Assembly: GCA_017871115.1 (NCBI GenBank)
Contig: JAFCIZ010000001.1
Span: 186,001 to 250,000 of the forward strand
DNA length: 64,000 nt
Reading direction: 5' to 3'
DNA from: Cunninghamella blakesleeana
Lineage: Eukaryota > Mucoromycota > Mucoromycetes > Mucorales > Cunninghamellaceae
The first letter of the stretch is position 1. Each line of letters starts with the position of its first letter. The notes under the pieces were generated by a model. The model was not told the origin of the DNA. It made no database searches and was given only the letters and a program-made list of their open reading frames with translations. This document shows, in pieces, positions 1 to 64,000 of the stretch. Position numbers and translations under genes: made by a program.

Positions 1-730
1 CCGTAGCTTTATATCGTATTTTAAACCATCCTGGATTCATTGATGAATTACTCGAAGAACAAAATCAAGTATTAGAAGCCGAAGGATTTGATCAAAATTG
101 TGGCCCTGAAGTATTTACTCGTGAAATCCTTAATAAATTCGTTAAATTAGATAGTGCTATTCGTGAAGCTTTTAGAATTAAAAATGTATATATTGATTTG
201 CCACATCAAAATGTCAGTAATGAAAACGTTGTCTTATCTGGTGGTACTGTAATTCGACCTGGTGAAAATGTATATATCAATTCATTTGCTAATCATAATG
301 ATCCTGAAATTCAAAAGATGCTCGATGACTTTCAAGAATATAAACCTCTTCGTTTCTTAAATGCTGGAAAGAATTCTGCTAAAATCGGTGAGGATTATCT
401 CTTTTTTGGATTAGGACCCAAAGCGTGCCCTGGAAGGTAAAATATAATATTAAAAACGTCATAAAAGGATGAAAAAAACAAAATAAGATATAGGTTAATA
501 GCCAAAAAAAGTCAAAGATAATCAATTTTTGTTTTTTTTTATTAATATTTCATTTTTTCTTTCTATTTTTTATATAATAAATTAGATGGTTTGCTATTCA
601 AGAAATTAAAACAATTATTTCTTATTTAATCCGTCGATTTGAAATTGTACCATTAGAACCAGTTCGTATTCCTGTAGCAGAGTACGACTTTTTCCCATCT
701 GGCATGTACAAACTTATCCCTAGAAAATAA
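1..730 (+). CDS. Cytochrome P450, 3' part (array copy 1)
   Basis: Heme-thiolate monooxygenase, cut by the left edge of the window. The visible coding parts are 1-436 and 586-730, joined by a GT-AG intron; the frame starts at base 3. Seen: the K-helix ExxR motif (EAFR, near 163-174), the PxRF-type stretch KPLRF, and the heme-binding loop FGLGPKACPG just before the intron. The Arg codon of CPGR is split AG|A across intron 7, as in every other copy. The protein ends MYKLIPRK. Exon 7 is almost identical to copy 2 over long runs, while exon 8 differs more, which suggests patchy gene conversion. Substrate unknown. The missing N-terminus lies to the left of the window. Confidence 0.93.
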
Positions 731-766
731 AATATTTATTCATGCATGTGTATATTTATATACAAT

Positions 767-799
<33 letters not shown>

Positions 800-1942
800 G
801 TGATAAAGTTATCTCATACTATTCATTATTTTAATCTTCATATAAATAAAAATATAATATTAAATATTAACTATAATTTTATAAATTTACTTCCAAGAGC
901 TTAAAAAAAAAAGTAGTAAGGATAAAAAATATAAAAGCCATAAAGGTCTGGATTAAAAAAAAAAATGCATAAAGTAGGATGATTATTATGATAATCCTGA
1001 TCTACTATTGATATACTTTAAATGCTATATTATTTTAGATCAGTTTTTAAAATCAGCCATATTTTAAAAAAAGTCCTTTCCGTTTTTCTTTTTTTTTCTT
1101 TTCATTAAAAAAAATAATTATATTAAATTTTTAATCCATTCATATCTTTCATTGCTTTTATTACTCTATCAAATATTTTATTATTTTATTTTCCAGCACT
1201 ATAATAAAATAGCATGATAACTTAATATACTTCATTTTGAAGTAGGATAATAATCAGATTTTTTCAACCAAGTTCAATAGATTCAATTCGATATCCTATT
1301 TTATGATTTAATCATGACAACATGAAAATGTTTATTCTTGTAGAGTATGATATTTTGAAAAAGAAGAAGCATGATAAAAGATAAACCAGTTCTCTTTTTA
1401 TACATAAATCAGTATACTTTCATATATTAAAAAAAGAAAATACAGCTGTAGTAATATATTTATCCAACTATTATAACCTCAGTAACTGAAAATAAACAAC
1501 AATTTGATGATAATAAAGTAAAACTTATTATGAGCATATTAATCAACAAAAAACAAATGGGAAGTGCATATACAAAACACTCAGTCAATAGCTCCAAAGG
1601 AAAAGAAAATGAAGAGTAAGAGAAAAATGAAATTGTATGAATTGTTTTATTGTTGGTAAATATCGTTATATATAATAAACAGAAAAAACGAAAAGAAAAT
1701 TATTAGTTTAATAAAAAAAAAAAGAAATAAAAAGAACCAAAAAAAAAAAGAAAAAGAAATAAAAAGAACCAAAAAAAAAAAAAAAAGGAAAAAAGAAAAA
1801 AGAAAAAAAAAAGTATGGAATAAACTTTTTGATAGTATACAAAAATCAAAAGCGATAATAAGGTTTTACTATGAAAAAAATTTAAAAAGGTAGCTGAACA
1901 TGGGATCAACTGTGTTTGCCAATCTCAAATTTCTAGATAATA
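731..1942. other. Intergenic DNA with no gene recognised
   Basis: About 1.2 kb between P450 copy 1 and the Tc1/mariner element. It holds long A-runs (772-799 and several near 1720-1810) and otherwise unstructured AT-rich DNA. The single short reading frame here reads Phe/Leu runs off a poly-A tract and is not a gene. No relic P450 exon was recognised. Confidence 0.6.
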
Positions 1943-2165
1943 CAGTATTTCCACGTAACTTTTTCGGTTTTTTAGTAAATTTTTGTCGGGATTTTAAACC
2001 CTTTTTTGTCGCTTTTTTTTAAAAAATTTGTCGCTTTATTTTTTTTTTTTTGTCGGTTTTATTTTTTTGTTTTGTCATTTTTAAAAACGTTTTAAAAAGA
2101 AACTTTATTTAAGCATAAATCAAAATAACCTATAGAACTTTTTATAAATCCAGAAAGATTTTGAG
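1943..2165 (+). repeat. Left terminal inverted repeat of Tc1/mariner element
   Basis: Mirrors 3427-3643 on the opposite strand with few differences. Contains repeated TTTGTCG motifs, and from 2092 onward also encodes the C-terminus of the transposase on the - strand. Confidence 0.9.
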
Positions 2166-3400
2166 GTGTAACTAAGTAACAAGCTTCCTTAATTCTCGTT
2201 GATAATGTTTCTTCTTCTAAGAAGTTGGTTCTTTTCATTTTACTCTTTGTAGTAGACCAGAATTGTTCAATTGGATTCAGATCAGGAGAGTATGGTGGAA
2301 GATATATGTGTCGATATCCTCTTTCTGCTATCACTTCTTCAATTTGTTTATTTTGGTGAATAGGAGCGTTATCCATAACAATATAAAAATTCTTCATATA
2401 AGGGTAATTATCCATAATGTCCATTGTATCTAATAAAAACTTAATATAGTGACTAGTATTAGTACCTTTACCAATTTTTTTTTCTTTTTCATTCTCTAAT
2501 TTTCTTTTTTTATTTATTTGTGGTCTGTTTGGTTTTCTGAGAGAAATGTTGATGACACCATAATAAGAAATAGCACCCAAAATTGTATGACTTTTTGCTC
2601 TTGTAGATGAGGTTTCCACAATTGGTGTTTTACCTTTAGGAGCCCAAGCATTACTTCTTCGCATATTTATATTGAAGCCTGATTCATCAACAAATATGCA
2701 ATTTTTATAATAATCCATATCTGTATTTTTCCAATGAACAATCCATTCATATCTCTTATTTATAGTTTCTTCAGATAATCTTTTTGTTGAATGAAATGCT
2801 GCTTTTTTAAATGTTAATTGACATTCTTCGTTCATAAACTTGTGAACTGCAGATTTTTTAATATCTAAGTCTTCAAATTTTTTAACCAAAGATTCCATTA
2901 CTTGATCAACAGCAGTAGATGGATAATCATCAATATATTCAACAATATGTTCCTTATGGATGTCATGTAATTTTTTTGTTTTACGTTTAGTTTTTTCTTT
3001 AGTATTAAAAAAAGTATCAGGGTTTTCACGATATTCTTTCCACCATCTTTGAGCTGTACGTTCCTGAATACCAAGTTGTCTTCCAGCTTGTCCTGCTTTT
3101 AGAAGCTTTTCTAATATTAACATTATTAGCCTATACTTATCCATTTCTGTATATTTATTACATTTACGATTAGGACTTTTTGCAACTTTTTTTTCTTCAT
3201 TCTTTAATGATTGAAGATCAGCGGATATAACATCATCATTCATATCAACTTTTGATGATTCTAACTGGATATTTGAATATTGTTGAAGATTTAATAAAAA
3301 TATCCAGTTGAATACTATCCTCTTGATCATTAGTTTCCAAAGGATTATCTCCTTTTTCATTTACTATGTTTCCTTGACCATCTTCATAAAAAAATTCCAT
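2092..3400 (-). CDS. Tc1/mariner-family transposase (DD34E)
   Basis: Catalyses cut-and-paste movement of the surrounding element. I read it as two exons, 3400-3316 and 3260-2092, giving about 417 aa from an ATG that starts MEFFYEDGQG. The 55-nt intron (GT at 3315, AG at 3261) joins ...NDQED to KSSKVDMNDD in frame; without it, translation must begin at a later ATG and gains an odd hydrophobic N-terminus. Seen: an N-terminal helix-turn-helix (LGIQERTAQRWWKEY), then catalytic blocks VDESGFN, MDNAPIH and SPDLNPIEQFW. There are 34 residues between the second Asp and the Glu, the Tc1 spacing. No stop or frameshift is visible, so activity is possible. The C-terminus runs into the left TIR. Confidence 0.88.
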
Positions 3401-3426
3401 TTTATTTCTTAAGTGACTACTTGTAT

Positions 3427-3643
3427 CTCAAAATCTCTCTGGATTTATAAAAAGTTCTATAGGTTATTTTGATTTATGCTTAAATAAAGTTTTTAAAACG
3501 TTTTTAAAACGACAAAACAAAAAAATAAAACCGACAAAAAAAAAAAATAAAGCGACAAATTTTTTAAAAAAAAGCGACAAAAAAGGGTTTAAAATCCCGA
3601 CAAAAATTTACTAAAAAACCGAAAAAATTATGTGGAAATACTG
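3427..3643 (-). repeat. Right terminal inverted repeat of Tc1/mariner element
   Basis: Inverted copy of 1943-2165. Read on the + strand from 3427 it still encodes the same roughly 20 residues (NLSGFIKSSIGYFDLCL) that end the transposase, so coding DNA has been copied into the far end of the element. Confidence 0.9.
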
Positions 3644-3645
3644 TA

Positions 3646-4228
3646 AAAACATAATTACACAATTGGGGAAATGATGTTTGGTCTATGGACATTAACTTTG
3701 AAAACGTTTTTATTTTTATTAATAGTCTGTGACACATTGACGACTGTAACACCAATGTAAATTTGATGGGCAGCTTGACATTTGAATAAATATAATTGTA
3801 ACAATCACTATTTGTATATAGATACACACATATATATATATACAAGAGCAAGAAAACATAAATGATATCAATAAATAATATTATAAAAGTTAATCATTTA
3901 AGAATATATTAGGATTATAAAATATTAATTACAAGAGTATATATATATATATATATATATATTTAACATTTATAAAGGATAGGATAATAGCATAAAAATA
4001 AAAAAAATAAAAAAAATAAAAATAAAAAAAAGAGAAAAAAGGAAAGAAATAAAGTTTACCTCAATTAAACCCGCGAATGATTAGTGAAACAGAATTACCA
4101 ATTTCTTTTTAAATATATATATACATTTATATTTATCATTATTTTGCTAATCTCTTTTTTTATTCTTTTTTTCTTTCCTCTCTCTCTCTCTCTCCTTTAT
4201 ATATATTTCTTACATTAAATAAAAAACT
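3646..4228 (+). promoter_or_regulatory. Upstream region of P450 copy 2
   Basis: Contains a block GAATGATTAGTGAAACAGA near 4076-4094 that recurs upstream of copy 4 at almost the same distance from the ATG (about 155 bp). The stretch 3720-3860 also resembles 24385-24560 upstream of copy 4 (shared ACATTGAC and GTAACAC strings), so the two promoters derive from one duplication. (TA)n runs lie near 3937-3962. The reading frame across 3564-3851 is not supported as a gene. Confidence 0.55.
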
Positions 4229-6588
4229 ATGCTAACTCAATACATTAGCCATTTTATCAATAATTTTGATCAAAAAAAAACCGTGGATCAACTTCAAAAA
4301 ATTGCTAATTCCAAGGAAGGTGCTATTGGTATTGCTACTGCTGTAGTTTTAATGGCTGGTATATCTTTTTACAAGTCAACTAAGGTAATTATATTTATAT
4401 ATGTATGTATGTACCTGTAAATCGTTAAAATAATAAAGCTTTCTTTCTTCTTTATTTGTAATAGTTTGATCGTGGTTGTCCTCGTGTCCCTGATAGTAGT
4501 TTCATTTATGGTTCAACAATGGAATATCGTAAAGATCCCAAAGCTTTTTTAAATAAATGGCATAAAGAATTAGGTGATGTTTATAGTGCTCGTCTTTTTG
4601 GTGGAGTAAGTCTATGTTTATTATTATAAATAAAATATAATAAACTTAAATAAATAAAGTGTACATCATATATAGATAAATTGTCTAAGATGGAATATTT
4701 TTCGTATTGATTTTATAGGAAATCGTCATTGTATCTGGTCATCAAGTTCGTGAAGTTTTCTTGAATAAGGATTTTAATTTCAATGAAGGCATCAAAAGAG
4801 TAAATTTACAAATATATAATAATAGTAACAGTAGCAAAAAATACAAAAAAAAAATAAAATATATATTTTACAGTGAATACTAAATTGGTACGTGTTCTAT
4901 TTTTTTTAGTCTTTCGATACCCATCTTTTAACTGATTCTAGACAAAAGGATACCCATATTAGTCCTATTGGCGATGCCACTAAACAATATCTTAATCCAA
5001 ATCTTAAATATTTTACTCCTTATGTTATCGAAGCTGTAAGTGAAATAAAACTAGTAACAACTACAACAATGGACGGATGATAGTAATATAATCTCATATA
5101 TATGTCTCATTTTTGTTATTAATTTTTATACTTATTTTAATATATATATATGTAAATAGCTCACTGAAGGGTTTCATGAATTTAGTGGTGATATTCCTAG
5201 TAAATTTGAATACAATAATATATAAAAATAAGAATGTGCTATACTACTATAAATATGGATACATTTTATTGATTTATTTATAACCTATCTTTTTTTTTTT
5301 TTTTTTGTTCATTTTCTAATAGCTGAAGGAAAAGATTATTATCATTTATACCCAATGGTACAACACATGATCGCTAAAGCAAGTGCAACCGTATTTGTTG
5401 GTACTGAATTAGCCAAGAATCCTCAATTAATTGATACTTTTAAAAATATGGTTGCTGAAGTTGGATCTCAAATTTCAGTTAAACCAACCTTGGAGTTATT
5501 TCCAAGAATCTCTAGACTCAGAATGTGGTATATCGGAAAAACTTCACCAAGTATTAAAAGACATCGTAATCAATTATATGATGTTTTAAAATATGAAATC
5601 AATAGTCGTTTAAAGGAAAAGGAAATTGCTGGCGATAAGTGGGAAAGACCTGTAAGTTTGATTTTAGTATATTAATAATTTTATAGTGTTTGATTAATTT
5701 TTTTTTATCTATTTATACTTTTTATTTATTTATATTAGTTTGATATTTTACAATCACTTATTGAAACTAAAGACATACCTTCTCATTTTGATATTTATGA
5801 CTATTCTATGGAAATGATTACATTATTTATCTTTGCTGCCTTACATACAACTACTGAAAATGGAACTGTTGCCTTTTACCGTATTATGAGCCATCCTGGA
5901 TTAATTGATGAATTACTCGAAGAACAAAATCAAGTATTAGAAGCCGAAGGATTTGATAAAAACTGTGGTCCTGAAGTATTTACTCGTGAAATCCTTAATA
6001 AATTCGTTAAATTAGATAGCGCCATTCGTGAATCATTCCGAGTTAAGAACACTTATCTTGATATACCTCATGTTAATTTTGGTGATAAAAATATTGTTTT
6101 ATCTAGTGGAGCTATTATTAGACCTGGTGAATATGTTTACGTTAGTGCTTATACTAATAATAATGATCCTGAAATTCAAAATGGTCTTGACGACCTTCAA
6201 GAATACAAACCTCTTCGTTTCTTGAATGCTGGAAAGAATTCTACTAAAATTGGAGAGGATTTCCTTCCATTTGGATTAGGACCTCATTCTTGCCCTGGAA
6301 GGTAGAGTATAATATTAGAATTGCCATAAAACGATAGAAAAAAGAATATAAAATATAGGTTAATAGTAAAAAAAAGGGTATAAAAGTAATAAATTTTTGT
6401 TTTTTATTAATAATTCTTTTTTTTTTTATATATAAAAAATTAGATGGTTTGCTATTCAAGAGATTAAAACTATGATTTCTTATATCATTCGTAAATACCA
6501 AGTTGTTCAATTAGATAATATCACTTTTCCCACTGAAGATCAAATGTTTTTCCCATCGGGTATGTATAGACTTGTTCCTAGAAAATAA
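4229..6588 (+). CDS. Cytochrome P450 (array copy 2)
   Basis: Membrane-anchored heme monooxygenase of 526 aa, probably in the ER. Exons: 4229-4384, 4465-4605, 4719-4799, 4910-5035, 5160-5199, 5323-5651, 5739-6301, 6444-6588; all junctions are GT-AG and keep frame. Seen: an N-terminal hydrophobic anchor (residues about 33-48, GIATAVVLMAGISFY), the I-helix stretch AALHTTTEN, the K-helix ExxR (ESFR), KPLRF, and the heme loop FGLGPHSCPG. The I-helix has His-Thr-Thr where many P450s have Asp/Glu-Thr; HTT is known in some fungal biosynthetic P450 families (CYP68/CYP503 type), to which this group may be related. Substrate unknown; no scaffold synthase is visible nearby. Confidence 0.95.
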
Positions 6589-6751
6589 AAAGTTGCTTTT
6601 TATTCAATCTACAGGATCTATTTATTTATTCTTAAAAAAGCAAAATTTATATCCTTTCCCTTTAATATTTTATAAATAAAAAATGAATATATATGTAAAT
6701 GGCGGTATCTAAAATTTTTAAACGCCGTTATAATAGCTGCCTATAACGGAC

Positions 6752-6822
6752 GCGTTGTTAGTTTAAAGGTAAAACGCTATACTTCCTTGCTAGTGACCGG
6801 GGTTCGAATCCCCGACAACGCA
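6752..6822 (+). tRNA. tRNA-Gly (anticodon UCC)
   Basis: A 71-nt cloverleaf. The acceptor stem GCGTTGT/ACAACGC pairs fully. The D stem is GTTT/AAAC, and the T arm is CGGGG-TTCGAAT-CCCCG. The anticodon loop CTTCCTT gives UCC. Internal A and B boxes are recognisable, and a TTTT stop for RNA polymerase III follows at about 6827. The anticodon stem CTATA/GCTAG has two mismatches at its inner end, and position 37 is T, so a mildly decayed or atypical copy cannot be excluded. Confidence 0.8.
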
Positions 6823-7898
6823 TAACTTTTAAAAAACTAAACTTCTGATAATAATCAAAGGTAAATATTGGAGTCAAGTAATCAACCTTCTCCACTTCTT
6901 AGGTCTACAAAAACTACATTGAATTTTCCCACTATATTCAAAAATACTCTTTCAACAAAGAGTTTCTTTTATTATATTTAATGATCCATATGATGAAAGT
7001 ATTCAAATATATCTTTGTAAGATTCAGGAACCATAGACTTTGTGGAATTATTTTAATTGTTTAAAAGTAGAATTTCCTTTTATAGTTTTGGAAAGTAGAT
7101 AGTTTTATAGTTTAGTTTAGTTGTCAGTGAGCACCAGTATCTTGTGTTGTGTAAATTTTTGGTTGTTTGAAAAATAGAATTTCCTTTTATAGTTTTAAGA
7201 GGTAGATAGTTTTATAGTTTAGATTAGTCGTCAGTGAGCACCAGTATCTTGTTTTATAAGTAGATACAACTTGGTTTAGATTGATAGTTTAAAGTAAAAA
7301 TAAAATAATAAAATAAAATAAAATAAATTATATAATTGGATAAAGATCAACAATTATATAGACAAAGTAAAAATAAAATAAAATAAATATAATATCGGAT
7401 AAAGATCAACGATTATTATAATAAAATAATATAAAGTAATATTGGATAGTAATCAACAATATTAATATAAAATGAAAATATTCTTTAGCTAAAAAGATGA
7501 GTTAAGAGAATTTAATGTATAGAAATCTTTCTTTATTCAAAATTAACTGTTTTTTCAAAAATGAAATAAAATTGTCGAGTATTTATATAAAAATGATTTG
7601 AATTTTAAATACCGATCATTGATATATATATGCTAGTGCATATATATAAGAGAGTATATATATATATATACTGAGTTTAAATGGAATATATATGCCTGTA
7701 TATATATATATAATAACATATATATAAAATAAGATTATAGTTAAGCCTTGCCTAAATATGGGTGGTTTAGCCAGAACATAACACCAGTGAGTACCAGTAT
7801 CTTGTTTTATAAGTAGTGTTGTGGATTTTTTTTTAGTTATTTAAAAAGTGAAGTTTCCTTTTATAGTTTTGGAAAGTAGATAGTTTTATAGTTTAGTT
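6823..7898. repeat. Degenerate tandem repeat tract
   Basis: About 1 kb without a gene. A unit containing TTTCCTTTTATAGTTTT, AGTAGATAGTTTTATAG and CAGTGAGCACCAGTATCTTG occurs around 7068-7150, 7178-7260 and, interrupted, 7785-7895. Between them, 7265-7465 holds a second set of repeats with GGATAAAGATCAAC, and TA-rich microsatellites fill 7620-7730. No coding sequence was seen. The tract abuts the left end of the next mobile element. Confidence 0.75.
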
Positions 7899-7900
7899 TA

Positions 7901-9278
7901 CACTGTAATAAAAAAAGAGCTGAAAAGTACTGATTTTTTGATTTCAAAGTTCTGATTCAATACCACTTTTATTACACAATAATGGATGTAATTCAGTTCT
8001 GATTGAGTATTATTCATTACTGTTCAATTCTAATTAAGTATTATTCAGTTCTAATTAAGTATTATTCAATACTATTCAGTTCCAGTCAAATACTATTAAG
8101 TACCGATTAAGTATCCTTCAGTTCTAATTTCATAAAATTTATTAATAAAAAATATATACTCTTCCAATTTTAGTCATTACAAGTATTTGAAATATATTTG
8201 AAATTTATATAATAAATGTTGATATTATTATATTTTAGATAATTATAATATTTACCAACAGTAGAAATAAGTTTATGAACTTGATTACATTTTTAAAGAA
8301 TACCAGCAGAATATAATCTAAATCCAATCACTAATACTGAAAATATATTATATAAATTAATTTCTGAAAATTTTATTAGTTTACAAGACGATGACGATGA
8401 TGATAATCATGTTGACACTAATATATATGATAGTTCTGTTCCTATCATTTGTGAATTAGAAGATGGAAACAAAATCAAATTATTGGAGTCTAAGCTACCA
8501 TCGTTAGAAGAAATGGAAACAAATTTACAAGTAATAAAAGAATCAGAAGAAGTAGATATCAAGATTCTTCTTGAGAAATTTTATAAAGGTAAACACGACA
8601 GTTCAAGGCAAGTAATTAGTAATAATTATATTTATAATAGATTAAAAAAAAAACTCAAATAAACAACGCCCAAAAGATTTTGTAATTTTTCAAGTATTTC
8701 AACATTTTATAATACAGACTAATAATGAAGGAGTATGGAAAAAGTGTTTTGCAAAATTAATATATACCTTTTATTATGTATGTATAATCAAATCTGCAAC
8801 ATTATGTATAGTAGGTATAGTTAAATATATTTGTGTTGATGAAGGTAATTTGATCGAGTATCAAAATTCATCCACAAAAAATAAAAAATAAAATATAAAT
8901 TCTTGTTGTAGATGCTCCTGGTTAAATAATAATGCTACATATTTAGAATAATCCAACTTTGTCAATAACACCCAAGGATCAAGAAATTGGACTTATATCC
9001 TAGAATGGCAAGTTTTGACCCTATCCTTGAAACTTGTTTCGAATTATAATATTATTTTTACTATTATTATTCATTTCATTATAGTAGTATTATATAATAA
9101 AATACAACTACAACAATAAAAATATGAGTTGACAGTTTTTTTTTTTTTTTTTTTTTTTTTTTTGCAACAATGGTTTTCTTTTTTATATAGCTTTTATTAT
9201 TAAAGAAATAATCACAAACTTTTTGCTAAAAATTCAGCCGTCTTCAGTGCTCTTAGGCTCATTTTTTTTATTACAGTG
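7901..9278. mobile_element. Degenerate TA-flanked DNA transposon
   Basis: Ends are CACTGTAATAAAAAAAGAGC on the left and its near-perfect inverse (GCTC, T-run, ATTACAGTG) on the right. Both are flanked by TA (7899-7900, 9279-9280), as in Tc1/mariner-like elements. The interior has one open stretch without a start codon (about 8290-8662) that encodes an acidic segment with an Asp run, not recognisable as a transposase. The left 400 bp recur at about 61422-61822, so this is a dispersed family. No intact gene is present. Confidence 0.75.
8290..8662 (+). pseudogene. Relic reading frame inside the TA-flanked element
   Basis: About 120 codons stay open and end in TAA at 8660-8662. The translation is acidic (for example LQDDDDDDNHVDTN, then KLPSLEEMETNLQ). 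No ATG begins it and no catalytic motif was recognised. It probably represents a piece of the element's former gene; a spliced fragment of something else is possible. Confidence 0.45.
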
Positions 9279-9280
9279 TA

Positions 9281-9964
9281 TTATCATTACCCCTAACTGC
9301 TTCAAGACACTAAAAAGGTAGTTTAAATAGTATAAATCTGCAAATATGGTTTGGCCATATATTTTAAATATTGTGAATACATGCAACAGTTGTTGATAAA
9401 ACTTTTTTTATTATTAGTCTCTATTGTTTTTTCATATAGGTATTCAAGTCAAAGAAAATTATTATATTTTATTATTTCAAAGATGTCTTTAATCTGTGTA
9501 TAAATATCAATTCAATAAGTAAAATACCATAAAAATAAACTATATAATATTTTAAAAGAATTCATCTAAATATATATGAAACGCGATATACCTGACAGCT
9601 GACAAGGATATAAAAGTAATAAAGATTAACTTTATCCCCTTTTACTATTAATTTTATTTGTTTTATTGTAATCTCAGTTCCTAATAATCTGTTCATACTT
9701 TAAAAAATTAGCAACTTATATCGAAACATCAAAGGAGAATTGTTCAGCAGCAAATAATATTATTTTATGAAATCACATGGAAGAGGATCCTACCAATTAA
9801 CAAATGATTGGTTAAACGTAAAATATTTGATAAATGTTAATCTATCATATGATATGATGGATATTTTTAATGGTACAATTATAAACGACAAAACCTATAC
9901 CATCATTAAAAAAAAAAAAAAGAAAAAAAGAAAAAAAAAGAAACCCCTCCCCTCCTCCCATAGA
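9281..9964. other. Intergenic DNA with no gene recognised
   Basis: AT-rich DNA between two element relics. It ends in a purine-rich run and a C-rich patch (CCCCTCCCCTCCTCCC near 9944-9959) just before the left end of the next element. Nothing functional was recognised. Confidence 0.5.
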
Positions 9965-10255
9965 ATCGGAAAATCAAAAATTTCTGAAAGGATTTTCAGG
10001 CCAACTCAGAGTAGTCAGGCTTTCAGGTCACCCTCTATCTGAAATACCCTGAAAAGAAATCTTGAAAATTTTTTCAGGGTCTAATTAGATTAAATAAATC
10101 AACTATAGAATTCTGCATTAACTTTACCCTTTTCAAAAAAATATAGTTTTTTAAACAAAATTAAGTCAGATAATATAGGCATACTATAAATATACTCATA
10201 CTTCCATATTCAAAATACATATGTAGCTATTTATTATAACATCTTAAAAAAAAAA

Positions 10256-11554
10256 TCAATCTTCAAAAAGAGCGTATACACCAGACCGAGAGGTGTCTTT
10301 TGTATCAATATTATCTTTTACAGATTGAATAATTTGATCCCAATCAAGATCCTTGCTTTTGAAGTCTTGGTAGTATTTAAACCAGTCGTTAGTCTCATCA
10401 TCTTCAAGTTGCTTGCTAATAGTACCAATAGCTTTTCCTAGATGGGTTAACCGAAATAAAGTCTATTAAAATATTAATAATTATTGTAAACAAAAAGTTA
10501 ATTATTTTTTTTAAAAAAAATGACTATATACTTCCTATTATAATATTACCACTACAAATACAATAGACAAAAAATTTTTATTGATCTCATCAACACTGAG
10601 TCGAAAAACCTTGCTTTTGCGTAATAATACTTTATTTATTATATGATAAAAGAAGGGACTTGTCATTATATCATTATCTTCGTTGTAGTCTTGTCTAGAA
10701 AATCTATTGTAAAAGGTGACATAATTTAATTTCTTAAGCGTTAAATGTATTTTAGTATTATTTATTAGCGTTATCGTACCTAGCTTTTTTAGCTAAATGG
10801 CAAAAGACTTGCTCCATTCCACCTTGACTACCAACATCATAATAAAAGTCATATTCTAATAACTTTTTTCTAATGAAAAGAGAAAGCTGAGAACGTTCAT
10901 CGGAAATTATTCCAGTATACTATTTTGATTATTGTTGGTTTTGTTAATATATTAATTAAATTAGTAAACATTATATTTTATCTAATATTTATTATTTTTA
11001 TTATTACTCGTCGTCGTAAATTATTAGATATTGTATAATCTTTTATCATGCCATAATGGTTGTTGATATTCATTATTATACGAATAGCAGATTCTTGTGT
11101 TTCATTATAATTAATATAAAACGATTGTTTGGTGTAAAAGTCTCTCCTAGCCATACCATCAAAAATAGAATACTGATCTGGGTTAATATCAATAACACGA
11201 CTATATATATAAAGAAAAATGACATATCAGTTAGTCCACTAAATACAGTATCATCAATGAAAAGTTATACTTGCCGTCCATTTCTTTTTTTAAACAAATA
11301 GTCCCCTCCTACATCTTCTCTGTGTTCTACTTCTTCTATCCGTAGCCCAAGCGGATCTATATTATTATTAGGTACAGCAGATAGACGCACCACTTTTTTA
11401 TTTTTTAATTTTTTAAAAAAATTTGATGGACGAGCATACAGTTCTTTTTCTTGGGTATCATTTTTTTTAAAAGAATCTATACATAATAATTATAATTACA
11501 ACATTTTCTTAAAGTTATTTAAGGTTGGTATTTACTCTTATGTTTAAGCGGCAT
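10256..11554 (-). CDS. Hypothetical protein, six exons, inside transposon relic
   Basis: Not recognised. Exons: 11554-11536, 11476-11275, 11200-11008, 10919-10780, 10703-10556, 10462-10256, joining to an uninterrupted 302-aa frame that starts MPLKHKNSFKK and ends SGVYALFED. Intron 2 uses a GC donor (GGACG|GCAAGT); the nearby GT would put a stop into exon 3. The other introns are GT-AG. The protein is hydrophilic and rich in Lys, Asn and Asp, with no signal peptide, membrane span or known motif. It is divergent from, and about 280 bp from, the start of a decayed transposase, so it may be the second gene of the element or a captured host gene. That six exons stay in frame while the neighbour has decayed argues for function or recent insertion. 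Confidence 0.6.
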
Positions 11555-11833
11555 ATTAACAAAGCTTTTATACTGATTTATTTTGACTTTTTAAAAATAA
11601 AAAAAAAAATAAAAAAAAGAAAAAAACGAAATTTCTATAATATAAAGCTTTTTAATTCATGCAAATTATTAGTATATATTTTTAATCCCAATCAGACACT
11701 GTGAGAATGAAATTTTTTGCTTAACAATGGTTTTAATTTTTTTAGTTTCAAAAAAAAGGAATCTTTTTTTTTTTTTTTTTTTTTTACTTGGCCTTTTCTT
11801 TTTTCTTTTATATTCTTAAAAAAATAAAATAAA

Positions 11834-13970
11834 ATGAATTCTATTATTTGCCCTTTTAAAGATTGCAATAGATCTTTTTCAAAACTTGCCAATTTTGAAA
11901 AACATGTTATGAGAATTCATGAAGATCAATATTTACCAATGGCGGATAATTCTAATGTAAAAAAAAAAAAAAAATAGTAATGAAGTTAAAATATAATTGT
12001 ACTTGTAATACATAAACTAATATTAATTATATCTCTTTGTTTATCTTTTACAGAGTGATAAACCAATTCGAAATATCACTCCTCAGACTAATGATCTTGA
12101 AATGGATATGTGCCATGACGTGAACACTCGATCAAATGATATAGAAATGTATATACAATATGGTAATTTAAATTTATAGATTGATATATCTATATATTTT
12201 CAGATTAAATATATATTATTTTATACTTTATATAGATTCAAATTATCAATCTTACTACCATAATTTCAAGGGAAATGATAAAAGTTGTTCTACTTTATCG
12301 CCTTTTATAAAAAAAATCGCCGATTACGCTTTTAAATATAATATATCTCATGATCAATATAAAAAGTAAGTAAACCATGTATTTATCTTTTCATCTTTTT
12401 TATATCAGCTAAATAGTTGTAATTATTTTATTTTATTTTAGTCTAGTACCGTTGTTAAAAGCTAATGAAGATGTACCTAAAACTCTTGACAAGCTCAAAA
12501 AAGTTGTCAAAAAAGATTCACATAAATTACATTTAGTAAGTTTTTTTCTTCCTCTCGCTACATATATATATATATGAAAAATCAAATATAAATAGATACG
12601 CATCTAAAAAAATATGCATCTAAAATGATATATGACTCAAAGGGTACGTGTTTAAAAAATTATTTATTAACAATCTAATTCTTATTCTATCAATGTAAAT
12701 GATATTACAAACTTCCTAGTATCAAAAAAAGAATTCTATGAGGCAGTAGAATATGATGAAACAACCTTAGTTTATAGAAATATCAAAGATGTATGCGAAA
12801 ATTTATTTGGATATAAACTATTATAGTCTTTTATGAAAATGGATTTTGAAGTTGCAACTTTGAAAAATGGAAAAAAGTGTACAGTGATGTATTTACCTCA
12901 AAATACTGGTATGGTCAGCACATGGATATTAAAAAAAAAAAAAAAACATTCAGGTACACTGCTTTTAATGTTGATTCTTTCATCAGATCAAACTATTGTA
13001 TCTAGTAATAATAAACATAAATTTTAGTCTATTTATCTTACATTTGATCATATTCCAAAACAACTTAAAAACAAGTCGAAATATAATGCCAATCTTGTGC
13101 TAGCCTTTCTACCTATAATAAAATAAATATATTAAAAAAAAGACCTAAAGCGTGAATATCAGCAGCACGATTATGTATATTTCAATATTCAATGTCACTT
13201 ATTTTTGCACCATTTATAATATCAATACAATGTGCTTACGAATGAAAGGTCCTTTTGGTAAAATATATTAATGCTAGCCAGGTTTATTTAGTTATTCCGC
13301 TGAATTTCCTGAACAATATATATTGGATTGTTTAGGTGATGTTGGTTTGGAATATGAATTCACAAGGTGCTTTATACCAACAAAAAATTTTAAATATTTT
13401 TTCAGCAAAGAAGAACTTGAAAAACAATAACCAATATGAAAAATTTATTGGAAGCATAAAAGAAAAGTAGCTGATAGCAATGAATATTTAAAAAGATTTG
13501 GGATCAAGAATTCCAAAAAGCATTTTTGGAATATACTAAATTTTGACATATATGTGTGGATGACTTGTATTAGATGAGTGGCACATTATAAGCATATATT
13601 AACAGCAATAGAAAAACAAAAGAAGATGCATTATAAAAAATTAGACTACATAGTAAAAGAAATTCTTTTTTATCAAGAATTTAAAACGTTTTGATAATGG
13701 CTTTATGCTGTCTCATTATAACAATCTCACCTATGTTGAAATTCAGAATCATATGAGCATTATATTAACTTGTATTTATGATCTACTTTCACTCCAATCT
13801 GTATCGTACATTAGGTATTTTTTAAATTTTTATTGGATTGTTAATTCACCTCTTCTTACAGACAACTTATTCACCAAAGCTGATAATTATTTAAAACAAT
13901 TTTTAATTCTTTACCTATCTCTCAAGTACATCTCTCGTTTAAATCGTCAAAAATTTACATGATTAACGAA
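11834..13970 (+). pseudogene. Decayed transposase-like gene with N-terminal C2H2 finger
   Basis: Starts MNSIICPFKDCNRSFSKLAN and includes a C-X4-C-X12-H-X4-H finger. Possible further exons follow around 12054-12160, 12237-12368, 12442-12535 and 12700-12826, with plausible splice sites. Beyond that, the coding trace is broken by stops and frameshifts: FLPQNTGMVSTW near 12893, NANLVLAFLPI near 13087, YSAEFPEQYILDCLGDVG near 13295, and HFWNILNFDIYVWM near 13525. The order finger then helicase-free DDE-like body fits Plavaka/KDZ-type transposases of fungi, but catalytic residues could not be placed. Treated as non-functional. Confidence 0.55.
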
Positions 13971-14016
13971 TACACTAACAATGTCGAGCAAAAAAGGTCC
14001 ATTAATACACTCTACC

Positions 14017-14052
<36 letters not shown>

Positions 14053-14657
14053 ACAACTACAAGACAAATAAAATGTAAAAAAAAAATTCAAGCTAAATCC
14101 AAGTTGTCAAAAATTTATTTATTCTGGATAATTTTAGTAGTTTAAAAACCAATTTTGAAAAGGGTATTTAAAAGTAATCAAAATTTCATAAACCTTGTGT
14201 TGGCTAAAAAGACTAACTCAAATTTTACATATCTGTGTTGGGTTTGAATAATATAACAAAAAGTTATTTTTCACGTTCAACCATTTTCCAAATTCAGCTC
14301 ACATATAATAATCTTTATAAAATTAAATTCTAATAAAAAACGGACTCTTTCACATATATAATTTTCTAATATTTATTGGATTCATTTATTATTTTTTTGA
14401 CAACTATAATTTTATTATTTAATTTCATAATATTATCCTTTTATTTTGGTTTGTTAACAAGTCAAACTATCTATTTAATCTTTATAAATCCTCATGATTT
14501 AGATCTTTTTAAGGATTTCAATACATGTCTTTTACCAGCTAAAAAGTCTAATTCAAATTATGTATCTCTTTTTTTTTTAGGCTAAAAAGTTTAATTTAGA
14601 TTTTTCTATTCTTTTCAGAATTTTTCAGGAACTTTCAGAAATAATTGATTTTCCGAT

Positions 14658-15810
14658 ATTTATATGAATTAAATTCGTGAAATTCAAGTTGGCACGTCCC
14701 AAAATATCTGATTATTGATCACATTAATAATAATTCTACCGAAAAGCCCCAAATCTATATAATTATATCAAAATGTCTTTTATTAAATACAAAACAAATT
14801 ATTAAAAAAACACCATAATCTAACCTCAAGTTGTAAGATGATATAGTTTGGAAATATATAAAATGATTTATGAATATCAAGTATTATACCATTAAAGTTT
14901 TCACATAATAGTAGCATTAATCAATTAATAAAAATCAATAATTGTTTACGTATTTGTTATACAAAAAAAAATAAAAATAAATCATTACCCGTATTTCCCC
15001 ACTTTTTTAATGCTTGGTATGTTTTCACACTCAGTGGACCACCTGATGATCCATTAACTAATAATATCAATCATATGGGCAACTATTACAAATATCTTTA
15101 AAGATACCAATATACCTTGGATTTAAAAATATTTTTCACAACATGATAATTCATTTCAATACAAGTTATATGCTTGTATGAAAACTATTACTAATCAATT
15201 AGCATATAAAATATAATGCATTAGTACATGTATCCTATAAAAATATATCATCAATGGAAACAAAATGTTTTAAACAACTTTATCATTTACTATTTGAAAG
15301 ATATTCATATATTAAAAAGTAGGTAATGATAATCCTAAAAATAAAATTATGGCTCATTTATATATTTATCTATATTTTCAGTTGTCATTTTATGCCATTG
15401 TCCACCCCCCCCACCTCCCTTTTTTTTTTTTTTTTCTAAAAAATAAAAATAATTACTATCTTATCTCTATTTTAGTACCTTTATATTATTTATTCTTTAT
15501 TGGTGTTTGTTTACTATCGCATATCTTTATACAAACAATCTTTTTCTTTTTTTTTATTCCCACCAAACTTTCTTATTAACTTATCGTGCTTAGCTATTAT
15601 CTTGGCTACATTTATTTTTATTCTTATTTTATTTATATCCATATTCATTCATTTAATCCCATTCAAACAGTATCTTTGCCTTTTAATATATTCTCGATTT
15701 AACCTCAATTATAAATATGTTTATACATTATTTATATTAAAAAAAATCAAGGTTACGAAAATCTATGATTTATTTTGAAACTTTCTTCCACCCAATTATT
15801 AATTATTTAT
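14658..15810. other. Intergenic DNA with no gene recognised
   Basis: AT-rich. A short trace around 15000-15080 reads like decayed coding DNA, but no frame can be followed. The frames at 15349-15778 are Phe/Leu/Ile-rich translations of T-rich DNA and are not supported. A C-run (CCACCCCCCCCACC) lies near 15402-15416. Confidence 0.5.
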
Positions 15811-16002
15811 TATTGCGCGCAAATTTAACAATTCGGGCCGCCATTTATTTGTTCCTGTTTTCGGAACCCGGTGCTCCTTTTCTTTTGATTGGCTGATTCA
15901 CATGCTTTTATTAAATGATCAAAAAAATTTTAATAAAAAAGGAACAGATACTTCAAAAATATATAAATTTGTATATTTTTTTCTTTTTTCTTTCATTTCA
16001 TT

Positions 16003-16052
<50 letters not shown>

Positions 16053-16082
16053 CAAATTCTTACATTATTATTAAAAAAAATC
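15811..16082 (+). promoter_or_regulatory. Promoter region of P450 copy 3
   Basis: A GC-richer patch (about 15815-15900) stands out in AT-rich surroundings. It contains GCGCGC, CGGGCCGCC, TTCGGAACCCGG, and an inverted CCAAT box (GATTGG near 15887). A poly-T run of about 50 bases (15998-16052) lies just upstream of the ATG. It lacks the ATTAGTGAAACAGA block of copies 2 and 4, so its control probably differs. Confidence 0.5.
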
Positions 16083-18463
16083 ATGTTGACCCAATATTTC
16101 AATCATTTTGCAAAAAGTTTTGATAAAAATACCTTGGACCAAGTTCAAAAGGTAGCTACTTCTAAAGAAGGTGCTATTGGTATTGCTTCCGCCATTGTTT
16201 TAATGGCTGGTTTGTCTGTATACAATTCAAATAAGGTAATCATCTTTAATTTATTCATCATACTATATAATATTTCTCTAATTCTCTCTATTTACCCTTT
16301 TTATAAAATCTTTAGTTTGATCGTGGTTGCCCAAAAGTTCCCGATAGTCATTTCATTTATGGTTCTTCTTTAGAATATCGTGAAGATCCTCAAGCTTTCA
16401 TTGAAAAATGGAGAAAGGAATTAGGTGATGTTTATTGTGCAAATTTATTCGGAGAAGTAAGTTGATCTATTTTTTTTTTTTTTTTTTTACCCTCATTCAA
16501 AAAAAAAAAATAATATCAATAATTAAAAATAGAATCCAGTATTAATTTTTTTTTTTTATCTTTTTTTAATAAAAAAGGAAACCGTCGTTGTATCTGGCCC
16601 TCAAGTTCGTGAAGTTTTCTTGGATGATAGATTTAGTTTCTTAGAAGGTGTTATGAGAGTAAGTAAACACTTCATTTGATTATATATCATCTCAATATAA
16701 ATAAATACAAAAATCAATATATTCATACCTATTAATAAAAACAACACTTCTCTTCCTTTTAGAACTTTAACGTTCTTCTTTTAACCAATTCAGCCTTTAC
16801 TGTTAAGGATAGTGCTGATTCTCTTACCGAGATTATTAAAAAATTCCTTAATCCTAACCTTAAACATTTCACTCCTCGCCTCATTAGTTATGTAAGTAGA
16901 ATATATATATATATATATATCAAGAGAGTTTTTTTTCCTTTAATTTTAATATTTATCATTGTTATAATATATTTATATATTTATATATTTATATATATTT
17001 ATGTATGTAGCTTACTTCAGCTTTCCATGATTTTGCTGGTGATATTCCTGGTAAGTAGTTTTTTTTTTCTTTTTTTAACCGTTATAAAATTCAAACCCAG
17101 TTCATTTTCATCTAACCCTTTTTTTTTTCTTTTTTTAAAAAAAAACTAATTATATTAATAAAGCTGAAGGAAAAGATATCTATCACGCTTATCCTATGAT
17201 TCAACATATGGTCGCTAATGCAAGTGCTGCTGTTTTTGTCGGTCCCGAATTGGCTAAAAATGAACAATTAATCGATTCTTTCAAAAATATGGTTATTGAA
17301 GTTGGTTCTGAATTGACCCCTAAACCTCTTATGGAATATTTACCTAGTGTTAACTACTTGCGTATGTGGTACATTGGTAAAACCTCCCCTAAAGTTAAAA
17401 AACATCACAAACAATTAACTGATGCTTTGAAACCTGAAATCGATCGTCGTTTAAAGGCTATGGCTCTTAATGATAGTAACTGGGAACGTCCCGTAAGTAT
17501 CATATTATTCATCTTGAATTTTACAAAAAATATTTATGCAAAACCTTCTTCTCTTCCTCTCCCCCTTGATTTTATATTAACATTTATCTTTTACTTATAA
17601 TTATCTAGGACGATATCTTACAAAGCATCATCGAATCTAAAGAACGTCCTGAACGTATGGATGTTCACGTTTATACCGTAGAACTCTTAACTCAATTCAT
17701 CTTTGCCGCCTTACATACTACTAGTGAAAATGGAACTGTTGCCTTTTACCGCATCATGAGCCACCCCGGATTAATCGATGAATTACTCGAAGAACAAAAT
17801 CAAGTATTAGAAAATGAAGGTTATGATCAAAACTGCGGCCCTGAAGTATTTACTCGTGAAATCCTCAATAAATTCGTTAAATTAGATAGTGCTATTCGTG
17901 AAGCTTTTAGACTTAAAAACTCTTATATTGACTTGGCTCACAAAAATATGTCTAATGATAATATCGTCTTATCCGGTGGTGCTGTGATTAGACCTGGAGA
18001 ACTTGTTCATCTTAATATGCACGCAAATCATAATGATCCTAGTCTCCAAAAGGTATTTGACGAACTTCGCGAATATAAACCTCTCCGTTTCTTGAATGCT
18101 GAAAGAAATTCTACTAAAATCGGTGACGATTTCCTCTTTTTTGGGCTGGGACGCAGGGCCTGTCCTGGAAGGCAAAGATAATATCAAAAACGCCATAAAA
18201 CGATAGAAAAAAGGATATAAAAGATAGTTTAATAGGAAGGGAAGGCATCGAAGATAGTGACTTTTTGATTTTTACTAAATTTTTCTTTTTTCTTTAATTT
18301 TTTTTTATAAAAAAACAGATGGTTTGCAGTACAAGAAATCAAGACTATTGTATCTTATATTATTCGTAAATATCAAGTAGTTCCTCAAGGTGACATTACC
18401 TTCCCTGTAAAAGATCGCGACTTTATGCCTATGGGTGTCTATAAACTTGTCCCACGCAAATAA
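16083..18463 (+). CDS. Cytochrome P450 (array copy 3)
   Basis: A 526-aa heme monooxygenase of the array. Exons: 16083-16235, 16316-16456, 16578-16658, 16763-16891, 17011-17050, 17164-17492, 17609-18171, 18319-18463. Exon lengths after the first match copies 4 and 5. Seen: an N-terminal anchor (GIASAIVLMAGLSVY), the I-helix AALHTTSEN, the K-helix EAFR, KPLRF, and the heme loop FGLGRRACPG. Intron 7 starts with GC (GGAAG|GCAAAG) instead of GT; the acceptor and the frame across it are normal, so a GC-AG intron is the simplest reading. If it is not spliced, the protein ends right after CPGRQR and lacks the last 48 residues. Confidence 0.93.
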
Positions 18464-20100
18464 TTTACATGGTTATAATATGGAGGCACTTAGTGATGCT
18501 GACAAATTATAAAAAATATTCTCTGGAATCATGGTTAAAGAAAATTTTCATTGATCATAGATTGTTGTTATTTTAATTTATCCATACATATATATATATC
18601 CAATTATTTATTAATCAAGTGTATTTTTATAAAAGTAAAAAAATATAAGCTATTTTATATATTCTATTTGGAGGTGAATGATGTTTTGTAGTGGAGAGAA
18701 AAAAGAATGCGACTATTTATTAGATTAATTTTGTATGTCAATATACTTTTTAAAATGTTGATGCAATTTTAAAATTTGAAATTTCGATTTTGAGTAATAC
18801 TATGCGTAGGGGAAAGTCCGCTAGATATTTTTGTCGGATTTTTAAATTTACAGAATATGATACTCTTTTTTGTAGTCCTTTTCTTTTTTTCTTTTTTTTT
18901 TTTAAAAAATTTTATTTTAGTTTTTAATACAATAGTGGTTTTATATCATTTATTATAAGGGTTATGTTTTAACAATTATTGAATAAGGTTCATATGAATA
19001 TATACGTTTTTTTTATATATAATGCAATAAATTATCTTGTTAGATCTATGATGTTTTTTCTTTGATTTCTATCTATTAGAGATGATAATATTTACTTACA
19101 TAACTTTACACAATTAGGTAAACCTTTTTTACGATATGTTTTCATATGCAGAATATAACATAAATGGATCATACACTGCTCTAGGTTTGATTTTTACAGT
19201 AATTATATGATTGAAAGAATGTAGCAAAACAATAGTAGCCTTGTTTTGTAATTGTGTATAGTCAGAGGAAGGAGAAAAAAGTTGCTTCAGTAACAGAATA
19301 AAATTCAACTGGTTTTAGAAAAATATCAACAACTAATTATGGATAATAAAAACTGTCATATTATAGAATAGAAGGACAATCGCCACCAGCTAATAAGACT
19401 TCTTTAAATATGATATTTACTTGGATACAGAAATCTTATTTGCAGTATATCAGCTTTCTTTTTCCATTAAAAAATCAATTCTAGATTTTATGTTCTTTTA
19501 TATATTATGATCTATATTATGATTTTATTTTATTTATCTACATTATTGTTTACAATTATACTGCATATATTCATATCAGTATTACTGCATTACTTTTATA
19601 ATCATTGGTAAATACTATATTATTATATGTTTGTGTTGGCGTTATAGTGCCATTACTACTACTGACTCATTGCCAAAACTTAAAATTTCCAAAATCCGAA
19701 GTCGCTGTTTTAAAATCTTAATTTTTTAGAAATGAAATTAAAATACAGAACGCTTAAATATTTCATCACTATTCGTATATTATAAAAAATATATAATAAC
19801 CAAAGTATACTATAAAAATTATTTATTGAAGGTCAATTTTATATTCTCACCAGATAAATCGACCTTCACTGGTCAAATTTAACTGAACTCTTTACAAAAA
19901 AATTTTAACAAAAAAAAAAAGTAATCTAGTACCTTTTGCTATTAAATATCATATGTATCAAAATACTGGTTATTTTTATTTTAATTTTATTAATGGATTG
20001 TTAATATATATTTTTTTAAAGCAATAAAAAAAAATTATGGTTAAAACTTGAAAGCACCGTACTATCGTTTAAAACGAATAAAATACTTGATAACAGATAC
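18464..20100. other. Intergenic DNA downstream of P450 copy 3
   Basis: About 1.6 kb of AT-rich DNA with no coding sequence recognised. It separates the P450 from the homing-endonuclease-like gene. Confidence 0.5.
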
Positions 20101-20149
20101 AAATGAATATGTTTTTACAACTATAATGAAAATATTAATAATAATAGTA

Positions 20150-20335
20150 TGATGATGAAAATTACAATGAAAGTAATGAAAACAATGAAAATAATGAAAA
20201 TAATGAAGATAATGAAAATAATGGAAATGAAGGCAATGAAAATAATAAAAATAAAAATAATAAAAAGGCAGCCAGAATAACCAAAATAATGAAAATAATG
20301 AAAATAATGAAAATTATTCTATTTATATATATATA
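20150..20335 (+). repeat. GAAAATAAT minisatellite upstream of endonuclease gene
   Basis: Tandem 9-base units (AATGAAAAT and one-base variants) fill about 20150-20320. A sister array at 33155-33252 sits at the matching place in the truncated copy. It is followed in both copies by a T-rich stretch. It marks the 5' side of the duplicated unit. The short frames through it (MKIMKIM type) are repeat translations, not genes. Confidence 0.8.
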
Positions 20336-20463
20336 TTTTTTTTTTTGGCATTTATTTACATTTCTTTTCTTTTTATTTTTTTTAATCTCTTTTTATTTTT
20401 TTATCTCTTTTTTTTATTTTTTACTTTTATTTCTTATTCATTTTACAACCAAATATATCAAAA

Positions 20464-23240
20464 ATGGAATTACGTCGTAGTGAAAGAATTCGCCAACAAC
20501 AACCTATTACATATACAATCTATAATTCTGATTCTGATTCTAGCATTAGTTCTGATTCTAACACTAATACTGATTCTAACGCTGACACTGACCCAAACGT
20601 TGATTCTGATTCTGGAATTGATTACGATTCTAACACTGATAATAACTCTAACGCTGATTATGATCCTGATATTGATCATGATTCTAACACTGATGCTGGT
20701 TCTAACATTGATTCTGATTATAATATTGATTCTGATTCTGATTCTGACATTGACACTGAAACTAACGATAACAGTGAATCTATGGAAGAAGATGTTGTTA
20801 CTGATACAGTGGATGCTGAAAGAGATGGTGATGGTGAGGGTACAGTAGAAATCGAAGCCGATAGAGAAGCTAATGATGATAATGATGATGGCAGTGATGA
20901 TGAAGAAGTGGTGGATATTGGAAGTGATGACGAAAATGAAAATGATGATATAGATATTAATCAAATAGCAAATGAACTACCTGAAAATCATAATCGTCAT
21001 AATCGACGTCTTTTAGAACAAACAACTATAAACGATCCAACAAGTATAATTAATGGTGCCGAAGTTGATGTATTTTCTACTCGTAGTGGTCGTAGTATAA
21101 TTGTTGATATAATGATGCCTTTAGGTGAAAATGAAAGAAGATTGCCTATTGAAGATCTCAAAAGAGCGGAGCTTCCTGCTTGGTTATACAACAATGAAAA
21201 TGGTCATTATCCTATCATTTTTTATTTTTTTCTTGGATTTTTTTGCGGTGATGGTGTACATAGGCAAAGCACTTCATTTGTTGGTATAGCTCAAAGAAGC
21301 ACAAGTTGTTTTATGATCATTGATTTGCTATTAAGAATGGGTGTAAGAAAAATTAATTTAAGGTAAATTTATATTAATTTTAGCTATTACTATTGCTAAT
21401 GAAACTTAACATCTAAATATTATATATTTTTTATTATATATATATAGTTTTCATTGTAAAGAAGTACCGATAACTACTTATGGTGGAGAAGCAAGTACTG
21501 TTTTATGGAGCATGTATGATGTAAATTTTGCGCATTTTTATGAACAAGTAACAGGAATGCCTTCCTCTCATATTCGAAATACTAATTCTGACCTTCTAAA
21601 TGCCTTTCTTCCTCGTAACCAAGCTAATCGAAATTTTTTTAGCGTTTGGTTACTTGGTTTCATCTTGGCTGACGGCTGTGTTCACTCTACTTGGAAAGGG
21701 GAGTTTTATGACACTTTGTTAACATTTAAAAATGTATCATCTTCGGCTAGAGATCATGGTATTATCCGTTTTATTCATAATCGAGTGAATTTTTTTGGTG
21801 GTCGCGCAGTAAATCCATTTCCTCATGCACATAAACTTGGTACTTACTTTTCTGGTTTTGGTACTAGGGACCTTCTCATGGATGGTATACGCCTATTAAT
21901 TGAAAATCAAATTCCATTGTATGGTAAACTATCACTGCTTTCTGAATTACTAGTTACCAATGCTCATCTTCCTGCAAGTGTTCTTAGCCGTGCAGCTGGG
22001 AGAAGACAAGCGTTTGACACCTTTTTAACCAATGATGTAGATGATATTGAGAGTATTCCCAATTTACCTATTAGAGGTGACATTGCTCAGTAAGTTCTAT
22101 ATAATCCATATTATATTATACCCTTTATTATAGTTATTTAAATTAAAATGAATGATTATATTTTATTTTTATTTATTTAATTATCATTGTAGGGATGTAT
22201 ATAAACTCAATTATCATCAGTTGATGGAATTCTTAAATCTGATGGCTATACAACAAGATATACTTTCCATTTGGGCGTTTGATTTGGACAATCTCATGGA
22301 TACTATCATGTCAACCCTTCCATTACAACAAACCACTACAGCTGGTCTTTTATTTAGAAGAATATATTGGCATCAAATTCAAACAAGAATAATACCTATT
22401 GCTGAAATAATCCATAATTTAAATGATGGCTTTCGTGGAGCTGTAACGGTAATACTTATATATATATATTATTGAATATACTAACGTTTTTGAATTTTAG
22501 CCGTTTATTCAATGCACAGATCCTGAATGTAGAATGGTGATTAAAAGAAGATCGTTTAGTAAACATGAAAGAAGAACCGGGCATCGAGTAATATATACAA
22601 AAAAGAAAATTAGATCATTATTTATTTACTAAATAATTCAATTTCTCTCATTAATCCGATATAGAATTGGAGGGATGTCCAATTAGTAGATCGATTTTCT
22701 GTAAGTTGATATTCAAAAATTAATATAAAAAGAAAAATATAAAGTGTTTCCATAATATTTCTAACTTTTTAAAAATACTTATATATATATTATTAATAGA
22801 GACCAGTAACCTACCGCTATTTTCCTATTCAAGCTCGCATACTAGATGTAAATTGATAATTATATATAAAATGTTATATTTAATATTATATACATATTAA
22901 CTATATTATATTATATTATTTTTATTAAAATAAAAAGAATGGAAGATTTGGTTGTCCCATTGAAAACTGTACTCAAGATTTTTCAAGAAACGATACCATT
23001 TTTCACCATATTAAAACAGATCATTTATCCGAAGTAAGTAATCAATCATCATTACCATCAGTATCGTTATCTTTATGGTATAATTACTTATTGTTTTTTA
23101 TATCTTTTTTTAACAGGAAGAGAAAATTGCTACAGGTTTCGTTTTCCCTTGTACAATGTGCGCAGGGAATCCTAGGTTTCGAGACATGAATTCCTTGACT
23201 CGACACTATACTAGGAATTTCCCTGGGCATCACGTAAGTG

Positions 23241-23276
<36 letters not shown>

Positions 23277-23471
23277 TATATATAAATAATTATAGATGTG
23301 CGTTTTTCTTTGAAAAAAATGCTTTATTCGTCTTTTTTTTTTTTTTTTTTTAAAAAAAACCTTATTCTTTTTAAAAAAAATCAATAGATGACAAGGGCAG
23401 ATGCTAGAGCTCGGGTAAATAGAGAGCGCGCTGACCACATGCAGCGAACATACCCTGATAGTCTTATATAA
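20464..23471 (+). CDS. LAGLIDADG homing-endonuclease-like protein with zinc fingers
   Basis: Predicted nuclear DNA-binding nuclease of 754 aa. Exons: 20464-21362, 21448-22089, 22193-22448, 22501-22587, 22665-22700, 22800-22847, 22938-23033, 23117-23233, 23388-23471; all introns are GT-AG, 52-154 nt. Order: basic start MELRRSERIRQQQ; acidic Ser/Asp/Asn repeats (about 20-170); first LAGLIDADG-type motif FFLGFFCGDG (255-264); second motif LLGFILADG (368-376). Both keep the catalytic Asp, 112 residues apart, as in two-motif monomeric enzymes. Three zinc fingers follow: CTDPEC...H-X5-H (about 604-627), CPIENC...H-X5-H (about 662-685), CTMC...H (about 700-727). The layout resembles yeast HO, but no intein splicing domain is seen. 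It sits between two P450 genes; target unknown. Confidence 0.85.
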
Positions 23472-24117
23472 TATTTTTTTTTATTTTTATATATTTTATA
23501 AGGCTATCACTATATTTTTTATTTTATATTTTTTTAATATTTTTTATTTTTATTTTTTATATTTTATTATAATTTTATATTTTTATTTTATTATAATTTT
23601 TTTTATTTTTTATTTTATTTAGAATGCTCTATTTATTATTATAATTACTTGTATGTTTATATTATTTTAAAAAAGAAAATAGCAAGATAAATAATAAATG
23701 AGCTGAAAAAAAAAAAAAAAAAAAAAAAATCACCATAGTAAAGTTCATTCCTTTTGAAAATTTATGTGGTAGGAAAAAAAAAAAAAAAAAAAAAAAGAGT
23801 AATTTTTTTTTACTTGCGTCCTCATTTTTTTTTTCTCTCTAATACCTACAACATATATATATATATATATATATTAATGAGAAAACCGACGATTGATCAC
23901 CGGTATTTTAATTTATTTAATTGAGATATGTGTGTATATAATTATTGATTTATCAATATAATATAGAGTATATAAATGTATAATTATTTTATAAATTGAA
24001 TAAAGATAACCATTTATATTTATGTACTAAAGATATAACGATAATATATGTTAAAGTCTATATAAAAAGTAAATAAAATATGGGGTAATGAAATATAATT
24101 AAAATTAGATAATAAAA
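23472..24117. other. 3' flank of endonuclease gene
   Basis: A-runs and T-runs, then DNA resembling 34631-35190 downstream of the truncated copy (shared pattern of TTTAATTTATTTAATTGA type near 23910 and 34965). The duplicated unit therefore extends past the stop codon. No gene. Confidence 0.55.
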
Positions 24118-24235
24118 TGATTTTCTATACAAGGAATCAAGCTTACAGTATCATATATTGTCTATAAATATCAAGCAATATAATATTACAAATTTATTAC
24201 TTACAGATAATATATTTACTTTGCCATGCTTATAT
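24118..24235 (+). pseudogene. Orphan relic of P450 exon 8
   Basis: The stretch beginning ATGATTTTCTATACAAGGAA aligns with the start of P450 exon 8 (ATGGTTTGCAGTACAAGAAA), through TATAAATATCAAG. No exon 7 or heme loop precedes it. It lies about 650 bp downstream of the endonuclease stop codon and 0.75 kb upstream of P450 copy 4. Confidence 0.65.
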
Positions 24236-24384
24236 ATATTCAAATGTTAATTTTTTTTTATAAAGGTAATAATGAGAAATAAAAGAAATTACTAAAAACA
24301 CACAGTAGATTTCCGATTTAAGATTTCTATAAATATATATAAAAGTATAACAAAATTTTGAAAAGCGTAGTGATTAATTTTAAG

Positions 24385-24939
24385 TAATGATCAGTGGTAC
24401 ATTGACAAGTGTAACACAAATTTTAAATTCGATTGACGGATAGATATTTGAAGAAAATAATCGTACCACAACGCATATAAAATCATGGAACGAAGCCGAT
24501 ATCGATATAAAAATGATATATGAAGTAATCATTTAAGAATATATTAAGGCAATGAAAATAAATTACATTATACGCACACACACACACACGCACGCACACA
24601 CATACACACAAACACACACACTTATACATACATACATACGTACATATATAATATTATTTTTAAATTAAAGAGCATAGTAATAATTTTATAAAAAAAAAAA
24701 AGAAAAAAGAAAAGGGGTTACAAAAAAGGAAACAAGATGAAGGAAAGGAAAAGAAAAAGAAAAATCTTTACATAATAAATTCGCGAATTATTAGTGAAAC
24801 AGATTTCTATATTTTTTTTTATATTTATTTATATATATATATATATTTCTTTTTTTATTTTTATTTTTTCTTTTTCTTTTCTTTTTTTTTCTCTTTATAT
24901 ACATATATAAATATATATATTTACATTATATAGAAAACC
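24385..24939 (+). promoter_or_regulatory. Upstream region of P450 copy 4
   Basis: GAATTATTAGTGAAACAGA at about 24785-24803 matches the block upstream of copy 2, with almost equal spacing to the ATG. Part of 24385-24560 matches 3720-3860. A CA-rich microsatellite (ACACACACGCACGCAC and CATACATA runs) occupies about 24572-24645. Confidence 0.55.
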
Positions 24940-25713
24940 ATGTTAACTCAATATATGAATCGTTTTATCAATAATTTTGATCAAAGAAAAACAGTGAATA
25001 GTCTACAAAAGATTGTTACTTCCAAAGAAGGGGCTATTGGCATTGCCACTGCTGTTATTTTAATGGCCGGTATCTCTGTTTACAAGTCAAAAAAAAAGGT
25101 AATAAGCAAGTGTATAGATAAATTATAATTATTGATTTTAATAAATTATTTTAATTTATGAATAGTTTAATCGTGGTTGTCCTAGGGTTCCTGATAGTAA
25201 TTTCCTCTTTGGATGTTCTGAAGATTATCTTAAAGATCCTCAAGGATTTATTGAAAAGTGGAGAAAGGAATTGGGAGATGTTTACTGTGCCAACTTGTTG
25301 GGAGATGTAAGCTTTTTTTTTCAAAAAAAAAAAAAAAAAAAAGATATATAAAAATAGAACCTATTACTAATTTTATTTACTTTAAATATTTCAATGAAAA
25401 AGGAAACTGTAATTGTATCTGGTCCCCAGGCTTTAGAAATTTTTAATAATAAAAATCTTAGTTTTTTGGATGGTATTTTTAGAGTAAGTAATGGTGATTC
25501 AAAAAAACATTTAGTTTATTTTGATTAACAAGAAAAAAAAAACCGATTTTTTTTATTATTATATAGAATTTCAATTCTATTCTTTTAACTGACTCTGCTT
25601 TTACTATAAAAGATGGTTCTGAATCTCTTACTGAGCTTATTATACAATCTCTTAATCCTAATCTTGATCACTATACTCCTCGTATTATTGATTCTGTAAG
25701 TATATTATAAATT

Positions 25714-25749
<36 letters not shown>

Positions 25750-27305
25750 ATGACCATGTATTCATGATTATTATAATTATTGTCTTTTTTATAAAAGCTT
25801 ACTGCTGCTTTCCATGAATATGTTGGTCAAGTTCCTGGTAATTTAATTATAACTATTAAAAATAATCATTAAAAATAATTAGAAGAAAATTAAAACCCAG
25901 TTTGATTTTTTATATAAAAAAAAGTTCATTGTTGAAAACTCTATTTTTTTTTATTTAAACTCACTATTTCTTTTTTTTTTTTTTTTTAATAATAATGTAA
26001 ATATAGCTGAAGGATTATTTTTTGAACATGGTTTTCCTATAATACAACATATGGTAGCTAAAGCAAGTGCAGCAGTATTTGTTGGGCCTGAATTAGCTAA
26101 AAATGAAAAACTCGTAGATTCTTTCAAAAATATGGTTTCAGAAGTTGGTTCTGAATTAGTACCTAGACCTCTCATGGCACTCTTCCCTTCTTTAAACTAT
26201 ATTCGTATGTGGTATATTGGTAAAACCTCTCCTAAAGTTAAAAAACATCGTAAACAGTTGGCTGATGCTTTGAAACCTGAAATTGATCGTCGTTTAAAGG
26301 CTATGGCTCTTGGTGATAGTAATTGGGAACGTCCTGTAAGTGTTGTATTTTATATATTGAAATTATTCAAGAGCAAAAAAAAAAAAAAAAAATGAATAGT
26401 ATATTACTTTTTTTGACTTGTTTATATATTAATATTAATCTTTTATTATTATTATTATTATTATTTTCACCTTTTTTTTCCTACATGTAATTAATCTAGG
26501 ACGATATTTTACAAAATATCATTGAATCCAAACAACGTCCTAAACGTATGACTATCCATGTGTTTACTTTAGAAGTATTGACTCAATTTATCTTTACAGC
26601 TTTACATACTACGGCAGAAAATGGTACGATAGCTTTTTATCGTATTTTGAGTAAGCCTGGATTAATGGATGAACTATATGAAGAACAAAAACAAGTTTTG
26701 GAACAACAAGGATATGATAAAGATTGTGGACCTAGAGTGTTTACACGTAGTACTTTTAACAAATTTGTTAAATTAGATAGTGCTATTCGTGAAGCTTTTA
26801 GAATTAAAAATGTATATATTGATTTAGGTCATAAAAATATTAGTAAGGAAAATGTAGTTTTATCTGGTGGTGCTGTAGTTAAACCTGGGGAACTTGTTCA
26901 TCCTAATATCTATGCTAATCATACAGACCCTAGATATCAAGACGATCCCAATAATCTTTATGAATACAATCCTTACCGTTACTTGGGTGTTGATAAGAGT
27001 GTTATTAAAACTGGGGTTGATTATCTCTTTTTTGGGTCCGGACCTCATTCGTGTCCTGGAAGGTAAAATATAATATTAAAAATGACACAAGATGATGAAA
27101 AACATAACATAAATTATAGGAGTAAAGATAATAATAACTTTATAAAAAAAAAAATAGATTTTTTGCCTCTTTAGAAATCAAAATTATGATTTCTTTTATT
27201 ATTCGTTATTATCAATTAACTCCTCAAGGTAATATTACTTTCCCTACTAAAGACCGTGAACATCATCCCACTGACGCTGCATTCAAGCTTATTCCACGCA
27301 AATAA
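24940..27305 (+). CDS. Cytochrome P450 (array copy 4)
   Basis: A 529-aa heme monooxygenase. Exons: 24940-25098, 25166-25306, 25403-25483, 25567-25695, 25798-25837, 26007-26335, 26500-27062, 27158-27305. Seen: an N-terminal anchor (GIATAVILMAGISVY), the I-helix TALHTTAEN, the K-helix EAFR, and the heme loop FGSGPHSCPG. It is the most divergent complete member: the Trp that opens exon 8 in the other copies is Phe (RFFASLEIK), exon 8 is three bases longer, and the KPLRF stretch is NPYRY. All junctions are GT-AG and the frame is intact, so it is probably functional, perhaps with a different substrate. Confidence 0.93.
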
Positions 27306-29054
27306 TTTATTTATTTATTTATTTATACTCATTATATATATATCCCGAATAACTATCCTTTAACGTATTTTTTTTTATAAAAAAAATAAAATAAAAAAAA
27401 TAATAGAATATACTCAAGATTTTCATTTTTAAATTATAAAATACAAACAAAATTTCTATATAAAGTAAAGCAATATTATTCAACTGTTTTTATTTTTCAT
27501 TTACCTTTGATATGTATTCATTTCTCTTTTATTAGGAGGATAATATCATAAAAATCTATCAAGGCAATTCAAAATAAAAAATGACAAATCAGTGTAAAAA
27601 TAGTAAATAAATGAAAAAATCGGCACAAGCAAAATATTTTTCCGGCTGTGATTTTTTGTATTTTTCCTTTTTCTTTAATCTTGTGTAGTTTTTATATATA
27701 TTACATTTAAATAAGCAAGGGATGTATTTCTTTTAAACAAGTTTTACTGATTTTACAATGATGTACATTTTGATTGCTTTAGATCACAACATGCCTAGTA
27801 ACTTGGAATTATTTATTTTAAAAAAAAATTAGAGTATTTGTATAAAGCTAGAATAAAATATCAATCAAATGTTTAGTATATTTAAACGACAACATACTAA
27901 AATAAAAAAAAATTATGGATAAATTTAGGATGTATTCCTGTATGGTACTTTATATATGAGAATAGTTGGGTATAAATAATAAATTCTATATATTCCTGAA
28001 AAATATAAAATTAAAACAACTGAAAAGAAAAAAAAAATAATTTAACCTAGAATATATATCATTAATTTATTCATTAAGCTACTTTTATATTGAAATTCCA
28101 CCATCTGCTAAACATAAACTCATTTTGTCAAGAGATTATTTACTTGGACAAATTAAAGTTGACGAAATTATAATTACAAAATTACATTAAATAATAATAA
28201 TAAAAAAAAAATGATCTAGAATATCTTGGATAAAAGTAATTTATGTTTGATAATATTATAATCTTTCTCTCCTAAATGATAGAAAATGATCGACTCTGGT
28301 TTTTTACTTCAAGATGAGATTAATAGTTACATAATGTTACACAGTAATATGTATATATGAGTTAAAATTAGTAATCAAAAAAGATAGTTGTACATCAACT
28401 AGCATACTATACTCTTCATTGTTCATCGAAAGATAAATTATAGATTATCAATCATATAGATAAAGACAAAAGAAAAAACAAATTATAAAATCCTTTAATA
28501 ATGTATGCATCGCGAAAATAATCCATTTGATCTTGTAGCTAAAAGTTATTGAAATTTGCATCAAAGAAATTTATAATTTGCGACTATATTAGATTCGTAG
28601 TGGATAAACTTAGGTATGCTTATAGTCTATTAAAAAAAAAACTACTCATTCAAATTTCTTATTTGCATACTATTATATGAAAAATGGATTACATATGAAT
28701 ATCAAAGTATTCAAGTTTGATAAAAGAAATTTTTTTTTTCATATTTTAAAAATTAAATATAAAAACAACAACCTCTTTTTAAAAACTAACCTTTTGCAAA
28801 TATTTATATGTTTATTACTATAATTTTATTATAAAATATTGATCACTATTGCTAAATTTAATAAGTTTACATCTAAATACTAATATTATATTAATTAATT
28901 CCTTGTAATATGACAGAGCATTCATATTTTTATAAAAATAAATAAATAAAAAAAAGGTCAGATGTCAGATATCTTTTACTATTTATCATAACCTTACAAA
29001 CGTGTATATATGCAATTTGGGACATATTGTTTTTATTTTTATCTTTTAGAGCCA
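27306..29054. other. Intergenic DNA downstream of P450 copy 4
   Basis: About 1.75 kb of AT-rich DNA. Neither an endonuclease remnant nor any other gene was recognised. Confidence 0.5.
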
Positions 29055-29190
29055 AGAATGATTAAAGTAGAAACGCCAATACTATACTATTGCATAGTTT
29101 TATATATATCAAGCCATTTCTTCAGGTGATATTACTTTTTTAATCCAATATTATATGCCCATAGTTATCTACAAATATGTTTATTTATAT
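29055..29190 (+). pseudogene. Orphan relic of P450 exon 8
   Basis: The stretch 29050-29190 aligns over most of P450 exon 8, including TATCAAG then TTCAGGTGATATTAC (compare CTCAAGGTGACATTACC) and a degraded MPMGVYKL region (TATGCCCATAGTTATCTACA). The frame is broken. No exon 1-7 sequence is next to it. Confidence 0.65.
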
Positions 29191-30139
29191 ATTTAGTTAC
29201 ACGTACATATATATAACCAAATATTTATATTTTGTTTTAGTCAAATGTATTTTATAAAAATAAAATGCTATACTGCCTTTTTTTGATATAGTATGTTAAA
29301 AAAGAAGACAAACTAGTGTTTTTACGAATGCTAAGCTTTTTAAATATATTCATCTTCTTCTATTTTCATTTTTCATCCTTTCTATTGATCAGTATTAATT
29401 TAACATATTTATAATAGAAATAAAAAATTATAAATTGATGTGTATGGATTTATAATTACGATAATAAACTTTATTACAAAATAAAGATAAGGGTTGCATG
29501 AAAATACCGTCAAAAACTTGAAATTTAATATCAGCTCTAAATTCTTTTTTTTTTTTTTTTTACACTAAAATTTAATTTTTTTTTTCATCAGAAAGCCTAT
29601 ATACATTACGTATATTATATATTATTCCAACAGCTTATATATATTTAAAGATAGCTACATTAAAAATATTATCAATTTGAAATCTGAACTGTCCTTAATT
29701 AATATATTAAATGAACAACTCAAAACCCACGAATTCATTTGACAAAACTGATAATAACAAATATTTAAAGAATCACCTGAACAATTAAAATATAACATTG
29801 ATTTGGTTTACGGTAGTACTATATGATTCTTGGTCAACGTCATATTATTTTAAAAAAACTTGCTTAATTAGAAATATATTCATATCTACGCTTAATTTAT
29901 ACACAAACGTATATATTTATATATTGCCAAGTAGCGCTGAACGGATATTATTTAGCCTAATCCCTTGGTTTTTTTTATTTATTTATTTACCAAAAAAGTA
30001 TTAGGGATTTAAATGTGGGGGAATGGAAAAATTCAAGTCAGGAGATTACTACGATTATAATATGTTATATTTACATGTAGGGTGGCGCTGTTTATATTAT
30101 TTGGCTGTGCTTCGCCAGTTTCACTTTCTAGGTTTCTCC

Positions 30140-30192
<53 letters not shown>

Positions 30193-30285
30193 CCTGCGAT
30201 AATAAAAAATGAATAAATATCCCTATTTTTTTCCTTCTTTTTTTCCTTTTTTTTTTTTTTTTTAATTCTATAACAATAGATAACC
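29191..30285. promoter_or_regulatory. Intergenic DNA and promoter of P450 copy 5
   Basis: Mostly AT-rich without genes. A GC-richer patch near 30081-30130 (GGGTGGCGCTG, GTGCTTCGCCAG) followed by a long ATT/AAT trinucleotide run (about 30139-30182) precedes the start codon. The ATTAGTGAAACAGA block of copies 2 and 4 is absent. Confidence 0.45.
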
Positions 30286-32704
30286 ATGTTAACTCAATAT
30301 ATCAATCATTTTATTAACAATATTGATCAAAAGAAAACTATGGATCAAATCCAAAAGGTTGCTACTTCTAAAGAAGGTACTATCGCTATTGCTACTGCGG
30401 TAGGTTTGATGGCTAGTATTTCTCTTTATAATAATACAAAAAAGGTACTTGTAACAATCATCTTTTTCTCTATAAATAACAAATTATTTACATATAATAA
30501 TAATAATAATAATAATAAAACTTGTGTATTTATATAATGATAGTTTGATCGTGGTTGTCCTCGTGTCCCAGATAGTAGTTTGATTTATGGCTCAACAAAA
30601 GAATATCGTAAGGACCCTGAAGCTTTTATTAACAAATGGCAAAAGGAATTAGGTGATGTTTATAGTGCTTTCTTATTCGGAGAAGTAAGTGTTGGTTATT
30701 TTTTATTTAATTTTATTTTAGAATATAAGCATATAAACTTATCCCAAAAGTGCTTTATATTAATTTACTTTTTACATGTTATTTTTATTCTTTTATTTTA
30801 AAGGAAATTGTAATTTTATCTGGTACTCAAGTTCGTGAAGTTTTCATGAATAATAAATTAAACTTTTTAGTTGCTGTTAAAAGAGTAAGTATATACATGC
30901 ATATAATCATGAATGGTCATATAAAAAAATACTAAAAGATAAATTACACAAAATATTAAAATTACTATTGTTTATTTTCACTCCTTTTTTATTTACTAGA
31001 TATTTGATAATTATCTTTTAACAAATTCAGTCTTTACTCTTGATGGTGATTCCAAAAAGCTTGTTGATTTGATAAAAAAATATCTTAACCCTAACCTTAA
31101 GCATTTTACTCCTCGCGTTGTTGAAAATGTAAATTAATAATCAGATTCGCAATTAAAAAATAAATAAACATAGTAAAAATAAATCAATGAAATAATTCAA
31201 CTTTTATTATTATTATTTTTAGCTTACACTTGGTTTCAAGGAGTATGTCGGCGATATCCCTGGTAAGTTTTTTTTTTTTTAAAAAAAAAAAAAAATATAA
31301 AAAATAAACACAGTAGATATAAAGTTGACCGTCATTCTAAATGTGGAAACAATTTAACCTTTTATATATTATAATATAGCTGAAGGGAAAGAATTCTCTA
31401 ATGTTTATCCTATGGTTCAAAGTATGGTAGCTAAAGCAAGCGCATCGGTTTTTGTTGGTACGGAATTAGCTAAAAATGAACAATTAATTGACTCTTTTAA
31501 AAATATGGTTATTGAAGTTGGATCTGAATTATCACCTAAACCTTTATTGGAACTTTTCCCAAGAATCAATCGACTCAGAATGTGGTACATTGGAAAAACC
31601 TCGCCTAAAGTTAGAAAACATCGTCAACAATTATATGATGCTTTAAAACCTGAAATTGATCGTCGTTTAGAAAATATGAGACTCAACGATAGTAACTGGG
31701 AACGTCCTGTAAGTATTAAAAAAAAATATTGATTATATCATGTTTTTATTTATTTTATTGACCTTGTTATTTTTCTCTTTTTTTTTTAAAAAAAAAAAAA
31801 TACAACAACATGTTTATAATATTCTATCATATAGGAAGATATTCTACAAGCTATGATTGAATCCAAGGATCGCCCAGAACATGTTGACATTTATGTTTAT
31901 TGTTCAGAACACATCACCCAATTAATCTTTGCTGCTTTACATACAACCAGTGAAAACAGCACTATAGCATTGTATAGAATATTAAACCACCCTGGATTAA
32001 TTGATGAATTACTTGAAGAACAAAATGAAATATTGGAAATGGAAGGATTTGATAAATCTTGTGGTCCTGAAGTATTTACTCGTGAAATTGTCAACAAATT
32101 CGTTAAACTAGATAGTGCTATTCGTGAATCACTCCGTGTTAGAAATGATCATATTACTCTACCCCATGTTAATATCAGCCAAGAAAATGTCATCTTATCC
32201 AATGGTGTAATTATTCGCCCTGGTGACAGTGTTTTTATTAATTTAACTGCAAATCATTATGATCCATATATTCAAAAGACCATTGATGACCTTAAAGCAT
32301 ATAATCCTCTTCGATTTATAAATGCTGGAAAAAATGCTACTAAAATTGGTGATGATTTTCTTATATTTGGGTTAGGACCTAGATCGTGCCCTGGAAGGTA
32401 AAATATAATATTAAAAACGCTATAAAACGATGAAAAAAAGCATATAAAGTATAGGTTAATAGTAAGAAAAGGCTACAAATATAATAGTTATATGTTTTTA
32501 TTATTAATAATCCTGTTTTTTTATTAATAATTCCGTTTGTTTTTATTATAAAAAATTAGATGGTTTGCAGTACAAGAAATCAAGACTATTATATCTTATA
32601 TAATTCGTCGATTTGAAATTGTTGCTTTGGATGAAATCAAATTTCCTACTGGAGATCGATACTTTTTACCAACTGGAAAATTTAAACTTATACCACGAAA
32701 ATAA
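30286..32704 (+). CDS. Cytochrome P450 (array copy 5)
   Basis: A 528-aa heme monooxygenase. Exons: 30286-30444, 30544-30684, 30804-30884, 31000-31128, 31223-31262, 31380-31708, 31835-32397, 32560-32704; all GT-AG. Seen: a hydrophobic N-terminal anchor (IATAVGLMASISLY), the I-helix AALHTTSEN, the K-helix ESLR, NPLRF, and the heme loop FGLGPRSCPG. The end of intron 7 and exon 8 are nearly identical to those of the decayed copy at 36384-36528, while the upstream exons are not. It is followed by the truncated endonuclease copy. Substrate unknown. Confidence 0.94.
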
Positions 32705-32844
32705 TTTACCCGGTCATATAAAGAAAATGTGTAATGATACTATCGAATAACAAAAAATATCCTCAGAAATCTTTGTTAAAGAAAACCTTCTTTTGACTAT
32801 GGGTCGTGGTTATTTAATTATTTATCCATACGTATATATATCCA

Positions 32845-32882
<38 letters not shown>

Positions 32883-33085
32883 AGTGTATTTTTATAAAGT
32901 AAAATAATATTTTATATATATTTTTTATTCTGTTTGGAAACATATGGCTATTTTAAGTAAATATTGATATAAATATTTACTTAGCGGAGTTTCATTAGAT
33001 CAGTTTTTATGTTGTATGTTTTTAATGCGTTTTTTATATATATATTTATTTTTCAATATACCAACATTTAAAATGATTATAATAA
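32705..33085. other. Intergenic DNA downstream of P450 copy 5
   Basis: AT-rich, with a T-run at about 32846-32877. No gene. Confidence 0.5.
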
Positions 33086-34630
33086 TTGATAATAATTACA
33101 AATGAGTATATTTCTACAAATATGATGATAATAATGATTTTAATGATAATAGCTAAACCAATGGGAAAAATGAAAATAATGAAAACAATGAAAATAATAA
33201 AGGCAATGAAAACAATGAAAATAATAAAAGCAATGAAAACAATGAAAATTATTTTATTTATATTTCCATTCTTTTTCTTTTTTTCTTTTTTCTCTTTCTC
33301 TTTCTCTTTTTCTTTTCATTTTCATTTTCTTTTTTAGCAGTTTAGGAAACTTGGAAGAATAACTGGTCATCAAGTAACATATATAAAAAAAAACTTAAAA
33401 CTTTATCTGTGTATTAGCTAACTTAGTTATTTTCATTAATTTGATGTAGAACGGAAAGACTATCAATTATCAGGTCTATTTTTTGTAAGCTAGTAAAAGA
33501 TAAAAGTAAAAATAAAAATAAATAAATGTTTATTTTTTTTTATTTTTTTTTATTAATAGGGGCCAGGAACCAGGTACTTATAGCCTATCGCTATTCCCTA
33601 TATGAACTTCGTGTACTAGATGTAAATTGATAATTATACAAAAGTTAACATATTTGATATTACATATATAATAACTATACTATTATAAAAAAATAGAATA
33701 GTTGATTTGGCCATCCCGTTGGAAATTTTACCCTAAAATCTTCAAGAAACGGCACCATTATCCATCATATTAAAGTAGATTTTGTATTTAACATAAAATA
33801 ATAGTGTTGAATACCTTTATAATTTGTAATACACTTGTACTTCACATAAAGTATTTGGTATTAATTATAAAATCACTATTGTGTACCTGATATGAAATGA
33901 ATCATTTATATTAGCTCACTCAATATAATAGCCTTAAATCTTCCAATCCCGCAGATACATTACCATATATGTACTTTAAACTCCACACTAATCCATATCA
34001 CTTTCACCAAATAATCCAACAACTTTATTTCATACTATATAATATATAAATTAAGCCTATTGTCACTAATCCACCAAAAATTATTGTTATAGTACTTGTT
34101 TTAAACATTTGAAAAAAGGTCAATGAATTGTACCATGATACATTTCTTTGTCTTTTAATATTTTTAATTTGATAAATACAACAGAAGATCATCTGTCCAA
34201 GGTAAGTAGACAATTATTATTTCCACTAATATCGTTATCTTTATGATATTATCGCTTATTAATTCTTATGCATTTTTATTAACAGGAAGAGAAAATTGCT
34301 ACAGGTTTCGTTTTCCCTTGTACAATGTGCGCAGGAAATCCTAGGTTTCGAGACATGAATTCCTTGACTCGACACTATACTAGGAATTTTCCTGGGCATC
34401 ACGTAAGTGCTGAAAAAAAAAAGATATATATAAATAATTATAGATGTGCGTTTTTCTTTGAAAAAAATACTTTATTCATCTTTTTTTTTTTTTTTTTTTT
34501 TTTTTTCCAAAAAAAAACTTTATTCTTTTTAAAAAAAAATCAATAGATGACAAGGGCAGATGCTAGAGCTCGGGTAAATAGAGAGCGTGCAGACCATATG
34601 CAGCGAACATATCCTGACAGTCTTATATAA
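33086..34630 (+). pseudogene. Truncated copy of the LAGLIDADG/zinc-finger gene
   Basis: Collinear with 20100-23471 but lacking start codon, acidic region, both LAGLIDADG motifs and most of finger 1. The minisatellite and T-rich leader (33086-33335) run straight into the end of exon 4 (about 33336-33381). Exon 5 (about 33450-33486), exon 6 (about 33561-33619, with a small duplication) and exon 7 (from about 33698) follow, decayed; finger 2 has lost its cysteines. Exon 7 is split by a ~400-bp insertion. By contrast exons 8 (34286-34402) and 9 (34547-34630), with their splice sites, are nearly identical to the full copy and encode exactly the same residues. Confidence 0.85.
33781..34182. mobile_element. 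~400-bp insertion in relic exon 7, MITE-like
   Basis: Interrupts exon 7 of the truncated copy between AAAGTAGAT and AGAAGATCATCTG, where the full copy is continuous (AAAACAGATCATTTATCC). Its ends are weakly inverted (TTGTATTTA left, TAAATACAA right). AGTAGAT and AGAAGAT may be a decayed target duplication. No coding capacity. Confidence 0.55.
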
Positions 34631-35189
34631 TATCTTTTTTATTTTTAATTTTATATGATTATCACTTTATATTTTTTTCATATTCTCTTTTTTTTTATAA
34701 TGCTTTATTTTTTGTATTTTTTTGTATATTTATAACTTTTGAAAATAATAAAGATAATTAGTATTAATACCAATGAAATATAAATTGGAAAAAAAAAAAT
34801 CACTATAGCAGAATGATATAACCAGCACCGAAAATTAATTTCTTTTGGATTTTTATATAAAAAAGAACAATGAAAATATTTTTTCACTTTTACCTTATAC
34901 TTTTTTTTTTAATACTTTTAACGTATATACATAAATCAGGAAATCTGATGATCCACTGTCGATTTTTTAATTTAATTAATTGAATTGTATGTGCATTCAT
35001 TTAATTATTTAATATTACAGTATGGTATATCTTAGTTTATTACTATCTATTAGCAGCTTTCGTATTAATTGATTCTTTGAAGGTATCCATTCATGCTTAT
35101 GTTTTATAAACTAAAAGGTGGTATATATATAATTATGATAAATAGAGCATGGTATTTGATTTTCTTTTTTATTAATTATATATTAAGGT
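34631..35189. other. 3' flank of truncated endonuclease copy
   Basis: Corresponds loosely to 23472-24117. AT-rich, no gene. Confidence 0.5.
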
Positions 35190-36528
35190 GCATTTATATG
35201 CAAGAAATCAAGACTATTGTACCTTATATCATCCATAACTATTAAATAATTCTTCATGGCAATATTGCTTTACCAACTCAAAATCTATTTTTGTTGGTAC
35301 TGAACTGGTTAAAAATAAATAGCTAATAGATTCTTTTAAAAATATGGTTATTAGAGTTGTTTCTGAAACAGTATCTAAACCTCTTATGGGATATTTACCT
35401 AATATTAACTATTTGCGTATGTGGTATATTGGAAAAACATCATAAACAATTATTTGATGCTTTGAAACCTGAAATTGAACGTCGATTGAAGGTTATGTCG
35501 CTTAATGTCAGTAACTGTGAATGTTTTGTAAGTATTGTAAAATATATATTAAAAGTTTATTTTTCTGTTTGAAAAAAATAATACGCAAATACAGTAATTT
35601 GTTTCTTCTTCAACTTTCTTATATATTAATATTTACCAATTTTTTGATTTGTTTTAATATATTTCTATTTAACTTAGGGTGATATTTTACAAAAAATCAT
35701 TGAATCTAAAGAACGTTCTGAATATATGGATGTCCATCTTTATACTTTAGAAGTATTAACTCAATTTATCATTGCTGCTTTGGGTACAATCAGTGAGAGT
35801 GGAACTATTGTTTTTTACCGTATTATGAATTACTCTGGATTAATTGTTGAATTACTCAAAGAACAAAATCAAATATTGAGAGATGAAGGGTTGGATAAAA
35901 ACTGCGGTCCTGAAGAATTTACACGTGAAATCCTTAATAAATTCGTCAAGTTAGATAGTGCTATACGTGAAGCTTTTAAAATTAAAAATTCTTATATTAT
36001 CTTGGGTCATCAAAATATAACGAATGAAAATATTGTCTTATCTAGTGGTGCTGTGATTAAACCTGGAGAACTTGTTTATCTTAATATGCCTGCAAACCAT
36101 AATGACCCTAGTCTTTAAAGGTATTTGATGATTTTCGTAAATACAAACCTTTTCGTTTCTTGAATGCTGGAAAAAATACTACTAAAATCAGTAAAGATTT
36201 TCTTTCATTTGGATTGGGACCTAGATTGTATCCTGGGAAGTAAAGTATAATATTAAAAACGCCATAAAATGATGAAAAAAATCATATAAATGATAGGTTA
36301 ATAGTAAGAAAAGGCTACAAAGATAGATATTATCCATTTTTTTTTTATTAATAATTCCGTTTGTTTTTATTATAAAAAATTAGATGGTTTGCAGTACAAG
36401 AAATCAAGACTATTATATCTTATATAATTTGTCGATTTGAAATTGTTGCTTTGGACGAAATCAAGTTTCCTACTGAATATCGAAACTTGTTACCAACTGA
36501 AAAATTTAAATTTATACCACGAAAATAA
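35190..36528 (+). pseudogene. Mosaic cytochrome P450 pseudogene (array copy 6)
   Basis: Begins with a decayed exon 8 fragment (35190-35283, containing AAGAAATCAAGACTATTGTA) fused directly to an exon 6 fragment (35284-35528); exons 1-5 are missing. Exon 6 has a stop (AAATAAATAG near 35317) and a deletion around the GKTSPKVKK region. Exon 7 (35678-36239) keeps much of its frame but has a stop plus a one-base deletion near 36114. The heme cysteine is replaced by Tyr (CPGR became YPGK), which would abolish heme ligation. Terminal exon 36384-36528 is close to copy 5, whereas exons 6-7 resemble copy 3. Non-functional, and formed by recombination within the array. Confidence 0.9.
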
Positions 36529-36945
36529 GTTTTTATCCTCTACTTTTCTTTTTTCTTTTTTGTTAATGTATATCCAATTATGATTCTTTATATATATATT
36601 ATTTATTTATTTTTTTGAACTATTCTAGTGCATTATATAAATAAAAATTAAGTTTTATTTTTTTATAATTATTATAGTGTATTTGCTTTGTTATGGTTTT
36701 TTTTAGGGTGTATTTTGTTGTATCACAAACAAACCTATTTTTGAAAACTTTAAAAAATTAGAGCTCAGCACTAAAAAAATTATTTTTTAATCATTTTTTT
36801 TAATTTTACTTCCTCTTTTTACTTTTTCTTTTTTCTTTGTAAATAAATTAAAATAAAAGTATTTTTTAATTTTATTATTAATATTATTTATACGTATACC
36901 ATTTTCATTTAATAATAAATATTATAAAATAGAATAGATGCTTCA
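36529..36945. promoter_or_regulatory. Boundary between P450 array and housekeeping genes
   Basis: AT-rich spacer without a gene. It presumably holds the promoter of the following CRAL-TRIO gene. No specific motif is claimed. Confidence 0.4.
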
Positions 36946-39100
36946 ATGTCAGTATCTGTAACCAGAGCAGCACTTGCAGAACTTAATGAACAATATATTA
37001 AATTCCTACCAACAATTCAAAAGTTAGAAATACAATTAAAACAAGGTGTCAAAGAATTAAATTTCACAGAAAATGATTTCATTTTTGCTCTAGAATATAT
37101 TGAAGATCAAGGTAAGCTTTTAATGATAATAATAATAATAACAATAAAGGTTAAAGTTGAAAAATAAATAGCTATATACCGGGATGGATTGATACTTTAT
37201 AGATGAATATAAAATAAAGATTAAGTAAACCTTTCTCTCTTTTTTATATTATTATGTATATTACTTTAGTTACGATATTTCGATTTTTGAAGGACACTGA
37301 TTTTGATGAAGAAAAGGCATATCAACGAATAATGGATACCATTTTATGGAGAAAGGAAATTGATATTGGCAATATAACATGGGAAACGGTGCATCCCAAT
37401 CTTTTCAAGTCAACAGAGAATGCCTTTTCTTTCTTTTATGAACAGGATTTATTAGGAAGACCTATAGCTATCATACGAATGCGTCATTTTCCAAACTTTG
37501 GTAATGAAAAACTTTATGATGTGTTCCCTCCTTTTGCTTGTCTTGTAATGGAAATGGCTAGAAAATGGACCCTTGATTTAACCAGACAAAATGAATTAGA
37601 ACTAAAACAACAACAACAATCAGATATTGATATTGATGATGGTGATAATAATCATATGTCCAGCTATCCTTCAGTTTTAGTATCTCAAATCACCGTCATT
37701 ATTGATATAGCAAAAGCGCCTATGATACCATTGGTAAAATGAAATTAGAAAACTTTAATATGGTTTAAAAATAACGTATAATGGTTATGTTAATGTGTAT
37801 AATTTTTTTTTTTTTCTATCTTTTTTCTTTAGGAAAAAAAACTAATTCAAGAATTACTGAATATTATGGATGGTAGATTTCCTGGATTTTTCGGTTCTAT
37901 TTATATGATGAATTTTGGGTGGATGTATCAAGGTATATGGCAAATGGTTAAAATAATGTTGTCTGAAAAAGCTAAGAGTAAAGTGAATTTTCCATCTCTT
38001 CAAGAAGTTAAACAATATATCTCTGAAGATAGGCTATTAAAAGGTAGGCTGAAAGAAAGAAAAAAAAAATTTGCAATGAATAGTATTTTATAGGATCATA
38101 CCAATTAAATATTACTATTATCTTATTATTTTTATATATCTATTATAGAACTTGGTGGTTTAAATGATTATGAATGGAGCTTGGAAAATGATATAATTTT
38201 AAAAAAATATGGATGTGGTTGGAAACCACCATTACCACCAGTAATGTCACCAGACCTTTCTCCTGTCACACGACCAAGTAGAAGTCCATCGGTATCATCA
38301 TTCTCATCGGTTGAATTTTATGATGCACTGGAAACTCAACCTTTACAACAACAACAACAACCGAAATTATTATTATCGGATCATAGTGGACTATCGAGTT
38401 TTTATGGAACACCTGGATCTTTAACACCTATTTCGACATATACACCCTCTAAAATACCTCGATCACTTGTACCATTAACATCAGTATCTTCTTCTTCTCC
38501 TTCATCCTCATCTACCAGCCAATATTTTCTTACAGGACTTCATATTCCATCCTTTTTATCATCTATCTTTAGCAACACATCATCATCAAGCTCTACATTA
38601 TTAAATATAAATAATATGAGTCGACCAGTTAGCGGGTTAGATTTAACCTATCGATTAAATACACTTGCGCTAGAACAACAAATAAAAGAAGATAATCTTA
38701 ATAATATTGATGATAATAATGAAATAGAAGGATTAATTATTGTTAATCAAGAACAACAACAACGATTTATTGGACAAAGACGACCTCATTTTCCACATTT
38801 ATTGCCACCTGATGATCCACATTCCTTATATGCTAGTTCTCCTTTGAAAATGCAATTACGTCGATCAGAACAACGAATAATAAGATTTACAAGACGACTG
38901 TTTCGATTATCGTTTGCTTATAATGGAACCATTTATTGGATACTTTTATATATATTTTTAAGAGGACCATTAGAAAACAATATTAAAAAAATATTAACGA
39001 AAATGATGATTAATCCTAGAACTATCACTTATACAACTGTTGGTTTAACTGCTTCTGTAGCTGCTGGTCTAAGTATTTCATTATCAAACTCTTTAAATCA

Positions 39101-39104
<4 letters not shown>
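36946..39104 (+). CDS. CRAL-TRIO (Sec14-like) protein with C-terminal membrane segment
   Basis: Predicted lipid-binding or transfer protein of 598 aa. Exons: 36946-37111, 37270-37733, 37833-38043, 38149-39104. The first ATG in the area (36938) meets a stop after seven codons, so 36946 is used. Seen: a CRAL-TRIO N-terminal helix stretch (FLKDTDFDEEKAYQRIMDT, then ILWRKEIDI), a lipid-pocket core (GRPIAIIRMRHFPN, ITVIIDIAKAP) and the C-terminal part (GRFPGFFGSIYMMNFGWMYQ). A proline/serine-rich linker follows, then hydrophobic stretches near the C-terminus (TIYWILLYIFL and VGLTASVAAGLSISL) that may anchor it in a membrane. The interior has low-complexity Gln and Ser runs. Exact ligand unknown. 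Confidence 0.88.
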
Positions 39105-39132
<28 letters not shown>

Positions 39133-39531
39133 GCATTCATCATTTTATTTATTTTATTTCTACCATTTATAATTATATTACTCGTGTACAATATTTTATA
39201 ATTCACCATTTATTATTATTATTATTATTATTATTTAATACGTTTTCTTCATTGATATTTCTCCTCCATTTTTTTTTATCATTTACATATACTTTTATTT
39301 TTATTCATAGTTCTCTTTCCCTCCTTCCTTTTATTATTTTTTATTTTTTACCCATTTTTATTTTTTTTTAATATCAACATTTTTACAAAATAATTTTAAA
39401 TTCCGGCAATCTTTTATGCAATAAATATTTTTTCCTTTTTTTTTAATTCCTCTCTTTTCTTTTACTTTACCCTTTTTTTTCCTATCTTTGTAAATTATAT
39501 TTTTTATATTTATGATTAACTTTATGTGGAT
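39105..39531. other. Short intergenic region
   Basis: Contains a (TA)n run just after the CRAL-TRIO stop, an ATT run near 39211-39236, and pyrimidine-rich DNA upstream of the TRAPP gene. No gene. Confidence 0.5.
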
Positions 39532-42500
39532 ATGGATTTAAATATTAATATCACTGATCCTTGTCGTATACAAGTGTTACTTGTTCCTATATTTCCAATT
39601 AAACGATCAGTCTTTATTCATTATGCTAATCTTGTAAAAAAATTCACTACACTCAATTTAAGCGAAGTTACAACACTTGTTCAAAATAATGAAGAAGGTA
39701 ATATATTTAAAATAATAACATATATATATAATTATTTTATTATTCATATTAAAACAAATAAAGTGAATAAATAAAATAAGAATAATTATAAACTTATATT
39801 TCTACGTGTATGTATATATAATATAAAACAATATTAGCCATGTTTAGTAACAATAGTTTTCAAGAAGGTCAACTACACTTTAAGTTCTTATTACAATCTA
39901 CTAGTGATGATCAGGAACTTTATAACTTTCAACCTCACCGTCGTATATTTGGGGTAAATATAATAAAACTAAAATAATAATAGTCATATTAAAATAGGAA
40001 AAGATAAAATAATAATAAATAAAAAGGGGGAAAGGAAAAAAAATAAGATCAACAATAAACAAATTCTATTTTATTATAATAAACATATTCATCATTTTTA
40101 CTCTTTACTATATTGAAAAATTATAAGTAGATTATTGGTATCATGGATTGTCAAGAATGGAAAAATCGACCCTTATCCGAAGGATATGAACCATTTATAA
40201 CATCATTAGAAAAAGTAAAACAGAAGGATAATAAAATACGTGGATAAAAATAAAATAAAATAAAATACAAATACCAAGTGTTTATCATTTTTATTTACAT
40301 TTATGTACGCATTCTTATTTTTTTTTATATATATAATTTTATAGTATTCTATTGCACCAATAACTCGATGTTTTGCTTTTGATCCTGTTGACTCACAACC
40401 TGACGACACAAAAGGAGTAATTATGATTCCAAATGTTGGTGATATCTCATTTTATCTTAATACGATGATGTATGATTTTGCAAGCGAAATATTAAGTCAA
40501 TTTTCACTTTTGGTACGTTTCCATAAATAATATATTTATATACTTATATGCACCAAATATTTGTTCATTTTTTTTTAATTTTTTTATTTTTTACATATAT
40601 CTATATTAGGTTAAAGAAATTGGTCAACAGCTGAGTATAGAATCATCTGCACATAGTAACACAAAAAATAATATGGATGATGACCTTAATAGAAATAGTA
40701 TCAACGGATTACAACGGGATAGTATTTCACCTTCACCTTCTACTTCATCATCCTCTTCTTTTTCTAATACTACATCCATTTCGACTAATATTACAACAAA
40801 TAATAATAATAGCAATAAAATAAGTTCACCAAACTTATCTACAAGAAATAAAAAATTCATACCTGGCCGAATCAAAAAAATATATGGGGATTTTTATTTA
40901 TTGTCAGGTAGGATTCCTGATGCCATAATGTAGTAAGTATATAAAAAAAAAATTGATTAAAATTAAATATATATATTGTATACAAATGTTAAAGTTGATT
41001 ATTATTTTTATTTACCTTTATATTTTTATTTTTCTAAATATAGCTATAGACAATCGATTGATATGACTAGGATTACATCGGATTATTTGTGGTTAGCTAA
41101 TGCCATGGAAGGATATTTATGTGCAACTATTTTATTAGAACAGTTAAGGATTGAAAGGGACATTAATATATCAGCATCGTATGGGAATGATATCCCATTA
41201 CCTTCTTCTCCTGATTCATTAAAACAAGAAGATAAAAATACAACAACATCAACATCAACACCAGCTTCAGCTTCACCACCACCATATTCTTCATCATCAA
41301 AACCACAAATCAATGTTAATGATATTTTAAACCAATATAATACTATATTATCTTATTATGCTAAAGAAATGCCTAAATTATCGGCAGTGCAATCAAAACA
41401 TAAATTGGATATGAATTATAATAGTTATATTTCTAGTAACGATAAAAAGATAGACGGGTCATTCTTTTCAGCAGATAAACATTCTCTCATTTATTCAGAA
41501 GCATGTTTAAAAGTGTCGCGGTTTTTATTAACGATATACAATATCGGAAAATGGGATAAAGAAACATTACATCTATTATTACAAGGCTCTGTTTCTAAAT
41601 CAATATTTTCATCCTCTCCATCGTCACCAAATGAAATTCTACCAGATACACCTATATCAATGTCTCATTTAGATAAATATGGTCAACCAGTAGACTTTAA
41701 TCAACATATTTTTAAAGTTGAAAGTGTAGATATCAATCTATGGACAACAAGAGTTTGGGAAGCTCATATAGATAGATTGGCTGTAACATATCAGGTAATG
41801 TATATATAAAAAAGATAAAATAGGATAAATTACATAATAATAAAGTAATAGTATATAAACAGGTGACTTATTTATTGTTATTATATTGTTTTATTATAGA
41901 TCCACCTATTAACAAACATGGCAACTATATATTCAACTATTGATTACCATCGCAAAGCGTCTTGGGTAGCCTTTGAAAGTGTAAAAAGGATGCAGCCTTT
42001 ATTATTAAATAATATAAATTCAACTACTGATAAAAAATTAAAATCAAGCAAAGAAGGTTTACTAAAAAATGATGGTGTTTTAAATGTATTAAAATATATA
42101 TGCAACGGATATGGAATATCAGGTAAATATATAAATGCGTTAAGGTTATAGAAAAGTATGAAATAATATAAATGTATAAATATATATTTATGTGTGTGTG
42201 TATGTGTTTTTTTTTTGAACAATAATTGTATATTTGTAAACATGTAGATGATGATGAACATACCTTAAATAATAATGATAGCAGCAAGGTTTTTGAAAAG
42301 AGCTATAAAGTTAAACACCAATCATTTGGCTGGCCATCATTACAATTAGCAGTACTTCGTCAGAGTATAACAATATCAGAAATGATGCATGGTAAACATA
42401 TATATACTTTTAAAAGTGTATTTTTAAATTGAATATTAAAATATAAAAAATAAATATTATTTATATTTTAACTAATAAAGCATTTTTTATATATTTTTTT

Positions 42501-43478
42501 ATAAAATACAAACTACGGTAGCTTATGATGATATGCTCTATTATACAACCATTTTATTAAAGAATTTATATCCATATCTCTTAAAAGATGAACAAATCCA
42601 ATTAGCCAATTCAATCCAACGTATAGCTGCTAGAAGAAAACGAGCTGGTGCACCGCATAGAGATAATAATTACTGGGATGTGAATATAATATTAGACATA
42701 AAGGCGTTAGATCCAATCCCTCGTGCAGCTGTACATCAACACCTTTCTTTTAGCAATATAATTCTGGATAATTACAACGACTATTGCTCCAACAACTCTA
42801 ATGATACCACTCATCACAAAAATAATGAATTGAATGCTACTGCTATTACCAAAATAGACCCTTTTATCTATAATCCGTTTGCAACTACAAAAGCAGAAGA
42901 GGTAGCTATATAACATATGCTTTTTTTTTTTTAGAAAGTAAATATTATATATTAATGTTATTTATGGCGGATTAAATCCTTTTTTTATAAAATTAATTAA
43001 TAGAAAAAAAGAATGCTTGTTAAAAATGAAATTGCAGAGTTTGAGGTCATGTTATCAAACCCTTTTGGATTTGACTTGGAACTACAGAATATCAGTTTAA
43101 GGTAATTGCAATAATAATATCATGTTTGTTATTATATTAATATATAGTTATAAATCTTTTACTTATTTTAATTTTATTTTTTATCATTTTCGTTTCCAGT
43201 ACATCAGGATTATCTTTCAATAGTATTCAAAGTTCAATTATAATACCAGCCTACCAAAATTCTAAAATACGTTTATCTGGAATCCCTGAAGAAACTGGTA
43301 CTCTTGTTATACGAGGATGTAATATTAAAATTGTTGGATTTATGGAACAAGAATTTCTTTTTAATATCAATAAAGAATGCAACGAAATGTATACAGGAAT
43401 TAGAATAAAACATAGGTAAAACCATTTTATATTTAATTTTTTTTTTAAAATATGTATATTTTATACCGTATTAAACCT

Positions 43479-43512
<34 letters not shown>

Positions 43513-45837
43513 TTCTTTCTTTCATTTTTATTTTAGCGGGTTGAAAATGAAAGAATTTGAAAAAACACAAGGTATTATCATAATCATTATTATAATATTT
43601 TTTTTTCTCATCCTCCTCTCTATTTTATCTTTATTATTAGTTGAATGCAAGGATGTTATACATTACCAACTCCCTGTGATTACTGAACAACCATTTTTAA
43701 AACTAAAATCTTCTTCCTTAATTCAAGGTGCTATTATGTTATTTGAAGGTGAAAGGTAATTAAAAAACAAAACATTTATAATACATATATACATGCAAAA
43801 AGGTACGTATATGATTAGATATATTAAAACTAATAATCACTCAATTTATTATTATTATCGAATAGGAATTGTATTACGATGACTTTTGAAAATATTGGAA
43901 AAATACCTATCGATTTTATTGGATTAACCTTTACAGATAATTCACCAAAACATGAAGATATAGAAACTGATTGTATAAATAAAACGGTATTCTCTTGGGA
44001 TAATAAAACAAGCCAAAATGATCAAATGATTGGAAAAAAAGTGTGGATACAACCTGGGTCAACGCTAGATGTTACTTTTGATATTTATGGAAAGCGAGGA
44101 TGGTAATTTTATTATTTTTATTTTTTTTTAAAAAAAATATTAATATAAAGAAAAAATGATTGATTTGAATTTGTTTTTTGGTTTTTGACATTACGATATT
44201 GTTATATCTATTTTCTTTTCCCTTTATATATATATAGTTCTCAAGGAAGTATTCAAGTAGATTATGGATATTTAAATAGATATAAAAAAATGAGTGCAGT
44301 AAAAGAGTTGTCTAAAAATAATGATATGGACGTAGCTTTAAAATTACAAAATGGTGGTGATATTTTCGAACACTCAAACATCTTTTACACTAAACAACTT
44401 TACATTAACATTCTTATCACAGTGCATCAGTCTTTAGAAATCAGTAATTGGGATATTCATTATTTGAGATTAGGGGAAAAAGATGAGATAAATGAATGTT
44501 CACCTTGCAGTTTAAACGAACCTATCATAAAACATGCTGGTAATCATAACACTACAAATATAAATAAAAGCGTTCAAACTTGGACTAATGATCAAACGGC
44601 TGAGAATGCTATCCATTTGATAAAAAATAATATACCAGTCATATCAAAGCTACCAAACGAATGTGATGTTAATGATTGCGATGATTCAAATAACTACTGC
44701 TTGGCTTCACTTGATATAATGAATAAGTGGACCATCCCTATTGACATTCAACTAGTTATAAATAACAGTGACAACACTAAAAAAGGAAAAGAAAATAGAG
44801 ATGTTGTATATATAAAAAATAAAATAGAGCCAGGAACAACGATAAGGTAAAGGTTCATATATTTTTTTTATAAGGATAAAATAAAATAAACGAGTTTATA
44901 CTAACACATTGTATCATATTATTTATATATATATCTATATTTATAGAGTACTTTTACCTATTAAACGAATGATTTTATCAGAAAAATCAGCTATAAATTC
45001 ACCTATACAAACCAAGGAACAATTAGAGTCTCTTCAAATCAAAAAGTATCGTACTAAGCTTTTACAACGTATAAAAGCAACATGGGTATCAGAAATAACA
45101 GCCAATATTATAAGGGAAGGTGATTTAGATATGAAATCTGGTATACAGCTCACAGTTAAACAACTAGATAAACTTAAAAAACCTCCTGTTCACTTTAATC
45201 CAGTTCTGGTTGGACCAACTGTTAATCGCGTTAACTATAAACATTTTACTTGCCAATGCGATCAAAATATTACTTTAAAAATGACGATAACAAATCTTCA
45301 TGGTAAGTATTTTTAAAAAAATAATTTAAAATAAAACAAAAATGAGATAAAAATATTAAACAATAATAAATAAAAAAGCATAATCATATATGTGATATAT
45401 CTAATTTAACAAAATATATATTTTCTTTATTACAAATTATATTTAATAACTATAGTGGATAGACCTGGCAGATTTATTTTATACCTCCGGCCAATATTAA
45501 ATGTAAATGAAACAACCATGATAGCAGATTTACAAGATAAAGTATTCATGCAAGGGTTAAACCAAATTATTTTACCCAAGGTATATTTTTAATACAAATG
45601 TTTTTTTAAAAAAAAAAAATTCTAATAAATAAAATAGAGGATGGAATATTTCATTAATATAATCTTTTTTGATATTCATTTATTCTATAGATATCTATTC
45701 AAGAAAAAGCACAACATGAAGTATCGTTATACTTTCTAGCCAAAGGCCGTTTTGAATTTATTTATCATTTACAAGATATTGAAACAAAACAAATTTATTA
45801 TGATCATGAAAAATTAATTATAGATGCTACTAGATAA
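39532..45837 (+). CDS. TRS120: TRAPP-II complex subunit Trs120/TRAPPC9
   Basis: Large subunit of the TRAPP-II tethering and Rab/Ypt exchange complex at the Golgi; 1430 aa by my model. Exons: 39532-39697, 39838-39953, 40131-40214, 40345-40512, 40610-40932, 41044-41794, 41900-42122, 42248-42391, 42522-42901, 43004-43101, 43200-43415, 43537-43571, 43641-43755, 43866-44102, 44238-44846, 44947-45302, 45456-45580, 45691-45837. All 18 join in frame with GT-AG sites. Seen: the N-terminus DPCRIQVLLVPIFPIKR, the block FQEGQLHFKFL, then GRIKKIYGDFYLLSGR with AMEGYLCA, typical of Trs120. Asn/Ser-rich inserts lengthen it relative to yeast (about 1290 aa). The start is the ATG at 39532; a GTG six bases upstream also keeps frame but is not a likely start. 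Confidence 0.9.
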
Positions 45838-46053
45838 TATTTTTAATAACTAAATATAATGCTTTTTGTATATATAATAAATTAAAGTTAATAAATAAGA
45901 ATACACTTTTTTACTGATTACATAGAAATGCAAAAAAAAAAGTCTATAATAAAAAAAAAGCAGAAAAACAAATGGGATGGTATAACATTAAATAAAGAAA
46001 TAATAAAAGCAATGCAGAATAAATAAAAAAGGGATACAAATACCTAATATAAT

Positions 46054-46972
46054 TTAAATCAACCTCCAATTTACGATCGATTCACGAAGTTCATAGTAAG
46101 CGGGTCCTTTAATATCATCTAAAAAAAGAAAAGAAAAAGAAATATGTTACAGAAGTTAATATAAAATAGATTCGCAATTCATGTATATATTTTACTTTTT
46201 TTAATTCAATTTCTTTAATCTTCATTTATCTATTCCTCTTTTTTAAAGATATTATTTTTTAATTCAATTACCCGAAGTGTATGCTTTTCCTTGTAATCCA
46301 TATGTTTCTACAAGATATTCCCATAAAGTAGGTGTTACAATACCAAAACCTCCTGAAAAATTACCTCTTGGTCTAGCTTTAGGATTTAAAGTATCATCTG
46401 TAGGACTTGTAGCTAAAGGGCGGTTATCGATAGGTCCAACACCAATTTTACCATCACATAATCTTAAAAACCAAGAACATAACCATACTCTTTCCACTAA
46501 GAAATAATGAGGTTTGCAATCCAGTATATAGGCTTGATCCGTTTGTTCTTTATGTAATTTTCGTTCATACATGCATTGTTGTTTTTGTCTCATAGCTTCT
46601 TGTCCTAATTCACTATCCCTTGTTAAAGCTTCTAAAAGTAAATTCACATAATGAGCTTCGCTGGGATCACCCCTTGTTTCTCCAAGCTATTCGTATAAAA
46701 TAAAAAAAATATGTTGATCATTAATCTTATATTCCTTAAATATAAATTAAAAGAATAGTAACGACCTGTCCACTTATTTATCTATCTATTCATATATCTG
46801 TTTATCTTACCAATCTAGAACAAGTAAAACAATACATTTGAAGTACGTTCATTCTAAGTAATATACCATGTCTATTAGGTTCAGCTGTATGAAATCGATA
46901 GGCACAATCACGACACCCTAATAAAAATATAATAAAAATAAAAAAAATAAAAAAATTAACTTTATTCTAATC

Positions 46973-47010
<38 letters not shown>

Positions 47011-47535
47011 ACTTACGTAAACGGATATTATCTTTCCATATATATAAGCAAAGGCCTTGCTCCGCTTGATTAGAACCACAAGTGCCACAGTTTAAATTTT
47101 TTGGTAACCAATTTAATACTTGTTGATAACGTCTAATATAAGGATCCAGTTGTTTACCACGAACACAGCCTATATGAGGACATATACGATTATCATGTAT
47201 ATCTTCTACCTTCTTATCATACTGTATATACATATATATATATATATCAAAAAAAAAAAAAGTATTTATATAAATATCAACTTGTATCAAATACCATTTT
47301 TTGCATTATTTTAATTATTTATTTTTAAAATTAATATTACCATTTCCTTCCAGCTTTCTTCGGGCAACTTGTAAGTAATGCCAAAATTATTATACACTTG
47401 CTCTTTCCATACACTTTCACTATGAGCTACAATGGCAAATTTATGACATACTTGAGAAAAAGTACGAAGATCGTCTCTTGGCAAATGTCCCGCAATACAG
47501 GTCAATAGTTCATTATTAAAATCTAATATATTCAT
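46054..47535 (-). CDS. F-box protein with ZnF-UBP-like and DUSP-like domains
   Basis: 328 aa. Exons: 47535-47341, 47221-47017, 46917-46811, 46686-46272, 46118-46054. Seen: an N-terminal F-box (LTCIAGHLPRDDLRTFSQVC), a Cys/His-rich region like the ubiquitin-binding ZnF-UBP fold (CPHIGC, CGTCGSNQAEQGLCLY, CRDCAYRFHTAEPNRHG, YCFTC), then a DUSP-like stretch (HYFLVERVWLCSWFLRL, VGPIDNRPL, TPTLWEYLVETYG). No protease domain is present. The F-box predicts a substrate adaptor of an SCF ubiquitin ligase; the other two domains normally occur in deubiquitinases. The gene is convergent with the TRAPP gene, about 215 bp apart. Domain names are by eye; the F-box is the surest. Confidence 0.8.
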
Positions 47536-47727
47536 TTTTTTTTTTTTCTTTTTTTAATATCGCTTTTTTTTTAAAAAAAAGTCTGATTAATAAGAAAAAG
47601 GGGGATAAAAAAGAAAGAGAAAGAAAATTTTTTTTCTATTTCCTTTTTAATCACCGATTTTTTAAAATAGGCATAAATTACATTGTATAGTTTTTTTTTT
47701 TTGAACTATTATTTTTTATTATATATA

Positions 47728-50411
47728 TCATTCATGAACAAGAATTTCTTGATTTTCATCTTCCATATCATCACTATCTAATCCTTCAGTTTGCTCAAAA
47801 TAAGTTTCCCATAATGCAATCACCTAATTAAAAATAATAGTATTATTAATTTAATATAAAAATTTAATACATGAGCATACATTTATATTTTTTATTTTTA
47901 TATTTTAATACTATTATTCATTATTACCTTTTTTTGATGTTCAATCATACTGCATAAGAATGCTTCTACACTATCTCTAAAATCTTCTACTTTTTCCTGA
48001 TCAAACCTATCCAATTCGTTCTTGATTAATTTTGATATGTCATCGAAATCTCTTTTTAATTCTTCAACTTTTTGTTCCATCTATTAAATATATATATATA
48101 TATATATATTATAAATCATATTCATATTATAATAGTAATAATAGCTTCTCTCTTCTGTATTATGTATTACCTCTGTTATTTCTTGTTGGGCAGCCGCTAA
48201 CCTTTCAGATTTTACTTTCTGTTGACTTTTTAATTTATCATGAGCACCAACCTTTTTTTGTAATTCGAATTCCGCTTGTTGATAGGTTTGGTAAGATCTT
48301 ATACGAGCATTAAAAGCCAACTAAAACATAGTGTATGAATATATATATATATTAATAGATGGTATATATACATGTATCTTTTTAGTTTATATATTATTTT
48401 TATTTTCTTTTTATACTCACTTTAATAGAACCAATAATTCGAATATATTCATCAATAGTGTGCTCTAATGTTAAAATGTCGTAGCGTGCCTAAAAAAGTA
48501 AAAAGAAAAAGGATGTTATTATATGCTTTTTCATTAATTCATAATATTTAAATTCAAATCACAATTCTAATTTTTATTACTTGTTCTTCATGTAGCTCTT
48601 TTAATTGCTTTTGGATATCGCCTAAAACCGTCAAATGGGTAGATAAGTTTCGATTTAGTTCTGCCGATGCTAATGGAAACATACTTTCACCAAAATCAGA
48701 AGTAGCAATACCAAGTTCTGTTTTTTTAAAAAAAATAAAAATAAAATATGATGATTTTAAATAAATAAAAGCATACAATTTATATTTTATAACGTAATAT
48801 ATATGTTAAACGTCACCTTTTCTTTGTTTAACGACAGCTTCAACACTTTTTAATAAAGTTTTAAGTTGAGTTTCAAGAGCATCCAACTGTAATTTCTTTG
48901 AGCCAAACCATTCATCATGCTCAACGAATTTAGCAAAGGGATTAGAAGCAGCGCTGGAAATGGTCTCACCAAATGATCGCATAAATCCAAGTTTAGGAGT
49001 TTCTGGCTCAGCACGTTTTTGCCGTTTCTATTAAATATATATATATATTATAAAATTAGACGTATAAATAATCACATTTAATACATTAAATATTTATACT
49101 TTAAACATTTAAATGCATATATATATATATATATATATATATGTAACGTAAAGTACTTTTTATATTTTTTTTTTTTTTAATTTATTACCTCAATATTAAA
49201 AGATTCGCTCTCTAAAAATACTTTAAGATCTGGATCACCATATAACATAGGATGTGACACTGTTTTACGTAAACACCTTTCCAAAGCAATTCGTCTTGAT
49301 TCGACAAATTCATCTTGAAATCTTCCTAAAGCATGTTTTTCAGGTACTGGTGGGACGATGACACCAGGGTTTCCATTAGTTAATTGATTATACAGCCATA
49401 AAAAATCACGGTATCTTCTTGCAACAACAAATTCAGAAGATCGAAAAGCAGGTGAATTTGTTTTGGTTTTGACTTTATATACAATATGGGCATTAATAGC
49501 ATCGCCTACTTTTTGTGGATCTTCAACAGAAACTTCAAAAAAGGGTCTTGCTCCACTTTCTGGGATCCTTAGTGATTGATTATCGGAATCATCAATATAA
49601 TACTAAAAGCAACAATAGTAGTATATGTACATGTTAATAAAACTGTCTTTTTCACTTAAAGGGCATCTTTTTTTTTTATTTCTCCATTATACATTTATAT
49701 TACCTGATTATTATTTTGTAAAAAAGATTCAGAAGATGGAGATTGTTCAAAGTTATTATTATTGGGTAATATACTAGTATCAATGGTTGGTTTGATAGCG
49801 GAAGTAGCGACAGTATTAGTTATGGTAGTACTGGTTGCAGTGGATATATCTTCAATATCCAACTGTTTTGTTGTATCGGTTATAGTATCGACAATTTGTT
49901 CATATTGAGGATTAGAATTATCAATAGATGGTATTGAAGTTGACTGTAAAGTGGTATTCTCTTTTTGTTCTTCTTTTTGTTCTTCTTCTTTTTGTTGCTG
50001 TTTTAAAATAGAATCTTCATTTTCTTTTGATAAAGGCGATTTTGGTGGTGATGAAGTATTCACAGCTGTATCTAGCTCTTTAGTTGAAGTTGAAACATTA
50101 GACTCCATATTATTATTATCAGTATTAATATTGATGTTAAAAGCATCAGTTTGTTCTTTATTGATTCCTAAATTATCTATAGTAGAATCGTCTTTATTAT
50201 TGTCTTCATTACTATTATTATTATTGTTAGTGGGTATGCTGTCTGATAAAGTTTCATTAGTTGTTATAGGTAAAGGTGTACTGGTTGTGGTGTTTAAATA
50301 AGGTTCCCGCGAAGAAACACTTGCGCCTGAATAATTATTTTTGGATATAACATCACTAAATGGATTATCTTCTAAAGATTCATCAAAACCGAGTGGTGAT
50401 GAATGGCTCAT
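47728..50411 (-). CDS. VPS5: Vps5/SNX1-type sorting nexin (PX-BAR)
   Basis: Retromer-associated sorting nexin of 645 aa, acting in endosome-to-Golgi transport. Exons: 50411-49704, 49602-49189, 49027-48817, 48717-48581, 48489-48421, 48320-48171, 48080-47928, 47823-47728. Seen: a long disordered Asn/Ser/Thr/Gln-rich N-terminus (about 240 residues); a PX domain with the phosphoinositide motif RRYRDFLWLY and a proline stretch VIVPPVPEK; then a helical C-terminal half with coiled-coil character (LETQLKTLLKSVEAVVKQRK, LHEEQ, LKSQQKVKSERLAAAQQEI, MEQKVEELKRDFDDI) fitting a BAR domain. Order and length match Vps5 better than Vps17 because the PX basic residues are kept. Start is the first ATG of the open frame. 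Confidence 0.87.
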
Positions 50412-51122
50412 TATTGATTATGAAAAATAATAATATAAATGTAAATGAATATTATAATGCTTTTTTTATATAAAAAAGAGAGAAAGAGAAGGAGGAAAAG
50501 GGTGAAAAAATGAGTGAGAAAAAAAAAAAAATCGAATTTTTTAAAAAAAATCGGAATTTAAATTTTTTACCATAAAAAATAAAATCTACTTTTTATTTTT
50601 AATAAAATAAAAATCGATTTGATTGTGGTTCCCTCTCATTCTTTTATTAAATAAATATATTGTAAAAAATTACAATGATATGTGAAATTATTATTACTAT
50701 TATCATTTCTCATTCGGTATGTACTCAATTTTTGTACTGAGCAATCTAATCTTGATATCATCATCAACTAATATTTAGCCTAGTATCCATGAACTAATAA
50801 CCTTTTTTACGTGTATTAATATCATAATGTGACCCTTTCAATATTTCTATCAGATTTATGCAATGTGCTTTTCTTTTTTATGTATTTATAAATTATAAAA
50901 AACATGTTCTAAATAGTAGCTATTAAAAGTTCAACAAAATAATCAATTTTATTTTCATATATAGATAAATAGTAATAATAATAATAATATAAATCAACAC
51001 ATAAATATATCTTTTTTTTAAAAAATAAAAATAAAGAAAATATTAAGTTGCATATTTTTATTATAAAACAAACAGTGATATTATAATTAAGTGATAAAAA
51101 GTATTTTTTATTATTTATTAAT
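50412..51122. other. Intergenic: sorting nexin 5' side and beta-tubulin 3' side
   Basis: AT-rich, with purine-rich runs near 50480-50530. It holds the putative promoter of the sorting nexin (reading left) and the 3' end of tubulin. No gene was recognised. Confidence 0.45.
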
Positions 51123-52384
51123 TTATTCTTCTTCCAAGATTTCTTCTTCTTCGAGGTATTCTTCTTCATCAATGTATTCATCTTCAGCGGTAGCATCCTA
51201 TAGTTTTTTTAATTAAGGAAAAAAAAAGGATAAATAAAAATGATCTTCACCTATAACTATACTTTTTTTTTTTAATAATATATCAAAACTTACTTGGTAT
51301 TGTTGGTATTCAGAGACAAGATCGTGCATGTTACTTTCAGCTTCAGTGAATTCCATTTCGTCCATACCTTCACCAGTGAACCAATGCAAGAAAGCCTTAC
51401 GTCTGAACATGGCGGTGAATTGGTCGTTAACACGTTTGAAGAGTTCTTGAATAGCGGTGGAGTTACCAATGAAAGTACCACTCATCTTCAAACCAGCAGG
51501 AGGGATATCACATAAGGAGGTCTTGACACCATTAGGAATCCATTCTACAAAGTAAGAAGAGTTCTTTTGTTGAACAGCCAACATTTGGTTTTCAACTTCT
51601 TTAGTAGATAAACGACCACGGAAGATGGTAGCAGCGGTTAAATAACGACCATGACGAGGGTCAGAAGCAGCCATCATGTTACGGGCATCGAACATTTGAC
51701 CGGTTAATTCAGGAACAGTCAAGTTACGGTATTGTTGGGAACCGAAAGCAGTTAAAGGAGCGAAACCAACCATGAAGAAATGAAGACGAGGGAAAGGAAC
51801 CATGTTGACAAAGAGTTTACGTAAGTCAGAATTCAATTGACCAGGGAAACGTAAAGAGGTAGAGACACCAGACATGACGGCAGAGACCAATTGATTCAAT
51901 TCATCATAACCGGGGTTACTTAATTTAAGAGTACGGAAACAGATATCGTATAAGGCTTCGTTATCAATACAGAAAGTAGCGTCACAGTTTTCAACTAATT
52001 GATGGACGGATAAAACAGCATTATAAGGTTCAACAACGGTATCAGAGACTTTAGGAGAAGGTACAACAGAGTAAGTACATAACATACGATCGGGGTATTC
52101 TTCACGGATTTTGGATAATAATAAGGAACCAAGACCGGAACCAGTACCACCACCAAGAGAGTGAGTCATTTGGAAACCTTGTAAACAATCAGTATGTTCA
52201 GCTTCTTTACGTACAATATCTAAAATGTTTTCAACTAATTCAGCACCTTCGGTATAATAACCCTATATAATAAATAATAATAATTTATATTGGAATCATT
52301 ATTATTTAACTCTTTTATATTGGTCCTCTTTTTTCCTTCATTCCTTTTTATTTTTTTTAATAAATAGTATTATATTTATTTAAA

Positions 52385-52416
<32 letters not shown>

Positions 52417-52631
52417 CTTACACGAGCCCAAGAATTACCAGCACCGGATTGACCATAAACAAAGTTATCAGGGCGGAATAATTTACCGTAGGGACTTGAA
52501 CGGACGGCATCCATAGTAGCAGGTTCAAGATCAACAAGAACAGCTCTAAAAGTTACAAAATAAAAAACAAAAATACAAAAGTAAATAAATAAATGAACGT
52601 ATACATCAATACAATATATATATACATCAAT

Positions 52632-52672
<41 letters not shown>

Positions 52673-53490
52673 ATTATTATTAATAAGAATAAAAATTATT
52701 ATTATTACCTTGGGACATATTGGTTGTTGGAACCTTCGTTATAGTAAACGTTGATACGTTCTAATTGGAGATCATTATCACCATTGTAAGCACCATTGGT
52801 ATCTAAACCGTGTTCTTGAGAGATAGTTTCCCAGAATTTTTGACCAATCTAATAAATAAAGAAAAAAAAGATAAATATATAAATATTAGTAACTTTAATA
52901 TAAGTAATAATTGAGGTACATAAATGTTTTGATTTTCCCTATTTCGCTCTTTAGAATTTTTTTTATTTATATATAAACGACAATAATAATAATAATAATA
53001 ATAATATGAATCTTTATGACTATTATCATCATCTTTCATCATCATCATCATCATTATTATATATTATTATTATATTTATCCCCTGTCACGTTTATATGCA
53101 CTCTTTAGTTTACCCTACTTTTTTTTTTTTTTTTTTCTTTCTTTCTTTAAAATCCCATCATCCTGCTCTACCCCTCTCCCCAAATAATCTTTTTTTAACT
53201 CTGTTTATATTTTTGTTTCCAACAAGGATATTAATAAAAAACGTGTTTTTTTTTAAAATGATAATAATAATAATAACAATAATAATAATATAAAGGTATA
53301 AAATATAAAAAGTATTAAAAAAAAGGTATACATACTTGGTTACCACATTGACCTATTATGAGAGTAACAGTAATAATAATAATAATAAATAAGTAAATAA
53401 ATAGTTAATTTAGTCATATTTCATCTTAAAAAAATAAAAAAAATAAAACATATATTATTTACCAGCTTGAACGTGAATAATTTCTCTCAT
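51123..53490 (-). CDS. Beta-tubulin
   Basis: GTP-binding subunit of microtubules; 450 aa, the usual length. Exons: 53490-53463, 53352-53336, 52848-52709, 52545-52422, 52262-51294, 51197-51123. Seen: the MREI autoregulatory start, the GTP-binding loop [26 protein letters not shown], and an acidic tail ending EEEEILEEE. Exon 2 is only 17 nt (GQCGNQ region) and is needed to join [10 protein letters not shown] to QIGQKFWE. Codon use is richer in C-ending and G-ending codons than in neighbouring genes, consistent with high expression. The longest exon carries most of the protein. Confidence 0.97.
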
Positions 53491-54613
53491 ATTAAATATA
53501 TATTAAAGGAAGAATGAGTATTAAAAAAAAAAGAGATGATAAAGGAGGGTAACAAAGAAGAAAGATATAGAAAAAAGGAAAAGAGAGAGAGAAAAAAAAA
53601 AGAAAAAAGAGAGAAAAAAAATAAAAAAATCAAACTAAAAAAAAACCAACTTTCATAATTGAGTCGGGGCTCCAATAAAATTACTACTTTCTCTTTTTTC
53701 ACTCTTTTTTGGTGGAAACACAAATAAGAATTCATTGCAGCAATAAAAAACCTATTTTAGGTTTCTTAAAATGATGTCTATTCACACTTTTTTTTCTCTC
53801 TATTAATATATTCATATATATATATATATATGTATTATTGCTATTTAAATATTTATACACATAAATCAATGTATAGTGATAGTAATTATAATAATAATAA
53901 TAAATACAACACTATGTATCTATATAAATAGAATATTTACTATTTTATTATGATTTTCTATATATTTATATATGTCAAGTTTTTTTACATATAAAAAAAT
54001 AAGGGGATAAAAAAAAACCAGGATATAGGCGGAGAAGAGGGTGCTTCGAATGCAGCACATGTAAAATATCTTAATTTGGTATCTATCTGAGTTTTTCATC
54101 CAAAAAAATAATCCCTCTCTTATATATCCCTTTGGGTTTATCTCATCTTTTATTCTTCTTTTACTCTCCTTATTAAAATATATGACGGCAATAACTACAT
54201 AAATAATAGGAATAACTTCACTACATATACATAATATCAATAATAATAATAACAATAATGATAATACAAAAAGAAGGATAAGCGTGACCATAGATTAGCA
54301 TATTACACCCTTTTATTTTTCTTTATTTTATTTCATTTCATTTTTTTTTTTTTTTAGTTGGTACTTACAATCTTTTTTTTTCCTTGGTGAAACCTTCTTT
54401 TTTTTTTCTATTATATCAAATCAAATCAGAGCCATCAAATTTTATTTTATAAAGTTTATAGTGTGTGAAAGAGTAAAAGAGTGAAATACTACTTATCTTA
54501 ATATATACAAATTATACTTTATTGTTTATTTGCTTTGCATATCTTTTATAATACAAGTTTTTTTTCTAAAAAAAAGCTTTCCAAGAATCATACCAAGCTT
54601 CTTATTAACGCTA
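53491..54613. promoter_or_regulatory. Beta-tubulin upstream region
   Basis: About 1.1 kb containing purine-rich runs (53520-53640), TA repeats near 53815-53830 and T-runs at 54345-54358. It should include the tubulin promoter (reading left) and the 3' end of the CENP-I gene. The short frame at 53920-54291 (-) is not supported. Confidence 0.45.
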
Positions 54614-57600
54614 TTATATTTGTTGTTGCTGTTGTTGTTGTCGATTAGCTAGCGAAGACATGGATGAATATAATAATTCATAAATACCATCGAATCCTAA
54701 CTCTTTTAGATAATCTAAATATTTTGTTCGATATTCCATAATTGTCATTGTATTTCCATTTGGCTACAAAAAAAATAGTAATGAGTTAAAAAAAAGGAGA
54801 TGATTATTTAGTATTATTTCTTCTTTTTTTTGCATATTTTTTTTTTTTTTTTTCATTGTATAATCACTTACATCTTTCAATAATTTTACAAATTCAGCAT
54901 TTACTGGATCTTGATAATGTTCAAGAATACCATATCTCCTTTCCATTTTCTATTTATAAAAAATAAAAAATAAAACAAAAGAATAAAATAGTAATGATAC
55001 GTTAATAAATAATAGAAATAATAAAATGGATCATTGTATTTATGTTTGTATTACCCTCATATATCTCTTGGAGTAACCAATGAATGCACTTGAATGGGTT
55101 AATGAAAACATTACTTGAAGTGGTATACCTTTTTCTTCACTTGTTTCTTTCATTTTATCAATTATATCTCTATAAATACACATATAGATAAAGATAAATC
55201 ATGTAAGTTGTAAGAAAAAATAAATATTACATATATGTTTATATAATTATAAATTATTTACGGGGTAAGGGAAAAGGATGTTCCAATGCCATTATCAATT
55301 TTAAAAGCCAAATTTCTCCATAAGCAATTACATATATCCAATACATATAAATTGAATTGATCCAAATAATCTTGATCATGTTGTTCCATCCAGTCTATAG
55401 ATTTACGTTCATTGTCTTCAAAGGATGCTTTATAATGAGCTAATATGCCACATATACGCGATACTGCCATTGCATTGTTTGAAAAGAATGTTCTGTATAC
55501 AAGACAAGCAGCGGGAATAACAATTGCTGGGACATCATGATGAATTGATATACTTGATGTCTATAGATATACATGTATATGAGTTCCCTTTTTTTTTTCT
55601 TCTTCCTTATTGTATATATACCCTTTATTATCATTATTGTTATTAACTTACAAATTCAAAAAAAGATAAAGCTGCATGTTGTATTAACGGATGATCCTCT
55701 TCTAACACTAATCCTTGTACACATAATCGATCTACATGATATATAAACTGCTGCATTGTTTCAAAGTACTCTATATTAAATGATAATCCTTGAAAAAGCC
55801 ATGCTCTAAAATTATAAAGAATATTTAAAATAAATAAATTAATAAGAAATGGTTAGCAAAAAAAAAAAAAAAAAAAAAATTGAAATAATAAAATCAGTTT
55901 TATTAGCCATTATTAATATATAACTTACAACTCATCTATGTCAGTTTCTTCATTATTTTTACTTGCATTTTTTTTACGTTCTGAGTGACGTTTCCAATCC
56001 AGTAATGCCCAATTTTTTAACCAATCTCTATAGCATAAAATAAGATTTGCCTAAAATAAATAAATAATAATAAGACATACATTAAAAAAATAAAAAAGAA
56101 TTATCACTTTTGCTATCTTTATTTTATTTATTTTAAAAAAATTAAAAAAAAAAAAAATGAATTACCTTCCATGCTGTATCTGATACACAAAACAAGCGAT
56201 ATAATGGACGCAGATAGTATTCGTATATCTCTATATAAAATAATATATATATTATAAATATTAATTCCACCGATTTAATTAGATGCTATTTCTATTATTA
56301 TATATAATTTACCTTCAAAAGTCATTGGCTTGATAAATGTTAACAAATTAAAAATTTCATATTCAAAATCCATACCATTCCAAGAGCGTATATATCGCAT
56401 TAAAAATACCTCAATTGCTGGAACATGAACCTATTTAATTATTTTTTAAAATAAAACAAAGTACAATAAATAAATATATTTGTCGGTAAGTACATGTAAT
56501 CAACTTTATGATTCTTACTTTTGAAAACCTTGCTAATTGAAGAATTTGTGTTAATAATTGTTTTAATTGTGAATCAGAACTTGCTGATGGGTCATTCCAA
56601 TGAAGTAAATCTAACAATCGTTGTGATAATACATCGTTTATACGAGGGACAACGGTGTCTATATATATTTAAAAAAGATAGATAGTGTAAATAATTATAT
56701 ATAACCATTTTAATATTATAGAATATATTGCTCTTTTTTTTTTTTACCATTTGATTGACACACTAATAAATGCTGTATTGTTCGATTTTCAAGTACTGAA
56801 TTTATTTGTTTAGGTATATCTTGTCTATCCAAATCTTTTGTTATCATAATAGGATCAAATTTATTACTTGATAATTTTATTGAGTACTAGAATTAATGGT
56901 AATGATATCGTTATTAAATAAACAAAAAACTTATAACCTTTCATACCAAAAGTATTGAAAAATATATCAAATTACCTCATATAATATCATATCTTCTCTA
57001 TTGACTCTTTTCTTTTGTCGTTTCCTATGCTAATTTTAATATATATAATGAGAAAAAAATGAATTATATATTTATTTGAAATTATTATATATACAATAGT
57101 TATAAATATATATATATTACCTGCATTTGCTCTTCTTTTTCAAACAGCTCTTCTTCTCTTAAAATTAATGATAGTTCTTCTTCGTTAATAATTGATGGTG
57201 TAATGTCATCTTTCCATAGTTTACGAACTGATGTAATCAGACCTTTCATTTTTGAAAGTGGAGTCTACGTATAAAAACATATAGCATGATATATATAAAA
57301 TAAATAGCTATGTCTATAATTTACATTTTCAATATTATTTTTTTTTAGAATTTACTTACAGAAAAAGGTACAGTGTTTTTTCGAGGGAGTACGTTTAATG
57401 TATGATTTACAAAAAGCTCTGGTTTGTACATTTTGTAGATCTTTATAAGACTGGTTAACTGTGGTTCTGGTCGTATGGAATTAGAAAGATTGACCCTATA
57501 TATAATAAAGAAGGAGAAGAAGGAATTAAATAAACCATTGAATTAAATAAATAATACATATATATATATATATATATATATAATCATAAGTACTTACAAA

Positions 57601-58708
57601 TAATTAACTCGATAACGTTTCACGTGTACCTTGGTTGTCATAAAATATAAAATATGGCATAAAGAGGGTCTATTCAAAATGAATGAAAGAAAAAACACTC
57701 CATTCAATATTTGATTATAAATATATCAATTATTGTTTCTTTTAGTTTTTGTCTTTCTCTCCATATTAACTACCTTAGAGTTTCCATATTTAAATATCGA
57801 AATAATACACCATATAGACAATTTAACTTTTCTGTTGTATCAATATAATCATATATTGTAATAACCCATTGTAATAATTTTGCCTAAAAATATAAAGATA
57901 AAGGAGAAAAGAAGAAAATGAGAAAGTCATATATATTAAGATTAAATGTCACTTTTTTTAATTTTTTTTAATTTTTTGATCTTCGATATTTATTACAATA
58001 AGTTCAATTGGATAGTCTCGACAGGATAAATTTCCATAAATACGAATGATTTGTTTGTGAGATACTTCAGCCCTTGGTATAAGCAAATCTGTTAAATCCA
58101 TACATTTTTTTAAGTCTACCCAATATTTGATATAGATAATAGCGAGAATAATAGTAAAATTAATCCATTTATGTAAAAAAAAAACTGAAAAAATGCATAT
58201 TTAAATTTTTTCTAACTTACTTAATTTTAAAGAGAATATATAATCTAATAATCTATTGATATGCATTGCCTTTAGGCCATATTTCTCAACGATTGGTTGT
58301 ATATTTTCTAAAGCTTTTGTATTTTTCTTTTTAACAATGTCATTTTCAATAACTATTATATTTTATATTCAAAAGTAAAATAAATAAGTATATATGTGTC
58401 ACTTTTATCTTTCTTTTTATTTTATAAATTTTAATTATATTTAATTACGTTTGTCAAACTTGTTAAAAGTTTTGTTTAGATATTGGTCAACATTATATCT
58501 TGAAATATTGGGCTCATGTATATCACTATGATCATCGCTTACTATACTTTGTCTTTCTCCAGCTAATAAATAAATAAATAATATACAAAAGATAGTATAG
58601 CATTAGTACAAATGAAATATCCTATATGAAATATACTATATGAAATACATATTATTGCTATTATTATTAACATCTATATTTACCCGTGATTGAGTTCGAT
58701 TCAGTCAT
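54614..58708 (-). CDS. CENP-I / Mis6 family kinetochore protein
   Basis: Inner-kinetochore (CCAN) component; 761 aa by my model, close to human CENP-I. Exons: 58708-58684, 58562-58449, 58352-58221, 58115-57997, 57883-57774, 57669-57598, 57495-57360, 57264-57121, 57029-56976, 56886-56748, 56658-56519, 56430-56313, 56230-56166, 56050-55929, 55805-55652, 55560-55262, 55169-55055, 54949-54872, 54763-54614. All 19 join in frame. Seen: the family block CLYGVLFRYLNMETLRP then SLCHILYFMTTKVHVKRYRV, followed by LTSLIKIYKMYKPELF. An acidic/basic coiled stretch (EELSLILREEELFEKEEQMQ) and a poly-Gln C-terminus (NRQQQQQQQ) are also present. Alpha-helical throughout. Assignment rests on the YGVLF...YRV block and overall length. 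Confidence 0.83.
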
Positions 58709-59474
58709 TAAATATCTATTTTATATTTTTTTAAGAAAAAAAAAAAATGGAATAGAAGAAAGGAACAAAGAGCGAAAAATTAAAAAAATATCATTTGGCG
58801 CGTGGCGAAATTCAAGCACCGATTCTTTGACCTGCTTAATTTTTTTTGCCATTGCTTTACTTTATATTATTTTTTACCTTATAATTTTATTTAAGTTACT
58901 GATAATTTTTTTTATAATTAAATTTGAAAAGAAATTGAAAATAAAAATATTTCAAAAACTTACAAGTTTCTATCTAAATAACCTTAAAAAAAATGATACA
59001 CATACGTTTTACTTAGATCAAGTATAAAAAGTATAAACTTAGTTTTTACGTTACAATACTTACAAAAAAAATCATTCAATATTATTATTAGAACAAGTGA
59101 CAAGTATTAAACATATTTTTTCAAGGTCAATATGTAGATCATTTTTTTATTTGTCGCAATATTTATAAGCTCGCTTATAATAAATGAAAAAATGTCAAGT
59201 AGGACAATTATAAATAATAAACATTTTTATACTCCCATTTTGGAAACAAAGATGATATACACAACCATTCAATATATATACATATATATATGTAGAACAT
59301 AGTTATCATTATCAATTAGAAAATTTATGTATAATAATAAGTCATAATTACTTGAAAAAAGAAAGAAGATTCAACTTAATTTACTATTACTTTAAAATTA
59401 AAAAAATGTACACGATGCTTCACTTCACTTTTAATATAAAAAGTTTATTCCATTTTATTACATTACTAAAAAAG
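58709..59474. other. Intergenic region upstream of CENP-I gene
   Basis: Contains the CENP-I promoter side (reading left) and the 3' end of the next gene. A small GC-richer spot TTTGGCGCGTGGCG lies near 58795-58807 and could hold a cell-cycle type (E2F/MBF-like) GCGC element, but this is only a motif guess. The + frame 58686-59027 is not supported. Confidence 0.4.
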
Positions 59475-59858
59475 TTAATACAAGGAAAATAATTTTGAAG
59501 TTGACAATTCAGTAACAAAGATGTTTGATTTGGTTGGCAAAATACGGTGTACTTTAGAACGCTGAGTAGGAATAACTGTAATATCTTCATGAAGAATTTT
59601 TTTCCATTGATCATCAAAGGTGACTTTAATTAACATATCCATTGCTTCAGGATAAATAATAGAAGAAGCCAATACCCACAATTGGTGGTTTTTTGCGTGA
59701 TCTACATCAAAAGCAAGATGTAATAAGGAAGCTGATGATGCTAGAGGTGATGATTTTAATTTAAACCATTGGAATTTATCATTTTCATCCATAAAGCCAA
59801 TAGTACCAGTTCCATTTGTTTTACTACCTAATAATGTAAACCATATACCACCAGGTCC

Positions 59859-59909
<51 letters not shown>

Positions 59910-60828
59910 TAATATTTAGTATTGAAAAAGAAAAAAGTTTTTTTATATAATTAAAGAATATATATATATTTACCGAAATCAATCCCACAGGGATTGTGCC
60001 TACATTTTTAGGAATAGCAATTTGATTTCTTTTATTTGTTTTTGGGTTGATTTTGATAATATGACTAGAATCATCTTCACTTGAATAAAATAACTTATTG
60101 ATAGGATGTTGAGCAACAAAGATAGGATGAGCTAAACCATGATAAATATTATAATCTGAAGGACGATGATGATTGATTCTTAAAACATCAAAGCTGCCTT
60201 TAAGACTAACCCATAAATCATCACCATATTCTCCAATCTAAATAAAGTAGATAAAAGGAAATAAAATAAATAATTTAAAAAAAATGATGACATTAATATT
60301 TGATTTGATTATTATTATTATTATATATTATATGTTATATGTTATACATTATATTAATTATCTTACATAATGAGGTCCATTAGCATCTTTTCCAGGAACT
60401 AAAATAGTTTTGAGAATAGTTGGTTTTGCCGATACAACAAAAGGCTTTGGATCAATTAATAAAAGTTTGTTTTCCTTTTCTACAGTAACCCACACTTTGC
60501 CAGGGTATTGTTGGGAATTTGCTAAACCGTGTAAGCCAGAAGTATTATTTTTACCAATTTGAAAAGTTGAAAGAGCTTGAATAGCGCCATTCTTATTTAC
60601 TTTTGCTTTGACCAAAACACTACTACTCATTTGAGAAATAAGTACTACATTGGTATGAGGAATCATAATAATTTCATGAGTTTGTTCTGCTAAAGGTAAA
60701 TCACTTTCTACTACATATTTATGTTGAACAGTTTGAGGTCTTTTGAAAGAAATAATATCGGGTATTTCCAAGGCAAAACTTGTTGCAACAAATAAGAATA
60801 TATAAAACACTATGTTTTTAACCATCAT
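59475..60828 (-). CDS. Secreted virginiamycin-B-lyase-like beta-propeller protein
   Basis: 369 aa. Exons: 60828-60367, 60237-59974, 59858-59475. Seen: a signal peptide (MMVKNIVFYIFLFVATSFA), then repeated blade-like motifs such as GLHGLANSQQYPGKVWVTVE, GEYGDDLWVSLKG, GLISGPGGIWFTLLG, typical of the Vgb/SMP-30-like six- or seven-bladed propellers. Vgb enzymes open streptogramin B lactones, but many fungal and bacterial relatives have unknown substrates, and the catalytic His/Glu set could not be confirmed by eye. Two adjacent ATGs open the frame; either is possible. Probably extracellular or cell-wall located. Confidence 0.75.
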
Positions 60829-61420
60829 CTTTTTTTTTTTTCTAAAAAATCTAAAGTTGAAAGAAAAAGATGTAAAAAATTAAAAAAAAAAAATTTAGAT
60901 GATCGCTGCTCTTTTTATATTATACCACATGTCTAAAAACATACCTGTTACTTAATGATAGAGTAACCTGGTACTACTAAGAGTTCATATAAATTGGGTT
61001 AATTTTTTTTTTTATTTTTATAAAGCGATGCTGTGTTACTGAAAATCCATATAAACTGGGTTTAATTTTTATTTTTTTGAGAAAAATCATTCCCCAAAAG
61101 TAGTAAAAAAACATCACCTTCTTTCCTCTTAATATTGATAAAGAAGATGAAAAAGAAAATACTTCTTGTAATTACTCCGAATGTTACCAAAATTCATTTA
61201 AATTAAGCTTACTTTTTTCTTTTTATTTACTATTTGGAACCAAAATGATAAAATAATTGCATTATTGACTTGTTGTTCTCAATACTATTTCCCTTCACCG
61301 ATCATTCTAAATATATATTAATAAAAATAACATTAAAAGTTAAAAGTTGATTAACTCAGTGTGTAGCATATTATGTACAATATTATTATTATTATGTTTA
61401 TATTCCAACATAAATAAAAA
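60829..61420. promoter_or_regulatory. Upstream region of the Vgb-like gene
   Basis: Contains a twice-repeated segment (CATATAAATTGGGTTAATTT near 60988 and CATATAAACTGGGTTTAATT near 61048), each preceded by GAGT/CTGTGTTACT-like DNA, 160-240 bp upstream of the gene start. This may be a duplicated regulatory site or just a short repeat. No gene. Confidence 0.4.
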
Positions 61421-61421
61421 T

Positions 61422-61822
61422 CATTGTAATTAAAAAGGTGCTGAGTTTTTTAAAGTTTGCTGAATTTTAATAAAGAGTGTATTGATTTTTTGAATTCAAA
61501 GTTCTGATCCAATGCGACTTTTTGTTACACAGAAATGTATATAATCCTGTTTTGATTAAGTACTGATTTATATTATTCAGTTCTTAAAAGTAGTATTCAA
61601 TATTATTTGATTCTGATTAAGTTTGATTCAATTTTAGCTCCATAAAATACACTGATAAAAAAACGTATTTACTATTCAATTTTTTAGTCATTTTAAGTAT
61701 TTAAAATGTGTTTGCAAATTTATAAAATAGCCATTGATATTGTTATATTTTAGGTAGTTATAATATGTACTAATAATAAAATCAAGTTAATGAATTAGAG
61801 TATATCGGCACGGAATGTGATC
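61422..61822 (+). mobile_element. Solo terminal fragment of the TA-flanked element family
   Basis: Matches the left 400 bp of the element at 7901-9278 with many substitutions. It starts CATTGTAATTAAAAAGGTGC (compare CACTGTAATAAAAAAAGAGC), then shares ATTGATTTTTTGAATTCAAAG, TTTTAGTCATT and TTATATTTTAG strings. The right half is absent or unrecognisable. Confidence 0.65.
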
Positions 61823-62844
61823 AAAATACAATTGCTCAAAAAGAGAGATTAATAAACGTTATAAAAAAATAAAAATAAAAAAATAAAAAGAGTATGAACA
61901 CCTTTTATTTGGAAGTGTATACAGTATCTAAAATAATACGACTAATATGATAAAGTAATATACCAAGTCAATATATCCTTAGCATATTAATATTTTTTTA
62001 ATAAATTGGCAAAACTTGCTTTAGTACAGTAATGACGGGTATTTAATATATATAAAGTTACAATAATAATTACAATAAACGCTATTTTTACTTGATATTC
62101 CAATTAACAACACTATTAGTATTACTATTATTATTATATTAGCATTATTTTCATTTTACTTGTATAAAAACAACTATAGTAAAAAAAAAAATATAAGGCT
62201 ATGGCTATGGCTTATTTTTTAACAATAAATTCCTTTTTAAATCGTATTTGTATCACTATATATTATTTTAATATTAAAACAACCACAGATCTATTTTTAA
62301 TAAAAACATGGTTTTTTTCAGTATGTGTAAGCCCTTTTTTTACCATTATGCAAGTATATAATACTTGAAAAATAAAAATAATAATTTTTTTATAAACTGT
62401 AGCTTGTAGGTTATATTGATAACGACAGTGATTCATTATCCGAAGATTATTGTGTTTATGTTGACATATATATATAAATATAGATGAATTTATTAATTGT
62501 ATGTATTTCACTTGTGTCCAAAACATGGACGAAATTATAAAAGCATTAATAATAATAAAAACATATATACTTATACATATATGTTTTATTATTGTTAAAA
62601 ATAGTATTAATAAATGTTGATACAAACATATTTAGATGATATAAAAAAGAAAAAATAAAAGAAAAGAAAAAAAAAGAAAAAACTAAATATATATGTACCA
62701 AGGATAATCATCACGAGCTTAAATAAAGCTTGAGAGTTGATATACATCAATTAAAATAGATAAAAAAAATATAACATGGAATAAAGAAACTGATATTAAA
62801 TATTGCACTATTATAAAAAAATAGAAAAAAAAAAAATAAATAAA
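61823..62844. other. Intergenic DNA with no gene recognised
   Basis: AT-rich. The - frame at 62263-62625 has a hydrophobic start but biased Ile/Lys/Tyr content typical of random AT-rich DNA; it is not called. It includes the 3' flank of the J-protein gene. Confidence 0.5.
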
Positions 62845-64000
62845 TTAATAAAATGAAGATGGTGGCTGATAAGAATTATTATAACTTTGCTGTTGTTGCT
62901 GATGTTGCTGTTGTTGTTGTTGCCCATATGAAATTTGCTGTTGTGAACCATTATCAATACGGTTATTTCCTGCAGTGCCTAATGTATTTTCTTGCTCAAC
63001 ACCATTTACAATAACTCTTCTTCTTCCATTTCCATAGTCTTCTGTAATATGGGTTCCCTAATGAATAAAAATATAAATAATAATAATAATGTCAATCCAA
63101 CTGAATGGCAATAACGTTTATATGTATAACTTTTCTTTTTCCTCTTTTTTATTTACATTTTGATCTTGAATTTTTGTTACAGTAACTCTTTCTTGTACAC
63201 CGTTTATATTTCGAATGCTCGTAGAAGTACTTTGAGAAAATGTACCTGAACCACCGAATGAAGATGACGATGATGACGACGATGTAAAAGATCTCATCGT
63301 ATTACCAAGATGAGAACGCATATGTTGACTAAAAGGATCACCCATCATAGAATGTGCACTAAACATTTGTTGAGACATACTATTACCTCTGCTGAAAAAT
63401 GGGTCATCATCAAACATACTGAAAGGCATATTTCCATGTTGTGAACGCGAATTCCCAAATGGCGAGCTATTGTCTATTTTTTAAAAGCAAAAGGTTTTAA
63501 TATTAAATAAATCAGTTTAGTCATATACATTTAACAACATATATATATATATATATTTAATACTTACTAAGGAAAACAAATGGATCTCTTGTACCAAAGA
63601 ATTGTGCAAATATATCTTCAGGTGAATGGAACTATTATAAGATGATTGGACAATTAATGAATGATTTGATATTTTTATGTTACCATTACATATTGATTTT
63701 TATACTGTTATTATTTTGTTATTGATATCAATACTTACCCTAAATTGAGCAAATGGATCACTATAATTTCCATAACTGTGATCCCCATTTCCGCCTTCGT
63801 TAGAAGAATAGCCACCACTATCATAGAGTTGTCTTTTTTTAGCTATCAAATAAAATAATATATAAATATATATAAATATATATTAGTAATAACTCGTAGT
63901 ATATTTTTTGTTAATTCTAGCCTATATTATCTCTATTCCTTTTTTTAATATATATATACTTACGATCAGAAAGTATTTCATAAGCATGGCTATATATGTA
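62845..64000 (-). CDS. DNAJB6-like J-domain co-chaperone, 3' part
   Basis: Hsp70 co-chaperone cut by the right edge; the start lies beyond 64000. Visible exons: (64000)-63964, 63842-63739, 63631-63568, 63473-63157, 63057-62845. Seen: the end of the J-domain (SHAYEILSD, then KKRQLYDSGG), a G/F-type middle (FHSPEDIFAQFFGTRDPF), a Ser-rich stretch (TSSSSSSSSFGGSGTF) and a beta-strand part (STSIRNINGVQERVTVTKI, GNGRRRVIVNGVEQE), the order of human DNAJB6. The tail is Gln-rich (QQQQQQHQQQQQ), which vertebrate relatives lack. The HPD motif is outside the window. Confidence 0.87.

Follow-up and report, generated by a model that had tools for sequence, protein, structure and literature searches.

The question raised by this locus is why a nuclear gene lying within an array of P450 genes encodes two LAGLIDADG-type motifs followed by zinc fingers, and whether its product could be a homing endonuclease. 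The window, a stretch of 64,000 nucleotides from Cunninghamella blakesleeana, covers positions 186001-250000 of its contig (C1) in a 31.9 Mb genome of 12 contigs, and the gene model at 20464..23471 on the plus strand is called the window gene below. The best known proteins of similar layout are from yeasts. In PMC7282813, HO and WHO are described as the only known fusions of an intein with a zinc finger, and the zinc finger as the feature that sets them apart from every other homing endonuclease. According to the same paper, HO is intein-derived and was domesticated for mating-type switching, while the zinc fingers of WHO have CX2C motifs and are GATA/Ash1-like. The WHO elements adjoin full-length FBA1 on its downstream side, some with FBA1 3' fragments between or after them, and each round of homing has been proposed to replace the FBA1 3' end and to build up clusters in which intact WHO copies lie among broken ones (PMC7282813).

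Spliced as predicted, the window gene is 2265 nt long and forms an open frame of 754 amino acids (Table 1). All eight of its introns are bounded by GT...AG, and all eight splice junctions recur in P0001, a hypothetical protein from Cunninghamella echinulata that was compared with the window gene model. The nine-exon, 754-residue gene model proposed in the initial annotation was borne out, as was its description as an intron-rich nuclear gene, given the eight introns and a contig of 8 Mb. The acidic region predicted ahead of the motifs was also found: residues 1-230 include 68 Asp or Glu and 13 Lys or Arg. Fingers 1, 2 and 3 are encoded in exons 4, 7 and 8, in phase 0.

Table 1. Coordinates of the window gene, its parts and its neighbors, in positions of the window
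Feature	Position	Strand	Basis or remark
P450 P1	4111-6590	+	tandem array
P450 P2, directly upstream of window gene	15957..18672	+	PF00067, 82.7 bits
Exon 1: RRSERIR start, acidic region, LAGLIDADG motif 1	20464..21362	+	junction also in P0001
Asp/Ser/Asn-rich acidic stretch	20521..20979	+	residue counts
LAGLIDADG motif 1, FFLGFFCGDG, residues 255-264	21226..21255	+	paralog has LFLGLYFGDG
Exon 2: remainder of half 1, then motif 2 within half 2	21448..22089	+	I-HjeMI PDB match
LAGLIDADG motif 2, LLGFILADG, residues 368-376	21650..21676	+	weak Pfam; paralog VILGYFTADG
Exon 3: linker	22193..22448	+	splice model
Exon 4: finger 1, CX4CX11HX5H, residues 604-627	22501..22587	+	pattern search
Exon 5	22665..22700	+	junctions found in P0001
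Exon 6	22800..22847	+	junctions found in P0001
Exon 7: finger 2, residues 662-685	22938..23033	+	zf-C2H2_4 below cut-off
Exon 8: finger 3 (atypical), residues 700-726	23117..23233	+	pattern search
Exon 9: C-terminus and stop	23388..23471	+	splice model
Orphan P450 last-exon piece after window gene	24117..24175	+	exon nt 1-59, 76%, E 2e-6
P450 P3, directly downstream of window gene	24808..27309	+	sequence comparison, frame
P450 P4, upstream of decayed window-gene copy	30226..32938	+	3' part 90-93% identical to P5
Decayed partial copy of window gene, exons 4-9	33340..34734	+	between P4 and P5
Orphan P450 last-exon piece after decayed copy	35201..35259	+	exon nt 14-72, 83%, E 7e-12
P5: P450 pseudogene fragment, 5' half missing, stops	35285..36531	+	sequence comparison

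Both LAGLIDADG motifs were confirmed, FFLGFFCGDG at residue 255 and LLGFILADG at residue 368, 113 residues apart from start to start. Each has an Asp of the catalytic type, as do the two motifs (LFLGLYFGDG and VILGYFTADG) of a distant relative encoded in the same genome, referred to as the paralog, whose core is 26% identical to that of the window protein. A loose LAGLIDADG pattern had two matches in each of these proteins, and two matches occurred in none of 20,000 shuffles of either. When exon 2 was compared with the PDB, accepting E-values up to 10, all four distinct matches were homing endonucleases: I-HjeMI (E 0.0064), I-AniI (0.032 and 0.038), and 1dq3 (0.29), which we take to be PI-PfuI. 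I-HjeMI is presumably an enzyme of the LAGLIDADG class. The alignments fell at the LAGLIDADG motifs, at the second motif in the case of I-HjeMI and I-AniI, and a further PDB search of the window gene gave a best homing endonuclease E-value of 0.0055; over both searches, I-HjeMI and I-AniI ranged from 0.0055 to 0.045. The PDB sequences closest to the window gene, by way of its second motif, are double-motif enzymes of the LAGLIDADG class encoded inside group I introns of fungi, whereas the window gene is nuclear, is interrupted by spliceosomal introns and has fingers. At gathering scores, Rfam showed no intron within the window; together with the GT-AG introns and the lack of a Hint match, this does not fit an element housed in a self-splicing intron or an extein.

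The initial annotation had presented the protein as a LAGLIDADG endonuclease, and this stood in part. The core fragment of the window gene had Pfam matches to Endonuc_subdom (14.5 bits, cut-off 24.4) and LAGLIDADG_3 (13.0 bits, cut-off 22.5), and the core fragment of the paralog matched LAGLIDADG_3 with 16.4 bits, below the same cut-off of 22.5. The full-length window protein had no LAGLIDADG family among its Pfam matches, and its core had no match in NCBIfam; a search of PHROGs returned a phage endonuclease family (E 0.026). The weak core matches to Pfam and the PDB similarity thus agree with the annotation, and the curated cut-offs were not reached, so the window gene is classed as LAGLIDADG-like and not as a proven member. 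A profile built from the two sequences matched I-CvuI in the PDB at E 0.37. The likeness between the two halves of the protein was not above chance, and half 2, taken by itself, aligned weakly between the two paralogs (107 of 1,000 shuffles).

These scores would also be expected if the gene encoded a lineage-specific C2H2 protein in which two stretches look like LAGLIDADG motifs by chance. Such a protein would agree with the uninformative AlphaFold predictions from single-sequence input, without relatives, in which pLDDT was 37 for exon 2 and 34 for P0001, and with the paralog alone, for which neither of two weak PDB matches was a homing endonuclease. It would not account for the absence of paired motifs from the shuffles of either protein, for the conservation of both motifs in a paralog of such low identity, or for an exon 2 whose every PDB match is a homing endonuclease aligned at the LAGLIDADG motif, and it is considered very improbable. 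LAGLIDADG ancestry appears highly probable on these grounds; present nuclease activity of the predicted protein is held with less confidence than ancestry.

Cys2-His2-like motifs begin at residues 604, 662, and 700 of the window protein. Three such motifs in the C-terminal part were reached by 1 of 2,000 shuffles, and the Pfam finger match was to the middle finger only (zf-C2H2_4, 13.9 bits against a cut-off of 27). The paralog has five finger motifs, four of which fit the loose pattern, and as a whole protein it scored 31.6 bits against zf-C2H2 (PF00096), above the cut-off of 25.2, the best stretch being its last finger. The three motifs, together with paralog fingers above a Pfam cut-off, support the three zinc fingers of the initial annotation. 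The absence of a Hint domain, which it had also claimed, is supported as well: no Hint family was among the Pfam matches of either protein up to E 10, a range in which the HMMER filters drop most very weak matches.

Comparison with the yeast elements shows both shared and differing features. Like HO, the window gene is stand-alone and encodes a putative LAGLIDADG nuclease followed by zinc fingers; HO, however, is intein-derived and has a mating-type role (PMC7282813), and no such link is seen for the window gene. The likeness to WHO of Torulaspora and Lachancea (PMC7282813) may go further: a stand-alone nuclear gene for a putative nuclease with C-terminal fingers, located beside full-length copies of a probable host gene, pieces of whose 3' part follow it, in a cluster that also includes decayed copies. 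Set against WHO, the window gene has no Hint match, its fingers are C2H2 and not CX2C, and it has nine exons. In addition, the neighbor here is a P450 and not FBA1, and the fragments are 59 bp long instead of about 400 bp (PMC7282813). Cleavage by the window protein, for its part, is a prediction from sequence.

The shared order of parts, nuclease then fingers (PMC7282813 for HO and WHO), could have come about if a yeast HO or WHO gene had been gained by horizontal transfer. There is no Hint match, the fingers are of C2H2 and not CX2C type, some of the eight introns are common to the paralog, and no yeast protein was among the homologs found; transfer from yeasts is disfavored and hardly credible. 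The finger type, the absent intein part, and the introns shared by the paralogs fit an origin apart from HO and WHO, which is probable. Relative to PMC7282813, the window gene would be new as a nuclease-plus-fingers gene that fails two features of HO and WHO, the Hint part and the CX2C fingers. No nuclear LAGLIDADG-finger protein other than HO and WHO appeared in open PMC text, as judged by titles and abstract starts.

The paralog lies 1.5 Mb from the window gene, among other genes, at C1:1690095-1686870 on the minus strand. The gene was modeled with nine exons encoding 745 residues, RRSARIK being at the start. Two introns in the nuclease region are common to both genes, at alignment columns 83 and 369 and in phase 2. 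The intron after finger 1 is shared too (column 490, phase 0), and the intron ahead of finger 1 differs by six columns. In the paralog there is one exon per finger, each after a phase-0 intron. The shared intron positions imply that a nuclease-plus-fingers gene rich in introns probably existed before the two genes diverged. The 3' end of the paralog model is uncertain, since the last finger (positions 2371-2300, minus strand, in the numbering of its locus, L013) is modeled without a second His; shortly ahead of the stop there is a possible GT donor, which may lead to an extra exon.

The paralog is flanked by inverted repeats of 285 bp that are 87% identical (C1:1686432-1686716 and C1:1690699-1690978, or 1933-2217 and 6200-6479 of L013). 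Both derive, as truncated copies, from a dispersed repeat that contains an AAT tract, and outside simple sequence the two are closer to each other than to the other copies among the matches listed. The paralog and its repeats are possibly a mobile unit. No duplicated fragment of a neighboring gene was found near the paralog. At C1:1572689-1572979 (L019) there is a decayed sequence related to the paralog and interrupted by 12 stops; it is downstream of a frame that, by eye, reads as a subtilisin-like protease. Copies of the same dispersed repeat are also present in the window at 9043-9144 and 62120-62297.

Six tandem copies of one P450 subfamily (P0-P5) are encoded on the plus strand, P0 beginning before the window, and the window gene sits between P2 and P3. 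In a genome search with E-values up to 1e-6, seven of the eight matches to this subfamily were in the array (C1:185.9-222.2 kb); the remaining one, on C2, was far weaker (35%). The last intron of P2 has a GC donor (18150-18200), and the other P450 copies have GT. A search of the genome DNA, in which 40 of 47 candidates were scored and 49 matches listed, returned the window gene and its decayed copy as the three strongest matches. The other 46 listed were short and mostly in the A/T-rich 3' flank or in introns. The decayed copy is 67% identical to the window gene from exon 4 to exon 7, and its exons 8 and 9 have two and five changed codons, all seven of them synonymous, which indicates that these two exons either diverged under constraint or were converted.

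A P450 last-exon piece follows both the window gene and its decayed copy. The series full-length P2, window gene, last-exon piece and P3 recurs farther along as full-length P4, decayed copy, last-exon piece and the remnant P5. When eight spacers were tested with the last exons, two scores, 48 and 68, were higher than in any of the 60 shuffles, which reached at most 39 and 37. These were the two spacers downstream of window-gene copies; none of the other six had a match above the shuffles. The shuffles are lenient for simple sequence, as the P450 body also exceeded them in seven of the eight spacers, one of these being a self-match and the others probably simple-sequence introns. The two fragment-bearing spacers are homologous (62.8%), so the two fragments count as one event, and they probably represent a single event plus duplication. 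Two inverted stretches on either side of the window gene, 47 and 81 nt long (18865-18946 and 24646-24728), were considered as terminal repeats and rejected, because the right arm is P450 upstream sequence and the arms are mostly T/A runs. The same upstream sequence is found before P1, 24641-24806 resembling 3942-4096.

Sequence identity among the P450 copies is uneven. Between P4 and P5, the copies on either side of the decayed window gene, identity is 90-93% over the last intron and exon, 67-73% over the body that they have in common, and 47% beyond. This tract (18261-18457 in the coordinates of P2) was the strongest of the 15 pairs, with a score of 70.8, the next being 35.4, and it was reached in none of 2,000 permutations. 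Tracts located elsewhere in the gene were likewise reached in none of 2,000 for P0-P1, P0-P2, P0-P3, and P1-P2, in 1 of 2,000 for P2-P3, and in 10 of 2,000 for P1-P5. Conversion is therefore general across the array, and only the place and strength of the P4-P5 tract are suggestive. P2 and P4, each upstream of a window-gene copy, have 3' flanks that are 71% alike; among the 14 remaining pairs the range is 44-58%.

The paralog, the decayed copies, and a P450 array with last-exon fragments, none of which the initial annotation mentions, suggest a function for the window gene: it may be a free-standing homing endonuclease, WHO-like but of non-intein origin, that would be aimed by its fingers at P450 genes. 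This is the favored reading, at a probability a little short of even. The protein would fold as a double-motif LAGLIDADG nuclease and would cut P450 alleles or paralogs close to their last intron or last exon. A chromosome carrying a P450 3' end, the nuclease gene, and a P450 last-exon fragment, in that order, would be the repair template, so that repair would copy the nuclease gene in and swap the 3' end of the P450, and older copies of the nuclease gene would then decay. Gain or loss of exons, with one finger per phase-0 exon in the paralog, would let the choice of target shift. Support for homing comes from the retention of two Asp-containing motifs in proteins of 26% identity, from the position of the P4-P5 tract on either side of the relic and the similar 3' flanks of P2 and P4, and from the combination of intact genes and relics, in the array and for the paralog, which is the pattern described for WHO in PMC7282813. 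Homing is weakened by the length of the fragments, as 59 bp is short for homologous repair, though they are perhaps eroded from longer ones. It is also weakened by the paralog, which has inverted repeats in place of a duplicated neighbor fragment, by a protein in which no Pfam LAGLIDADG cut-off was reached and the halves are not alike, and by the C. echinulata model, which is without motif 2.

Several of these observations would also be expected if the gene encoded a LAGLIDADG-finger nuclease whose P450 address was incidental. It would then have been caught in a duplicating array, in which unequal crossing-over produced the fragments and tracts. Conversion is indeed common across the array, no P450 of this subfamily lies close to the paralog or to its relic, and the 285-bp repeats of the paralog hint at another way of moving. 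An incidental address would leave it to coincidence that last-exon fragments occur in both spacers downstream of window-gene copies and in none of the other six, and that the strongest tract of 15 pairs lies on either side of the relic and takes in that very exon. It is regarded as rather unlikely.

The protein search covered 5.8 billion proteins, with the 7,987 candidates that had most shared words being scored, and among these the sole relative was P0001 (683 residues), which is 90% identical to the window protein in the best local alignment. A protein search with the two-sequence profile again gave P0001 as the only relative, and one with the paralog found none. Distant relatives may be missed, because the search needs exact shared words and 7,987 candidates were scored. 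The initial annotation had placed the host in an early-diverging fungal lineage, in agreement with a Cunninghamella protein being the only homolog found. No homolog was found in scans of viral and prokaryote genomes, and a tblastn search of phages with a 56-residue piece of I-HjeMI had no match. A scan of the genome with PF14528 and PF00961 found no other LAGLIDADG gene, which says little, since the window gene and the paralog were missed too.

P0001 is without 68 residues around motif 2, and its remainder is intact. Judging from its protein letters and the DNA letters of the window, the most likely cause of the gap is a frameshift a short way upstream in C. echinulata, bridged by an annotated intron. 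The finger regions of the two proteins are identical at 153 of 155 positions, and elsewhere identity is 91-93% (half 1, 93 of 100; N-terminus, 204 of 221 aligned). The near-identical finger region is consistent with DNA recognition being under strong constraint, as would also be the case for a regulator.

The finger constraint and the acidic N-terminus together make a domesticated regulator a serious rival: a former LAGLIDADG protein with DNA-binding fingers and an acidic activation domain, controlling the P450 cluster. There is a precedent for it in bacterial WhiA, a former LAGLIDADG nuclease (PMC7282813). A regulator would suit a gene inside an enzyme gene array, and a C. echinulata model with no motif 2 but otherwise intact. 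It would not be expected to keep both Asp in both paralogs, to have a paralog 1.5 Mb off among other genes, or to leave decayed copies, and the C. echinulata junction would lose its weight if it reflects a bridged frameshift. Regulation of the P450s is judged unlikely.

If a non-intein version exists in Mucoromycota, the nuclease-plus-fingers design would have arisen more than once, and so perhaps would host-3'-end-swapping homing. Homing into P450s would also supply a cause for turnover of the P450 cluster, and one finger per phase-0 exon would be a natural route to the retargeting of meganucleases. In its broadest form the proposal is tentative: early-diverging fungi may have invented, apart from HO and WHO, a homing element made of a non-intein LAGLIDADG nuclease and exon-modular C2H2 fingers, naturally retargetable, which replaces P450 3' ends and shapes the array.

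A DDE_3 transposase frame is also present in the window (2092-3360, minus strand, 103 bits), within an element at 1941-3645 that is bounded by 225-bp inverted repeats, 96% alike.
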